Assembly (NCBI RefSeq): GCF_029227915.1
Contig: NC_079884.1
Span: forward strand, 1,550,001-1,614,000
DNA from: Hydractinia symbiolongicarpus
Lineage: Eukaryota > Cnidaria > Hydrozoa > Anthoathecata > Hydractiniidae
Direction: 5' to 3'
Length of the DNA: 64,000 bases
Positions within the stretch are counted from its first letter, which is position 1. Each line of letters starts with the position of its first letter. Below, piece after piece: positions 1 to 64,000 of this stretch. A model generated the notes under the pieces. The model worked only from the letters and a program-made list of their open reading frames with translations. It had not been told where the DNA came from and searched no databases. Made by a program: the position numbers and the translations under genes.

Positions 1-2
1 TT

Positions 3-1000
<998 letters not shown>

Positions 1001-1768
1001 AACAAAAATAATAAAGTCAGAAATGACACATCGCAAATATTTACATCTTATAAAGTGATTACGTTTGATTACGTTGAAATCCTTTAATATTTTAATCAAG
1101 TGTCAAAAACATCAAATTTATATCTGGAAAATCATTTATTCGGTTACACACTATCCTGTTCCCCAAAAATATACACAAAATGTAAAGATTATATAACCGG
1201 TTAAGAACACAAATTTTTTTTAGTATGATGATCTGTAGTGACCTTTACCAACCATTTTAAACGTAAATGTCAAAAAAGAATAAGGAGTAAATTTTGAATG
1301 AAAACAAAGATATTATTTTTGGAATATATACGGTCCGTCCTTACACAAGTTAACACAAAAAGGAAAACAGATTGGTTTTTGAAGAGCATATCCAAATCAA
1401 CTAAAATCAGTTTATTTAGCATGTCCTATATTGCCATTGCCCATAAATCTTCCACATAAAGGTTATGAAACACATCAAATTAAAGAAAAATCAGGCATTT
1501 CATCATACAATATAAAAAACAAAAAAGTTTTAGTCAGAACAATTGTAATTTTTTCAGTGTAAACAAACACAGTTATTACTACAATTTTGAAGTTCTCAAC
1601 AAAACGTGAATTTGTTCTTTCAGCACATATATATATTGCATGTGGTCTTTTTTGCAACATAAACAAAAACACAACAACCATACCACCCTCTCATAAATTA
1701 AAATAAAGTCACAAACACACGTAAATTGCCAATAATGTCTACAACTTCCTGTAAAAACTGGCATTATA

Positions 1769-2353
1769 GAAGAAAATAATTTACAAAGAGGTGGCAAGCC
1801 ACCGCAATGATAAACTCAACCTGTTAGTCTTTGGAAACAAGCTAGAGGTTGTACTCCTCTAGAGAATATGCCTCCAAAAGCACAATTCTCCCTTTTTACA
1901 AGGAATTAAAAAAAATATAAAAAAAAAAATAAAAAAATAAAAAGTACACAACACATTTGAAAAGATGAACAGAATTTTAACCAAGGGCAGGATGGTTTCG
2001 ATCCATATTTCTGAACCTAAGTACCCTGGATGTCTAGCTGGGTCACCTCGAAGAGGTCCGCGGACGGTCATCAGCAGAAACTAGACATTCCTATCTTCCT
2101 AAAATTAACTTTGACCACTTTCTGTTCAACTGTGCTATTCTTTGTTTTTAACTCAGGTAATAAGTGGAGTCGTTACTCTCCAAAGACAAGATCATGTGTG
2201 ATCAAACCCCCCTGCTAATTTTTATTTTAATTTTTTTTTTTTTTTTTTTTTTAACTGGGGTAATAAGTGGAGTCGTCACTCTCCAAAGACAAGACCTAGT
2301 ATGATCAAACCCCCTTGCTAACTTAATTTTTATTTTATTTTCTTTTATTTTTG
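1769..2353 (-). mobile_element. R2-like LINE, 3' UTR only (copy 1)
   Basis: This stretch is nearly identical to 48642-49210, the 3' end of the longest LINE copy in the window. Read on the minus strand it ends with a tail of TTATTTTCTTC type. It holds the terminal hairpin GGTGGCAAGCCACC (1790-1803), the hairpin AGAGG...CCTCT (1844-1860) and two copies of the module CTGGGGTAATAAGTGG...CCCCCTTGCTAA (about 2151-2218 and 2255-2322). No coding part remains, so the copy is strongly 5'-truncated, as is usual for target-primed reverse transcription. The low divergence from copy 7 suggests a recent insertion or a local duplication. Confidence 0.8.
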
Positions 2354-2368
2354 CGGAGAGTAGCGGAG

Positions 2369-2384
2369 TGCGCGCTAGCGCACG
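2369..2384. repeat. GC-rich hairpin
   Basis: GTGCGC-GCTA-GCGCAC forms a perfect 6-bp stem in an AT-rich setting, just outside LINE copy 1. Its function is unknown. Confidence 0.4.
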
Positions 2385-2762
2385 GAGCGTAGCGAAGCCC
2401 ATTTCCTCATTAAATAAGCCAAATATAAGTGAAAAGTAAGCACGGTGGAGAGTATATAGGATTTCTCTACGATTTCGTCCCTATACATCAAATTTATAAA
2501 AAATTCTGCCATTTTATCAGTGTTGCCCAGTAATTTTATCTGGTCATTTGTTGGTAAATTTTCGTAAATATCTGATTGAGCGAGACAACGTGTTTTTAGC
2601 ACGGCGATGGAGTTTTTGTTGTGTTTTAAAGATGGTGCTAAACGTAGTCAGCCAGCTAGAAGCGAAATGATGAGATTTTTTAAGAAAGAAGTGGAGGTTA
2701 TGATCACTGTTTTTTAAAGGTTGTGAAAACCCCTTACATACACCTAAAGCTATCTAGCACAA

Positions 2763-2925
2763 CAGTAGCAGCTAAGCTAGCATAAAACTACCAATTTAAC
2801 TAGCATAAAAATGCCTATTAAGTTTTCTCTTATGCTAGATGATTAGAAGATAGCATCATAAGAGAATTCTCAAAAATCCGTCCTAAGACTTTAGGACGGA
2901 TTTTTGAGCTAGCTAGCTGCTACTG
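2763..2925. mobile_element. Fold-back / MITE-like element
   Basis: The outer arms are inverted (CAGTAGCAGCTA at 2763 and AGCTGCTACTG ending at 2925). Nested inside are an inverted pair TCTCTTATG/CATAAGAGA (about 2826-2865) and a perfect 17-bp stem at 2870-2886/2891-2907 with loop GACT. The CAGTAGC terminus recalls hAT ends, but I see no matching 8-bp target duplication, so assignment to a superfamily is inference. Confidence 0.55.
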
Positions 2926-4382
2926 CACACAGTGAGTGATGTCCATCACATAACTACTTTGTAGTTTTATCCAGCTCCACAAAATGTGTTGGCTCTTGAC
3001 AAATTTTTTAAATGTATATAAAGAATGGCTAAAAAAACTTAGCAAAATCAACAAAAGAACATCGCTAATTTTTCCACATATAATACTTCCTGTCAATGTT
3101 TATATAGACATTGACATGGTCACATGTTACCGACACCAAAGGTAAATTTTTTCAAGATTGGATGACAGAGAAGTGTTGGGGAGAGGGCAGGGGGAGGAGA
3201 GTCATATGATTGTGGAGCTAGCTAGAAATTAAGAGGCATCACCAAACACCCAGAGGAGTAAATATTTAGCTACCGCTGGGGCATCACCGTGCTGGATGCA
3301 ATTTTTGTTTAACATGTAAATTTGTAGTCGTCGGATTCTAAACAAAATGTAGACCCATAGACTATTTGGCGTTCCAAACAGACTACTCTTTCGCTAATAC
3401 AGAAACAGGATCATGTGTCTTCAAATTAATTTTATACACTAGTGCGAGTCATGTTATAGAAACTGAAATTATTTCTATATATATATATCAGGATTAACAC
3501 CAACATCCATATTTTCTAGTAACAATTTTTTTTAATTTCTAAGGAGTGGTTCTTGTGCAATCATTAACATGTCCTGAAAATCTTCAAACATCTATATAAT
3601 AACAGAAAAATTAACATAGAAACATAGAAAATCTTCAAATATATATAAACATTGAACAACATTGAGCTTTTATTTGAATTTATAGTTATGCATTTTATTG
3701 AATATATATATACATCTTTTTTTTTGAATTAAGACTTCTTTTGTTATTTTTTCTATGTTAGGATAAAACTTTGTTAGGATGTATATTTACATGAAAAAAG
3801 AACCTTTCGAAGCAAAATAACACAAATAAAAATGTGCATGCTCAGATACATTTCGCCTGTAAATTTGCCATCCAATTCGTAAAATTCGTAACGTTTTGTA
3901 GCATCTTCTGATTTGTTTTGTTCTAAATAAAATGTGTCACTGACCCATATAGAATATTGTGTCCAGAATAGACTGTGTTTTTGCTAATAAAGAAGTCCCA
4001 TGACATATAAAAATTTGTGAGTAAAAATTCTCCATATATAAAGTCTCAGAAAACAGTATAGTCACTGTAGTTCGATCTAACCCTCATCCTCCTCTCTCTA
4101 GAGATGAAGTAGAAGAAGTGACTGACGTCGGTCGTCCACGACAGGCGTGAAGCTACAACTTCAAAAGTTAACATAAGTAACATATGGTGTGCAGAGAGTA
4201 CAAAGTTTTGACTCATTTTGGTTATATATTTTTATATTTTGATTTGTTTTTTGCTGTTGTGGTTAATATTGCAGTTCTGAGACACTTGTATAAAGAAAAC
4301 TAAATTTTGATGTTCTTATATATCAGACTTTCTGTACATGTGTGGCTATAATGTGCAACTATAAAAGTATATATGCATCCAT
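2926..4382. other. No gene seen; diverged dispersed repeat
   Basis: No convincing coding region. Three diverged copies of one motif (CCCATAGACTATTTGG ... TTTCGCTAATAC) lie near 3350-3405, 3940-3990 and 5080-5125. They probably mark an old interspersed repeat of unknown family. Confidence 0.3.
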
Positions 4383-4450
4383 GCCCTGTTGGTCTAATGG
4401 CTATGACACTCTTATAAATGAGAGATCCAAGTTCGAATCCTGGACAGGGC
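4383..4450 (+). pseudogene. tRNA-like sequence without a normal anticodon arm
   Basis: The acceptor strands GCCCTGT/ACAGGGC pair, a D-arm-like GGTCTAATGGCTATGAC follows, and the T-arm is CCAAG-TTCGAAT-CCTGG. The anticodon arm is shortened (CTCTTATAAATGAG), so no standard 7-nt anticodon loop can form. A close copy lies at 17760-17825, and the two share downstream sequence (AAAAACATTA, then TTGCAC). They are probably members of a tRNA-derived SINE family, not working tRNA genes. Confidence 0.6.
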
Positions 4451-4559
4451 TAGGAAAAACATTAATTATGTTGCACATATAGCTATATATTGCAATATTA
4501 AGGATATTATATTCCGTATACTATGATGTATATATATATATTCTGATTTTTACCCTGAC

Positions 4560-4780
4560 TTTTTACCTTTGCCGCAGGGATCTGTGTTGGGCACCTGCTT
4601 TTTCTTTTGTATATTGATGACTTAAAATCTGTCATCGAATCAAACCACCACCACCTATATGCAGATAATACAATAATTATTTCACCCCATAAAAACTTGG
4701 ATACCCTTGTCTCCAAGGTCGAGTTAGAACCTTCGCAAGTCGACCTCTGGCTTAATAATAACAAAATTAGAGCCAGTTGA
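4560..4780 (+). pseudogene. Fragment of an APE-type LINE reverse transcriptase
   Basis: On the plus strand a broken frame reads GSVLG, then YIDDLKSVI, then LYADNTIII, followed by DLWLNNNKI. This order (QGSxLGPLLF, IxDL, YADDT) is typical of Jockey/CR1/L2-like reverse transcriptases. The second Asp of the catalytic YADD box is Asn, and a one-base shift lies near 4580. Only the palm core survives. The next 170 bp include LTGP...YKLLNGYPVKNIPLK, which may be the degraded C-terminus of the same element. Confidence 0.65.
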
Positions 4781-5592
4781 AAAAAGTTGAGAACAAAACT
4801 ATCAACTATATCTGTATTCCTTTTATATTTCTTAGTTCATTGTGTTTTTCTCTGTTTTTTCTCTGTCTTAGAAATCTAACAGGACCCATGGAAAAAACTT
4901 GGTATATAATATACAAGCTTTTGAATGGCTATCCTGTAAAAAATATTCCTTTAAAATAAATAAATATCATACCGACACTTCTTTAACCTAATGGTAAGAA
5001 AACAGACGCGGGATACTGTTTATTTACATTTTAGTAGTTTTTGATTCATTAGATTATAAACAATACGTAATGTCATTGGCACGTGAAATATTGCGTCGGA
5101 ATAAACAGTGCATTTGCTAATACAAAAAGCGCTGGGAACTAAGTTTTTCAAAAACAAACATTTTTTGCTTTGATTGGACAAAATAGATCACTTGAACTTT
5201 TTTAAAAAACGAAAAATTTTAACTGTGATTGGACAATATGGATCACGTGGTTTACGCCGTCGAAATATACTTTTTGGCGCTACTTATTCTCAAACCCTCT
5301 GGAAATTTACTGGAGCGTGTTGCGTTTGTTTGCTCAAACTTTATTGATACCTTTTGGATTATTGGATAAGTATTATTTAATAATTTTATCTGTGTCTTTT
5401 TACTAGCAAACAAACTACAGCTAGGTACATCTTTTAGTAGATTTACCTACCGTTATATCTGATTTAAGTGCTATCTTAAGTAGATTTACTTTACTATTTA
5501 TCTGATTTTTAGTCCCCTGCTGTGTCCTGTATTTACTTTCTGCTTCGTAGCACTGAAGCAATCGCAGGTTGACTTTGAAGACCAAATTCATC

Positions 5593-7482
5593 ATGATATC
5601 GGTCCAGGCATATCGTGCTACTATTTGGTCGTTTTATAATGTAGCTGCCAGTCAATCCAATAATATTAGGAATGAAACAGTAAATTTTCACAGCAATTCT
5701 GGAATATTTTTTGATCAGATAGATAATAACAACAACTTCCATTTTTTAAAACTTTTTATTTCAGTAATTTTCATGTGTTGTCTAAGCTGTAATATCAGTC
5801 TTGCATCTTTGAAATTACTGTTAATGTTATCTGGCGATATTGAAAGCAATCCTGGCCCCTTTAATAATAATAATGGTATCGACTTCCAAGTAGCACTACA
5901 GGAATCCTTTGCCACCCATCTTCTAAACAAATCAAACTCTGCCAATCAAATAGTCGCTTATGCTAGAAGTATTGGTTTGTCAAATATAACGTATCGAGAA
6001 GTGACGATAGGGGATGGCAACTGCTTTTATGGGAGCAGTAGCACAGCAAATGATCGCCCTGAGATAAGACAAATTGTGCCCCCTAGACTACGTTTCCAGA
6101 ATCACCTCCAACTACGAGCAGCTGTAGTTCAATTTGTTCGTGAAAATAGTAATTTAGAAATTTTTCAAAATAACAGAGACTTTTTATCCATAAGCCCTGA
6201 AGAGTGGGAATGTGACTTACAAACTCAGTCAAGACCTACTGTTGATGTTGTAGAGATTTTCATACGGGCTGCTGCAATAATGCTGGGTGTCAGCATTTTA
6301 ATAACATCCGATACCAGCACTTCCATGCACCCATATACCCTTATTAGTCCTACACATGACGAAACACATGATATTGCTGGTGAACAACAAGTGGCACATC
6401 TATTGACAGATGGTACAACTTCAGGTGCTTTTATTTTGCTTGGCAGGGTTAATCAAAATCACTACCAATCGCTGATCTTTGATGACAATGTGAGCATTCC
6501 TTCTGTTACATCATCCACACCACTCAGTCCACCCAAAAAGATTCCTTGTTTGCCATCAATAACTTCAGTCCAACTTAAAAATATAACCAAACAAAAACCT
6601 GTTGAAAAGGAGGCTACTACTTTGAAGGAAAAGCAAGATCTTCTAGTAGAAAAACTAATGACATCTTATGTGTCTGCTGCTAAAATACCAAAAGGAATCA
6701 AAAAAGATATATTATCAAAAAAAGAACCTGCTTTGCAGCAAAAGTGTCTTCAGTTGAATATTGAATATGAAAAACCTAAAGTTAATGAAACAAGTATCGA
6801 ACCAAAAAAAAGACACCTGCGAATAAATTATAGATGCAAAAAGGCACTTTCCAAATCAGCTGCAGGTGAGCAGAAAAAATCTGCTTTGAAAAAACTATCT
6901 ACCTCTAAATGTACAAATCTGTCGTTGCCAGGTACACTGCCAGTTACTACACACAATCAGGAAAATATTTTATCAACAAATTTACCAATCACGCAGCAAA
7001 TACAAAAAAATTTACCAACCACACAGTCAGTACCAACTACAGAGTCGGAGCCAACAATTGTCACAAACGACCAAACCAGTGACCAAGGTGATATTTACAG
7101 AAATGCAACTTCCACCATTCATCAAAATCCTGATGTTGTGGCTGCTGTAGAACAGTTTGAGAAAGGTGAAAAGTTACATAGCTTGGCAACCTGTAAAACT
7201 TGTTGTGAAACCCGACCAGTATTTCATGCTACCCTTCCTATCACTCCTACTGCAGCAAATAAAACAAAACCAATTACCGTTAAGCCTTGGAAAATTTTCA
7301 GCGATGGAAGGTGTGACAGGTGTCATAGGGAGAGTCTTAGTCGTTTCAAAAAGAGTGTCAAGACACCTGCAAAATTTAAGGTATACTCTCAGCCGATGAT
7401 GACGATTTGGGCCCACTACACGATAACATCCGCCATAATGATATGCATTTTTTACAAGTGCCGCCATATCTCCAAAATTTGA
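5593..7482 (+). CDS. Helitron-1 first ORF: 2A motif plus OTU cysteine protease
   Basis: I start at the ATG at 5593; the open frame reaches upstream only through non-ATG codons. Residues about 45-80 are hydrophobic, like a signal or membrane segment. They are followed at residues 81-89 by GDIESNPGP (5833-5859), a full match to the 2A consensus DxExNPG|P, where ribosomes skip the Gly-Pro bond. An OTU-type deubiquitinase follows: GDGNCFYGS carries the catalytic Asp/Cys and NHYQSLI the His. The second half is Lys-, Thr- and Gln-rich and leads to a CxxC segment (CDRCHRES). The frame ends about 90 bases after a frameshift near 7390, beyond which the protein continues in another frame. OTU domains are known in some Helitron proteins; the N-terminal 2A is the unusual part. 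Confidence 0.8.
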   Translation: MISVQAYRATIWSFYNVAASQSNNIRNETVNFHSNSGIFFDQIDNNNNFHFLKLFISVIFMCCLSCNISLASLKLLLMLSGDIESNPGPFNNNNGIDFQVALQESFATHLLNKSNSANQIVAYARSIGLSNITYREVTIGDGNCFYGSSSTANDRPEIRQIVPPRLRFQNHLQLRAAVVQFVRENSNLEIFQNNRDFLSISPEEWECDLQTQSRPTVDVVEIFIRAAAIMLGVSILITSDTSTSMHPYTLISPTHDETHDIAGEQQVAHLLTDGTTSGAFILLGRVNQNHYQSLIFDDNVSIPSVTSSTPLSPPKKIPCLPSITSVQLKNITKQKPVEKEATTLKEKQDLLVEKLMTSYVSAAKIPKGIKKDILSKKEPALQQKCLQLNIEYEKPKVNETSIEPKKRHLRINYRCKKALSKSAAGEQKKSALKKLSTSKCTNLSLPGTLPVTTHNQENILSTNLPITQQIQKNLPTTQSVPTTESEPTIVTNDQTSDQGDIYRNATSTIHQNPDVVAAVEQFEKGEKLHSLATCKTCCETRPVFHATLPITPTAANKTKPITVKPWKIFSDGRCDRCHRESLSRFKKSVKTPAKFKVYSQPMMTIWAHYTITSAIMICIFYKCRHISKI

Positions 7483-8850
7483 CCATACTGGAAGTAGCGT
7501 TGATTCGTCGTATCACTGTTATCATGAATATACACCTCCTAAGATATGGCATGCTTGCATCAAAAGGACATTGTATCAGTTTCCCTCAAAGAATGCAAAT
7601 TGCTAAAGAATTGCCATCGTTACCATCGGATGTTGGAATAGTGGTTATTAGAAAGAAGGGAAGTCAAAATTCGGTTCAACAGTATACCGTGCAAAGGGTT
7701 AAAGTTGAAAATGCATTACGAGGGCTGTGTTTTGGATACCCAGAAGGGGGTGTTGAATGTCAAGACACTAAAAATAAACATCAATATAATGGCTCAATGG
7801 CTCTGATCACATTGACAAACCTCTAAAAGGACGCTACTTCCAGTTCCTGCCAAATGAATACTATAAGGATGTCTCAATAAAATATGACCGCATTCAAAAT
7901 TTACCAGAGATACGTTCTGAACGTTCTGAACGTGGAATTACCAAATATCATACCTGAAGGAGATAAGGGTCCTGCTGAAAATCAATTTCAACAAAACCTA
8001 CCTGAAGATGATGAGAGTATAACCCGTTCTGGTTTAGTGTGCCCTGTTGAACCTAAAGATGCTGACAAAGAGTTACGAACACTACTTGAAAAACTCTTGG
8101 GTTCCGAAGATGCTGTTAATCAAGCTCTTCAACATGGCAATGTAGCAAATGCAAATTTGGAATATACAAAAGAACAGCCTATTCGGGAATTAAAAACTCC
8201 TGTTTTTTTTACTATGGCATACCCAACTGTTTTTATTAATGGAAATTGTGACTTAACTGTTCCAAGGTTGAATAAAATTAACTTTGAAGAATACATCGAA
8301 CATATATATTATTGTTCTGATAATCGTGTAGCACGTCATCCGTACTTAAAATTTTTCTTATTGAACATGCGTTTGCGAATGCAAGCATTGCAGCAGGGTA
8401 GCTTTTTGGTTTCGCAACAATTAAATGATGCTCACCTCACAATCGCTAAACTGAGAGATAATTTACAAAATGATGATGATTCAGTTCCACGAAAAATTAT
8501 TAGTATTGGAAAAAACCTGGTAAATACCGATCCGTACTGGAGAGACCAAAAAAAAAATTGGATGCCATGTTGTTTTTTAGACGAAATGAATTTGGCGATT
8601 TACCAGCATATTTTGATACCAACAGTTGTGGAGAATTTCATTGGAAACCATTGCATAAACTACTTATCCAGTATCATGCGCTAATAAACAATTTAAACGA
8701 AGATGCTGTACGGCAGCAAATGGAGAGCGACAATAAATTCAAACGGGAAATGATTTACAAAATCTTCATATCGTCACGCAGTATTTTGATGCAAGGACTA
8801 TAAATTACTTTGCCACAGTCAGCAAGGAAGTATTTCAATATGATGACTAT
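7390..8850 (+). pseudogene. Helitron-1 middle part: DUF6570-like and Helitron_like_N region, frameshifted
   Basis: The protein continues in changing frames. VPPYLQNLTILEVALIRR to about 7760 resembles the DUF6570-type region that precedes Rep in many animal Helitrons. A shift near 7790 leads to NEYYKDVSIKYDRIQNLPE, and another near 7900 to the frame at 7884-8684. FFTMAYPTVFINGNCDLTVPRL and the following 150 residues match the Helitron_like_N region. Another shift near 8570 is followed by an in-frame TAG at about 8851, where Trp would be expected. At least four lesions mean this copy cannot make the full protein. Confidence 0.7.
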
Positions 8851-8853
8851 TAG

Positions 8854-10537
8854 GTGCGATATGAATTTGCTAAAAGTCGAGGTGAGATACATGGACATGC
8901 GATAATATCGTCATCTAAACATGCCCAAAAAGTAAAAACTATCATGGATGGGTTCTTTGATAACGTTGTAGACTCACAAGCATCCAAAACTGCACCGCAG
9001 GAACTTCAAAGTTGGTTGCAAACAACAAACGAAGACGGTGATTTTTTCACCCATGTTCACTTCACTGCATCCTGCCGGTGGAAATGAAATTATAAATACT
9101 TCTGGAATTAGAGATTGGGTTCCTAACAAAGATCAATGGGCAAGACCGGAAGGGACTCAAGCTCCTCCAGACCATAACCCATTGGCGCAAGAACTTGCAG
9201 ATGTCGCTAACCATGAAGGTGGTATTGGAGAGCAACATACTTATCTTGTTAATAGAATAGGTCTCCATAATTGTAATTCCAGTTGTTTGCGTTATCGTCG
9301 TAAGAATAATAAGGAAAAGGATACCGCTCCAAAAAAGTACTGTCGCTTTCATTTTGGCGATCTTGATCCACAAACCAAAAAAACAAGTGGTAAAGTGATT
9401 CATCCTTTTAATGCTGCCATAACAGAAGGGGAACATCCTAGATATGAGGGACCACGCGATCATCCTCGCTTGATGATGCATGTAAAAACACGCCTACTTA
9501 GTTGGCTAGCAAATTGTGATAGTCAACCCATTATCGATCAGGACCTTCTCGCTCTACAAAAATACATTGCCAGTTATGCTTGCAAAGGGGCTGCTTCAAC
9601 CGAAGATTTGGTACATGTTTATCGGCATCTCATTGAAAACACTGCTGACGGAAGCACTGTTAAAAATTTGGCTCAACGACTGCTTCAAAAAATTGCTGGT
9701 CTAGTAGACGTACCAGGTGCTGCGGCAGATTTCATTAATAGTGGTGGCCGTTTGACTAGATCTACCAGGAAGTTTCGATACATTGGTATCAGTGGCTTCC
9801 GAGCCTTGGATACGTCTGGTGAAGATGGAACCGTTACAAAGAGTAGCACATTGGATAAATACTTGAGCGATAAGCGTAGAGAAACAAAGCCAGAAATATC
9901 ATTATGGAACTGGAGCAAGAAATGTAATTGTACCTGCAAAGTAGATCACATCCCAGTTTTTACTGGAATATCAACAAAACATGTTTGGCCTGTTACTGAG
10001 GACTATGCAAAAGCTATGCTCATTATATTTTCTGTGGGAACGTGGCATAATACTGAAGAATTGAAAGGACAACATGAGTCATTTGCTGCAGCTTTGGCTT
10101 CCCTTGTTCAAACTGAAGAATATCCATCAATAATAATTGATTCATTGAAAGAGGCTAAACATTCTTTCGATAAAAAGAGCAAGAGAACACGAAGTCACAC
10201 TAGTGTAATCAATATTCAAACCGATACTCAGTCTTTAGATCAATCATCACAATCCACAGATGCAAGTTCCCAATGTTCCCAAAATTCTGCCATTGCAGAA
10301 ATTAACATAGGTAGAGCAATGATGAGAGATATTGCTAAGCACCATGTTGCTGATATGAATGAGCCAAATGTACAACAGGTTCTTCCCAATGGGGGGCCTA
10401 TGTTTGATTGGAATAATTATGCAATTCGAAGTTTTGGTAGTCAATGGCCAATTAATGCTGACACATGGTTACAATCTATATCTGAAGAAGCTGAAAGAAA
10501 TGAATTGCAGCATGCTGAAGATTGTACCTTACCCTAA
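8854..10537 (+). pseudogene. Helitron-1 Rep (HUH endonuclease) region
   Basis: Just after the TAG the frame reads GEIHGHAI, the HUH metal-binding motif of rolling-circle Rep proteins. A frameshift near 9060-9085 joins it to a 480-residue frame. This contains a Cys/His-rich stretch (CNSSCLRYRR...KKYCRFHFG) and, near 9560-9590, KYIASYACKG, which supplies the two tyrosines (YxxxY) that nick and join DNA. The order HUH, Cys-rich, two-Tyr is that of Helitron Rep. Downstream residues are Ser/Thr/Gln-rich and lead without a clear break toward the helicase. Confidence 0.75.
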
Positions 10538-12201
10538 ATAAACATCTTAAATGCTAATGAATTACAAAGAACAGTCATTGGTATAAATCTTCAGCATTTA
10601 TTACAAGTAGCAAAAGGAACTTTGCCAACAGGTACCCAGCCATTACGTTTATTAATACAAGGAACAGCTGGTGTTGGGAAAACATTCATCATTACCGCAC
10701 TCACTAGAATTGTTCGCCGTATTTTTAAGCGAAATTCTGCTGTTATGAACTTGGCCCAACTGGTGCAGCATCAGTCCTCATACCTAATGGTCGGACTATA
10801 CATTCAATGACTCCACCACCACACAAACTGAAAAAAGATAAGAATTTAAATTCTGTCCAGCTTTCTGACTATCCGTTGGGTGATGTATCTCTAAGAAAGC
10901 TCAGAAAATATACAGGCATGCATGAAAACAATGAACTGAAATTATTTCAACCTAATATTGATGAACGTAGCATGCAGTCAAAGCTTCTTGTGGCCTGGTG
11001 CAGCCAAAGATTATGTGAGGCAACAGGAGACTTTGACAATTATTATGGAGGTGTACCAACTGTCAATTTCTTTGGGGACCTTGATCAACTTGGACCAATT
11101 CGTGCTTTCGATCTACATCAGCCACCAAAACACGATGATTTCACAATCAACTTTGCTGGTTATGCAATCTATCGCTCGTTTCAACATGTTATCGTTCTTA
11201 CAGAGACCATGCGCCAAGGCCCAGATCAGTTGGATCTTTTACAACGACTTCTTAGAATACGTAATGGATCGATCACTCAACAAGATTGGCAGGATATAAA
11301 TAGTCGTTACGAAAATGCTTTGCCCCATACTGAAAAATGTAACTTTCTTCATGGTCGCGTCCTGACATTAATGGAAACATGGAATGAAGTTAATGAAGAA
11401 AACCACAATAAATTAGCCAGCCTTGGTGTACCAGTTGCTGTTATTCCATCAAGAGGCCGTGGTAAACATCACTCTTTGACTGATAAGCAAATGGGTCAAA
11501 TACCTCTGAGATCTTTAATGGCAGTTGGTGCAACTGTAATACTCACCAAAAACCAAAAAGGTCTTACAGGCCTCGGTCTTAATAATGGTGCCATGGGAAA
11601 AGTAATTGCAATCCTTTATTCACCAAATACGTCACCGCCTGAATTTCCAATAGCTGTTGTCAATTTCCCAAATTATAAAGGCCCACTATGGATTCCAGAA
11701 CATCCAACATGGATACCAATTACTGCTATTGAAGGACGATGTGAGTCTAATTGTTGTAGCAGAAATGGCCTGCCATTGATGCCAGGATATGCGATAACAA
11801 TTGCCAAAAGTCAGGGTATGTCGATTGGAGATGGTAAAACTGCCACCCACATGCGTATCAAGTTACAACAATCAATTCAGATGGAAAAAAATAACCTTGG
11901 TACAGCTTACACTGCATTCTCCAGATGCGAAAAAGAAAGAAATTGGGCACTTGTCGAACCAAATACTCAAGAACGACTCTTGTACATTAATACACATCCC
12001 CGTATGAAAGCCAGACAAGAGGAAGAGAAACGCCTGAAGGCATTATCGAATGAAACCGTCAAAAAATTCAATATCAGTATGGAAAAGTATATTAACTTGT
12101 TGAAAGAACTTGACGAGTTTTGTGATGATGGTATTGAAGATGCAGTTTGTCCATCACCATCTCTAAATTGCACATGTATAATATGCACATCTCACTCCTA
12201 A
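10538..12201 (+). pseudogene. Helitron-1 PIF1-like helicase region
   Basis: A short frame carries Walker A, QGTAGVGKT (about 10659-10685). A shift near 10750 then continues at PTGAASVL and SMTPPP into a 464-residue frame. That frame contains FFGDLDQLGPI (the GDxxQLPP-like motif III), ITIAKSQGMS (motif V) and YTAFSRCEKE (motif VI). These are the ordered motifs of PIF1-family helicases fused to Rep in Helitrons. The end of the frame is Cys-rich (CTCIICTSHS). The terminal hairpin and CTRR end of this Helitron were not found, so its 3' limit is open. Confidence 0.8.
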
Positions 12202-12244
12202 TTTTATTTACTACCTAAATTCATCTATTTTGGAGACAATCACA

Positions 12245-14700
12245 ATCTTGACCTGTTACAATAACCATATCTACACTTGAAATCCAGTCCCATATTAATT
12301 TTATCCTTACCCCCATCGATCATCATTCCCCAATTACAGTACCATTTTGACTTATAGCAATCAACATATCCTCTGTACCCTACCGAACATACCACAATTA
12401 TCATACCGTTTCGACTTGTCGCAATCAACATATCGTCTCCACCCTACCGATCATCATACCACAATTACCATACCATTTCGACTTATCACAACCAACAAGG
12501 AGTTGCGAAGGAGGAAGCACATGACAGAATGAAGCCTGAACAAGGTGCATTAACATTACAGCAGTGTGCTGATTATTAATGGCCTTTAGGCCAATTGCAA
12601 CCTTAACAAGGTGAACATTACAGCTTCATGCTGGTTATTAATGGCGTTGCTGGAGGTGGGGGTGGAGGGTCATAACACAGCCTAACAAAGGTCTGTGATT
12701 GTTACATTAACCATGGATACATTTGATATCCAGTTGCATGTCTATTTCATCCGTATCACATCGATCATCATACCACAATATACCATACCGTTTTGACTTA
12801 TTGCAATCAACATATCGTCTGTACCCTACCGATCATACCACAATTACCATACCGCATGACTGAATTTAACCTGAGCAAGTTGCATTAACATTACACCTTT
12901 GTGCTGATTATTAATGGCGTTTAGGCCAATTGCAACCTGAACAAGGTGAACATTACAGCTTTATGCTTATTATTAATGGCGTTGCTGGATGTGGAGGTGG
13001 AGGGTCATAACACAGCCTAACAAACGTCTGTGATCGTTACATTAACCACCGATGCATTTATTATCCAGTTGCATATCTATTTTATCTGTATCACATCGAT
13101 CGTCATACCACAATTACCGTACAATTTTGACTTATCGCAATCAACATATCGTCTGTACCCTACCGATTATCATACCACAATTACCATGCCGCATGACCGA
13201 ATGCAACCTGAACAAGGTGCATTTACATTACAGCTTTGTGCTGATTATTAATGGCGTTGTAAGCCAATTGCAACCTGAACAAGGTGCATTTACATTACAG
13301 CTTTGTGCTGATTATTAATGGCGTTGTAAGCCAATTGCAACCTGAACAAGGTGCATTAACATTGCAGCTCTGTGCTGATTATTAATGGCGTTGTAAGCCA
13401 ATTGCAACCTAAACGAGGTGCATTAACATAACAGCTTTGTGCTGATTATTAATGGCGTTGTAAGCCAATTGCAACCTAAACTAGGCGCATTAACATTACA
13501 GCTTTGTGCTGATTATTAATGGCGTTGTAAGCCAATTGCAACCTGAACAAGGTGCACATGCAACCTAAACAAGGTGTGCATTACAGCATTGAGCTGATTG
13601 CACAATTTTTTTTATAAGCAACTTAGGATTGTAGTCAGATCTTAAGTTTTTTTTACTCAATACCCAGGTCTGAAGGTTCTTAATGGTTGTTTAATTTGAT
13701 TTAACTAATTTTTGTAATATATATCTAAACGGGGGAAACGAAAAGTCATATTGTTGTTAAAAAAAAAAATTCTTGAAAAAAAACTGAGAAGTTTTTTAGT
13801 TTTCTTTTCTTCTTTTGTTCAAAAAGTGTGTCTTTTTTCTATTTTCTCAAAAAATAATAATTTTTGCTTATGCTTTTATTTGTACAAAACCAAAGTTGCT
13901 TAATTTTTTTTTAAATTCAGTTCAGTTGCTTATAAAAAGAATGTGTATTAACATAAAGGTTTAAATTCAAAACCTTACCATACCGTACGGCCTTATCGCA
14001 ATCAACATATTGTCTGTACCGTCCCCGTCATACAACGATTACCATGCTGTTTTGACTTATCGCAATCAACATCTCGTCTTTACCTTACCGGTCATCATAA
14101 CACAATTACCATACCATTTCGACTTTTTGCAATCAACATATTGCCTTACCCTGCCGATCATCATACCACAATTACCATTTCGACCTAAAGGATTCAACAT
14201 AAATCGTCAGTACCCATCATACCACAATTACCATACCGTTTTCAGTTATCGCAATCAACGTATCGTCTGTACCTTACCGATCATCATAACACAATTATCA
14301 TACCCTTTCGATTTACCAGATTCAACATATCGCCTGTACCCATTATACCACAATTACCATACCGTTTCGACTTATCCCGATCAACATATCGTTTTACCAT
14401 ACCGATCATTGTACCACAATTACCATACCCTTTCTACTTACCAGATTCAACATATTGTCTGTACCCATTATATCACAATTACTTAAACAAGGTACATTAA
14501 TATTACAGCTTTATGCTGATTATTCATGGCGATGTAGGCCAATTGCAACCTAAACGAGGTGCATTAACATTACAGCTTTGTGCTGATTATTAGTGGTATT
14601 GTAAGCCAATTGCAACCTAAAGAAGGTGCATTAACATTACAGCCTTGTGCTGATTATTAATGGCGTTGTAAGGCAATTGCAGCCTGAACAAGGTGCTCAT
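12245..14700. repeat. 67-bp satellite, two monomer types
   Basis: Type A monomers (TTAATGGCGTTGTAAGCC ... GAACAAGGTGCATT) recur every 67 bp, for example at 13251 and 13318. Type B monomers (ACCACAATTACCATACCG ... CGCAATCAACATATCG) are also about 67 bp. A composite block containing GTTGCTGGAGGTGG at 12646 and GTTGCTGGATGTGG at 12981 repeats at 335 bp, exactly five monomers. A non-repetitive gap lies at about 13620-13970. Open frames in this region are repeat artefacts. It follows the helicase directly, so it may be part of Helitron-1 or a separate satellite. Confidence 0.85.
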
Positions 14701-15027
14701 GCAACCTAAATAAAGGTGCATTACAGCATTGAGTTGATTGCGCAATTTCTTTTTATAAGCAACTGGGATTTTGGTCTCATCCGTACCCTACCAATCATCA
14801 CAGCCCAATCACCCTACCAGCCATCATACCTCAGTTACTGTAGGTTGTGCAACATGAAGAACCAGTACATCACCAAAATGGGGTGTACATCACCAAAATG
14901 GGGTAACTCTTTTTTACTTAAAATGTTAATTGCAACATAAATCTGCCCTTTATTTTAGGTATGACCTGCTTAGTCCCATTGTCTACCTTCTCGTGGTGCA
15001 GGTTGTCAAGAAGAGCTTGTAGACTTT

Positions 15028-15432
15028 TCAGGCCTATCAATAAGGGGCGAGCAATTGCTCTTGCTCACGCAAACGCTAACTTAACTCTAAGGCCTATCAA
15101 TAAAGGGAGAGTGATCGCACTTGCTAACGCGAAGCCTCGCTCAATTCTAAGAAATGAGAAACTAGGTGACCCATTAATTGCTCTCCCAATTCCGAAAAAA
15201 GTTTTTCTGCCTGAGCAATATCAATTCATCTCACATGGAAATCAATGTTCTCTTTCTTATTGTTTACAGTAAAAAAGAACTAAAATATATAAAGAAAGAT
15301 GAAATTAAATAGATAAAAAGGACTTTTTTTAAACTTATTCTACTTATTTAGATTGCTTGCCCAGTTTAAATTATTGTAACCTTGGGGGAGCGATTTGTTG
15401 CTCTGGTGTTATTTTCTTATTGATAGGCCTGA
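15028..15432. mobile_element. Possible TIR element
   Basis: TCAGGCCTATCAATAAG at 15028 is matched in inverse at the right end (CTTATTGATAGGCCTGA, ending 15432), giving 17-bp terminal inverted repeats. An extra internal copy of AGGCCTATCAATAA lies near 15092. No clear target duplication is visible, so this could also be a scrambled repeat. Confidence 0.4.
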
Positions 15433-15660
15433 TGAAATTTTTAATTTAGGATTTTAAAATTTAATAGATCGTGTTGTTTTTGTCTACATGTTGTGTCTAC
15501 ACGCTCTTCAACCAACAGCCAGGGCAATAAAACTCTCTTTGCATGAAATGTTTGCAAACATTCTTTTTTATTTCGGTGCTTTTAACTCCCATTAATAGGT
15601 GTTGTATTACCTAATCGTCTAATATTAGTTCTAAATTTCTATTTAGTGAAATATTTAAAA

Positions 15661-16477
15661 ATGGAAAGTGAGCTGGTAAATGTAAGTATTTTCATAGTTC
15701 GGTTTTTACCTTTTCAATACTAAAATTGCATTTCTTTAATGCAAAATGTTGCATTCATGTAAGGCTTTTTTTTATTAAAATTTAATACTGAGGATGGTGT
15801 TCATGTTTCTGTATTATATCTTTAAAATAATTGCTAAAGTTTTGCCACATAAAGGCGGTCTTACATAGACTAGCTGTTGTTATTGGCTTGGTATCCTGAC
15901 TGCCATAGATTGTATTATGTATATGAACTCATTGTCATCTCATTATACGAATGAGATAAAGGCTACCTCTACTACTTTTAGCAGCCAAATAAGATAATAT
16001 AATACTTAGTTGGATTAGCATACAAGAATTAGCATATGAAAGTATTCAATTAATTTGAGAGATATCTTTATGTAGGAGTTAAAGCAGAGAATTGATACCC
16101 TGGAGGGGAAAATTGAGGCTTTAGAGGAGAAAGTTAAAGTAAGTTATGCACTAGAAATAATTGCTTTGAAGTGTAGAATGTGATAAAACAGTAACAGTAA
16201 CTTAGTGAACGATTAGAAGTTTAGAATGTGGCATTTCCACAATTGTCTTATTTTTTAGGAGTTATCAGCAGAGAAATTGGATTTGTCGTGGGACGCCTTC
16301 CGGGACTTTTGTTCCCAAAATAAGACTTTGGGAGCTTTTATAAGCTCCCAAAATTACAAATCCTGGAAGGCGTCTTGTGGCTCACGCACCTTTACACAGG
16401 AGGATGATATGCGGGAGCGGGCGAAGTTGAAGAGGAAGAACGGTGGAAGAGGAAGAGGAGGAGGATATAGGTGGTAA
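15661..16477 (+). CDS. Predicted three-exon gene: small coiled-coil, Arg/Gly-rich protein
   Basis: Exons 15661-15681, 16076-16138 and 16259-16477 are bounded by GTAAGT donors and TAG acceptors, all in phase 0. They give 100 residues. Exon 2 (ELKQRIDTLEGKIEALEEKVK region) and the start of exon 3 form heptads typical of a coiled coil. The middle (SWDAFRDFCSQNKTLGAF) is unrecognised. The end is basic and Gly/Arg-rich (KNGGRGRGGGYRW), suggesting RNA binding. I do not recognise the family. Consistent phases across three exons support a real gene or a recent relic. Exon 3 contains a long imperfect inverted repeat (see findings), so an origin from a mobile element is possible. Confidence 0.55.
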
Positions 16478-16636
16478 AAAAAAAAAATGCAAAAACTTGC
16501 TGTTCTTAATTCATTCCTCTCAACCCATCCGCAGACTTTTCTTCTTTTCAAAATTTTCTTTCCACAACAGTATGCGCTTTTAATATTTTGACGTAGTATA
16601 TAGTTATATAGACATATATAGTTATATAGACAGTCA

Positions 16637-16876
16637 GCAAGCATAATTTTAGGTTATAAAATTCTTTATTAAGCTATTATAAAACAATTTGCGTTTTGTC
16701 ATATTATTTGTGTCTTGCAAGCATAACTTTAGGTTATAAAATTCTTTATTAACCTATTATAAAACAATTTGCGTTTTGTCATATTATTTGTGTCTTGCAA
16801 GCATAACTTTAGGTTATAAAATTCTTTATTAAGCTATTATAAAACAATTTGCGTTTTGTCATATTATTTGTGTCTT
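16637..16876. repeat. Three tandem 80-bp units
   Basis: The unit GCAAGCATAACTTTAGG ... TGTGTCTT occurs at 16637, 16717 and 16797 with very few differences. It is a small minisatellite just downstream of the three-exon gene. Confidence 0.9.
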
Positions 16877-16951
16877 GCGTTTTTGTTCCAAGATTCTGCA
16901 TATAATGTGCGTAATTACCTTATTCCATGAAATTACCCAGTTATGATTTTA

Positions 16952-17317
16952 CACGCTTTTTTATAAGAATATAATTATAAGAATATCGAGGCTGAGAAAT
17001 GGGTTAAAATTAGAAATATCCTTAGAATATACCCAGGCTCAACCTCTTGTTTTAGATATGAAAATTTGTGTGATGCGCAAATTTTGATTAGAGGTTTATT
17101 TCTTATACTGTATGTTTATTTTCTTGTCGGATCACCTGTCGTTTTCACTTTGTTTAATGACTTTCCACCATTTTTTTAACCATCTTTAAGCATATTAAGG
17201 GTAATACATACTTTCTGGTGAAGAATATTTTTAAGAATATTTGAGGCTGAGATTTGTCAAAAAGCTAAGGATACTGAGGCTGAAACGAAAAAACAATATT
17301 CTTATAAAAAAAGCGTG
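16952..17317. mobile_element. MITE with TA target duplication
   Basis: The left end CACGCTTTTTTATAAGAATA is matched by its inverse at the right end (TATTCTTATAAAAAAAGCGTG) with at most a one-base length difference. TA flanks both sides (16950-16951 and 17318-17319), as in Tc1/mariner-type insertions. An internal motif (AAGAATAT...GAGGCTGAGA) appears twice. The element is 366 bp and non-coding. Confidence 0.7.
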
Positions 17318-17759
17318 TAAACCGGTTTTTCAAAATTCGTGTTAATTTAAAGACTTTTAATTTCATGACTCGTTGATTAAAATACTGTAAATTGCTGACT
17401 TTTTTTACAATAAATAAAATAGCCTGTTACCGTAATTTTCGCTCCGTGTGATGTAGCATATTCTCAAATTCGCGTTAATTAAATGTAATTTGCGTTAATT
17501 TCTTGACTCGTTAATTTCATGGAATAATAAAGAATAAAGTGGTAGTTTGTTCTGATAATATTCGTTCCTTTGCATGCTGGAAAATTTTTTCAATAAACTT
17601 ACTTAGTTTCACCTCAAACTTCGGGATTAAGCCTGAAACACACAATCCTTTAATATGAAAGGTCAAAAACTGATGGATAATGATCAATATTACTTACTTT
17701 ATTAGACACAAGTGTAAATATTTAAGTATATTTAATTAACAAAATTACATAATTATTAC

Positions 17760-17825
17760 GCCTTGTTAGTCTAATGGCTATGACACTCGTAAACGAGAGA
17801 TCCAGGTTCGAATCCTGGACAGGGC
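17760..17825 (+). pseudogene. tRNA-like sequence, second copy
   Basis: It closely matches 4383-4450. The T-arm CCAGG-TTCGAAT-CCTGG is perfect and the acceptor is nearly paired. The anticodon arm is only CTCGTAAACGAG, whose 5-bp stem would leave a 2-nt loop. The normal seven-base loop is absent in both copies, which points to a dispersed tRNA-derived repeat and not to a tRNA gene. Confidence 0.6.
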
Positions 17826-17959
17826 ATGAAAAACATTATCTTGCACCTACAACAACCCCGTTGTATTATATTGATAAAATTCTGTATATTGACCTTATAA
17901 TACCTTAATTAAATATACGTAATCTTCGAGTTGTAGAAGGGGAAGGAATGTATATTTAA

Positions 17960-18345
17960 ATGCCTGGCCCTGCCTTGCCGTTCCTTTGCCATTGCCTACC
18001 CTTTCTATGTCTTTTCTGTTGCCTGCTTACTATGCCCTTGTCTGTGCCTCCCATGCCTTGCCTACCCCTGCCTTGCTGATTCATCTTCCTGTTTTCTTGC
18101 CTGCCTTTGTCGCTCCCTTTCCTTGCCGTTCTTAATAAATCCCTTCCTTTCCTATGCCTTTTCTGGTGCCTGACTGCTATGCCCTTTGCTTTTGCCTCCC
18201 ATGCCTTGCCTACCCCTGTCTTGCCTACCCCTGCCTTGCTGATTCCTCTTCCTGTTTCCTTGCCTGCCTTTGCCGTGCAACGCTAAATATATTGCCGTGC
18301 CCTTTCCTTAATGCCTTTGCCTTGGCAACCTCTCCGCAACACTTT
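17960..18345. repeat. Pyrimidine-rich minisatellite
   Basis: Irregular repeats of TGCCTTGCCTACCCC and related C/T-rich words fill the stretch. The open frame of repeated Cys-Leu-Ala in it is a repeat artefact. Confidence 0.7.
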
Positions 18346-18358
18346 CTATACTGGTTGA

Positions 18359-18690
18359 CTGGGGTAATAAGTGGAGTCGTCACTCTCCAAAGACAGGACT
18401 GAGTGTAGTCAAGCCCCCTTGCTGACTCATTCCAGTTAAAATATTCTTATCTCAGCTCTTCTAAAAAGAAAACATATGACTCGGGACTGTTAAGAAGGCG
18501 GTCATCACAGAAAATTACTGCTCTATCGTTGCAATGTATCCACCTGTGTGCCATTTGGTCGAAGGCTATGGTTGTGTAGTGACCATTATTTAAGTTGCCG
18601 CAATGGTTGATAATAGCCCTTAATTGAAATTTTTTAGGCTGACAAAAGTTTAACTTGATGTCAGAAACAAAAAAAATAAAAAATATATAA
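18359..18690 (-). mobile_element. R2-like LINE fragment with the USP C-terminus (copy 2)
   Basis: On the minus strand the frame ending at 18447 reads FQLRAIINHCGNLNNGHYTT ... HCNDRAVIFCDD. NHCGxxxxGHYTT is the histidine box of USP-type deubiquitinases. The first 40 residues of that open frame do not match the other copies and are host sequence at the 5'-truncation point. After the stop comes the CTGGGGTAATAAGTGG module of the 3' UTR (18359-18420). This copy preserves Gly where copy 7 has a stop in the same box. Confidence 0.75.
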
Positions 18691-18699
18691 CTACGCTTT

Positions 18700-20490
18700 A
18701 AATTCTGAAAAAAACTATTCCACTTATCATCCTGCAAAGGTTCAAGTTCAAGATTTTGCAGGTAGCTAGCTAGCTTATTACCATCATAATTCGTGCTCAT
18801 AAAAGAAGAAAAGTTTGGAAACTAAGCTAGCTATAGATAATTAAAAAAGAGGAATCACAACAGAAGTCATAGGTTAGAGCTAGTCATATGGAATGGGGAG
18901 CTGGACTTGGATGCTAACATTAGCTAGCTAACAGTAGCTGAGACACCCAGGTAAATATACTTAAACTGGGAACACTTAGCTAAAACTAAAGCTAGCTATT
19001 TATGCTTAGTAAACCACATATAAAGAGAAGCTAAAGTAGCAGTTAGTAACATTACAGTTCAACAAATCAAAGTTTTCCGTTTTTTAATCAACCAACAGCT
19101 TTATGTAGCATTTTGAATTTCAGGACAATACATTAGTTATGCGGCAGGGCACATGAATTATGCAACAAAATGTAAAGAAATATGGCTACATACGCGGTAA
19201 AATTTAAAAAATGTGGCTTTTCCTTGGAAATGCGAGTCTGCTTGATCCACTGACATAAAAACCAAACGTCTAAAAATATCAAAGTTCTTACTATTTGTGA
19301 TTTCAAATCCACTTTAAACTCTAGCCTTTGTTTTCTACTTCTAACTTTACTTTACATCTAGCTCCACTTCTCACTTCCCTTTTTTACTTCTTCATTTGCT
19401 TTCTTTTCTTTTTAAATACATAGCTATGCTTTTTTAAACCACTCTTTTCCCTTTTTTCAAGGTAAAGGGATCGTTCTTGTGTGCTTTTTTTGGTGGCCTT
19501 TATTTTCTAGTTCTAAATTTACTTTACTTCTACCTCCACGTAGCTCCACTTTCACTTCCAACTTCACTTTTCTACTTCTTCACTTGGACTTTTTTTATTT
19601 TAAATATGCTTTTTTGAACCACTTATTTTACTTTTTTCAAGATTGTTCTTTTGTGGTTTTTTTTGGTGGAGAGTACATCATTTTTCAAAAGTTAGCCGTT
19701 AATTTATTTCAGCAAATCAAATTGACTCGTTTTCATCACGTGATGTAAACAAAGTAAACCCGCTAGCAAAATGTACATAATTTTTTCGGCGACTTCAAAG
19801 AAAATTTCGGCAACATCAAAGGAAAATGACGATATCAACTTTGCCTGTCACAGACAGACGGACACACTTAGCGTTTTATTATATAGATTTTTCGGTTACA
19901 TCGAAGGAAAATAAACACATCCACTTTGGCTGTCACAGATAAACAGACAGACACACTTAGCGTATTATTACATACACTTTTGTCCAGACTGGCGCGCTAT
20001 ATCAATGATTTACCACCAAACATTTCTAACTGAATAATGAATCAGTTTGTTCTAAATTATTTGCCACAGCTAATTTTGGTGGCAAAGAGGGATATTAAAG
20101 CCTGTAAAGAGCTGCGATATTCCTAAAAAGACGAAAATTTGGAGGTATTATTATTTTTACTTTTAAAAACATATTTACACAGGGTATTTTACTCAACACG
20201 GAGGTTCTCTCCTGTACAAGAAAAACTAACAGTTGAGAGTAAAAAGAATAAATTTACGTATATAAAAATATGAACTAACAAACAAACATGATCACCAAGT
20301 CAACTACTCACATCCGCGATCATGTTTTGGAGGCAACAAAGATACACCTTTGTCATTCTTTTGTCCTAAAACATAATCAACCGTTTCAAAAAAAACTATT
20401 GAACTGTTGAAAAAGTTGTTTTGTACATTGTTTTATTTTTATGAAAAGGAAAAAAATTCATCTTTAAAATCTTTTTTAAAGTTAAAAAAC
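18700..20490. other. No gene seen; duplicated Helitron-like 5' terminus
   Basis: The region holds no supported gene. At about 19780-19985 a 110-bp unit is duplicated (CTGTCACAGACAGACGG, then CACACTTAGCGTTTTATTATATAGA). On the minus strand it reads TCTATATAATAAAACGC ... GTCTGTCTGTGAC, resembling the TC...GTCTGTCTGTC 5' ends seen at 24666 and 34785. A similar minus-strand end starts at 477. These may be 5' scraps of Helitron-like elements. Confidence 0.35.
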
Positions 20491-20499
20491 CTTATTTTT

Positions 20500-20704
20500 G
20501 GCCTTTTTATTTCGAATAACCTGTAATTATTGGGTCGAGGGGGTGGAAAACAATTCCAATAATTGCAATTTCGAATAAATAAAGTTTGAATAACTGAGGG
20601 AAATTTACGTTGAATTCTGGTAAAAAGTTCAGGAAGAAATCAGATCTCATCGAATAACCAAAAATTTCAAATAAGTGCAGGTTCCGATAACCAGGAGTCT
20701 ACTG
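20500..20704 (-). mobile_element. Pogo/Tigger-like terminal fragment
   Basis: Read on the minus strand from 20704, the sequence begins TA-CAGTAGACTCCTGG, then TTATCGGAACCTGCAC. This closely resembles the terminal repeats of pogo/Tigger transposons, with the expected flanking TA. Repeats of CGAATAAC follow. The opposite terminus was not found, so this is a partial element. Confidence 0.45.
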
Positions 20705-23700
20705 TATTTTGAGTTATAGTGGTATCGCAGGATAACCTGAAGACCACAACAAGCTACATTAAAAGCGTTTAGAGATTTTGTTCCAAAAGTAGTCAGGAGG
20801 TGGAGGTTGACATCAGAAACATAACTGCTGTGTGTTGTCATCAAATGTATATAAAAGAAAAGGAAATGGTCGGAAAAAGGACTGATCATGTGTTCAGATT
20901 GCAAGATCTTTATGCAAACACGATCAATAGCAAAAAATCAAAGCTTGTTTTGTAAAGAATCCAATCAGAAGATTACTGTCGCAAGTTACATCAGAGCGTT
21001 TTAAATAGAAATCCTAAATCACGCGAAGATTCAATTAGGAATGCTGTTCGGGGATAGTGGAATATTGGTAATAGGTTATCATATTTTAAAGGAAAAAAAA
21101 CAAGAAGGACGCACTGGTTGAAATTCGAAAAAGTGATAGGACTTATTGAGAGAGTTGGCCCAAACTCACTGAACATGTACAGTAAGCACAACTTGCAGGC
21201 TTTAAAAGAAGCGATTGGAAAGTATACCGGTAATAATACTGATTTTTCAAATTTACTAGTTGTTGTAGAAAACCTGGCTCCTAAAATCGCCCTATTTTTG
21301 TCGCTAGGCAAAATATACTTTCATTTTTAAATTAATTATGTAGTCTAGATATCATTGCTCAATATCACAAAGATTTCAATTTTTTATTTTTATACATATC
21401 TTTAATGGTCATTGTGGCTTGCTTTAGTTTATTCTTAAAGCTTGTAGGATTAGCTTAAATAATACTAGAAATTAAAAAAAAGGTTGCGAAGCATTTCGCA
21501 AGTTGCAAGCAAAATTAAACTATCCAATACTTTGTCCCTAGCGCTTCTTGTTTAATTGGCGCTAACATCTTCCGAAATACATCAAAATTGAATATCATAT
21601 AGAAGAACCCTGGGGACGAGATAGGAAAATGAACGCTCTGCGGAACAATTCGTTGCTCAAAAACAGTTTTTTTGCGAATAGACTGCGCGAGTATTTGATG
21701 TGCGTGGGATATTCTTTTTAAAATGTGCGAGAAAATTAGATTACGCGAAACTAACAAAAACGAATAACGCGTGTTAAAATTTTGTACCGCCTTTTCTTTT
21801 CCCACAGAATGGTAAAAGTAAAGAGCGCAATACAAAATTACACTTTTAGCAGTATTCCGAAAGATATGTGATACATCGAGTTGTACTACCCGCAGAAGTT
21901 GGTCCTAACGTTAACGATTTCGTAAATGACCTCACAACAAAACAGTATTTTTTTTCACGTAAAAATACCGGCAGTAGAAGCCACAGAATCTGCTGGAACG
22001 AATTTCGAAAACTCACGAGAAACAATTAAAACAAAAACAAACAAATCAAAACAGTTTTTTAACTTTATCAAGATTTATTAAATAGCTTCAAATTTGGGCA
22101 GAAAAACAATAACGGATTCGCCTTCTTTTCACCACACGCATTAGAAGATTACATCACTCACTCCCATTGTACACAATCTAAAAGAAAAAGAAAACATTTT
22201 CATATAGTGAAGCTTCCAGTGCCTTTAAGGGATGGCCAAGTCAATGGAATTGAAAGCACTGTTTTTCATCTTATAAATAATTAAGGCTAATTCGGAAAAG
22301 TATAAAAGAAAAAAACTAAACAATTTGGCAACTTTACTAATTTTATACGCAAAGTTCCAACCATACCAACAGTTTCCAAATCTGACAAAATAATTTTAGA
22401 AGTGTTTATTTTTTCAGAATTTGATTGATGCAAGGCCAAGGGAAATTAAATAAGTTTATTGTCCTAGACCCATTTAAAAACATATGCTTCTCATCATTCG
22501 GTTTTTTTTCAACCAACATTAATGTAATCACCCAGAGGAAATTAAAATGTCTCTTGTGTGTGTTTTAGAAGCTGAGTACACAAATACACAAATATTATAA
22601 GTGCTGAACTTTGGCAATCATATTTTGCAATCAGACCCTTTTAAAAACTATGCTGAACCATGTCAATTATTAAATTCAGCACTAATAGAAAAGCACCTTG
22701 GATAGGATTCTTTGTTGGGCGAATAAAATGACTGACAAATGGTTTATCGTAAATGAAATAGTAATTTTTACACAAATAATTTAAAAAATAATGAACTTTG
22801 TTATGTGGGTTGTTCTCAAACACACGTGGGCGGTGGACAAAAAACTGTGATGTAATTTCTCTTGGTCTATTATTCCTGAGAATATTCTAAAATAAGAGGG
22901 TGTCAATAAGCTGCAAACAGCCACATATATAAGGGCGAGTTCGGGCAACTTTTTCAATTAAATTAGTGATTGTCTTCCAGAACCGCCCGCACTTTCCCGA
23001 ACTTGCCTGGAGCATTTTCAAAATTCAATTCCTTGTAACATACCTTGTGGACGATAGTTGGAAAAAGATGCTTTAAGAGAAAGAAGTTAATAAAAATTAA
23101 AAGTTATTTATCAAGTAAATTTTATCAAAAACCATCAAAAACAGTTCTTTTAAGAACTTTACTACCACATAGTTTACTTTATGGTCTATGCAGGTTTTTT
23201 CAAGTGAATACTTCAATTTTTTTGCAAAACGCTCAACTTGCCCAAAAACGCCTGCACGTTATATGGCGTATGCAGCTTATCAGCACCCTTGTTCTAAAAT
23301 TACAAGCAGTTTCGAAGATGCCCACGCCGTTTAGAGGACGTGGTGCGGCTTGGGCATCCTTGAAGTTCTGTTTAATGACAGTTTTAATGTTTTAATGTCG
23401 TTTTAAACCTTGTTCTCAGGGAGGGTGTACGGAAAACTAATTCCTATTGACAATTACATTGCTGTTGGTTTGATAGCAAAAGTGGATATTTTTTTAATTA
23501 CTGAAACAGGTTACTTATATAATAAATAAAAAATGATAAAAAACGGTTGGTCAGCTCACTCTAGCGCCCAGAGCTATTTGTTTTGTCTGCGCCCTAGCTA
23601 CAGGTTTTCCTATATCTGGCTATCAGTTAGGTAGTAATACAGCTTCTCCATATGTATTCTACAAATTACTTTCAATTCTTTTATACAAAACTGAGCTCTA

Positions 23701-24665
23701 GCTACCTTTCGTGTGATTAAGCCTTACCTTGATTTGGATAAAACCAATTAAAATTGATAATATTGTATTCTTACATCTTCTTAGAAACAATAAAATAAAA
23801 CACAGCTCGGCGCGTTATAATTGTACAAATTACTTCAATATTTCTTTAGAAAAGGGTAGCTTACACAGGAGCTTTCCAATCCAACTCAAATCTCCAGAAA
23901 AAGCACAGCAACAAAAAAGCTTAAAATACACAAGTAAAGTCGATTAGAAACAGGACTAGCAATAAATTTTTTCGAAAGAAGAAAACCGTTTTAATACTAT
24001 TATGTTTCATTAAAATACAACTATAATAGTATTAGAAGCAAAATTGCAAAGTAATTAATTAATTATTTATACCATAATTAGCTATAATACAAAGAAATAA
24101 GGCATATTTTAGGTCTGTAAAATATACGTGTCTAAAATGCCGACTACCGTTTCTTGTTCACGGCATATTCCTCTTTGTGTGTTCAAGTTCGGCGGACGTA
24201 TAATCCGGACCAAAAGACGGGGGGGGGGGGGGGGGTCAAAATCCGGGGGTGGGGGGGTACGAGCCGTACTTATTGCATTTTTTACTAAACTTATACTTTA
24301 ACCCCTCGGTCCAAACTTATTTGTTTTATTAGAAAAAAAAATACCCTAGCTTTATGTGCAAAAATATCAGTCCTATTTCTTTACGCTGATTTTATATGAT
24401 TTTTTTTCTATCGAAATTTTGAGAATCTCAATAATTCTCTTGGTATACCTCGCGTGTAGCAAACGTGCTCCACAATTTCGCTTCGCTCGCAAAGCTCAAT
24501 TGCTTCGCAAAAATCAAATCACATGCACAATAGGTCTTGGGAAAGAATGGCAGACTGAACATCACTTTTTGCTTAAATATATAAGACTCATTTATCACAT
24601 AATTTTAAATTTCTGGAGGCTGTTTTAATAAGACATCAATGTTTTTTTCTATAAAAAAATTACTA
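20705..24665. other. No gene recognised; G-tract near 24219
   Basis: Several open frames occur (for example 23045-23395 plus and 21515-21835 minus), but none shows a domain, composition or splice pattern I recognise. A run of 17 G at 24219-24235 is followed by runs of 5 and 7 G (24245-24257), able to form a G-quadruplex. The rest is AT-rich and featureless to me. Confidence 0.4.
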
Positions 24666-24989
24666 TCTCTTTAATAATAGCCGTATTATGTCTGTCTGTC
24701 CGCGAAAGATGCGTCCCGTAACGGAAACACGAAATTTTGTAAATTACGCACGAAAGAAGAAGATACGCACTGCTTCCGCACTGTGGGGAAGATTTTATTT
24801 TATTTTCCCGCTCTTGGCGTGTTTCACAGTTTCCACGACCAACCAATCAACGAGCCTTATTACACAGACTCTATTGTTCCTATAAACTTTGCCCCGGGTT
24901 GCTGTCCGTTTCCAGCGTTGCAAACATCTCGCGCTCCAGCGGACAGAAATGAACGGACTGAAGATTAGCAAGAAGACTGAGCAAGGTGT

Positions 24990-25225
24990 CAAGGAAAGTT
25001 TCTTTACTATAATTTGCATCGTTTCTTGCTTTTTTATACTTCTGAAGAAGACTTTTTGTATTCTTAGAATATTCTTTTCAGTCCTTTCTTTGTTTCTTTG
25101 CATTTTTAGCTAGCTAGGAGGCAAGTTTTTTATACTTCTGGAAAAACGTTTTGCATTCTTAGGATATACTTTTTCTTTATTTATTTGTTTCTTTGCATTT
25201 TTGTTACATAAACTATAGCTACCTA
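24990..25225. repeat. Tandem duplication in the Helitron-2 leader
   Basis: About 115 bp containing TTTTTTATACTTCTG, CATTCTTAG and TTTCTTTGCATTTTT occurs twice, each copy followed by an AGCTAGCTAG-rich stretch. It lies just upstream of the Rep-helicase start and is non-coding. Confidence 0.55.
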
Positions 25226-25291
25226 GCTAGCTAGGGGGACAATTTCTTTGCTGTCAATTTTTAATTTCGTTTTAAGTTGGCCAGGGTTAAC

Positions 25292-28200
25292 ATGAATGTT
25301 CCTCCAGAAAATCAAGATATTTTATTGGAACATAACTATGCAAATAATGTTCCCCATGAAAACGCTGTTGTGAATGGTGATCATAATTATGCAATTCCCC
25401 GCTTACATAATGATTTGGATGTTGTTGCTGCGCGGCGAAGAGTTGATGCTCAACGTCACAGGGAACAGAGAGCCAATGAAACTTTAGAACAGGCCCAACA
25501 GCGTAGAGCAGCAGATGCTCTACGCCAAAACGCAAGACGAGCAGCTGAAAACGTAGAAGACGCAAATGCTCGCCAACAGGTAGATGCACAACGTCATCGT
25601 GCGAATAGAGAAAATGAATTACCCCAGCAAGCAGCAGTAAGACGTAGGGCAGAATTATTGCGTCATCGAGCTAGGGTTCAACGTTTCTTAAATTTAGCTA
25701 GAATTAACAATGTTTTGCCTCCTACACATTCTGCAGGTGAGTTTACTATTGTGTGTGAGCATTGTCGAGCTATTAAATTTAATAATGAAAATCATTTTAA
25801 GTGTTGTCACAATGGCAAAGTGGCCCTGCCTGCTATATTACAATTTCCTGCTGAAATACGTGAATTGTTAAGCAACGACTCTGCCCAAGCTAAACAGTTT
25901 CGTAAGTATATCAGAGTATACAATAATGCATTTAGTTTTGCTTCTTTGTCAGCAAACATTCGACCACCACCAGGTCGTGGACCCCCCTGTTTTAGAATAT
26001 GTGGTCAATTATTTCACAGGTATGGTGCTTTATTACCTGCTCAGAATGAAGTACCTAATTTTAGCCAATTGTATATTGTAGAAGCTGCAGCTGCCTTAAA
26101 CATGCGTATTGAGAATCCAACACATGCTCATTGTAATCGCGAAACAATGCAGATAATTCAAGATGTTTTTAACAGGGATTCTCCATATGCTGCAGCTTAT
26201 AGAAATATGGCTGAAGTGGAACGTGAAGAAACAGCCAGAGCAGCTGCGGAAAACAGACAGCCTTCTGTTGTAAGTATGGTAATGCGCGAGGGTAATGATC
26301 GCAGAAGGTATAATGCACCCTTGCATCAGGAAGTTGCTGCCATCTTTGTTGATAATGATGGAGCACCTCCTGCTGCAAGAGATATTGTTGTTTATCCACG
26401 TAATCAACCTTTGCGGCAAATCCCTCATATATCATGAAATATTGATCCTATGATGTATCCCATTTTATTTCCACGTGGTGAGCCGGGTTGGGACCCAAAT
26501 ATGGCCCATGTCAGGGAGCATGCAACTGGAGTTAGAAATAGGCTAACCCAGTTGGAATATTATATTTACCGCATTGCTATTAGGCGAGAATTTTCTGCCC
26601 TTCATCTAGCAGGCAAATTGTTTCAGCAATTTTTAGTAGATGCATATGTTAAAGTTGAAGGCCAACGGCTTGCATTTATTCGCCGAAATCAAAACCAGCT
26701 TCGAGCAGAGTCCTACCAAGGACTTCTGGATTACCTCCAAAATGCTGCAGATCAACGTAACTCACAAGCAGGTAATGTTGTTGTCTTGCCTTCCACCTTT
26801 TCTGGCTCACCCCGTAACATGCATCAGTTGTACCTTGATGCAATGGCATTGGTTTCAAAGAAGGGTAAGCCAGATTTGTTCTTGACTTTTACTTGCAATC
26901 CAAAATGGCCAGAAATTGTTACTAATTTGTTACCTGGTCAATCTGCTTCTGATAGACCGGATTTGGTTGCAAGGGTTTTTAAATTAAAATTACTAGCTTT
27001 GAAAAAAGATTTAAAAGACGGTGTATTGGGTGTTCTGTGTGCACATGTAGATGTTATTGAATTTCAGAAAAGAGGTTTACCGCATGTTCATATGCTTTTA
27101 CATCTACACAATGAGTTTAAATTACGAAATGCTGATGATATTGACTCATTAATTTGTGCACAGATTCCGGATCAAAACCAAGATGCTGAATTGCATGATA
27201 TAATAAAGTCATGTATGATCCATGGGCCATGTGGCCACCTTAATAATACATCTCCGTGCATGAAAGAGGGTGAGTGTACTAAGCATTTTCCTAAGCAGTT
27301 TAATGACGGAACTGTTATAAATGTTGATGGTTATCCCATGTACCATCGCCCTGATAATGGAAGAACGGTAAGAATTCGAAACTTAGATGTTGATAATAGG
27401 TGGGTTGTGCCTTATAACCCTTTCCTATGTAAAAAATATATGGCACATATAAACTTGGAAGCGTGTGTGTCAATTAAAAGTGTTAAGTATTTGTATAAAT
27501 ATATTTACAAAGGTTATGATACTGCACACATAGAAATCAATGAGCGGATCGATCATGATGAAGTAACAACATTCTTAGATGCCAGATATGTGTCTGCACC
27601 TGAAGCAACTTGGTGTCTCTGTGAATTTCCTATGCATACTCAGAGTCATTCCATCATAAGACTTCCTGTTCACCTTCCAAATCACCAACAAGTGTTTTTT
27701 AGGGAAGGCAACGAGGCTGTTGCTGCTGACAGGGCTGAAAATTCTAAGACGATGTTAACAGCCTGGTTTCAATTAAATCAGCAGGACCAGCATGCGCAAC
27801 GACTTTTTTACACTGAAATACCTTACCACTTTGTTTTTCGGAATACACAACAACAAAAACGGTGGGTAGTTAGGCAACGCGGTGCTGAAAAGATAGTAAG
27901 TAGAATGTATAATGCCAGTATCCGCGAAGGTGAAAGGTATTTTTTGCGCGTCCTTCTATTGCATGTCCCTGGTGCTACGTCTTTTGACGACTTAAGACAT
28001 TTCGAAGAAAATATTTATGCTTCTTTTAGGGATGCATGCTTAGCACGAGGATTGTTAGCTGATGATAATCTTTGGATTCGCACCATGAACGAGTTAGTGG
28101 AATATGCTTCTCCATCTGAAATGAGAAAAGCGTTTTCTTTTATATTGATTCACGGTGAACCGAATAACCCACATGAATTGTGGGAAACCTTTCGTGCTGC

Positions 28201-29785
28201 TATGATGGAGGATTACTTACGTCACCACCCTGAAGTACAGGCAGAACAAATGGTGCTAGGTAAAATTAAAGGGGTTATTCAGCAATTTGGTAAGCGTCTT
28301 ACTGATTTTGGTCTTCCTGCTTTACAGGAAGCTTTGCTTGATGATTTGCCAAATGCTGAAGAAATGAGGCAGGAGGCTGTAAATATCAGGCCTTTGTTAA
28401 ATGCTGAGCAGGTTCATGTAGCTGATTCTATTATAAATGCCGTCACCAATAGTAACATTAATGTTGCCAATATTTTCTTCCTAGATGGGCCAGGTGGCAC
28501 AGGTAAAACTTTTACATATAATTATATTATTAAGGAAGTTATTGCGAGAAATCTGTGTGTTGCTACTTGTGCCAGGACAGGTATTGCTGCCACATTATTG
28601 CAGAATGGTAAGACTGTCCACTCTCTTTTCAAGTTACCAGTCGCTGTTTTAGACGGCTGTACATGTAATATCAAACCCAATAGTGATCATGCAGCATTTT
28701 TAAGAAGACAGGTCATCATTATATTTGATGAAGCCAGCATGATACCTAAATATGCTTTGGAAGCTATTGACAGAATGTTTAGGGATATATGTAATAGTGA
28801 AATTCCCTTTGCAGGTAAAGTTATTCTTCTGGGAGGAGATTTCCGTCAAGTACTCCCTGTTGTCAGAAGAGCCGGACCTGCACAAATTGTAGAAGTTTGT
28901 TTGAAAAGCTCAGAACTCTGGCACTTGACTCGAATTTTCCACCTCCACACGAACAGGAGAGCTGGAGAAGGAGAGCAAGTCTTTGCTGAATTTCTTTTAA
29001 ACCTTGGTAGTGGTCGGGTGCCACAAAAACCAGATGATCCAAATCAAGGTTGTATTGAAATTCCCCATGAATGTGTTCTGCAACCTAATGAAAATATCGT
29101 TACTTCTATCTTTAGTGAATTAGATGATGTGGAATTTTCACGTTGTGTCATCTTAACCCCAACAAACGAAGAAGCGTTGGAAATAAATGAACAAATTTTG
29201 AATCAAATTCCTGGTGATACCCGTACATATTACAGTATCGACTCTGTTGTTTCGGATGATCAAGAAGAAATTGATTTATATCCCATGGAGTTTATTAATT
29301 CCTTAACTCCAAGTGGTATGCCACCACACCAATTAAATGTCAAAGTTGGATCTGTTGTAATGTTGTTGAGAAATATGTCCCTTAAAGACGGTCTTTGTAA
29401 TGGTACAAGGTTAATGGTTCGTAATCTGCGTGCAAATGTTATCGATTGTGAAATTCTTACCGGTATTCGTAGAGGTGATCGTGTGTTAATTCCGAGAGTG
29501 TCCCTCTGTCCAAATGATACAAATCTACCCTTTCAAATTAAACGCACCCAGTTTCCTTTAAGATTGTCTTACGCATTGACTATAAATAAAAGTCAAGGCC
29601 AAACTTTTGAGAAAGTTGGTATATTTTTACGTAGACCTTGCTTTAGTCATGGCCAACTTTATGTTGCATTTTCACGTGCTCGGTCATTTCAAGCAGTTAA
29701 AGTACAGGTTGTTAATACTTTTAAGCAAGGTTATGTAGGAGATAGGTGTTTTACAAAAAATATTGTTTTTCCACAAGTATTATAA
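25292..29785 (+). CDS. Helitron-2 Rep-helicase (RepHel), one internal TGA
   Basis: I start at the ATG at 25292. A single frame of 1,498 codons runs to 29785, broken only by TGA at 26435-26437. Residues 1-140 are Arg/Ala/Gln-rich repeats. A CEHC...CCHN zinc-binding segment follows. After the TGA comes the Helitron_like_N region, then RGLPHVHML (HUH motif; His at 27083 and 27089) and KYLYKYIYKG (27485-27514), the tyrosine cluster that nicks and rejoins DNA. The C-terminal third is a PIF1-family helicase: GPGGTGKT (Walker A, about 28490), FDEAS (about 28720), GGDFRQVLPV (about 28837), NKSQGQTF and YVAFSRA. Length and order suit an autonomous Helitron RepHel acting in the nucleus. The one nonsense codon makes it a very young pseudogene, a readthrough case or a sequencing error. 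Confidence 0.9.
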
Positions 29786-30485
29786 TTTTTCATGTTTCGC
29801 TTTTATGCAACACTAAGATTTCAAGTATTGGTTAGTGTTATGTTGCCTGTAACATTAACCCTGCAATCACATAATTTTAATAAGCAACTTACAATTTTGA
29901 TTTGGTGCTTATCAAAGTTGTGTATTGCCTACGTGACCATTATATGATGGGTTTCAGGTGTTCTCATGCCTTAATAGGTGTGTTGACAGTGTTAGCATGT
30001 TCTGTCTCTAGCTTTAATCGGAGATAGTTTCTCAACTTCAATGATTAAAGTGTGTGTTTACGCCTGAACAAGTGCCGCGTCTACTTGATCTTTGTGGCAC
30101 ACAGTTGTCGCACACGGTGTTGCTAAACTAAATTGTATATCCTTTTAAAAGAACCTCTATCTCCTACACTGTAAAATATTGTTGTCCACTGCCTGTGAGA
30201 GTTTGCGTCATATTTTATTGTGCAAATGTATGTTTTTCTTCTCTCATAGGTGGGGTGCGAAATCCAATGGCTTACCTTCTCGAGGTGCACCCCGTTACGT
30301 CAATTTTAGCTGGATTTATAAATAAACAAATTTTTCGAGCTCACAATTATATAAACATAATTTAATTTAAGGGTGAATAAAATTAAAACTTTGTAGCCCT
30401 TTCTAACTTAAAGAACTTTATTCTACTAAATTCACTTTTTTAAAGTCCAGTTAAAGTTCGCAAACTGAAAGCCAGGGTTGCCTTA

Positions 30486-30741
30486 AGGGGGATTTTCACG
30501 AAGCGAATTGAATGGCGAATTCGCTTTTTAATTTTCACAACAAAATAAATTAGGGGCCAAATTCATTGTTTACATTAGTTAACCGCGTTCTGATTGGTCA
30601 AAAACTAGCAGCGAAACCTTTAGCCGCGAAAAAGTAGGAACTGTTTCTACTTTTCAGCGAAGCGAATATTTCGATGCAAAATCAAAACTGCGCATGCTCA
30701 GATACAATTCGTCGTTCAATTCGCTTCGTGAAAATCCCCCT
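30486..30741. mobile_element. Harbinger-like MITE, 256 bp, TTA target duplication
   Basis: The ends AGGGGGATTTTCACGAAGCG and its inverse CGCTTCGTGAAAATCCCCCT form terminal repeats of at least 28 bp. TTA flanks both ends (30483-30485 and 30742-30744). The TTA duplication and lack of coding capacity suit a PIF/Harbinger-type MITE. It sits between the RepHel ORF and the two-exon gene, within Helitron-2. Confidence 0.85.
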
Positions 30742-30892
30742 TTATGGGTATTTTTTTTGTATATTGTCTCCCTTTACTTAAGGCAATCAATATTTATGTA
30801 ACTGTACATGTACATTCAGTTGTGCATATTACATCTTCTTTATATTTATGCAACTTTATTTAAATAGTAATTTATTTTTAGGCAAACTAAAA

Positions 30893-33829
30893 ATGTCACG
30901 ATTTGAAAAGTTTTTAAGTGAAAACACTGCTGCTTCAGCAGGAGTATCGTCTGCAGGCGAATCAACAACAACAACAACAGCAAGTACAACATCAGTAACA
31001 GAATCACTAGCAACAGCAGTTACAACAGCAACATTTGCAACAACAACAACAACAGCAACAACGACAACAACAGCTGCATCAAGTCAAGAAAACCTTAGTA
31101 ATGTAAGGTCCACTTTTATTACCATCGTCTATAAGTTCTAATTCTCTTGATGAAAAAGGTTTACAATACAGCAAGCTGCACTGAAGTATCTTGTCTACAG
31201 GGACGGTGGATGTAAATAAAATTGGGATTAGGCTCCCAGAAGAAGGTGCTGAATACACTTTCTTGCTTATTACAAGCATGAGTACTGTCCAACTTGGACC
31301 TATAACTATTCACTGAGAAAATCTTAAAGAGAAAAAACAATCCTTCAATCACAAACAATACGACACAAGACAGATCTAACAACATAAACGGACTGTGGTT
31401 ACAGAACAAACACAAATGGAAAAAATGTATATGTCAAAAATATATAATATAAAAAAAGAATTATATAAAACCCTCCTGTGCGCCAGAACTTGTGACTCTG
31501 GCTGTAGCTTTCCACATGTGTTACAGGGCCCCAACACTCAGCCTTACACAGGAGGTTGTCATGACAGGACCAGCCTGTACATATTTTGACTAAGGACAGC
31601 AGGGTTGTCAAGCCTGAAGACCAAGTTAGTAAACTTGGGCACCTTACTGAACTGGGGTAAAAAGTGGGGTCGTTACACCCAAAGACAAGCTGAAAGCAAA
31701 CCTCCTTGCTAAGCTTCTTTTAAGTTACCAGAGAAGAGTGAGCTGAACTCTTTACCCTCTGGGTATTGACGGCAAACTGGTTCGAATGAACTAGCTGGGG
31801 TAATATAAAACCGCTCGGATTTACATTTTCCTCCCCCATGACCCTGGAAGTACAGGTTTTATAAACGTAATGATAAATGTATAAGAAAGAAAGAAAAAGC
31901 GGATCAACAGCGAACGTAACAAAGAATATAACATGAATTGTTGTTGAGAATAGGTGGAGAGCATTTGCAAACCGCTCTATCATTGCAGTGGTACCAAGAA
32001 TTTGTGGCAGGATCCTTAACATAAGTCCAATAATGACCTGCGGTTAATGTACCGGAGTGATTAATTGTTGCTAACAATGAGTAGTTCTGATTAAACATTG
32101 TGTCCGTATCACTGACGAGAGGTAGTTGCAGGAGAGAGTCACGTAAAGAAACACATTCAACAACTCTGTTGTCTTTTACCAGATGTTCACCATGTTTTAA
32201 AAACCTTTTAAGATGCAGGAATAAGATTTCACTACTCCTGCTGATTTGCGTTTCTCTAGTACTCTCTCTATGTGCAAAGCATTGCGGACAAAACCACTTG
32301 TTTCCATCAGTTAGAATTTCCGGTTCTAAAAATTTGCTGACACAAGATTGGATTTTAGATGTCATTGGCAGTGTTAAAATGTCCTGCATTTCGACATTTA
32401 CCGAGGTGCACAGGCAGGTGTTACAGCTTACGGACATTGAGATTTCAGTTGAGATTTTATCTGCAGCAATCGGGGAAAATCCCTTAAGGGCGTCCAAAAC
32501 CACAAACAAAATCTCTGCTACATCTTGCTGAGTATTAAATTGGAAGTCCAGTTTCCCATCAGAGTGCATTTGACGTGCAAGGGCCCAGAGAAAATTCGAA
32601 GGGTCAACAGGTGACAATGATTGCTTCAGCTTCGCCATGTTAAGCGAAATAGACCTCGCAATAGGTGATAAATGAAACGATTCTGACCCACTCTGGCACC
32701 AGAGTGTTGGAATGGTACTTAATACTTGCAAAATGGCGTTGGCGTAACAAGTGTTGCCTTTGTTTAAAAAACCGATGTTTTTATAGACACTAATTGGTTG
32801 AGTGTCATTTTTATTTTGGCTAACCTTTTTAGATGGCCCCTTTCGGCGAGATGAAACACCCTTGGTCTCCACAATGGGCAAAGCCTGCTTGGATTTGGGT
32901 AATTGCATTAAGGAGTCAGTTGACCAAACATTGGATTCACGTGCCAGCCAAATACAAAAAGAAGACCTCATACTGATTTTACCGAGATCATTTGCAGTGG
33001 AATAAGCAAGTTTGTTGGTGAAACCCATTCTTTTTAAACAGGCAGTGGTGGTTCTTGCACAATATCCTCTTGCTCCTACTTCCACTGCGAAGAAATCAAC
33101 TTGCCAGCCATTAACCATAATCACATTCATTAAACAGGAACATTTGGCAACTTTTGTGGAGTGCCAAGCATTCATGTTTTCCTCACATGGGCAAGTGAGT
33201 TCTACAATAATAACGCGCTTAAGGTCATTTGAATATAACACAAGGTCCGGTTTAAGCTCAGAAATGGCAATATGGCTAGGAAACACATAGTTCGAGTGTG
33301 TGTCAGCAACAATCTTCCAATCTTTGGTAAGGTGCAGTATACCTGACACTTTAGATTTTGTATGTGCCTTTGACCCGGCTCTCAGAAAGGTTATTTTTTG
33401 ACAATTTTTAGGAGGTTCAGAAGGAAGCTCAAAAATGAACTTTTTCAAAGTTTCTACCAAATGGGTAAGTACAGAATCGTGTCTAAAGGTATATCTACCC
33501 TGGGAAAGAGCAGTTTTACAAGAACCTATTCTCATCACATTGTTGCATTGAAAAAATTGAGTCTTATATTTTTATATTTATGTTGAGTTTTATATAGTAT
33601 ATTCTTTTCCGTATTTTAGGATCTTTCTTACAAAGCATACCTACGGTATCGTAGAAGAAACCCAGGGCCCAGGTCAAGGGCGTCATACCTTGTGTGGCGT
33701 CGCCTCGGGGGCAGGGACCGCGAGGGCTTCCGCTGGCGGGAGCGGCCTGGGCAACCTACTCACGAAGAAGGGGCGAAATCGATCCTGATACAACAGGGGG
33801 TGTGTTCCATCAAGGTGGAATACCGTTAA
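30893..33829 (+). CDS. Predicted two-exon gene: Thr-rich N-terminus, Arg-rich C-terminus
   Basis: Exon 1 is 30893-31102 (70 codons, donor AAT|GTAAGG). Exon 2 is 33620-33829 (69 codons plus TAA, acceptor TTTTAG|GAT). Both junctions are phase 0, giving 139 residues. Exon 1 reads MSRFEKFLSENTAAS, then a tract of Thr encoded by ACA repeats. Exon 2 is much richer in G+C and very basic (YRRRNPGPRSRAS, VWRRLGGRDREGFRWRERPG). The family is not recognised; a nucleic-acid-binding role is only a guess from charge. A TTTTTAG acceptor lies 11 bases before the ATG, implying an upstream 5' UTR exon or a trans-splice site. The intron is almost wholly filled by LINE copy 3 in the opposite orientation. The gene lies inside Helitron-2, so it may be captured cargo. 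Confidence 0.55.
31146..33540 (-). mobile_element. R2-like LINE, endonuclease-USP portion (copy 3)
   Basis: A 5'-truncated LINE on the minus strand, beginning just inside the CCHC knuckle and ending with the 3' UTR. The UTR holds the stem GCCAGA/TCTGGC (31482-31502), the palindrome GGGCCC (31526-31531), one CTGGGG module (about 31657) and a terminal CAGCAAGCTG hairpin (31169-31178). It fills the intron of the two-exon gene, leaving only about 45 and 80 bp of intron at its sides. No target duplication is obvious. Confidence 0.8.
31904..33538 (-). CDS. LINE polyprotein C-terminus: R2-type endonuclease fused to USP deubiquitinase
   Basis: One open frame of 544 residues with no stop. The start is arbitrary because the element is truncated. 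Residues 1-20 (CKTALSQGRYTFRHDSVL) follow the CCHC knuckle of fuller copies. LKPDLVLYS...VIIVELTCPCEE is the PD-(D/E)xK core of the restriction-like endonuclease of R2-type LINEs, followed by GW...FFAVEVGARGYC. After a basic linker comes a complete USP/peptidase C19 fold: GFLNKGNTCYANAILQVL (Cys box), CNTC and CPQC zinc ligands, LFLHLKRF, and INHSGTLTAGHYWTY (His box), with HCNDRAV supplying the third catalytic side chain. The endonuclease would nick the target for reverse transcription; the USP would remove ubiquitin from an unknown protein. This is the best-preserved USP copy in the window. Confidence 0.85.
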   Translation of the reverse strand: MMRIGSCKTALSQGRYTFRHDSVLTHLVETLKKFIFELPSEPPKNCQKITFLRAGSKAHTKSKVSGILHLTKDWKIVADTHSNYVFPSHIAISELKPDLVLYSNDLKRVIIVELTCPCEENMNAWHSTKVAKCSCLMNVIMVNGWQVDFFAVEVGARGYCARTTTACLKRMGFTNKLAYSTANDLGKISMRSSFCIWLARESNVWSTDSLMQLPKSKQALPIVETKGVSSRRKGPSKKVSQNKNDTQPISVYKNIGFLNKGNTCYANAILQVLSTIPTLWCQSGSESFHLSPIARSISLNMAKLKQSLSPVDPSNFLWALARQMHSDGKLDFQFNTQQDVAEILFVVLDALKGFSPIAADKISTEISMSVSCNTCLCTSVNVEMQDILTLPMTSKIQSCVSKFLEPEILTDGNKWFCPQCFAHRESTRETQISRSSEILFLHLKRFLKHGEHLVKDNRVVECVSLRDSLLQLPLVSDTDTMFNQNYSLLATINHSGTLTAGHYWTYVKDPATNSWYHCNDRAVCKCSPPILNNNSCYILCYVRC

Positions 33830-34750
33830 TCGGTACCCACTTTGATATATACTTTAAATCCTTTAATTGATTTTCAAATATTTCACTCCCCTGTGTGTCA
33901 GTGGTCGATATTACTCGCGTTTCAATTTTAATTGTCTTTGATTATTTTATAGTTCCATTTATAGTTCCATAATTTTCCCAGTTTTGCCTGCTTTTTCTTA
34001 GTTTCGCATTAAAGTCAATTTTCTCAGTATTTAGTTTTAGTCATTAATATGCCACTATCATCAATATTTTGCAGATAAAGTAATAGTGTTTGTATATAGT
34101 CCTGATGCATAGTTAGTATCGATATTTTTAATATTTATAATTTATTTAAAAATTGATACTTAAAAAAACTTTTGTCAAAAATTAAGAAACTCTGTTTGCT
34201 GCCTATTAGCGTATTTTTTTTTTTATACCGTTAAGTTGTTATTATAGTACAGTTATAGTACGGTTATAGTTATTTTAGTTCGCTTTTTTCATAATATAGA
34301 GAGTTTTTTATTTATTTACTATTAGCCAGCCATTGTATTCTTCATTTTGCCCCCTTTACATGAGTACCTTTGTATATGTTTGCACATAGCTTCATTTAAC
34401 CATTAAATTGCTTCATGATTACCGTTCTCTCTAAAATTGTACAGTTGTAATGTTAAATTCTTAATATTTTGGTTCAAAGCTGGCTACAATGAGGTTAAAG
34501 ATTATCCAATACTTTATTCTTTGGATAACCTTTTGGCTAAACTGATACCCCTGTGGGAAGCAGCTAATACGAACATCATAAATGTTCGGGGGACCAGCAA
34601 GCCTGAACCTATCAATTTTGTATTTGCATAAGTGTTGATCTGTTCCTTTTTTTTTGTAGATAACATCAAAAATGAGTTACTACCTGAGACATTAAAGGCC
34701 TGTTTTATGTAAGGTAAGTTTTTTTTATTCTACATACTTCCTGATCGCTT

Positions 34751-34784
34751 AACCCGGCGTTTCGACGCCGGGTTTCCCGGCTAG
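34751..34784 (+). repeat. Helitron 3' terminal hairpin and CTAG
   Basis: A 10-bp perfect GC-rich stem with a TTCG loop at 34751-34774, then TCCCGG and CTAG. In rolling-circle transposition this hairpin acts as the stop signal. The next bases, TCTGTATTATAATACCCG, are a Helitron 5' end. Confidence 0.8.
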
Positions 34785-35260
34785 TCTGTATTATAATACC
34801 CGTATACGTCTGTCTGTCAATCGCGTAAAATGGTAGCGTAGCTGCGCGTCGCTCCTTCCCACTAACCACGCCTGAACATTTTCATCGTCCAAGCAACCTT
34901 TTTATGCATCTTTTGACCTAGCCACCCCGACCATTAATCCGGACTATTATTAATCCAGAGTTATAAACCTGTCAACCCTTTTGGGCCGGACTTTAATTTT
35001 ATTAACCAATCAGAAACCTTATTCGTTTCACGTATTTACGCAACCCAGCGTATTAGGCTGGGGCGTCCACGAGATCACCAGAATATACATACGCAGGCAC
35101 GAGACCAAGAAGACGGATTGGTTTTACACACTTTTCCCATTTTCTTTAAAGCACTTAGCTATACCTTAACGTTTCACCCCTTTTACATTTCTCATTATAG
35201 CTGCTCATCACATGACTCTATAGGAAAATGATAAATATATTATTACGTTCTCTAGATTGA
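34785..35260 (+). mobile_element. 5' end of a second Helitron, abutting the first
   Basis: It starts TCTGTATTATAATACCCG, then CGTCTGTCTGTC, then CGCGTAAAATGG. This matches the first 50 bp of Helitron-2 (24666) with a few differences. No coding part follows. The similarity fades, and a LINE 3' end begins near 35262, so only a leader piece is present. Confidence 0.55.
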
Positions 35261-35261
35261 T

Positions 35262-36015
35262 GATGAGGTGACAAAACAGCTAGCTGTAATGATATTTCTT
35301 GTCTACTGACAGCTGGTTCTACTATAGTTAGAGGTTGCAACCCTCTAGAGATTTTTCAAAAAAGCAAAATCCCCCTTTTTGCAAGGATTTCCTAAAAACA
35401 TTGACCGTAAAAGGCAGAAAAATACAACAGCGACAGAACACAACACTAAACAATAAATATTAAAGCAATTCAAAATGAATTGAATAGGTACAAATGAGAT
35501 AAATAAAACTTATCATAACGTGAATATCCTTAAACGGATAAATTTAAAATTATTCTTTAGAGAATGTGTTTAAGAAGCAAACAACTATCTGCGCGCCAGG
35601 ACTTGTGACCCTGGCTGTAGCTTTCCACATGTGTTATGGAGCTCCAACACTCAGCCTTACACAGATAATTGTTGCTGTGGACCTGCCTAATGACAGTACC
35701 AGCCTGTCATAACTGGGGTAATATGCGTGGGCGTAACACCACGAAGACTAGATAAGAAAATCTAACCCCCTTGCAAAGCTTCTTCTAAAATGACTAAGGG
35801 CAGCAGGACTGTCAATCCTAAAAGCAAAGTGAGCAAACTCTGCCTCCCTACTGGACTGGGGTAATAAGTGGGATCGTTAAGCCCAAAGACAAGATATGAT
35901 ATCAAGCCCCCTTGCTGTGATTCTTACAGTGTCTCTATACAAAGAGAGGAGTGAGCAAACTCCGGTTTCACGGTGCACTGACCAACATAAATCAGCTGGG
36001 GTAAATAAAACATGT
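35262..36015 (-). mobile_element. R2-like LINE, 3' UTR only (copy 4)
   Basis: The terminal hairpin ACAGCTAGCTGT (35276-35287), AGAGG/CCTCT stem (35330-35346), GCCAGG/CCTGGC stem (35595-35615), palindrome GGAGCTCC (35638-35645) and three CTGGGG modules (about 35707, 35857, 35995) occur in the same order as in copies 3 and 5. No coding sequence remains. Confidence 0.75.
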
Positions 36016-36868
36016 ACCTATAAATCTCAAAGAAACCAATTTTTAGATTTTAGCTAGAAACGCAGATTACGAGGCTGCATTCTGCTAAAGCTAGCTGGCT
36101 AGCTATACCTAGCTGTATTTATTCTCATTCTTTTAAAGTTTTTATTCTTATATTGGGGTTGTGGCTATTAGTTATCTAGTTAGCTCTTGACCTACCTCTG
36201 GCTAAAAAGTGAAAGTAGCCAAATGCAGTTTTAGGCTAGCTACAACAAATTTCTTATTCAATAATTGATTATGAGATAACAAGACAGCAAGCTGTGATAA
36301 TGAAACTGGTCTAACGACCTTTGAAGTTCAAATTGTAGAGGTTACACCCTCTAAAGATCAAAACGCAGTGCAAGATCTCCCTTTTTGCAAGGATAATCTG
36401 TAGATTCAAGGTAATTGAACCAAACAATCCTCTCTACACATTACAATACGTACAACTAACGGTCGGTACACAAAAACTGACAACATGAAAACAGAAGACA
36501 GACATGACGACAACAATACAACAAAGAATTTACTATAAAAATAAATAAATATAAAACTATAAATATGAGCAGACAACCACCCGAGCGCCAGGACTTGTGA
36601 ACCTGGCAGTAGCTTTCCACATGTGTTACGGGATCCTAACACTCAGCCTTAAACGTGCAGTTGTCGCTTCGGACCAGCCATTTCCTTCGGACCAGGCGTA
36701 GGTCAGGACCCAGCCGGAAGACAGTGGAATAATCTACGTGGATGTAAAGTCACGAAAACAAGAAATATAGAAACGAAAACCCCTCATATTATAGCTTATT
36801 CCTAACATCAGGTATAGCAGGATTATTAACCCTGTAGACTAAATGACTTAGCCTTCCCACAGAACTGG

Positions 36869-37238
36869 GGTTCGTCTGCGGCTCCCAGTTTTGGGGACCG
36901 CGGATCGAATCCCGCTCACTGCTTGGCAGTATGTTAGTGATGAACAAAGTAGTTCTTCTTCAATATGACTTACACGCATTATACTCACCCGTCATGATCA
37001 GAGGTCTGATCGGGGTGAAGCATTCTCTGTTGAGAATGAAATACGGATGTGCTATGATAAATATTCACCTATATGTATACACACCATCCGGATAAACTAT
37101 CTGAGTTCATCACTAACATATTGCCGCACGTAGTGTAGTGGGTTCGTCTGCGGCTCCCAGTTCTGGGGACCGCGGATCGAATACCGCTCACTGCTTGGCA
37201 GTATGTTAGTGATGAACAAAGCAGTTCTTCTTCAATAT
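36869..37238 (+). repeat. tRNA-derived SINE-like insertion with a duplicated 100-bp block
   Basis: GGTTCGTCTGCGGCTCCCAG ... CTTCTTCAATAT occurs at 36869-36963 and again at 37140-37238. The second copy is preceded by TAGTGTAGTGGG (A-box-like), contains a stem TCCC-AGTTCTG-GGGA with an anticodon-like loop, and then GATCGAATACC (B-box-like). An inverted copy of TATGTTAGTGATGAAC lies at 37107-37122. The block replaces the C-terminal half of the USP of LINE copy 5. Confidence 0.55.
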
Positions 37239-38245
37239 CCTGCTGTGTGTTAATATTGAATGGGTTGTTCCTAGCATTGGACATCTTACGTTGAACGCTC
37301 GGAGAAAGGCGGAAGGGTCTACAACTGAGGTGGATTTAGACAACAGAGACATAATTAGCAAGACGGACTTAGCCAGGGGGAAACAAAAGAGGACTTTGAT
37401 GCACTTCCAAAGTGCAGGAGTTACAGATAATGCTTGCAGGATAGAATTAGCATAGCATGTATTCCCTTTATTAATCAGACCAGTATGAGTTGGTTTTGCT
37501 GGAGTGCTGTTGGTAGGCGGTTCTGGGTCCAGGTGCAAGTGACTTTTATCCACAGTTGGCCTTTCTTGTTGGTGCTGTTGTTGTTGCTGCGGGCTTGTAA
37601 CCTTTGGCAATAGAGGGGTAGGCACAGATGTTGAGCCTGACGCAACATTGCAGCCGCCTTGGTTCCACGTAATTGAGTCCCCGGCTAGCCAAATGCAGAA
37701 GGACCATACAAACGTCGCCTAATTTCCGGACGGCTTGGAAAGCTTCTTTGTTTGGGAAACCCAATCTTTTTAAACAAATTGCAACTGACCGAGAGCAATA
37801 TCCACGTGCACCCACTTCGATCGCGAACAGATTTACTTGCCATCCATTATGTTCGATGATATTTATGAAAGGGATGTATTTAGATAGCTTTTTGGAGTGC
37901 CAGGTTTCCATGTTTTCCTCACAAGGGCAAGTAAGTTCAATTAAAATAACACGTTTGCTGTTGTTGGAATACAGGACAAGCTCTGGTCTAAGCGATGTTA
38001 TAGCAATATAACCAGAAAAAATAAGTTTACTATTAAGTCTGAAAGAAATAACCAGTCAGTGGCAAGATGTGAAAGGCCTACCGATTTTGATTTTTTGCTA
38101 TATGGGTGACTACCTGCTTTAACAAATTCTATATTATTTAGGTGCTTTAGAGGAGATGAAATAGATTTGGAAAACGTGGTGATCAACTGTGAAAGTTCGC
38201 GCAAGACAGAGTCGTGACGAAACGTAAATCTACCCTGTGTTCAAG
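37239..38245 (-). pseudogene. LINE copy 5 endonuclease and USP N-terminal half
   Basis: Successive frames read LRPELVLYSNN...VILIELTCPCEE, then GWQVNLFAIEVGARGYC (the R2-type nuclease, with Glu for the first Asp of its core). A basic linker follows, then GLINKGNTCYANSILQALS (USP Cys box) and FNINTQQDIEE. The frame is then lost in the tRNA-derived repeat at 37238. The histidine box is absent, so the protease cannot be active. Confidence 0.75.
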
Positions 38246-38971
38246 ATGTTTTGCAGGCCCCTAAAATGTGAGCTGTAGTGCAGGCTTGTTTTCCACACAA
38301 AAAACAGAAGGATTCGGTACATATACGGCAACGCCTTAAATTGCTCGGAGAAGGAAGGTCCAACTTACTTGCACCTGTAGTTGCGAAGCTCCGCTCACAT
38401 CCTTTTCACCATCAATTTCTTTTACAGTCACTGATACTAATTTCCTGTAAGAATGAGACTGTCTAAGAGAAGTTTCCTTAGGTTTAGGACAGAGACCTAA
38501 ACCGTTCTTACCGAAATGGGGTGAACCCATAATTTCTTTAATCTTTAAGTCTGTTTCAGAAATTCTGACTGAATTGGACACGCTCCATCTACCAACCTTT
38601 AATGTTGGTACAGCTGCCCAAACCAATAGATCTTTAGAATCCCTTAGCAGCAAGTGTCCACTGATCTTAGCGGACTTGAGTATGAAAGTTAGGCTTTTTA
38701 TCGGTAGAGAGCAGAGGTGAGCTGGAATCATAAAGACATAAATCAGTGGTATAATGGTAAAGATTGAGCCATTTCCTTATAAATACTGACACCTTCCGTT
38801 CGAGGGTGCTGACACAAGACATTGCAACTTCCGTATAACAGCAGTGGCCACTGAATGCGCTGGGTTAATAGATGTTGTAAAATCCACAGCTTTTTAGGGC
38901 CTTTATAAAACGACTTTTCAATAATAGAGACCCCTGCAGACAACTTCTTATTAAGTTCGTCAATAGCCTTC

Positions 38972-39540
38972 CTATCGGAGATAACCATCCATAATACGGC
39001 CTAGAAATCGCACAGACATGGAATGGATAGAAGGAATGTAGGAAGAGAAGTCTGTGGGGTCAGCAGGCTTTTGGACAGCAAAAGGAGTTGGATTAAGTGA
39101 CTTACCTTTTATGATCACGATGGTGCGTGATTTGTTGGCACGAAAATCCATGCCAGCCCATTTTAGTGCTGCAGTACACCTGGACAAAAGCGTTTTGGTA
39201 CCAGACCCTGATGAAGACATCAGGTTGATATCGTCCATAAAGGCTCTAATCAAGGAGAGTGACACTTTGCTTGATGTGATAAACTTAAGAGCGGACGCCA
39301 GTAATTTATACTCAAGAATAATATTGATGCCTGCAAGTAAAAGGATAATTGATAGTGTACAGCCCCCAAAATTTCCCCCGAATGTTTATGCCAATTACTT
39401 GGTGCAAGCGGAGAGAATGATTTGCTGTAGATGCCAATGTAATAATTTCTAATAAAAGAAATCCAATGTGGAGGAACACCATAGCGCTTAAGGGCAAAAA
39501 AGTCGAAAAAAAAGTCGACGAGGAATTGAAGGGTAAGCAC
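38972..39540 (-). pseudogene. LINE copy 5 reverse transcriptase core
   Basis: The first frame has LKRYGVPPHWISFIRNYY. A one-base shift leads to GGCTLSIILLLAGINIILEY (the QGCTLSPLLF-like motif), then IRAFMDDINLM (the catalytic box, FMDD in place of FADD) and TLLSRCTAALKWAGMDFRANKS. The order and wording are those of R2/NeSL-clade reverse transcriptases, which prime on nicked target DNA. Upstream N-terminal domains are not present in any copy here. Confidence 0.8.
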
Positions 39541-39560
39541 TTGCTATATCTAGCCAGATG

Positions 39561-42500
39561 GTAGCTAGATCCGACTTAGAAAAGCAGGCATCTTTAACTT
39601 AAGTGCTGACCAAACCATCGACATGTGTTCCCAGCAAACTGGAACCTTATTTAATACACCCCTTCTGAACAGTATGATGCTAATATAGTTAGGTAACTAC
39701 CATCTTATTACTGTCATGGAAACTTAATCACCATGAATAAACTGTGCTAAAAGGGTAATAAATGCATGTGCAACACGGTTTACCTGTACTAAGCACTCAG
39801 TCCAGTGTAAACAACAGGCTGTTTCCTGTGTTTCTGCTTAACCGAAGCTGCGATAAAGCTTTTCTATAAAAGGGTATTGTTCCTACATGAATGTGCGACA
39901 TTGTTTAACTGCACGGAGTAACATTCATTTTTGAACTTTCACTGTGATCATTTTCTAAACAATAACAAAGTCTGGTCAGGTTTTTTTTGCGATGCCGGGG
40001 TAACAACGCGTTGCAGACTAAGTTAATTGTGCAAGAAAGTTTTTTTTGAAAAAATATATTATACCTGAAATACCATAATGCTCTGTGCGCTACACAACAA
40101 ATACGACATTCTGCATACCTGTACTAAAGTGCTCCACCTGAATGATTGGCACAGTTTACGGTTCTTATTAATTGCTCCACAGGCTTTCGTATGCTGGGTA
40201 ACACTTTTACTTGTATCGCTTACCCCGGCTAGTATATTTAAATCTCGACTAGCACAAAATAAATAAAATAATGAAACAAATAATCTGTCTGCGCGCAATA
40301 AAAAAGTTGTGCTAGGGAAATAGGAATACTAAATGCGATATTTTTAAATTTAATCTAAAGAACGGTCGAAATCGTTGATTTTGCTACGACTTCTGTATAA
40401 TAATAGCTGTATTTTTCTGTTCAAATGTTTTTGCATACTGAATACTTTTGTCTTTTTTGCATACTTTTTGACTTTTCTGATACGCTATATTAGCTTTTTT
40501 ATTGTCTTCTTTGAAATTTCTCTAATTTCTGCCTGATTGCAACTGCATTAAAATTTCAAATATGTGCACATAAAAGTCATATTGCATTTTTTCTCCCCCC
40601 ACCCCATCGAATTTCATAATGACCCCCCCCCTTATTTTACTAAAATGTCAAATCCCATTTTATTTTGAACCTCCCATATTAGGCTTTTATAATTTCACAG
40701 AAAACAATGTGTTTAGTGCCAGGAAGATTTGTTGTACTTGACTTCATTTATTACAAGCTCGTGAGCTTGTATTAAAACGCAAATGTGTCCTACAAGAATG
40801 GAAATTTTTGCCTCTCTGAGCACCGACACGGGAGTCGTCGTGTGTTCGAATCTCATCTTGGTAACTATTTTTACTTTTTTTTTCTTTTTTCTTTTTTAAA
40901 AAGATAAGACAAGTGTTCAAAACACTTGTTTAAAGGTGTTTCCACCAAACTTTTTAAAAGTGAATGTAGGCAGAATTAACTGAATTAATGAATTTCGCAA
41001 ATTTTGGGGTTTGTGGTCTTTCTTCTTCCTGTCAGTCGGTTCACCCAAGACGGACCCATCGAAAATTAAAAGTTCGAGGAATTTTCCGTTCAGGAAGGTC
41101 TCACAAATCAATTTTGAAAAATAAGTGTGTAACAAATATTATTGCGTATCTGAATAGTAAAATATGTCGTGTCTAACTTCGTAACAAAAATCCCAATTTG
41201 ATAGACAGCTTTTTGTAAACTTTATTCGCGAGGTTGTTTGCGTATATCATACGTCTTGTTTATCTTTAGAAAGCAACTGGACAACTTGACAGACAATGTT
41301 TTATTTGTGGCAAAATGTTTAGTCGTTTGACAATGAATATTACTAAGTTTTTAAAAAAACGATGACGTTGTCAAAAATGCCCCTGAAATACGAAGAAGAG
41401 AAAGAGTGGAGTGTTTCCGTGCCTTTAAAAACAGTATTTACAAAGAAAACATAAAGCAGAGGAATACAGGAGCTGGTCATGTGTTCTCTTTGAAATACAT
41501 TTTATGCTAATTCATTTATTACAAGGAAGATGAAAGAATGTGAAAAAGGTTGTTGCGCCTCTAAAATCGCTGTACCACTCTTGATGTTAGAAAAGAAAAA
41601 CTCAACGAAGACACATACAGCCTATGAGAGATGATGTAGTTCTTGATGCAAAATCTGACTCAAATGAAAAAGTGAATAGGCGAGCGGATAAAACGTACGA
41701 GGTAAGGCGAAATCATCTTTACACTCATTTCAAATCATTAAGAACTTGTGATAAAACTTAGGAGGCAATTGAAATCTATACTGACAAGCATTCTAACACA
41801 CCATAGAGATATTATAAAAAGAGAAAGAGACACAACGGCTATTCAAGCTATTGCAGTAGGCGCGTCCCTAAAGCAGTTCATGAAAATTTTAAGTTCTGGA
41901 AGCAGGTGCATTCATGAAAATTTAAAGTTCCCGAAGCTGGATTGTTTCCTCTGATCCAAGAAAATGTGATCAAAGAAAATGTTTCGATTGTTATTTCGAC
42001 CAATCAAGGTTTGCAAAACTTAATATTTTGTTATAATTAACTGCACGTGTTAGCATAGTTTAGAGTCGTTAACACGACTTTTGCAGTTGATCGGAGAAAT
42101 AACACGAAAGAAAATCGTCGTGAAACAAATATTTAAGCGAAGACCTGAAAAATAAATGTAAACAAATGTCAATGATTAGAAGCATTTAATTTTAAACCAT
42201 AGGTAGAAAGGATTTTTACCACATATAATGTAAATTTATTAGCAGTACTAAACAAGCTCAAAGATTTTGATAAATATATCACTGAGCTTTCTTAGCCAAG
42301 CAGAGCTAGATAGCTTTTAAATGACCTGTTGTTGTGGACACCAACAAATCTCACTAACATATAACATAACATATAAACAAATAGATTTTGCAGAAAGAGT
42401 GTTCATTTTATTTTCCCTGACTGATGTTAAAATCCCCTGTTTTCCTATGCGAAATATACTTATAACTTAAAGACAATTAGGCTGAGAATGGCTGAAAAAA

Positions 42501-43393
42501 ATGGCTGAAAAAAAAAAATAGATGAGAACATGACACAGATGAAGAAACAAGTTCGCCACCTTCCCCTATCAAAGAAACCCTATTTCAAATTTGGACTCCC
42601 CCTGAATCATCGTATCAATTTTGCAAAATCAGATTAAGATGTCCAAGAAAACTTGATTGCTTGTTTGATGCAGATGCTCATAAGAGCACTGATGTAGAGA
42701 AAAGCATTGAAAATTAATTAATCAATTGGCGAAGGTTCGCGCGAATAAACATATGTAAGTAAACAAAGGTTATGTAATGGTAAATAAATCTGTTTACGCG
42801 GAGTAAACAAAGGTTACGTAATGGTAAATGAAATGTCACCGAAAGTTCAAAACGTATAGAGGTTTGGTACAGCACCTGAAGTATTGCAAAGCATTGGCAC
42901 AAAACATTGCACAAACACAATAGGTAACAAATCAACAACGAAACATTCCGGAAGATGCAACTTTATCTCAACATCATTTTGCTGATGCTCCAGAACAGGA
43001 ACACAGAAATCAAACGTTGCCATGAAAGGAATGAGCAAAAAAAGAAAAAGGTCATACAAGAAAGGGTGTTGCAGGTCGAACATGGTTCTCTTACACCTTT
43101 GGTGTTTTCTACACACGGTTGTATTGTAAGCTGAATAAACGGATGATACTGTTTTATTTTATAATAACGGGTTGAAAATAAATGTATATGATAATGTAAA
43201 ACATAATAACTTTAATCTAGTCTGACTCCGTGAAAAGACATAGGGGTGTAATTTGTATGTGGCAGCACAAGCGACAGTGAAATACCACTACTCTAATAGT
43301 TTTTATACTTATTCGATAGAGCAAAAACGAACCTCAAGACTTATGTTCCGCAATTAAGGTCCCATCGGCGAGTGACACAATCATGTTGGGAGT
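39561..43393. other. No gene seen; hairpin near 40752
   Basis: AT-rich sequence with no supported coding region. ACAAGCTC-GT-GAGCTTGT at about 40752-40769 is a perfect 8-bp inverted repeat. A B-box-like GTTCGAATC lies near 40842 within a poorly paired tRNA-like context. Confidence 0.35.
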
Positions 43394-43660
43394 TTGAGTG
43401 AGACTGCACTTCCGTCTAATGATAACACAGATGTACTGATGACATTTAATGGGTCTCCACATATCACTTACGGAGTTCAAAAAGGTTCCATATTGAGACT
43501 TTTTCTATGCATCTTGCTAGTAAATCACCTACATGAATCTCTTCGACAGTGCGGAACTCAAATGTATGCTGACGATACAGTCATTTTTTTCGCAGATAAA
43601 AGCTCTGAAATCGTTGCATCTGTTCCTAATAATGTAATTTGAGAGTTGCAGTTTAAAAAA
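43394..43660 (+). pseudogene. Fragment of an APE-type LINE reverse transcriptase
   Basis: The frame reads FNGSPHITYGVQKGSILRLF, then HLHESLRQCGTQMYADDTVI and FADKSSEIV. GVxxGSIL...YADDTVIF is the palm core of Jockey/CR1/L2-type reverse transcriptases with an intact YADD box. It is flanked by stop codons and has no visible endonuclease or C-terminal region, so it is a relic, unrelated to the R2-like family here. Confidence 0.75.
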
Positions 43661-44036
43661 ATCATGAAGTTCGACGAAAGGGAGCACGATATTTCACTTT
43701 ATAGAGCAATTTTTCTAATGCAAAAATTTAGGAAAAACACTTCTTTAAAAAGACTTTCTGAGCTGCTTCTCTTTCTTTGGGAAATAGTGGTCCCTATCAA
43801 AGTTGGAGAATTGCCGAAAAAGGACTAAATAAGTTGCAGCAAGGTGAATCAAGCTATTCTTAGAAAGTGTATGTTTAAACATTTAGTTTACGTGATTTAT
43901 TCTAGTTTCGGACTCACGTAGATGTATAAGGAGAAGACCATAGAATCGGAGTAGATTAATAAGCAGGTAGTGCAAAATTAAACTTTTCAACGAATAGAAC
44001 AATGGGCGAGGCATCTGGCTTAGTTTTGCTACAAAA

Positions 44037-45256
44037 ATGGCAATCAAAAGAAGGCGTCTTCAGGATCAAATAGATCGCCAAAAATTGTTTAAAGTTTGGG
44101 AAAGACAAGAAAAAAAAGGTAATGTTTAGGCGAAATTTGTGAGGAACAATTTAAACTGCGCACGAATATATTGTGTCCCTTATTTCGCAGGACATGGCAT
44201 ATTTACAATAAAATCGTTTCAGAAAGGTCAATATCTTTTAACATATAATGGCGAACTGATAAAATCAGAAGAGGCAAAAAGCCTAGAAAGTAAACAAAGA
44301 CGAAAACATGTTTGCTATTTGTACTTATTTGAGCAAAGTGATGGCAGAAAAGTTCAAAGTCTTTGCAGAAAATTTATTCTTAGTTGATAGTTAGTTTAGC
44401 AGTGTTGTGAAAGGTTAGGAGCATAATGATATAAAAGAGCTAAAGAAATCCAGCACCCAGTTTTTTTTAAGTTGATACTTATTGCTTACTTTTCTTTATA
44501 GCATTAATGCTACGCATGAGAAGTCGTAAGCAAAATAAGTTAACGACTCAGTTCATGGCAATTTCCACATGAAAAATGTCGTTGGAAATACCGAAACTTC
44601 ATATCTCTGCCTATTTGCCGCTGCAGATCTGGACTCAGGTATAGAATTGCGGTATAACTACAATGATAAGACAGAAAAAATTTGTTGGAAAGGTATTGCT
44701 AGTGAAATTTCGTGTAATTGTGATTTGTAAGGGGAGAGAATAGGAGTGTATAGAGGCTGACAAATGTGTTTTATAGCTTTCTAGACCGCTAGACTAGACC
44801 GCTGCCAAAATATTAATTTACCTTTTTGATACCTCTCAATGTTTTGCAATCAAGTTTCGCGGCTGAAAATATCCATAATATTTGGCCCCGTGATTTTTAA
44901 AGTCGTATTTCATATGAAAGCGAAAACGCGTATTTTATTTCTTTTTTTTAGGAAGGATGCAAACTTCCTTTTAAAAAGGCAATGATAAATAAGTTTGGCA
45001 ATCATAATTACGGGGTAAGTGAAATTCACACAGAGAAGGTAAGTCATTACAAAATATAGCTACAAATGAATTGCTATTGCAAAATTTGCCACATTCTGTA
45101 CACTAGGTGTTATTCAAATATTATGTACGCTAAACATCAACGTGTGGTAAATCTTCTATTGAATTCAGACTAAAAATACCTAAGCATTTTATTTTCATCA
45201 TTTGACTTTTCGGGCAAATAGGGAGGTTTAAGATCTAAGCGTCGCTTGATATTTAA
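44037..45256 (+). pseudogene. KMT5A-like SET-domain gene, probably inactivated
   Basis: Exon 1 (44037-44118, MAIKRRRLQDQIDRQKLF...) ends in phase 1 at GTAATG and joins exon 2 at 44191. Exon 2 begins the SET domain: GHGIFTIKSFQKGQYLLTYN, then GELIKSEEAKSLE. A further exon (44502-44692) gives VNDSVHGNFHMKNVV, LCLFAAADLDSGIELRYNYN and ICWK, the NHS-like and ELxYxY motifs of the SET C-half, in the order of H4K20 methyltransferase KMT5A. That exon has two in-frame TAA codons just before VNDS. Short exon-like pieces follow (EGCKLPFKKAMINKFGNHNY ending near 45016; GGLRSKRRLIFK ending at 45256), each with GTAAG donors. The 3' edge of exon 2 has no clear donor. SET-domain identity is sure; activity is unlikely. 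Confidence 0.65.
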
Positions 45257-46650
45257 GGTAAGCATTTTCGACATAAATGGAAAACGACTATTTTTAAACA
45301 GTGCTTACTAATTTAAAGAAGACAGTAACTATATATATATATAAATACATTACTCACAACGAATTCCTATCAGTAACAATTGTAACACGCAACTTAAAGG
45401 GGAAGTAACCTCAAAAATGTGAAATTTCTTTTTTCGACTACGTATTTGTATTTGAGCTTACAAATCAGAAAAATAACACATAAACACAAGAATTTATTTC
45501 TAAATACCTATATTCCCTGTTCATATCTCCGTAAAAAAATCCGTAAAAATAAAAAAGATTGGGTTCTAATTTGAATATCACGTTTTATAGAACGTTGTGC
45601 GAGCCCTTTGTAATTTTCATTCTTCTTTTTTCAAAATATGTATCAACCAAACACATGCTTCTTTCGTATTTGTTTATCAAAATAAAAAGATACAAGCTCG
45701 GTATAAACTTTGCGTTCGTAACCAACAATTACATACCAAGCCAACAAAAATTGTATTTTACACAATGATAATTCTTTCTTTTAACATTAATGATTTCCTA
45801 ATAACTTCGTCTCGTTGATTCATTTTTTTTCAAACTTACTAAGTTCAATAATTAAGCACCTCACAACAATTAAATGCATGCATGCCCTGACTGACGGGGG
45901 GTAATGACAACAATTCGGAAATATCTATCGACTTCAGAGTATTTATTCCGGATTGCCCATAAAGCACACGATGGTATGTCTTTCTGAACATCTTTTTCTA
46001 ATCGATTATGTACTCATCAAATCTGTAACACATGTTTTTCCTAAAATAGGAAATTTAAAATATACCGCCTGTTCACGTACACTCATTCAGAGCACATCTA
46101 ACTATTGTATTTCTTTATTAGAACGCATCTTCGGTATTCTATTTCTTTTAATCCCTTCGTCATTGTTGCTTTCCGGGCCTTCTTCATTGAATTTCAAAGA
46201 TGCAGTTGCATAAAATATTTCGGATGGAGAGCAAGATGTTTGTTTTTTATCAGACTTTTTATTTTAAGTTAACAATTTCAATTAATTGAAGACAGAAGGA
46301 TGTTAAAGATATAAAATGGATATCACTTCAGTCATGATTATAAATATGAAATATTTTTTATGTGGCGAAATTATTTGTACTTTTGAAGTAGTCGTCAGAG
46401 ATTTCATTATTATCTTTGCAGCACAAACTTTCAGAGAATAAAGACATCGGTCTACAGTGACTACTTCATTTACACCAATTATTGTTTCCAATTCAATTGC
46501 CTTCTTTTACGACATTCCAGGCTCAAAACTAAATGGCTTTATAGCCAAAATGTCTGGAACAGTGTTTTCTTCGTCACCGGACAAGAAACTATAATGCATT
46601 TTTTTCTTTCTTATTCGAAAGTCTGTTGTATTGTAAGCACCAACACAGGG
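45257..46650. other. No gene seen
   Basis: Only AT-rich sequence and short open frames without recognisable motifs. A TA-rich tract lies near 45330-45345. Confidence 0.4.
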
Positions 46651-46654
46651 CCTC

Positions 46655-46945
46655 GTCTAGATGATAAACTCGACCAGTTAAGTCCTAAAATTTAAATTCT
46701 AGAGGTTTTGCTCCTCTTAAGAATATGCTCATATAAAGAACACAATTCTTCTTTTTTCCAAGGAGATAATTGGCACAAAATTGAACAAACAAACACAGAG
46801 AGAGAGTAGGACAGGACTTCTGTAAAGGGTACAAGAGTTTCGACTCATATTCCTGAACCTAGGTACCCAAAATGTCTAGTTGAGTCACCTCAAAAGAGGT
46901 CTGCGAACAGTCTTCAGCAGGAACTAGACATTACAACATCGTTAA
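46655..46945 (-). mobile_element. R2-like LINE, degraded 3' UTR (copy 6)
   Basis: It matches copies 1 and 7 at GATAAACTCGACC, the AGAGG/CCTCT hairpin (46701-46717) and GAGTCACCTCAAAAGAGGTC (compare GGGTCACCTCGAAGAGGTCC at about 2038). It is more diverged than they are and lacks the CTGGGG modules and the terminal GGTGGC hairpin. Confidence 0.65.
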
Positions 46946-47554
46946 CATTTTCTTTTGATTTATTATTACCAGTTTTGTTAGTGCAGTTGATGGCGGCGCA
47001 ATTTCGCATGTTTTCAAATAGTTAAACGCGAATGTTTAAAAAAATTAACAACTAATACTACTACCACCGCTAGCACACTACACTTTCTGAACTAAAAAAC
47101 GTCATAATTTTAACTCGACCCAATCCTTTTAAAATCGCAAAGGGGACAGAATAACGAAGCGATCAGGCGTAGTAAACACAACTGTTTACTAAGTTAGTGA
47201 AACTTTTATATGAAAAGAAATAGGTATTTCAAGTTTTTTTGATGCGGCTACTGTTTCTTTAAATAAAAAAAATAGAGCTTACTTCCCCTTTAAAATTTAT
47301 TGTTCTTCTCATGCTAAAGCAGTATGTCGGGGATTAAGGTTACTGTAAAGGAAAAAACTCACTTGATGAGTAGTCTTGGAATAAACCTTCTAATTTATTA
47401 ATACTTTTATACTTTTTCTTTTATTTTTGCTTCTAAATGCTTGATGAAAGACGTATTTGATGGTGTTATTATCGTGAAATGTTGACTTTCCATAAAGAAC
47501 ATATAATTAAACACATTTTTTGTCACTGTACGTTCTAAAATTGCTTCTTTTTCC

Positions 47555-48590
47555 GTACGCGTGGTCGCAGACTTCTTGTCTTTGCACCATTACATTCAGC
47601 ATAAATTAAATTCACAAAGGTTCCCAGTTAAGCAGACTATAATTAAATGGTCAGGTGTAATTTCAGTGCTTCCAGCAGTGCATGCCATAACAGGATGCGA
47701 TAGCACAAGCCGTATGTTTGGAATAGGGAAAAGACTACTTTACAATATTACAAAACCAAAGCATTGATAATGCTAGGAGATTTAGAGGCACCTGTTGAAG
47801 ACATAATCAATGAAGCATCTGAATTTATAGGGTAATGTTATGGTCAATAGAGCGATTCCATGACAGATAAAAGGTAAAATAATGAAATTTAAAACATTAA
47901 AAAATTCTATAAATTAATGTTACAAAATAGACCAATTCAACTTAAATTACCTGTATTTAATAATACAGGTAATTCAAGTTGATTCAAATAAGGTTAAACA
48001 CAAATTTTATTATTATTTTTATCAAGTTAAGTTTATATCTATTTTTATAAATTATTCATTTGTGGATTGCGACAATGGCTTAAAAAGAGCAGCGGGAAAC
48101 TAACATCAACAAAATTGTGCAGTTTACCACCAACCTCAGAGGCATTTAAACTTCACATCCTTCGATCTCATTATCAATTTGCGCTGTGGAAAAATGCATT
48201 AAACACAGACGCACCTCATATTGATCCATGTAAGGTAAGTCAAATTTTACATAATTTGATAGATCAAATTTCTAAACAGTGATAGATAATTTTCGTGGCC
48301 TCAAATTAAAAGATATCTTTTATCACATGTGTACTTTTATTTCAGTTTGGCTGGGTATAAAATTAGCAGTTGGCTGTGGCGTTACTCCTGTTGATGTTCT
48401 GAAATTAGTAGCTTGTGGATGTAAATCAGAAGAACCACGTAAAAAGGCGCCTGTTTATGTAGAAGACGATTGTTGCCATGTAGTAAATTTTGTAGTTGCA
48501 ACCACGCATGCCATATCCAGTACAATGTGTTGATAACGAAACGGATCATGAAGAACCGTAGTAAAATTTCTTGTATATTTATCAAAATAA
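47555..48590 (+). pseudogene. PIN/FEN-like and Cys-rich protein pseudogene
   Basis: The first exon reads VLPAVHAITGCDSTSRMFGI, matching the HAxTGCDTTSxxxGxGK motif of a large invertebrate family related to XPG/FEN-type nucleases. One base is missing near 47760, after which LIMLGDLEAPVEDIINEASE continues to an in-frame TAA near 47833. A later exon (about 48060-48233) has SLPPTSEAFKLHILRSHYQF and ends with a GTAAGT donor. The last exon (from 48346) reads GVTPVDVLKLVACGCKSEEP, then shifts frame near 48455 into a Cys-rich tail (CLCRRR...CSKFCSCNHAC). Frameshifts and stops show it is dead. The family is often found near mobile elements; its function is unknown to me. Confidence 0.65.
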
Positions 48591-49301
48591 AAATAATGAG
48601 TTAAATGATATTATTTTTGCACTTAATGTATCATAGATATGGAAGAAAATAATTTACAAAGAGGTGGCAAGCCACCGCAATGATGAACTCAACCTGTTAG
48701 GTCTTTGGAAACAAGCTAGAGGTTGTACTCCTCTAGAGAATATGCCTCTAAAAGCACAATTCTCCCTTTTTACAAGAAATTAAAAAAAATATATAAAAAA
48801 AAAATAAAAAGGACGCAACACATTTGAAAAGATGAACAGAACTTTAACCAAGGGCAGGTAGGTTTCGACCCATATTTCTGAACCTAAGTACCCTGGATGT
48901 CTAGCTGGGTCACCTCGAAGAGGTCCGCGGACGGTCATCAGCAGAAACTAGACATCCCTATCTTCCTAAAATTAACTTTGACCACTTTCTGTTCTACTGT
49001 GATATTCTTTGTTTTTAACTCAGGTAATAAGTGGAGTCGTTACTCTCCAAAGACAAGATCATGTGTGATCAAACCCCCCTGCTAATATTTTTTTATTTTA
49101 CTTATTTTTTTTTTTTACTGGGGTAATAAGTGGAGTCGTCACTCTCCAAAGACAAGACCTAGTATGATCAACCCCCCCCCCTTGCTAACTTAATTTTTAT
49201 TTGATTTTGTTTTATTTTTGACTGGGGTAATAAGTGGAGTCGTCACTCTCCAAAGACAACACTGAGTGTAGTCAAGCCCCCTTGCTGACTCAATCCGGTT
49301 A

Positions 49302-50160
49302 AAATATTCTTATCTCAGCTCTTCTAAAAAGAAAACATATGACTCGTCACTGTTAATAAGGCGGTCATCACAGAAAATTACTGCTCTATCGTTGCGATGT
49401 ATCCACCTGTGTACCATTTGGTCGAAGGCTATGGTTGTGTAGTGACCATCATTTAAGTTTCAGCAATGGTTGATAATAGCCCTTAATTGAAAATTTTTAC
49501 GAAATTTCACTTCTCCATCTACGGTTAAAGGTATGGAAAGGGTACCAGGGTAAGCAGTAATACGAGAGGCAATTTTTGACACAAGGCCGTTGGCACTGGC
49601 AAAACGTTCTAGCTGTAAAATAAGATGGGAACCGCACGACACTACCTCTTTTTCAACTAGAGCAGTTTGATGAGCTTTGCAAACATGGCAGAAGTAGGCA
49701 TTGATGTCTGACAACTCCTCGCTTTCAAAGAAATTATCTAAGGAAGATTGTAACGTAAGGTGCAGAGAAAGTTGGATGCATGGTGCTATAACTTCTGAGG
49801 AGCTGGTAATATGAATGAATTGCAAGTGGTTGATATCTTGATGCCAATACTAAAAAGACTTCCAAGAAATGGAAAGTCTAATGACAGACCAGGTAGGAGA
49901 TATTCAAGAACCTCGGGGACGTCGTGCTGAGCAAAGATATTAAATGCACTTCCCTTCGCAGCTGAGATATGATGTTTCATAGCACGCAAAAAATGGGAGG
50001 GATCAACTGGACTTCTATAAAACAGCCAAACTTTGAAGAACACTTACGATGGTTCGCCTAAATTTGAGGTTGTTTTGCTGACAGAAATGGCTACTTTAAC
50101 TTTTGGAAGGTTATAAAAACATTGTAAGATGGAGTTTGCATAACATGTGTTTCCCAAGTT
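49302..50160 (-). pseudogene. LINE copy 7 USP domain
   Basis: The Cys box GLKNLGNTCYANSILQCFYN lies near 50160-50100. A frameshift near 50040 leads to PVDPSHFLRAMKHHISAAKG and NIFAQHDVPEVLEYLL. Another near 49820 leads to CHVCKAHQTALVEKE (zinc ligands), LILQLERFAS and FQLRAIINHC. There the Gly codon after Cys is TGA (about 49457), followed by NLNDGHYTT, HRNDRAVIFCDD and YVFFLEELR. The USP is recognisable throughout but has at least two shifts and a stop in its histidine box. Confidence 0.75.
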
Positions 50161-51606
50161 TTTTAGACCGCTATTCCTAAAATCAGGGTTGGATAGCAAT
50201 GCGACTGTTGTTTTGGACGACCTTGTAGCAAGTTTTTCGGGTTTTTTGATTTTACAAGATTTTGTGTGATTTGCGGAAGATTTCTCAGGGGTTTTTGATT
50301 TCTTACATTCCATATTTGTAACAGAAGAAACTTCAGGAATGATTGGGGCCTTTTCAGGCTCAACCCAAGTGGTAGAATTTCGAGACATCCAGATGTAAAA
50401 AGAAGCACTCATGGAGGTAAAAGTTACGGATTTTAATAGGGAACGTAAAAGCTTGTTAGGGAAACCAAGGCGACGAAAACAGGTCCTTACTGATTCTGAA
50501 CAGAAACCCCTTGCACCCACCTCAATGGCAAAGAAATGCACGATCCATCCATTGTTTTTCATAGCATAACAAAGTGAAGAATATTTGCTAAGCTTTTGTT
50601 TGTGCCAATATTCCGTGTTCTCTTCACATGGACAAGTCAATTCTAACATAATTACAGTTTTGGAAGAACTGGATATTAACACGTCTGGGCGTAGTTGTGT
50701 TATTGCAATGTATGGTGGAACAACTAAAACGGAATCTAAATCTGACAGTATTTTCCAATCGGCAGCAAGGTGAAGAAGGCCTGGACACTTTGTTTGTCTT
50801 CTTAGATGTTGATTGACCGTCCGGAATGAAATTAATTTTGTTGCACTTGGAAACCTTAAGAGGTTCATATGATACCAAAAACTCTTTTAATGCGTTAACC
50901 AAAACTATTAAAACAGAGCAATGACGGTAAGTGTATCTACCCTGCGTAAGGGAGGTCCTACAGGCACCCAATATGTGAGAGACATTTGAGGATGGTTTCT
51001 TGCACAGAATGCAACTTTTGTCTTTCTCAATTCCCCAACTCACAAGATTGGTTGGAGAGCGAAGGGTGTCGTAGGTTGCCCCTATACAAAAGGAAGTTAG
51101 ACATTGTGGCAGTGAAAGAATTGTTCTCCAAGATAAACCATTTTTCACATAAGAGCACCATTTCGTCCAATTGTCTTGCAAATGCAACTGTACAGCTCTG
51201 GCATGGTAAATATCGTCTTCATTTTCTTCAATGATATTGGAAACAAGCTTTCGGTAAGCATAAGTGCCTTTTGGTGGTATATTCTTGTGGTCTAAGAGCC
51301 CTAAGCCAGCTCGCCCAGTCTGATGCAAACCTAAAATCCTTTTGAAATTTAGCTGACTATCCGCCGAAAGAACTGCCTCACTAACTTTCCAATTTCCAGC
51401 TTTCAAATCTTAGACACACAAGGGTCGACAGAATCTCTTAGTAACAGATGTCCACTGATTTTGGCAGATTTGAGAACACATGCAAGACTTTTCAGGGGAA
51501 GAGGACAAGGCGATGTCGAGGAATATAAGGAAATGTTGGAAATTGAATGATGTAGTTTTAACCATTTCCTAAAGGCTCGAATACACGGAACAATTTTGCA
51601 GATCAA
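50161..51606 (-). pseudogene. LINE copy 7 thumb, CCHC knuckle and R2-type endonuclease
   Basis: The frame entering from the Harbinger junction at 51572 reads RKWLKLHHSISNISL and LKSAKISGHLLLRDS. A shift near 51405 leads to WKVSEAVLSADSQLNF and WTKWCSYVKNGLSW. The knuckle CILCKKPSSNVSHILGAC (about 51010-50955) has spacing C-x2-C-x8-H-x4-C as in R2 proteins. LRPDVLISSSSKTVIMLELT, CPCEENTEYWHKQKLSKY and GWIVHFFAIEVGARGFC form the restriction-like endonuclease. A Ser/Lys-rich linker (KKSKTPEKSSANHTKSCK) joins it to the USP. One shift near 50850 interrupts the frame. Confidence 0.8.
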
Positions 51607-51717
51607 TTTTCAAAATAAAATATTGAACTAAAAGTGATCTAATATTGTTGCGTATATATCGTAGAAAAATAACAGAACGATAATGCCATAATGACGTAAA
51701 AACACTCAAAAATTGAC

Positions 51718-51749
51718 CTAATAAAATCAAACCGGTTTGATTTTATTAG
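51718..51749. repeat. 32-bp perfect palindrome in the Harbinger subterminal region
   Basis: CTAATAAAATCAAACC and its exact inverse GGTTTGATTTTATTAG meet at 51733/51734. Extending outward gives 52 bp (51708-51759) with one mismatch per arm. It lies between the left TIR and the first gene, and could be a protein-binding or promoter element. Confidence 0.8.
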
Positions 51750-51892
51750 ATCAATTTTTCATCGGAACAATATTATTTCAAAGGAAACCGCCAGCTGCTC
51801 ACTTTTTTTTCGAAACTCACGCTCGGTATTTCATTCATTTCAAATGTTTTTATGCACGTAAAGAGAGTAAATGAAGAGAAACGCGACTAAAC

Positions 51893-53044
51893 ATGTCAGA
51901 TAATTTTGTTTTACCAAGTACGTTTAGATCGTATTAAGCCGCAAGGCAAACTGAATTAAGGTACTTTGTATTTCTATTTTTTGTCTCTACTTTCTTCGTG
52001 ATTACACGTTGCTCTCTTCCACCTAACGTGCAACGTCGCGAAATGACGTTGTCGCGATTCCTATTCGAAACTTGAATTCTTCGTTCACTGGGAGGTTGTT
52101 ACTACCACAATGCTGTGTCTCCTGAGAGGGTTTCAATATACAAAAAGCTTTTTGGAACTTTGTTTAGATCCTCAATTCCTGACAATGACAATTCGCAGGA
52201 CACGCAAAAACGGAGTGAACCAGCTGAGGAGATTGCACAACCTGAAACAGCTGTGGTTGCAAAAAAACGTGGCAGACCTTCAAAAAAGTCATCCGAAAAA
52301 AGAGATTGGGATGATGACGAAATCTTTGTTCTTATTGAAACTTGGTCGAATCACGATAATCTCTACAACACAAGAAACAGCCAATATTTTAATCGTGATA
52401 CACGACAAAAATCTCTTGAAAAAATTCAGAAAGAATTAGCAGACCAAGGTATTTTTGCTTCAGTGAAAGATATTGCAGATAAACTCACGAATCTAAAGAC
52501 ATACTATGGTGGTCAAAAAAGATCTGTCGAATCTTCAAAGGCCAGTGGCGCTGGAGCTGATGATGTTTACGAGAGTAATTGGAAGTTCTTTCAAGTTTTG
52601 CACTTTTTAAATGATTCGTTTACTCCAAGAAAAACTTTTAGCAATGCCGATGAAAATTCAACGTACGAGGTCTTGAATCCACCCTCAGCAAAAAGCGCAA
52701 AGAAGATTCGCGATTCGAGCATGGAGACAGCGCAAAAAGTTATGCATTCTGCGGCTGCAGCTTTGGAAAAGTTAAATGAGAAAAGGTCAAACGGAGGAGC
52801 TGAAAGGAAAGAAAAAACGGAAGATGAAGTTTTTTGTGAATTGCTGTGCAAAATATTAACAAGTATTCCGAATGGCAAAGAAAAAGACATGCTTAAATTG
52901 AACATGCAACGTTCCGCAACGTCACTGAAGTATAAACGAGGTCACTCTTCCTCGTCAAGCAGCTCTGTTTCTTCTTCACCTCTCGGATCACCTGTGTTTA
53001 TGAACAACAGTTACAGCAGTTATAACAATGGATTATTCCAATAA
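51893..53044 (+). CDS. Harbinger DNA-binding protein (MADF/Myb-like, AT-hook)
   Basis: The main exon is open from 52076 to 53044 but has no ATG before its domain. A small first exon fits: ATG at 51893 (MSDNFVLP, 25 nt, phase 1, donor A|GTACGT) joined to an acceptor GGGAG|GT at 52095, which restores the frame. The protein has an AT-hook (KKRGRPSKK), then a MADF/SANT-like domain (DWDDDEIFVLIETWSNHDNL ... LYNTRNSQYF ... IQKELADQG) and a Ser-rich tail. Harbinger elements need such a second protein to bring the transposase to the nucleus and bind the termini. The first exon is inference; the domain assignment is firm. Confidence 0.8.
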
Positions 53045-53106
53045 AATATTTTTGTATACGTGTTTCTTTTTCTAGTACAAAGGTAAAAAAAATAACCAGC
53101 AATAGT

Positions 53107-54412
53107 TTATAGCTGATTCCATTGCCATGGTATTTGTCCTGGTCCATAAAAGTGGTTTGCGAACACTTCTCTGATATACTCAGCTGAGTTGGTCGCTCTA
53201 TTACTTCTGTTCACTGGCAATTTCTGAATAATGGATTCGGTGTAGCTTCCTTCTCTCCAGCGCCCAAGTTCAACTTCTCCGTTTTCGCATTCAAAATCGA
53301 TGAACCCTTGAGGTGTATAACTCTCTTTCGACAAATCTCGTAACATATTGTGCAAAACGAGTGAGGCAAGCGAAATGATAGTTGCTTTATCAGGACTTAG
53401 CATGAGCTTGGTGGAGAATACTCTGAAACGGTTCACCCATATTCCAAACGCGTTTTCACTAATGCGGCGAAATCGTGACAAACGGTAATTGAATATTCTA
53501 TTTCTCGGTGTAAGTTTCCTTTGTGCGAAAGGTTTCATACAGTTGTTGGTTAATGGAAACGCATCATCTCCAACAAAGACGTAAGGAATAGACTCGTTGT
53601 TCTGATCATGAGCCCAGTTTGGATCAGGAGACTGTGGCAGGGGCTTACAATCGGGAAGATTTAAGTCACCATTTTCTAAAGCTTTGTAAAAATAGCTGTT
53701 TCTATAAACACCGCCGTCGCTTATTCTTCCCTCGCAGCCAACATCCACGAAGCAAAACTTATAATCATGATCGACTATAGCGAGAAGTACAATTGAAAAG
53801 AATCCTTTATAATTATAGAATTCTGACCCAGAATCCTTAGGATGTAGAATAGATATGTGTTTCCCATCAGCAGCACCAATGCAATTTGGAAATTGCCAAC
53901 GCGTTCGAATCTTTTCCTCTTGCGCCATCCATTCCTCTTTGGTGTTAGGCAGATGTAAGTATTGATCCTTGAAAGACAAATAAATTTCTTGGCAAACAGT
54001 TGGTATGAACTGAGAGATAGTTGTTTTATGAATTCGAAATTGATACATCAAACTTTCGTAACTTTCACCAGTTGCAAGGAATCGCAAAGTGACAGCTAAC
54101 TTCTCTTCAGGTGAAATTGGATCTCGCATCATTGTTCGTTGTTTTTGAATCTTGGGTCCAACGATGTCGATGAGTTTCTAATATGATGAATGATTTAATG
54201 CTGTCACAGTGGAGTGATATATCCTTGATATGCAAAATGAAGTAATCAAACTTACCTGAAAAGTATCCGTGTTCATTCTTAAATAGCTTCGGTAGCTCTC
54301 AAAATCCGTTAATTTTAATTCGTTCAGAATTGTATTATAAGCTCCTCTTTCATTTCTGTGATGGAGCCAATTTTTCACCCATACAGTTTTTTTTTTCTAA
54401 CTTTTCTGCCAT
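53107..54412 (-). CDS. Harbinger DDE transposase, two exons
   Basis: Exon 2 (54177-53107) encodes KLIDIVGPKIQKQ, then ISPEEKLAVTLRFLATGESY (HTH region) and the DDE_Tnp_4 catalytic core: GAADGKHI (first Asp), GRISDGGVY (second Asp), VGDDAFPL, and ENAFGIWVNRFRVF (Glu). Exon 1 ends at 54256 with a GTAAG donor in phase 0 and carries WLHHRNERGAYNTIL and SYLRMNTDTFQ, typical of the N-terminus. The only nearby ATG (MAEKLE, plus-strand about 54412) is out of frame across a run of ten A at 54387-54396; nine A would restore it. This is either a fresh inactivating slip or a homopolymer error. The protein would cut at the TIRs and insert at TTA/TAA. Confidence 0.88.
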
Positions 54413-54675
54413 GTGAAAGAATGACACTGCTTGAAAAGATCAAGGAGCACAAAATTGTTTCTTCTTCGTTGTCGTTCATGCTTGATGTTGTGGTAAATTA
54501 AATTCAGATTGTTCTTTATATTGTCTCGTGTATGTATACAAAAATATTAAATCAATTTAAGAATTGAGTAATTATTGACCTAAAATTTTTGTGTGTATTT
54601 TTTTCAACAATATTCCGAGAAATAATATTTTTCGAAAATTGATCTGTAAAATTGTTCCGCGTATTCGAGCCTTAA

Positions 54676-55205
54676 TGAAAACAGAAAATCTTTGCTCTAG
54701 TTTTGTGATAGTAGATAGAGAAATTTCATAAATTAATAATGGCCAGCGGATTCTGGGAATTAACAGATGGTGTAAGAACCAAACCTTATGGACCCCTTTA
54801 TGAAATGACCTGTCTATAGCCATAAGTTTGTCCTCGGCATCATTTAGAAATTCTTGTATTGCAGCAGAATCAGACAAGAAGGAGTTTATTGTTCTGCCTA
54901 AAAACATAATTGGATTAGAATGAATGGATGGAATTTTTTCGCTGCCAACTGTAAACGGTGAACTTTGGACGACTTTTCCCTTATCAATAACAATGCTGCG
55001 TGATTTAGAAGGCCTAAACGACATGCCTACCCAATCAAGAGCTGTTGTACACCTGTTTAATAAATTTTGAGTACTTGGAATTAACGTGGACATTAAGAAC
55101 ATATCATCCATAAAAGCTTTTATTGGGGGTTGGTCTGGGATTTTGTTTTTATTACCTTCAGTATCAATAATTATAGAATTGCTTCTGAAAAAGGGATATA
55201 GCATA
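54676..55205 (-). pseudogene. LINE copy 7 reverse transcriptase fragment
   Basis: It reads IKAFMDDMFLMSTLI (catalytic box FMDD), LLNRCTTALDWVGMSFRPSK, then HSNPIMFLGRTINSF and WFLHHLLIPRIRWPLLIYEI, ending EQRFSVFI at the Harbinger junction. The same boxes occur in copy 5 (FMDDINLM, RCTAALKWAGMDFR, VRFLGRIMDG). The copy is truncated before the earlier RT motifs. Confidence 0.85.
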
Positions 55206-55301
55206 TTCAAGTGAATTCTGTATTATTTCAATGATACAAATCTTCTCACAATCCTACCTACGATAGTAGATGTATTGCATTATTATTGTGTAAAAATTTA
55301 G

Positions 55302-58300
55302 ACGGATGTGATCAGTTGCACATTATTCACCAGAACTTTCAGAGAATGGAAATATGGGCAACACGAACTTGACAAACTGACGACTGTACCAATATTTTCA
55401 TGTCCTGCTTGTGATCAGCATCAACACTCTTGTCATGTTGATGGTAATAATAAGTTGTACCGTTATAAAACGTCAGGAAAGTAAGTTTGCAGATCATATA
55501 TCATTATTCAGGACCCTATTGGATAACAGTACATTTTCTGAAAAAGAAGAAAGGCAAAAAAGTTTTATTTTGAGAAATATTTCTAAATCTGTCGGTGAAT
55601 AATAACAATGAAGAAAGACAGGGTGCATTTCAGTAAGCTGCTATAATGATTATCACTGCAGCCTGATTACACACATTTTGCAATGAAAATTGATATATAT
55701 AGTGTAAAATGCTTGAAATTTCTCTTTCCAAAGATTTCTTTAACAAGAAAACTGTACCTTTACAGAATTCTCTATTTTCCAAAAAATTAATGTTTATCAG
55801 TTGTTTCCTTAAATAATTATTTTTTTCAAAAACTTATTCAAAAACTTAGATATTTTTTTGGTATTTACCTTTTGTACTTTAGGAGATCTGGTGATTCATA
55901 TTACAAAGATTTATTTATATCATCAAATGAAAAAGTTGGTGAACATTTACAAAGTCTAGATTATTCAAAACAAACATCGAAGGTAGGTTTTAGTGTGTTC
56001 TCATACTTTCTTGTGTCACTGTGAGTGAAGACTTGCCAGTACAGTATTCCTTTTCTGTCTCCATACTCATTTTTTTTAATTTTTTTTATTTCTGTTTATA
56101 TTATTCAAGAAGTTGCACAAAGTTGCATGCGGTTCTAGTATACTTAAAGCAGCTCAGGACATATCACGAAGAAAGGCTGCCTTAGATGAAACTGGATTGG
56201 AATATTGTGTATGTCGACATGGCATTGCCCTAAAAGGAGTAAATATGTTCCGTGGTGAAATCTTTGGCTATGCACATTACTTACAGACAATTTTCATGTT
56301 ATCCCAGAATGTGGAATTCTTTTGGTATGATGTTGTTGGTAAGTATTGGCCATGGCTCAAATCACATGATCCTTTCGCTGCTGATCAAATGAAACCCGCA
56401 TTGTCTGTAATGCATGGGGAAATTACATCAGATGTCATGTCAGGTGAACTCATTTTTGCCATCTTTTTATAATTGTAATGCTTGCTAGCAAAATCATAAT
56501 ATCAATTTATATTCAGGCAAAACTTTGTAATATAGTGATATGTATTTGAAATGATCGATCTATAGGTTCAATGGAGTGGAAGATGGCAAGAAGGGTCAGC
56601 TAAATCATCGGGTGAAGAAGCTGAACAGTCGCGTATTGGAAATACAACAAAGTACATGCTTCCCCAAAGTAATTTCTAATTGTGATTTCTATGTATTCCA
56701 ATCCTTCTAATTATTATTGTTTATTAGAAGAATAAACCTTTTGGTAAAACCAACTTCTTGTGTAGATAGAGAAGATGTGATAACTGAGTTTACAATTGAT
56801 TGGAACAAAAGAAAGGTTGATGGCTTAGCTAAATCTCTTATTAAACGGTATAAAAAGGTAAATAAGAAAACCTGGATAACAAGGTCTAATTATGATATTG
56901 TAGTTATTTTTTTAACAGGTTTTAATATTCAAAAGTGTTAGGTTGCCTTCAATTTTTTCTTTCTTTTAGAATGCTCTGAACATTGAGAACTCCAAAGCTG
57001 TGTGGGAAAATAGTTGTAAAAGTGCTGGCATTCTTACATCTATTTCTACCATGACAAGTTTAACATCGGAGGTGGTAAATTTTTTCACAGGTACGATGTT
57101 ATAGACAAAAAGCTTTTTCTATTTGTATTTTGTTCAACAAAAGGTATTTATACATCACTCCATGATATTTTTTATATAGTTGCTGAAGAAAGAAATGATG
57201 TTCTGTCTCCAAAGGAAACTTCAGCACTATATTCTCTTCGTTTAAAACAACTTGATGCTGATGTTGAGTCTAGTGTTCACAGCATCCTAGTTCACTATGT
57301 ACTGAAATGTGGTAACACGCAATCTGTGATTTGGACAAAGTTGGGTATTATTGTAACAAAAATTAGAAAAGTGGAACCATCATTTGATCCTGATTGTGAA
57401 GATATACAAAATGCTGTCTTAAAAAAAATTATGGATGCTATTAAAGAAAAAATTATAAACCATCAGTTTCAAGCAAAAATAAAAAGACTTTCAATGAGCA
57501 AGTTAACATGTTTTTTTTACTCTTTATCAGTTATTATTACATTATTATATCGCACCTTTCTGAAGGTTGTTCTTGTAATATTCAGAATGTATGCAAAACT
57601 GGTGTCGCTGGTATCAGTGTTCGTTTATTCCTTTAATTTTTTTTGTGCAGATACGAGTAAACAGAGGATCCGCATGAGAAGAACAATTGATAAAATTTGT
57701 AAAAAAGTTACTGACGAATGCAAAGAATATAATGCACTTGCAAAATTGGTGAATGAGGAAGAAATAGATCTGAATAATGCTTCATTACGTTTTGGTGGTA
57801 TGTTCAAAATGCAGGCTCTTTCTTCCTTGTAACATTTTCTTATGTTACCCATGTATGGGCCCATGCCAGATTATATATAGATATATTATAAAGTTTCAGT
57901 AATGTGGCGCTTTATCTGGTGGCCACGCATGGGTAACATAAATAGAGTGAACAAAGATCGTTTTATTAACCGTTTACAACTGTGTATAGGCACCATTTGG
58001 GAGAAAAAGACAATACTCGACGAGTTCCACGAATGGCAACGCTGTGTCGAAGAAAAAGGGTTATTATTACGTGAAATGAAAAACTATATAGACTATTATA
58101 CTGTATTGAGGAATTGTTCCAAGAACAAGTTGGGGATTATAGGTTTGTCGTTACATTACAATATTCTTCTGGTTGCGTTTTATTCCAGTAAATCACACCC
58201 TTATTGAGTTTTATGCAAAATGAAGGAGAATGATCATTGCTTTACGCTTTTGAAACGAACATTTTGACCACTTCTGATCATGCAGATTCTATACATATTT

Positions 58301-58713
58301 TTAATTCTCAATTTTCAGTGGAGCTGGCGGATATCGAAGATGATCAATCTGATTTCGACGGGATCAGTGTGCGTATTTGAATACCTTCGAGACTTAATAA
58401 TACATTGAAACTCAAGATTGAGATTTATTTGCTATGATTTTAGGAAAAACGCCACAGATGCGGAATGGGGGCATTACTCAGTCGATCAATAGCAATGTTT
58501 GAACACCAACTTCACGAGGCCAAGAAACTATTTTCGACTGTGAATGGCGAATCGCTCTTAGAGTTAGACGATGACATGGAGAACGGGGAAAGCGAAGACG
58601 ACGACGATGAACTTTCAGATGAAGATCGTGATAGTGACGAAGACGATAACACTGATGAAGACATTAATACAGACTCTGACAAACACTTTTTTACAGCGCT
58701 AGAACAAGTATAA
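55302..58713 (+). CDS. KDZ-type (Kyakuja-Dileera-Zisupton) transposase-like gene, multi-exon, 5'-incomplete
   Basis: Exons with GT-AG edges include 55302-55480 (FREWKYGQHELDKL, CPACDQHQHSCHVDGNNKLY; a CxC-like zinc segment), 55883-55982, 56110-56443 (ALDETGLEYCVCRHG, NMFRGEIFGYAHYL, YDVVGKYWPWLK, MKPALSVMHGE), 56566-56666 (QWSGRWQEGSAKSSGEEAEQ), about 56717-56857, 56970-57090, 57180 to about 57500, about 57650-57797, 57900 to about 58152, 58319-58368 and 58444-58713. CRHG, RGE, KYWPWL and HGE are the KDZ transposase signature. The C-terminus has REMKNYIDYY and a long Asp/Glu tail. Most junction phases agree, but there is a shift near 55335, a phase misfit before 56566 and a short gap after EEAEQ, so it may be a domesticated gene or a decaying element. 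The N-terminus is missing where LINE copy 7 begins. Confidence 0.65.
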
Positions 58714-58949
58714 ATATATAATTTCGATTGTAACTTGCTAACCTGACCTGATCATTATGAATTCATCTCATACTTATCCCTCGGCCATGAATATACAACA
58801 GGTTGTTCAGCGAAATTTTCCGCATATAATTTGTACTGTATGTAACTGTATATAATTTGATGAACATACAATGTTTTCATTACTTGACTACCGCCTATAA
58901 GTTATATTTTTTTCATACGATAATCTTCTCTCACAGGGCCGAACATAAA

Positions 58950-59655
58950 AACCTTCAAGTTAGGTCCGAAAACTAATTTTAGAAACAAATTCGTTCCATC
59001 GAAAATGTCTACGTATGGATGTGACTTATTGTGAACCCTTTAATTCGTTCAACTTAGTTCCGAAAACTAATTTTAGAAACAAATTCGTTCCATCGAAAGA
59101 ACTTGTCTACGCACGTATGTGACTTATTGTGAACCCTTCAATTCGTTCAAGTTAGGTCCGAAAAATAATTTTAGAAACAAATTCGTTCCATCGAAAGAAC
59201 TTTTCTACGCATGTATGTGACTTATTGTGAACCCTTCAATTCGTACAACTTAGGTCCGAAAACTAATTTTAGAAAAAAATTCGTTCCATCGAAAGAACTT
59301 GTCTACGCACGTATGTGACTTATTGCGAACCCTTCAATTCGTTCAAGTTAGGTCAGAAAAATAATTTTAGAAACAAATTCGTTCCATCGAAAGAACTTGT
59401 CTACGCATATGTGACTTATTGTGAACCCTTCAATTCGTACAAGTTAGGTCCGAAAAATAATTTTAGAAACAAATTCGTTCCATCGAAAGAACTTGTCTAC
59501 GCACGTATGTGACTTATTGCGAACCCTTCAATTCGTTCAAGTTAGGTCCGAAAAATAATTTTAGAAACAAATTCGTTCCATGGAAAGAACTTGTCTACGC
59601 ATGTATGTGACTTATTGCGAACCCTTCAATTCGTTCAACTTAGGTCCAAAAACGC
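58950..59655. repeat. Tandem 98-bp repeat, about seven units
   Basis: The unit GTCCGAAAAATAATTTTAG ... TATGTGACTTATTGTGAACC recurs at about 58964, 59057, 59156, 59254, 59352, 59448, 59546 and 59644. One unit is 96 bp. An open frame across two units is a repeat artefact. Confidence 0.9.
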
Positions 59656-59820
59656 AAGATATACATACACAAGATATACATACGCATCATGAATCAAAAC
59701 GATACTTTGAATTTGTTTCAGTTGCACGACAATAAGAACGGTAAGTTGAAAAAAGAAAATTGTTTTTACTAACTGATGAGAATACCTAAACCAAGGTATG
59801 GCCCACTATCACGAAAACTC

Positions 59821-60236
59821 CAATGACGGTAGAAATCAACTGATGATCTCATTATTCAGTTAGTTTTTTAAAAGAACGAAACACAAATTGCCAATATCAA
59901 CACTTATATATTGGTAGATAACCAGAGCAAACTACAACAACATGTTCGCTGGAACAAACTGAAACTAAACCAATTTGATTGTTTAATGTACGATGGGGAA
60001 AGCGAGAGGGAATAACACACTGATTTTCACACAATGACGGTAGAAATCAACTGATGATCTCATTATTCAGTAAATGGACGAAACACAAATTGCCAATATC
60101 AACACTTATATATTGGTAGATAACCAGAGCAAACTACAACAACATGTTCGCTCGAACAAACTGAAACTAAACCAATTTGATTGTTCAATGTAATATGGAG
60201 AAAGCGAGAGGGAATAACACACTGATTTTCACACAT
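59821..60236. repeat. Tandem duplication of about 205-211 bp
   Basis: CAATGACGGTAGAAATCAAC starts units at 59821 and 60032. Both contain TATATTGGTAGATAACC and end with AACACACTGATTTTCACAC. They differ by a few substitutions and one short deletion. Non-coding. Confidence 0.9.
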
Positions 60237-60239
60237 TAG

Positions 60240-61322
60240 CTCCCTACAACTTGCTGCATATGCAATCAACGACAGGCCACTTAATAACGAATTGACCTCG
60301 GTAGATCTAATTTCGCGAACAAAGGAGAATATACTACGATCTATCGATTTTAGGACTTAACTCAAATGATTCTTAGATCGCGTTCATTTAATCAAAAGAC
60401 AATGTTGACAAGTTTACGCAAACGAGAACGCCATTCAAGTCTAATACATATTCAGCTTGTACACATGAGGATTTCAACCTGGGATTGGGAGAACAAAGCT
60501 CGTGATTAAACAGTAATCACATGGTTATGTTCGTTGTTATAACTGACAAATGACACTCGTAATAACTAAATTTTTCTCGTTCTGACGTTTCGAACTTTAG
60601 CTCTTTTAGTCATTATTTGTACAATTTATCAATATTTGTACTCAATATCACGCTATACCCGCATACTCATTTTTTTTACTTCATAATTCAAAAACCGAAC
60701 ACGAAACCGCATGCAAAAGAAAGCGTATCTACATCATCAAGAGTTCATTTGCCATGACATTCGAAATTACTTTCCCTTATCAGTAATGGTTTGGCATATG
60801 GAGAAAAAAACTTCAGTAAAGGGGGGAAGCACGTTGTATAGACACTGTTAAGTCTTGATTTTAATTATATCAGATTCTCAACGGAAGGAAGGTAGTTTCT
60901 GAACATATCTTTCATCACTCCATCTATCCGGTCATTTTGTTAATATTAGATATAAACAAGATAAAAAAGTTTTACATCACTGTTTTCTGTTTAAAATATA
61001 CATCTAAAAGTTGAGGACATCTCAATATATATAAATATCAAAAATATTATATAGTGTCGTTATTTACAACATAAAAACTTTCTTTTTTTTGGCAGTTAAC
61101 TATGACATAACATGAAAACATCACATGAAACTGATCACTTATTCGCAAAGATACGGATCGGACAAATATTATTCTATACCTGTATTTTGATCACACACCT
61201 CTTCTTCGAGCCCTTAAAAATGACAAAGAGACAATTTGAAATTTGAAGTAGGACTGAACTTTCTTCAGTAAAAATAATTATTTGAGGAAACTATTTTGAC
61301 TAAAAAAAAAAATCACGTCATC
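60240..61322. other. No gene seen
   Basis: AT-rich sequence without supported features between the duplication and the zinc-ribbon gene. Confidence 0.4.
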
Positions 61323-62652
61323 TTATTGAAACCACAGACCTTCAATCTGCTGTACATCCTCCCCATGTTCCTCTCCATCACATTGCTCACTTTCACACTC
61401 TAAAAATAAATTAAAAAAAAATTCAGATTTGATTTGGTGCAAATCCCTCTTGGTGCAATTCTCTTTGCAATACTTAGGAAGTCTGTGTGTAGCTATAAAT
61501 ATATAAAAATTAACCTTCATTTTGAATGTTGTTGTTTTTTTGAGGATGCCTGTTGCTTGCTGAGGTACTGTTCTTTTGATCTACATATTAATAATGGAAA
61601 ATAATAAAAAAATAATAATAATAATAATGACGAGAGAGAAAATATGCAGAAGAGAAAAAACAAGAAAAACAGTGCTTTGTACTATGTAAAACAATGAGAA
61701 ACACTAGAAGACATCCGTCTTAAGGAAGAAGACATTTGTCGTAAACTATCCGTATAAATGTAAATTCTAAAAGCAATTTTAGTTGGAAAAACTCTTGAAG
61801 AAAATAATAATAACAATAATAATAATAATAACAACTATAATAATAGTAATAAAAGCTATCTGTGTGAAATATGACTGTCGACCCTTCCACTTTTAAAACT
61901 GTATATAGCATGGTTTGAAAAATTGAATGATAGCATTTTGCATGCTGCTTTTTCAAATTATCCAGTGTAAACGAACATAGAAAAATGCAATACCTTTGTG
62001 GAGACTTTCAAAAAACTTTGACAATGCTTGCCCTTGTCTGGTAAACACACCATCATTAAATAGGAAATCGGTCATGCGACCGTTTGTTGCCTTGATATCA
62101 ATGTATGTGCGATTAAATGGTGTTTTTCGCACATACACAACTGCAACATCGTAACCGAGGACATCCTTTATATTATTGCTCTGAAAATATGATTAAATTC
62201 CAATTTATATCACGGCAGATAGAATAATAATGATTATCCAGGAATAAACAACTTACAATATCTTCGATCTTCCTCTTACTTCTTGTAAGGTTGCAAGTTT
62301 CGTTGCTTGCAACCTTTCTCCTTTTGATGCAATCCCTTTTACAGAAAGGGCACTGTCTCAAGGCTGCCGCTATTGCTTCGCCACATTCACTACATTTCTA
62401 AAAGTACGATATCATAATGAAACTTGTTATTATCTTTTTTATCAAATTATGCCCAAATCAATATTATACATATCCATGTACTACATTGAAACAATGAGTA
62501 GTATTCAACTCAAATGTTTTAACGAATAAATCAATTTAGAATATATATTCACTTACTTTTACTGCCACAAAACCCTTCTGACCAAATTTTTTTTTGTTAT
62601 TATTATCGTTATTATTGTTATTGCTGTTGTTTTGATCTTCAGCACTAATCAT
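61323..62652 (-). CDS. Predicted five-exon gene: Asn-rich, zinc-ribbon protein
   Basis: Minus-strand exons are 62652-62557, 62397-62257, 62180-61994, 61580-61515 and 61399-61323. All have GT donors and AG acceptors, and the phases agree (0, 0, 1, 1), giving 188 residues and a TAA stop. Exon 1 is Asn/Lys-rich (MISAEDQNNSNNNN...). Exon 2 has KCSECGEAIAAALRQCPFCK, a CxxC-x10-CxxC zinc ribbon, then a basic stretch (KRRKVASNE, TRSKRKIED) like a nuclear signal. Exon 3 (VLGYDVAVVYVRKTPFNRTY, IDIKATNGRMTDFLFND) may be a small folded domain. The tail is acidic (ECESEQCDGEEHGEDVQQ). The family is not recognised. Intron 3 contains AAT-type microsatellites at about 61600-61630 and 61800-61850. The consistent phases make a real or recent gene likely. 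Confidence 0.65.
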
Positions 62653-62659
62653 ATTTCAC

Positions 62660-64000
62660 TAAAAAATTCAATGTACAGTAAAGAGAGCACTACCTACACC
62701 TTCAAGTAGCTAGGGACTAGCCAGGGATTAGCTAGCCTGCTGCTAACTGCTTTAAATAGAGCAATTAGTCTAGTAGCAGACTATTAGGGGTTTTTTGGTG
62801 AAATTTCAAAATTTTTCGATTGAATAGAACTAAGAAAAAAACCCATTTGGCCCACTTGTAGAGAGGTTTCCTCAGCCACCATGTGCAAGAAATCTAGTCA
62901 ATTTATACTATAAAACGCAAAAAGAAATGTTGGCGTGGAAGGTCAAACTGGTGGTTCAACCATAACACAAAACAATTCCCTGCCCACATCACTATTTTCA
63001 ACACAAAAGAGACATGGTGAACTGAGCGAGCAAGAGCGAGGAACTGTACCATCAGCATCAGAGAGGAAGAAGTAGGAGTAAAAGCCAAACAAAAAGGATC
63101 ATGGAAAGTCAGTGTTCTCTTTCTTTCATCAACCACCATCGAGAAGAAGACATGGCCGAGCTGATAGGAAGCTACTATTAGTCAGCTAGTTAGGCTAGAC
63201 AGGCTTAACAGACAGCTTGACTGTCAGTCTAGCCTGGATTTACTATAGCCTACTCATGGGAATCTTTTCTCATCGCTCGGACCGCATCACAACGACTTTT
63301 GATGGAAGGTCGAAGACATATGGCTCCCCTTAGCTAATCAGACTAAACAAGAACTTTTTAAGTATTTTGATAACCTTTTATATCCAAGCTTTGTTCGAGG
63401 ACCATCGTATTAAATCAGGGAAACGAAAATTACACGATGGTCGCTGTAAACTGGGATACGGGAAATCCCGATGACATCAGCAAGTTTTACTTCGAGGCCG
63501 GCGAATCCAATCGAAATCCGATTCTCAAAAAAAGTTTATAAAAGGGAAAAAAGGGACAGGGTGATCAAATTCATCGTATGTGATAATCAGAAAAATGCAC
63601 CTATCATGTAATAAAAATGTGTTGATGAGATTATTGCCTATCGTATAATCAAATACACGATTCTAGTAATATCCCATATTATATCGGGAATATATCGTGA
63701 ATGTAGTGTGTATGCAACTTCGGGATTGAGAAATAAATCCGATACCTTTTGATGTGATCCTTTGATAGAATAGTAATATACTAACGATAAAAACAATTTC
63801 TTTTAAAAAAAACTACTCTTTCGCAACAAAATGTAATACATATTCAGGCCCGTGGACTACCGAGACAGCTTGTACAGTATGGCCGGGCTTGTTTACTGGG
63901 AATGACTTCTCTTTCCTTCGCATCTGATTGTGAAGTTTCCTAATTGACCGTTCCCCTAAAATTAAAAAACTAGTATCAAATTCTTATTAGAAAAATTAAA
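62660..64000. other. No gene seen; AGCT-rich fold-backs
   Basis: Short inverted repeats rich in AGCTAG occur at about 62700-62780 and 63188-63236 (GGCTAGACAG ... CTGTCAGTCTAGCC). They may be ends of small non-coding elements. No coding region is supported to the end of the window. Confidence 0.35.

What the first reader, a model, noticed from the sequence alone, without database searches (positions are those of the whole stretch)
48642..55205. R2-like LINE family with a USP deubiquitinase fused after its endonuclease
Seen: in copies 3, 5 and 7 the order is FMDD reverse transcriptase, CCHC knuckle (C-x2-C-x8-H-x4-C), a PD-(D/E)xK endonuclease core (RPD...ELTCP...EVGARG), then a USP domain with Cys box, CxxC zinc ligands, LHLKRF and His box. 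Copy 3 keeps endonuclease and USP in one 544-residue frame. Known: NeSL and Utopia elements carry Ulp1-type proteases and some LINEs carry OTU, generally placed away from the C-terminus. Inference: a USP after the endonuclease is a new arrangement, perhaps to stabilise the integration complex or counter host ubiquitin-based silencing.
Basis: partly seen in the sequence, partly recalled or inferred. Interest (0 to 1): 0.87.

Follow-up and report, generated by a model that had tools for sequence, protein, structure and literature searches.

The report
LINE retrotransposon carrying a fused deubiquitinase
In the genome of the marine hydroid Hydractinia, a young family of jumping genes encodes one protein that has the tools to copy itself into DNA and ends in a domain of the kind that strips ubiquitin tags off proteins, an arrangement we did not find described and that suggests these elements may need to undo ubiquitin tagging to jump.

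Summary
The window (Hydractinia symbiolongicarpus) has 5'-truncated copies of R2-group LINEs whose endonuclease is followed by a USP deubiquitinase domain. The USP lies inside the mobile unit: copy A (31147-33526) is 99.75% identical to an intact element elsewhere in the genome whose 1421-aa ORF runs RT, knuckle, endonuclease, USP. Corrections: copy A lacks the RT, copy B most of the USP, and copy C (the given coordinates) is decayed and split by a PIF/Harbinger transposon. In a relative search 47 of 112 proteins join RVT_1 and UCH. In 23 aligned near-full-length proteins the USP Cys, His, Asp and zinc cysteines are invariant, although the domain averages 33% identity. The predicted fold matches USP2. 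On the RT-endonuclease tree USP carriers lie in two places, and a nearby lineage carries Ulp1. It is neither R2 proper (no 28S target) nor NeSL/Utopia. Seven literature searches with ubiquitin terms listed no such fusion; Repbase was not searchable. Activity and function are untested; most likely the USP acts in cis on ubiquitinated proteins of the retrotransposition complex.

The parts
31147..33526 (-). Copy A: 2380-nt 5'-truncated insertion (end of knuckle, endonuclease, USP, 3' UTR)
   Evidence: 99.75% identical over 2380 nt to intact copy L031
31904..33571 (-). Copy A open frame, 555 codons stop to stop (first 15 codons are flank)
32927..33334 (-). Copy A PD-(D/E)xK endonuclease core (KPD..ELTCP..K, EVGARG)
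31907..32776 (-). Copy A USP domain (Cys 275, zinc cysteines 383/386/428/431, His 513 of the frame)
   Evidence: UCH E 1.9e-32; columns; Foldseek top 2hd5 USP2-ubiquitin E 6e-25, TMt 0.79
31147..31903 (-). Copy A 3' UTR
   Evidence: same 3' end..GTAAACCTTTTTCA(TCAA), in 27 of 28 loci matched
33528..33533 (-). Likely target-site duplication GAGAAT, 5' side of copy A (one base from the element)
   Evidence: partner at 31141-31146
31141..31146 (-). Likely target-site duplication GAGAAT, 3' side of copy A
36258..39712 (-). Copy B: RT (38978-39712), knuckle, endonuclease (37705-38037), start of USP (37222-37487), 3' UTR pieces (36258-36679)
   Evidence: tblastn and blastn matches; UCH E 2.7e-6
54673..55145 (-). 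Copy C: RT part with FMDD (5'-truncated)
   Evidence: RVT_1 E 0.0025, below cut-off; tblastn 58% to P0134
50410..51572 (-). Copy C: RT thumb/linker, CCHC knuckle and endonuclease
49328..50172 (-). Copy C: USP, broken by stops and frameshifts
   Evidence: UCH E 1e-7 for the Cys box; tblastn for both halves
48638..49327 (-). Copy C: 3' UTR with three ~100-nt units
   Evidence: 93.6% to copy F over 594 columns
51573..54672 (.). Not part of the LINE: nested PIF/Harbinger transposon (DDE 53107-54177 minus, MADF 52076-53044 plus)
   Evidence: DDE_Tnp_4 E 1.3e-27, MADF E 1.7e-12; inverted ends and TAA duplication read by eye
18348..18635 (-). Copy G: USP C-terminal end (18453-18635) then 3' UTR
35258..36011 (-). 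Copy D: 3' UTR fragment of the L035 family
   Evidence: 97.9% over 754 nt
1765..2353 (-). Copy F: 3' UTR only, C family
46661..46931 (-). Copy E: 3' UTR piece, distant C relative
   Evidence: 68.8% to copy C

Best explanation
This is a lineage of R2-group, endonuclease-type LINEs whose single ORF ends in a USP deubiquitinase that looks catalytically competent (shown by sequence, conservation, structure prediction and recent intact copies). The USP hangs on a variable, probably disordered linker behind the endonuclease, so it should travel with the RNP to the target (inferred). It most likely works in cis: it removes ubiquitin from the element's own protein and from proteins met at the target, so that the RNP is not extracted or degraded before target-primed reverse transcription and second-strand synthesis are complete (inferred, untested). 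Confidence in the anatomy about 0.97; the number below is for anatomy plus mechanism.
For: USP inside the mobile unit: copy A 99.75% identical to L031, whose ORF is 1421 aa. In this genome six of 86 reported matches have a stop-free 1426-codon frame at 98% identity. 47 of 112 relatives hold RVT_1 and UCH in one protein (precomputed Pfam). In 23 of 23 near-full-length proteins USP N1081, C1086, C1194, C1197, C1239, C1242, H1313, H1321, D1339 are invariant, N1338 in 22; USP mean pairwise identity 0.327, linker 0.125. Between L031 and L035 families USP pN 0.377 vs pS 0.769 (saturated), linker pN 0.546. Fold: USP2-ubiquitin best match. Linker residues 227-261 have pLDDT under 50. A nearby lineage carries Ulp1 instead, pointing to the same kind of need.
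Against: No activity, expression or retrotransposition data. Many relatives lack both USP and Ulp1 (27 of 60 rows labelled 'none', two of them only partial Hydractinia models), so the domain is not required for this kind of LINE. pN/pS among 21 young copies is 0.65 in USP (19 N, 8 S; low power) and omega 0.95 for L035 vs L036 USP on 13 changes; L036 has an altered His box. Ubiquitin rather than another modifier is inferred from fold and sequence.
Confidence: 0.5

Rival explanations
1. Chromatin version: the USP strips H2A or H2B ubiquitin (or ubiquitin on repair and replication factors) at the insertion site, so that nicking, priming or second-strand synthesis can go on in silenced or damaged-looking chromatin.
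For: Position next to the endonuclease puts it at the target. P0289's USP is nearest in PDB to 6tbm (E 1.7e-13; a SAGA Ubp8-type subunit, recalled) and USP21.
Against: The main-clade USPs tried are nearest USP8 or USP2, which gives no histone signal; no substrate can be read from sequence.
Confidence: 0.2
2. Counter-defence in trans: the USP antagonises a ubiquitin-dependent host silencing or immune pathway and need not stay attached to the RNP.
For: USP varies more than RT and endonuclease (0.33 vs 0.56 and 0.47 mean identity) while the catalytic core is invariant, as expected in an arms race.
Against: Faster change may be mere tolerance; in the intact frames read it stays fused (L031-L033); no host target known.
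Confidence: 0.17
3. Self-processing: the USP is a polyprotein protease that frees RT-endonuclease.
For: Other retroelements process polyproteins (recalled).
Against: No LRGG-like site between endonuclease and USP: 3 of 23 linkers hold any GG, none of ubiquitin type.
Confidence: 0.04
4. Passenger or non-catalytic ubiquitin-binding domain captured by chance.
For: Many relatives do without it; counts among young copies are weak.
Against: Invariant catalytic and zinc residues in 23 of 23 and constraint between families; persistence across a deep clade.
Confidence: 0.07

Closest known systems
HERO-like RLE LINEs (my label; includes Tetraodon polyprotein Q7T1J8, P0213)
   Same: RT, knuckle and endonuclease in one ORF; with the Ulp1 rows they are the sister clade of the main USP group (100/100)
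   Different: No USP. Whether P0213 is HEROTn or Zebulon is recalled, not verified; 3 of the 8 rows of this group are named fish, the rest unnamed
R2 (Bombyx, Taeniopygia, Platysternon)
   Different: R2 targets 28S rDNA and lacks USP; branch to R2 is 2.6-2.9 changes per site
NeSL and Utopia-1_TSP (Ulp1 LINEs)
   Same: RLE LINE plus a Ubl-directed cysteine protease
   Different: Their Ulp1 is at the N-terminus (PMC4640811, section 9); here a C19 domain at the C-terminus
OTU-bearing Helentrons and Dualen-type LINEs
   Same: Mobile element with an OTU-type protease
   Different: OTU, not USP; Helentron OTU from a passage of PMC6431247, Dualen recalled
Cellular USP2/USP8/USP21
   Same: Fold, catalytic boxes, CxxC zinc ligands
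   Different: 18-25% identity in the 50 structure matches listed; fused to a LINE polyprotein

Membership tests
RLE-type (R2-group) LINE | One ORF: RT, CCHC knuckle, PD-(D/E)xK endonuclease | tested here: met
   L031-L033 frames; 23 of 23 relatives with DD, CCHC ligands and R-D-E-K invariant; RVT_1 in 6 of 6 scanned
RLE-type (R2-group) LINE | Signs of target-primed reverse transcription: 5' truncation, fixed 3' end, target duplication | tested here: met
   Fixed 3' end in 27 of 28 matched loci, truncated copies A, D, F, G; likely 6-bp duplication on A only, none clear on L031 or L032; mechanism not assayed
R2 clade proper | Insertion into 28S rDNA | tested here: not met
   3' flanks of family A differ from copy to copy by eye; no rRNA in window
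HERO clade | RT phylogenetic position with named HERO elements | tested here: inconclusive
   Sister to HERO-like rows, but no sequence with a verified HERO name was in the tree
HERO clade | Non-site-specific insertion (many members) | tested here: met
   family A only, judged by eye; some flanks are other LINE 3' UTRs or the family's own start
NeSL / Utopia | N-terminal Ulp1 (C48) protease, in the members that have one | tested here: not met
   No PF02902 in the 8 USP-bearing proteins scanned: P0121, P0127, P0160, P0169, P0173, P0186, P0195, P0281
USP peptidases (C19) | Cys and His boxes, catalytic N/D, two CxxC zinc pairs, USP fold | tested here: met
USP peptidases (C19) | Hydrolysis of ubiquitin conjugates | not testable with these tools
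   needs an enzyme assay

The most novel reading that the evidence does not exclude
USP domains were captured at least twice, at the same place behind the endonuclease, and Ulp1 once more in a neighbouring lineage: reversing ubiquitin-family tags is a recurrent, selected step in integration by endonuclease-type LINEs, not an oddity of one family.
Probability: 0.4. Interest if true: 0.86.

Novelty: new variant of a known kind. Interest (0 to 1): 0.76.

Why it matters
A deubiquitinase-type domain physically tied to an RT and its target endonuclease, in intact and very young copies in a laboratory animal, makes it directly testable whether ubiquitin limits LINE integration. R2-group proteins are being developed for transgene insertion (PMC12222951 and PMC11331408, starts of abstracts seen in the listing), so a natural accessory domain that may raise completion is of practical interest. 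It also suggests that several NCBI 'USP' gene models of Hydractinia are LINE fragments.

Tried and rejected
Considered and rejected: (a) a host USP gene beside a LINE: rejected by intact single-ORF copies and by copy A. (b) One continuous LINE copy over 48642-55205: interrupted by PIF/Harbinger. (c) Membership of R2 proper or NeSL/Utopia (membership test). (d) A single USP clade: on the RT-endonuclease tree 17 USP rows as one clade are rejected (delta lnL 85.5, AU p 1.3e-83; run after the tree had been seen, the group being defined by its domain); gain and loss cannot be told apart. USP-domain scores are inconclusive here: P0273 and P0289 score higher with LINE USPs (best 94 and 95 bits outside their own pair) than with human USP2 (43 bits), but that was the only cellular USP in the set, and nearest PDB families differ (P0173 USP2, P0289 6tbm/USP21, P0281 USP15). 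(e) Self-processing: no cleavage-like site.

Led nowhere: viral contigs and genome contigs gave no relative; my first hairpin regular expression printed nothing; my strict motif regex over 126 USP domains found the Cys motif in 126 but the His and N/D patterns in only 104 and 97, partly from truncated or decayed rows and partly because the pattern was too strict, so it is not used for any count. Within-family dN/dS has too few changes; four loci that repeat L031-L034 (L003, L004, L006, L016) and matches under 96% identity were dropped, coverage was 35-100%, and the only two stops lay in knuckle/endonuclease.
Full report
WHAT IS THERE. The window is G000:C10:1550001-1614000. Five contig lengths of G000 (39956072, 35952230, 33314500, 28449500, 24932500) equal those given for NCBI proteins of Hydractinia symbiolongicarpus, so I take the host to be that hydroid. 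On the minus strand the window holds copies of several related LINE families. Copy A (31147-33526) has one 555-codon open frame with endonuclease and complete USP, but no RT. Copy B (36.3-39.7 kb) has RT, knuckle, endonuclease and the start of a USP. Copy C (48638 to about 55.1 kb, the given finding) has all four domains in decayed form, split by a PIF/Harbinger transposon at 51573-54672 with TAA duplication. Copy G keeps the USP end joined to 3' UTR; D, E and F are 3' UTR pieces.

THE USP BELONGS TO THE ELEMENT. The own-genome search with the copy A frame gave 86 matches (a lower bound; 78 of 1628 candidates scored). Six have a stop-free 1426-codon frame at 98% identity and one a 1423-codon frame; a family 48% identical has one of 1422 codons. 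I then read six stretches: four with near-identical family A copies (L031-L034) and two of the second family (L035, L036). L031, L032 and L033 each hold the 1426-codon frame (1421 aa from ATG in L031), order RT (FMDD), knuckle, endonuclease, USP; L034's copy is interrupted. L031 has a 5' UTR of about 350 nt and a 3' UTR of about 755 nt. Copy A matches L031 at 99.75% over 2380 nt, runs to the same 3' end and has a likely 6-bp duplication GAGAAT; L031 and L032 showed no clear duplication. So a USP-bearing RNA was retrotransposed recently.

HOW WIDE. The copy A frame found 238 proteins (120 listed). P0018 found 112, of which 47 carry RVT_1 and UCH together (only the 7994 candidates sharing most words were scored). 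The profile search found 422 (120 listed); of the listed, 8 have UCH with RVT_1 and 7 have Ulp1 (PF02902) with RVT_1; Ulp1 is N-terminal in the two scanned (P0291, P0301). Of the UCH-bearing hits the only organism names shown are Hydractinia and, for P0135 and P0159, a Pseudomonadales MAG (probably contamination, inferred); host range is otherwise unknown. Six full-length proteins scanned all end in USP (UCH E 1e-25 to 1e-42); P0186 and P0195 also have N-terminal C2H2-type fingers, P0173 a weak one.

PHYLOGENY. On 811 columns of RT to endonuclease and 37 rows, the main USP group (14 rows) is one clade at 100/99, sister to a clade of eight HERO-like rows and three Ulp1 rows (100/100). Three other USP carriers (P0273, P0281, P0289; together at 80/36) and the USP-less P0194 group lie outside these (60-row tree). 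One USP clade is rejected. The two Hydractinia families L031 and L035 fall in the main USP clade. The R2 outgroup sits on a very long branch, so the root is weak. Two or more captures, or one capture with losses, both remain open. In one search two Hydractinia gene models (P0161, P0187) count as USP-less only because they are partial.

OTHER ANATOMY. In 27 of 28 matched loci the 3' end is the same..GTAAACCTTTTTCA(TCAA); L003 is the query's own locus, L013's match runs on about 13 bases, L019 stops short, L021 and L028 gave no match. Flanks differ by eye, so no fixed target. Three ends (L002, L011, L023) are followed at once by the element's own start, and L031-L034 are each preceded by a 3' tail of a sister copy (291, about 208, at least 665 and at least 1365 nt): head-to-tail dimers or partial dimers with a period of about 5367 nt. 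L034 was chosen because its spacing looked tandem; no such tail was seen in L035 or L036. Tandem structure was reported for pufferfish Zebulon (recalled).

MECHANISM. Shown: position, conservation, predicted fold, recent mobility. Inferred: activity on ubiquitin, arrival with the RNP, benefit. I favour cis-protection of the retrotransposition complex, because the domain stays fused behind the endonuclease on a flexible tether and a neighbouring lineage carries another Ubl protease.

LITERATURE. Seven searches of the PMC open set with ubiquitin or USP terms listed no LINE with a USP (20 of 25 and 10 of 58 papers shown in the last two); three more were on Hydractinia repeats, HERO/Zebulon and HEROTn. 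Seen: outline and three sections of PMC4640811; passages of PMC5035012, PMC7650587, PMC9004415, PMC3636483, PMC10294476, PMC11067881 and PMC6431247. PMC4640811 places Ulp1 at the N-terminus of nematode NeSL and Utopia-1_TSP and names five RLE clades. PMC5890265 (start of abstract in the listing) reports independent capture of DNA methyltransferases by retrotransposons, a useful precedent.

Noticed in passing
L031:354-6013, L032, L033, L034: Family A elements sit behind 3' tails of sister copies (head-to-tail dimers or pseudo-terminal repeats), period about 5367 nt; perhaps the tail supplies the promoter.
   Followed up: partly
49008-49288 (3 units), 2141-2321 (2 units), 31640-31717, 18348-18425: A ~65-nt 3' UTR module with a short hairpin (TGGAG/CTCCA; GGGT-type in copy A) recurs once to three times in divergent families.
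   Followed up: partly
P0001, P0017, P0088 (database proteins): NCBI Hydractinia gene models called USP2-like, USP51-like and USP50 begin in or run through LINE endonuclease sequence and look like LINE fragments.
   Followed up: partly
P0291, P0294, P0301, P0304, P0305, P0308, P0309: HERO-like LINEs with Ulp1 (PF02902), no organism names shown.
   Followed up: partly
51573-54672: PIF/Harbinger transposon with DDE and MADF genes on opposite strands, TAA duplication, nested in copy C.
   Followed up: yes
36868-36966 and 37140-37238: 97% identical repeat pair with a B-box-like GGATCGAATCCCG, SINE-like by eye, beside the cut-off of copy B's USP.
   Followed up: no
632-746: Perfect 114-nt inverted repeat/palindrome.
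   Followed up: no
12254-14780 and 58921-59751: 67-nt and 98-nt tandem repeat arrays.
   Followed up: no
L024, L025, L026 3' flanks: Family A copies that look inserted in 3' UTRs of C-like LINEs; L024 and L025 share a flank.
   Followed up: no
9940-11233: Dispersed repeat also flanking L035 at about 92-93% identity.
   Followed up: no
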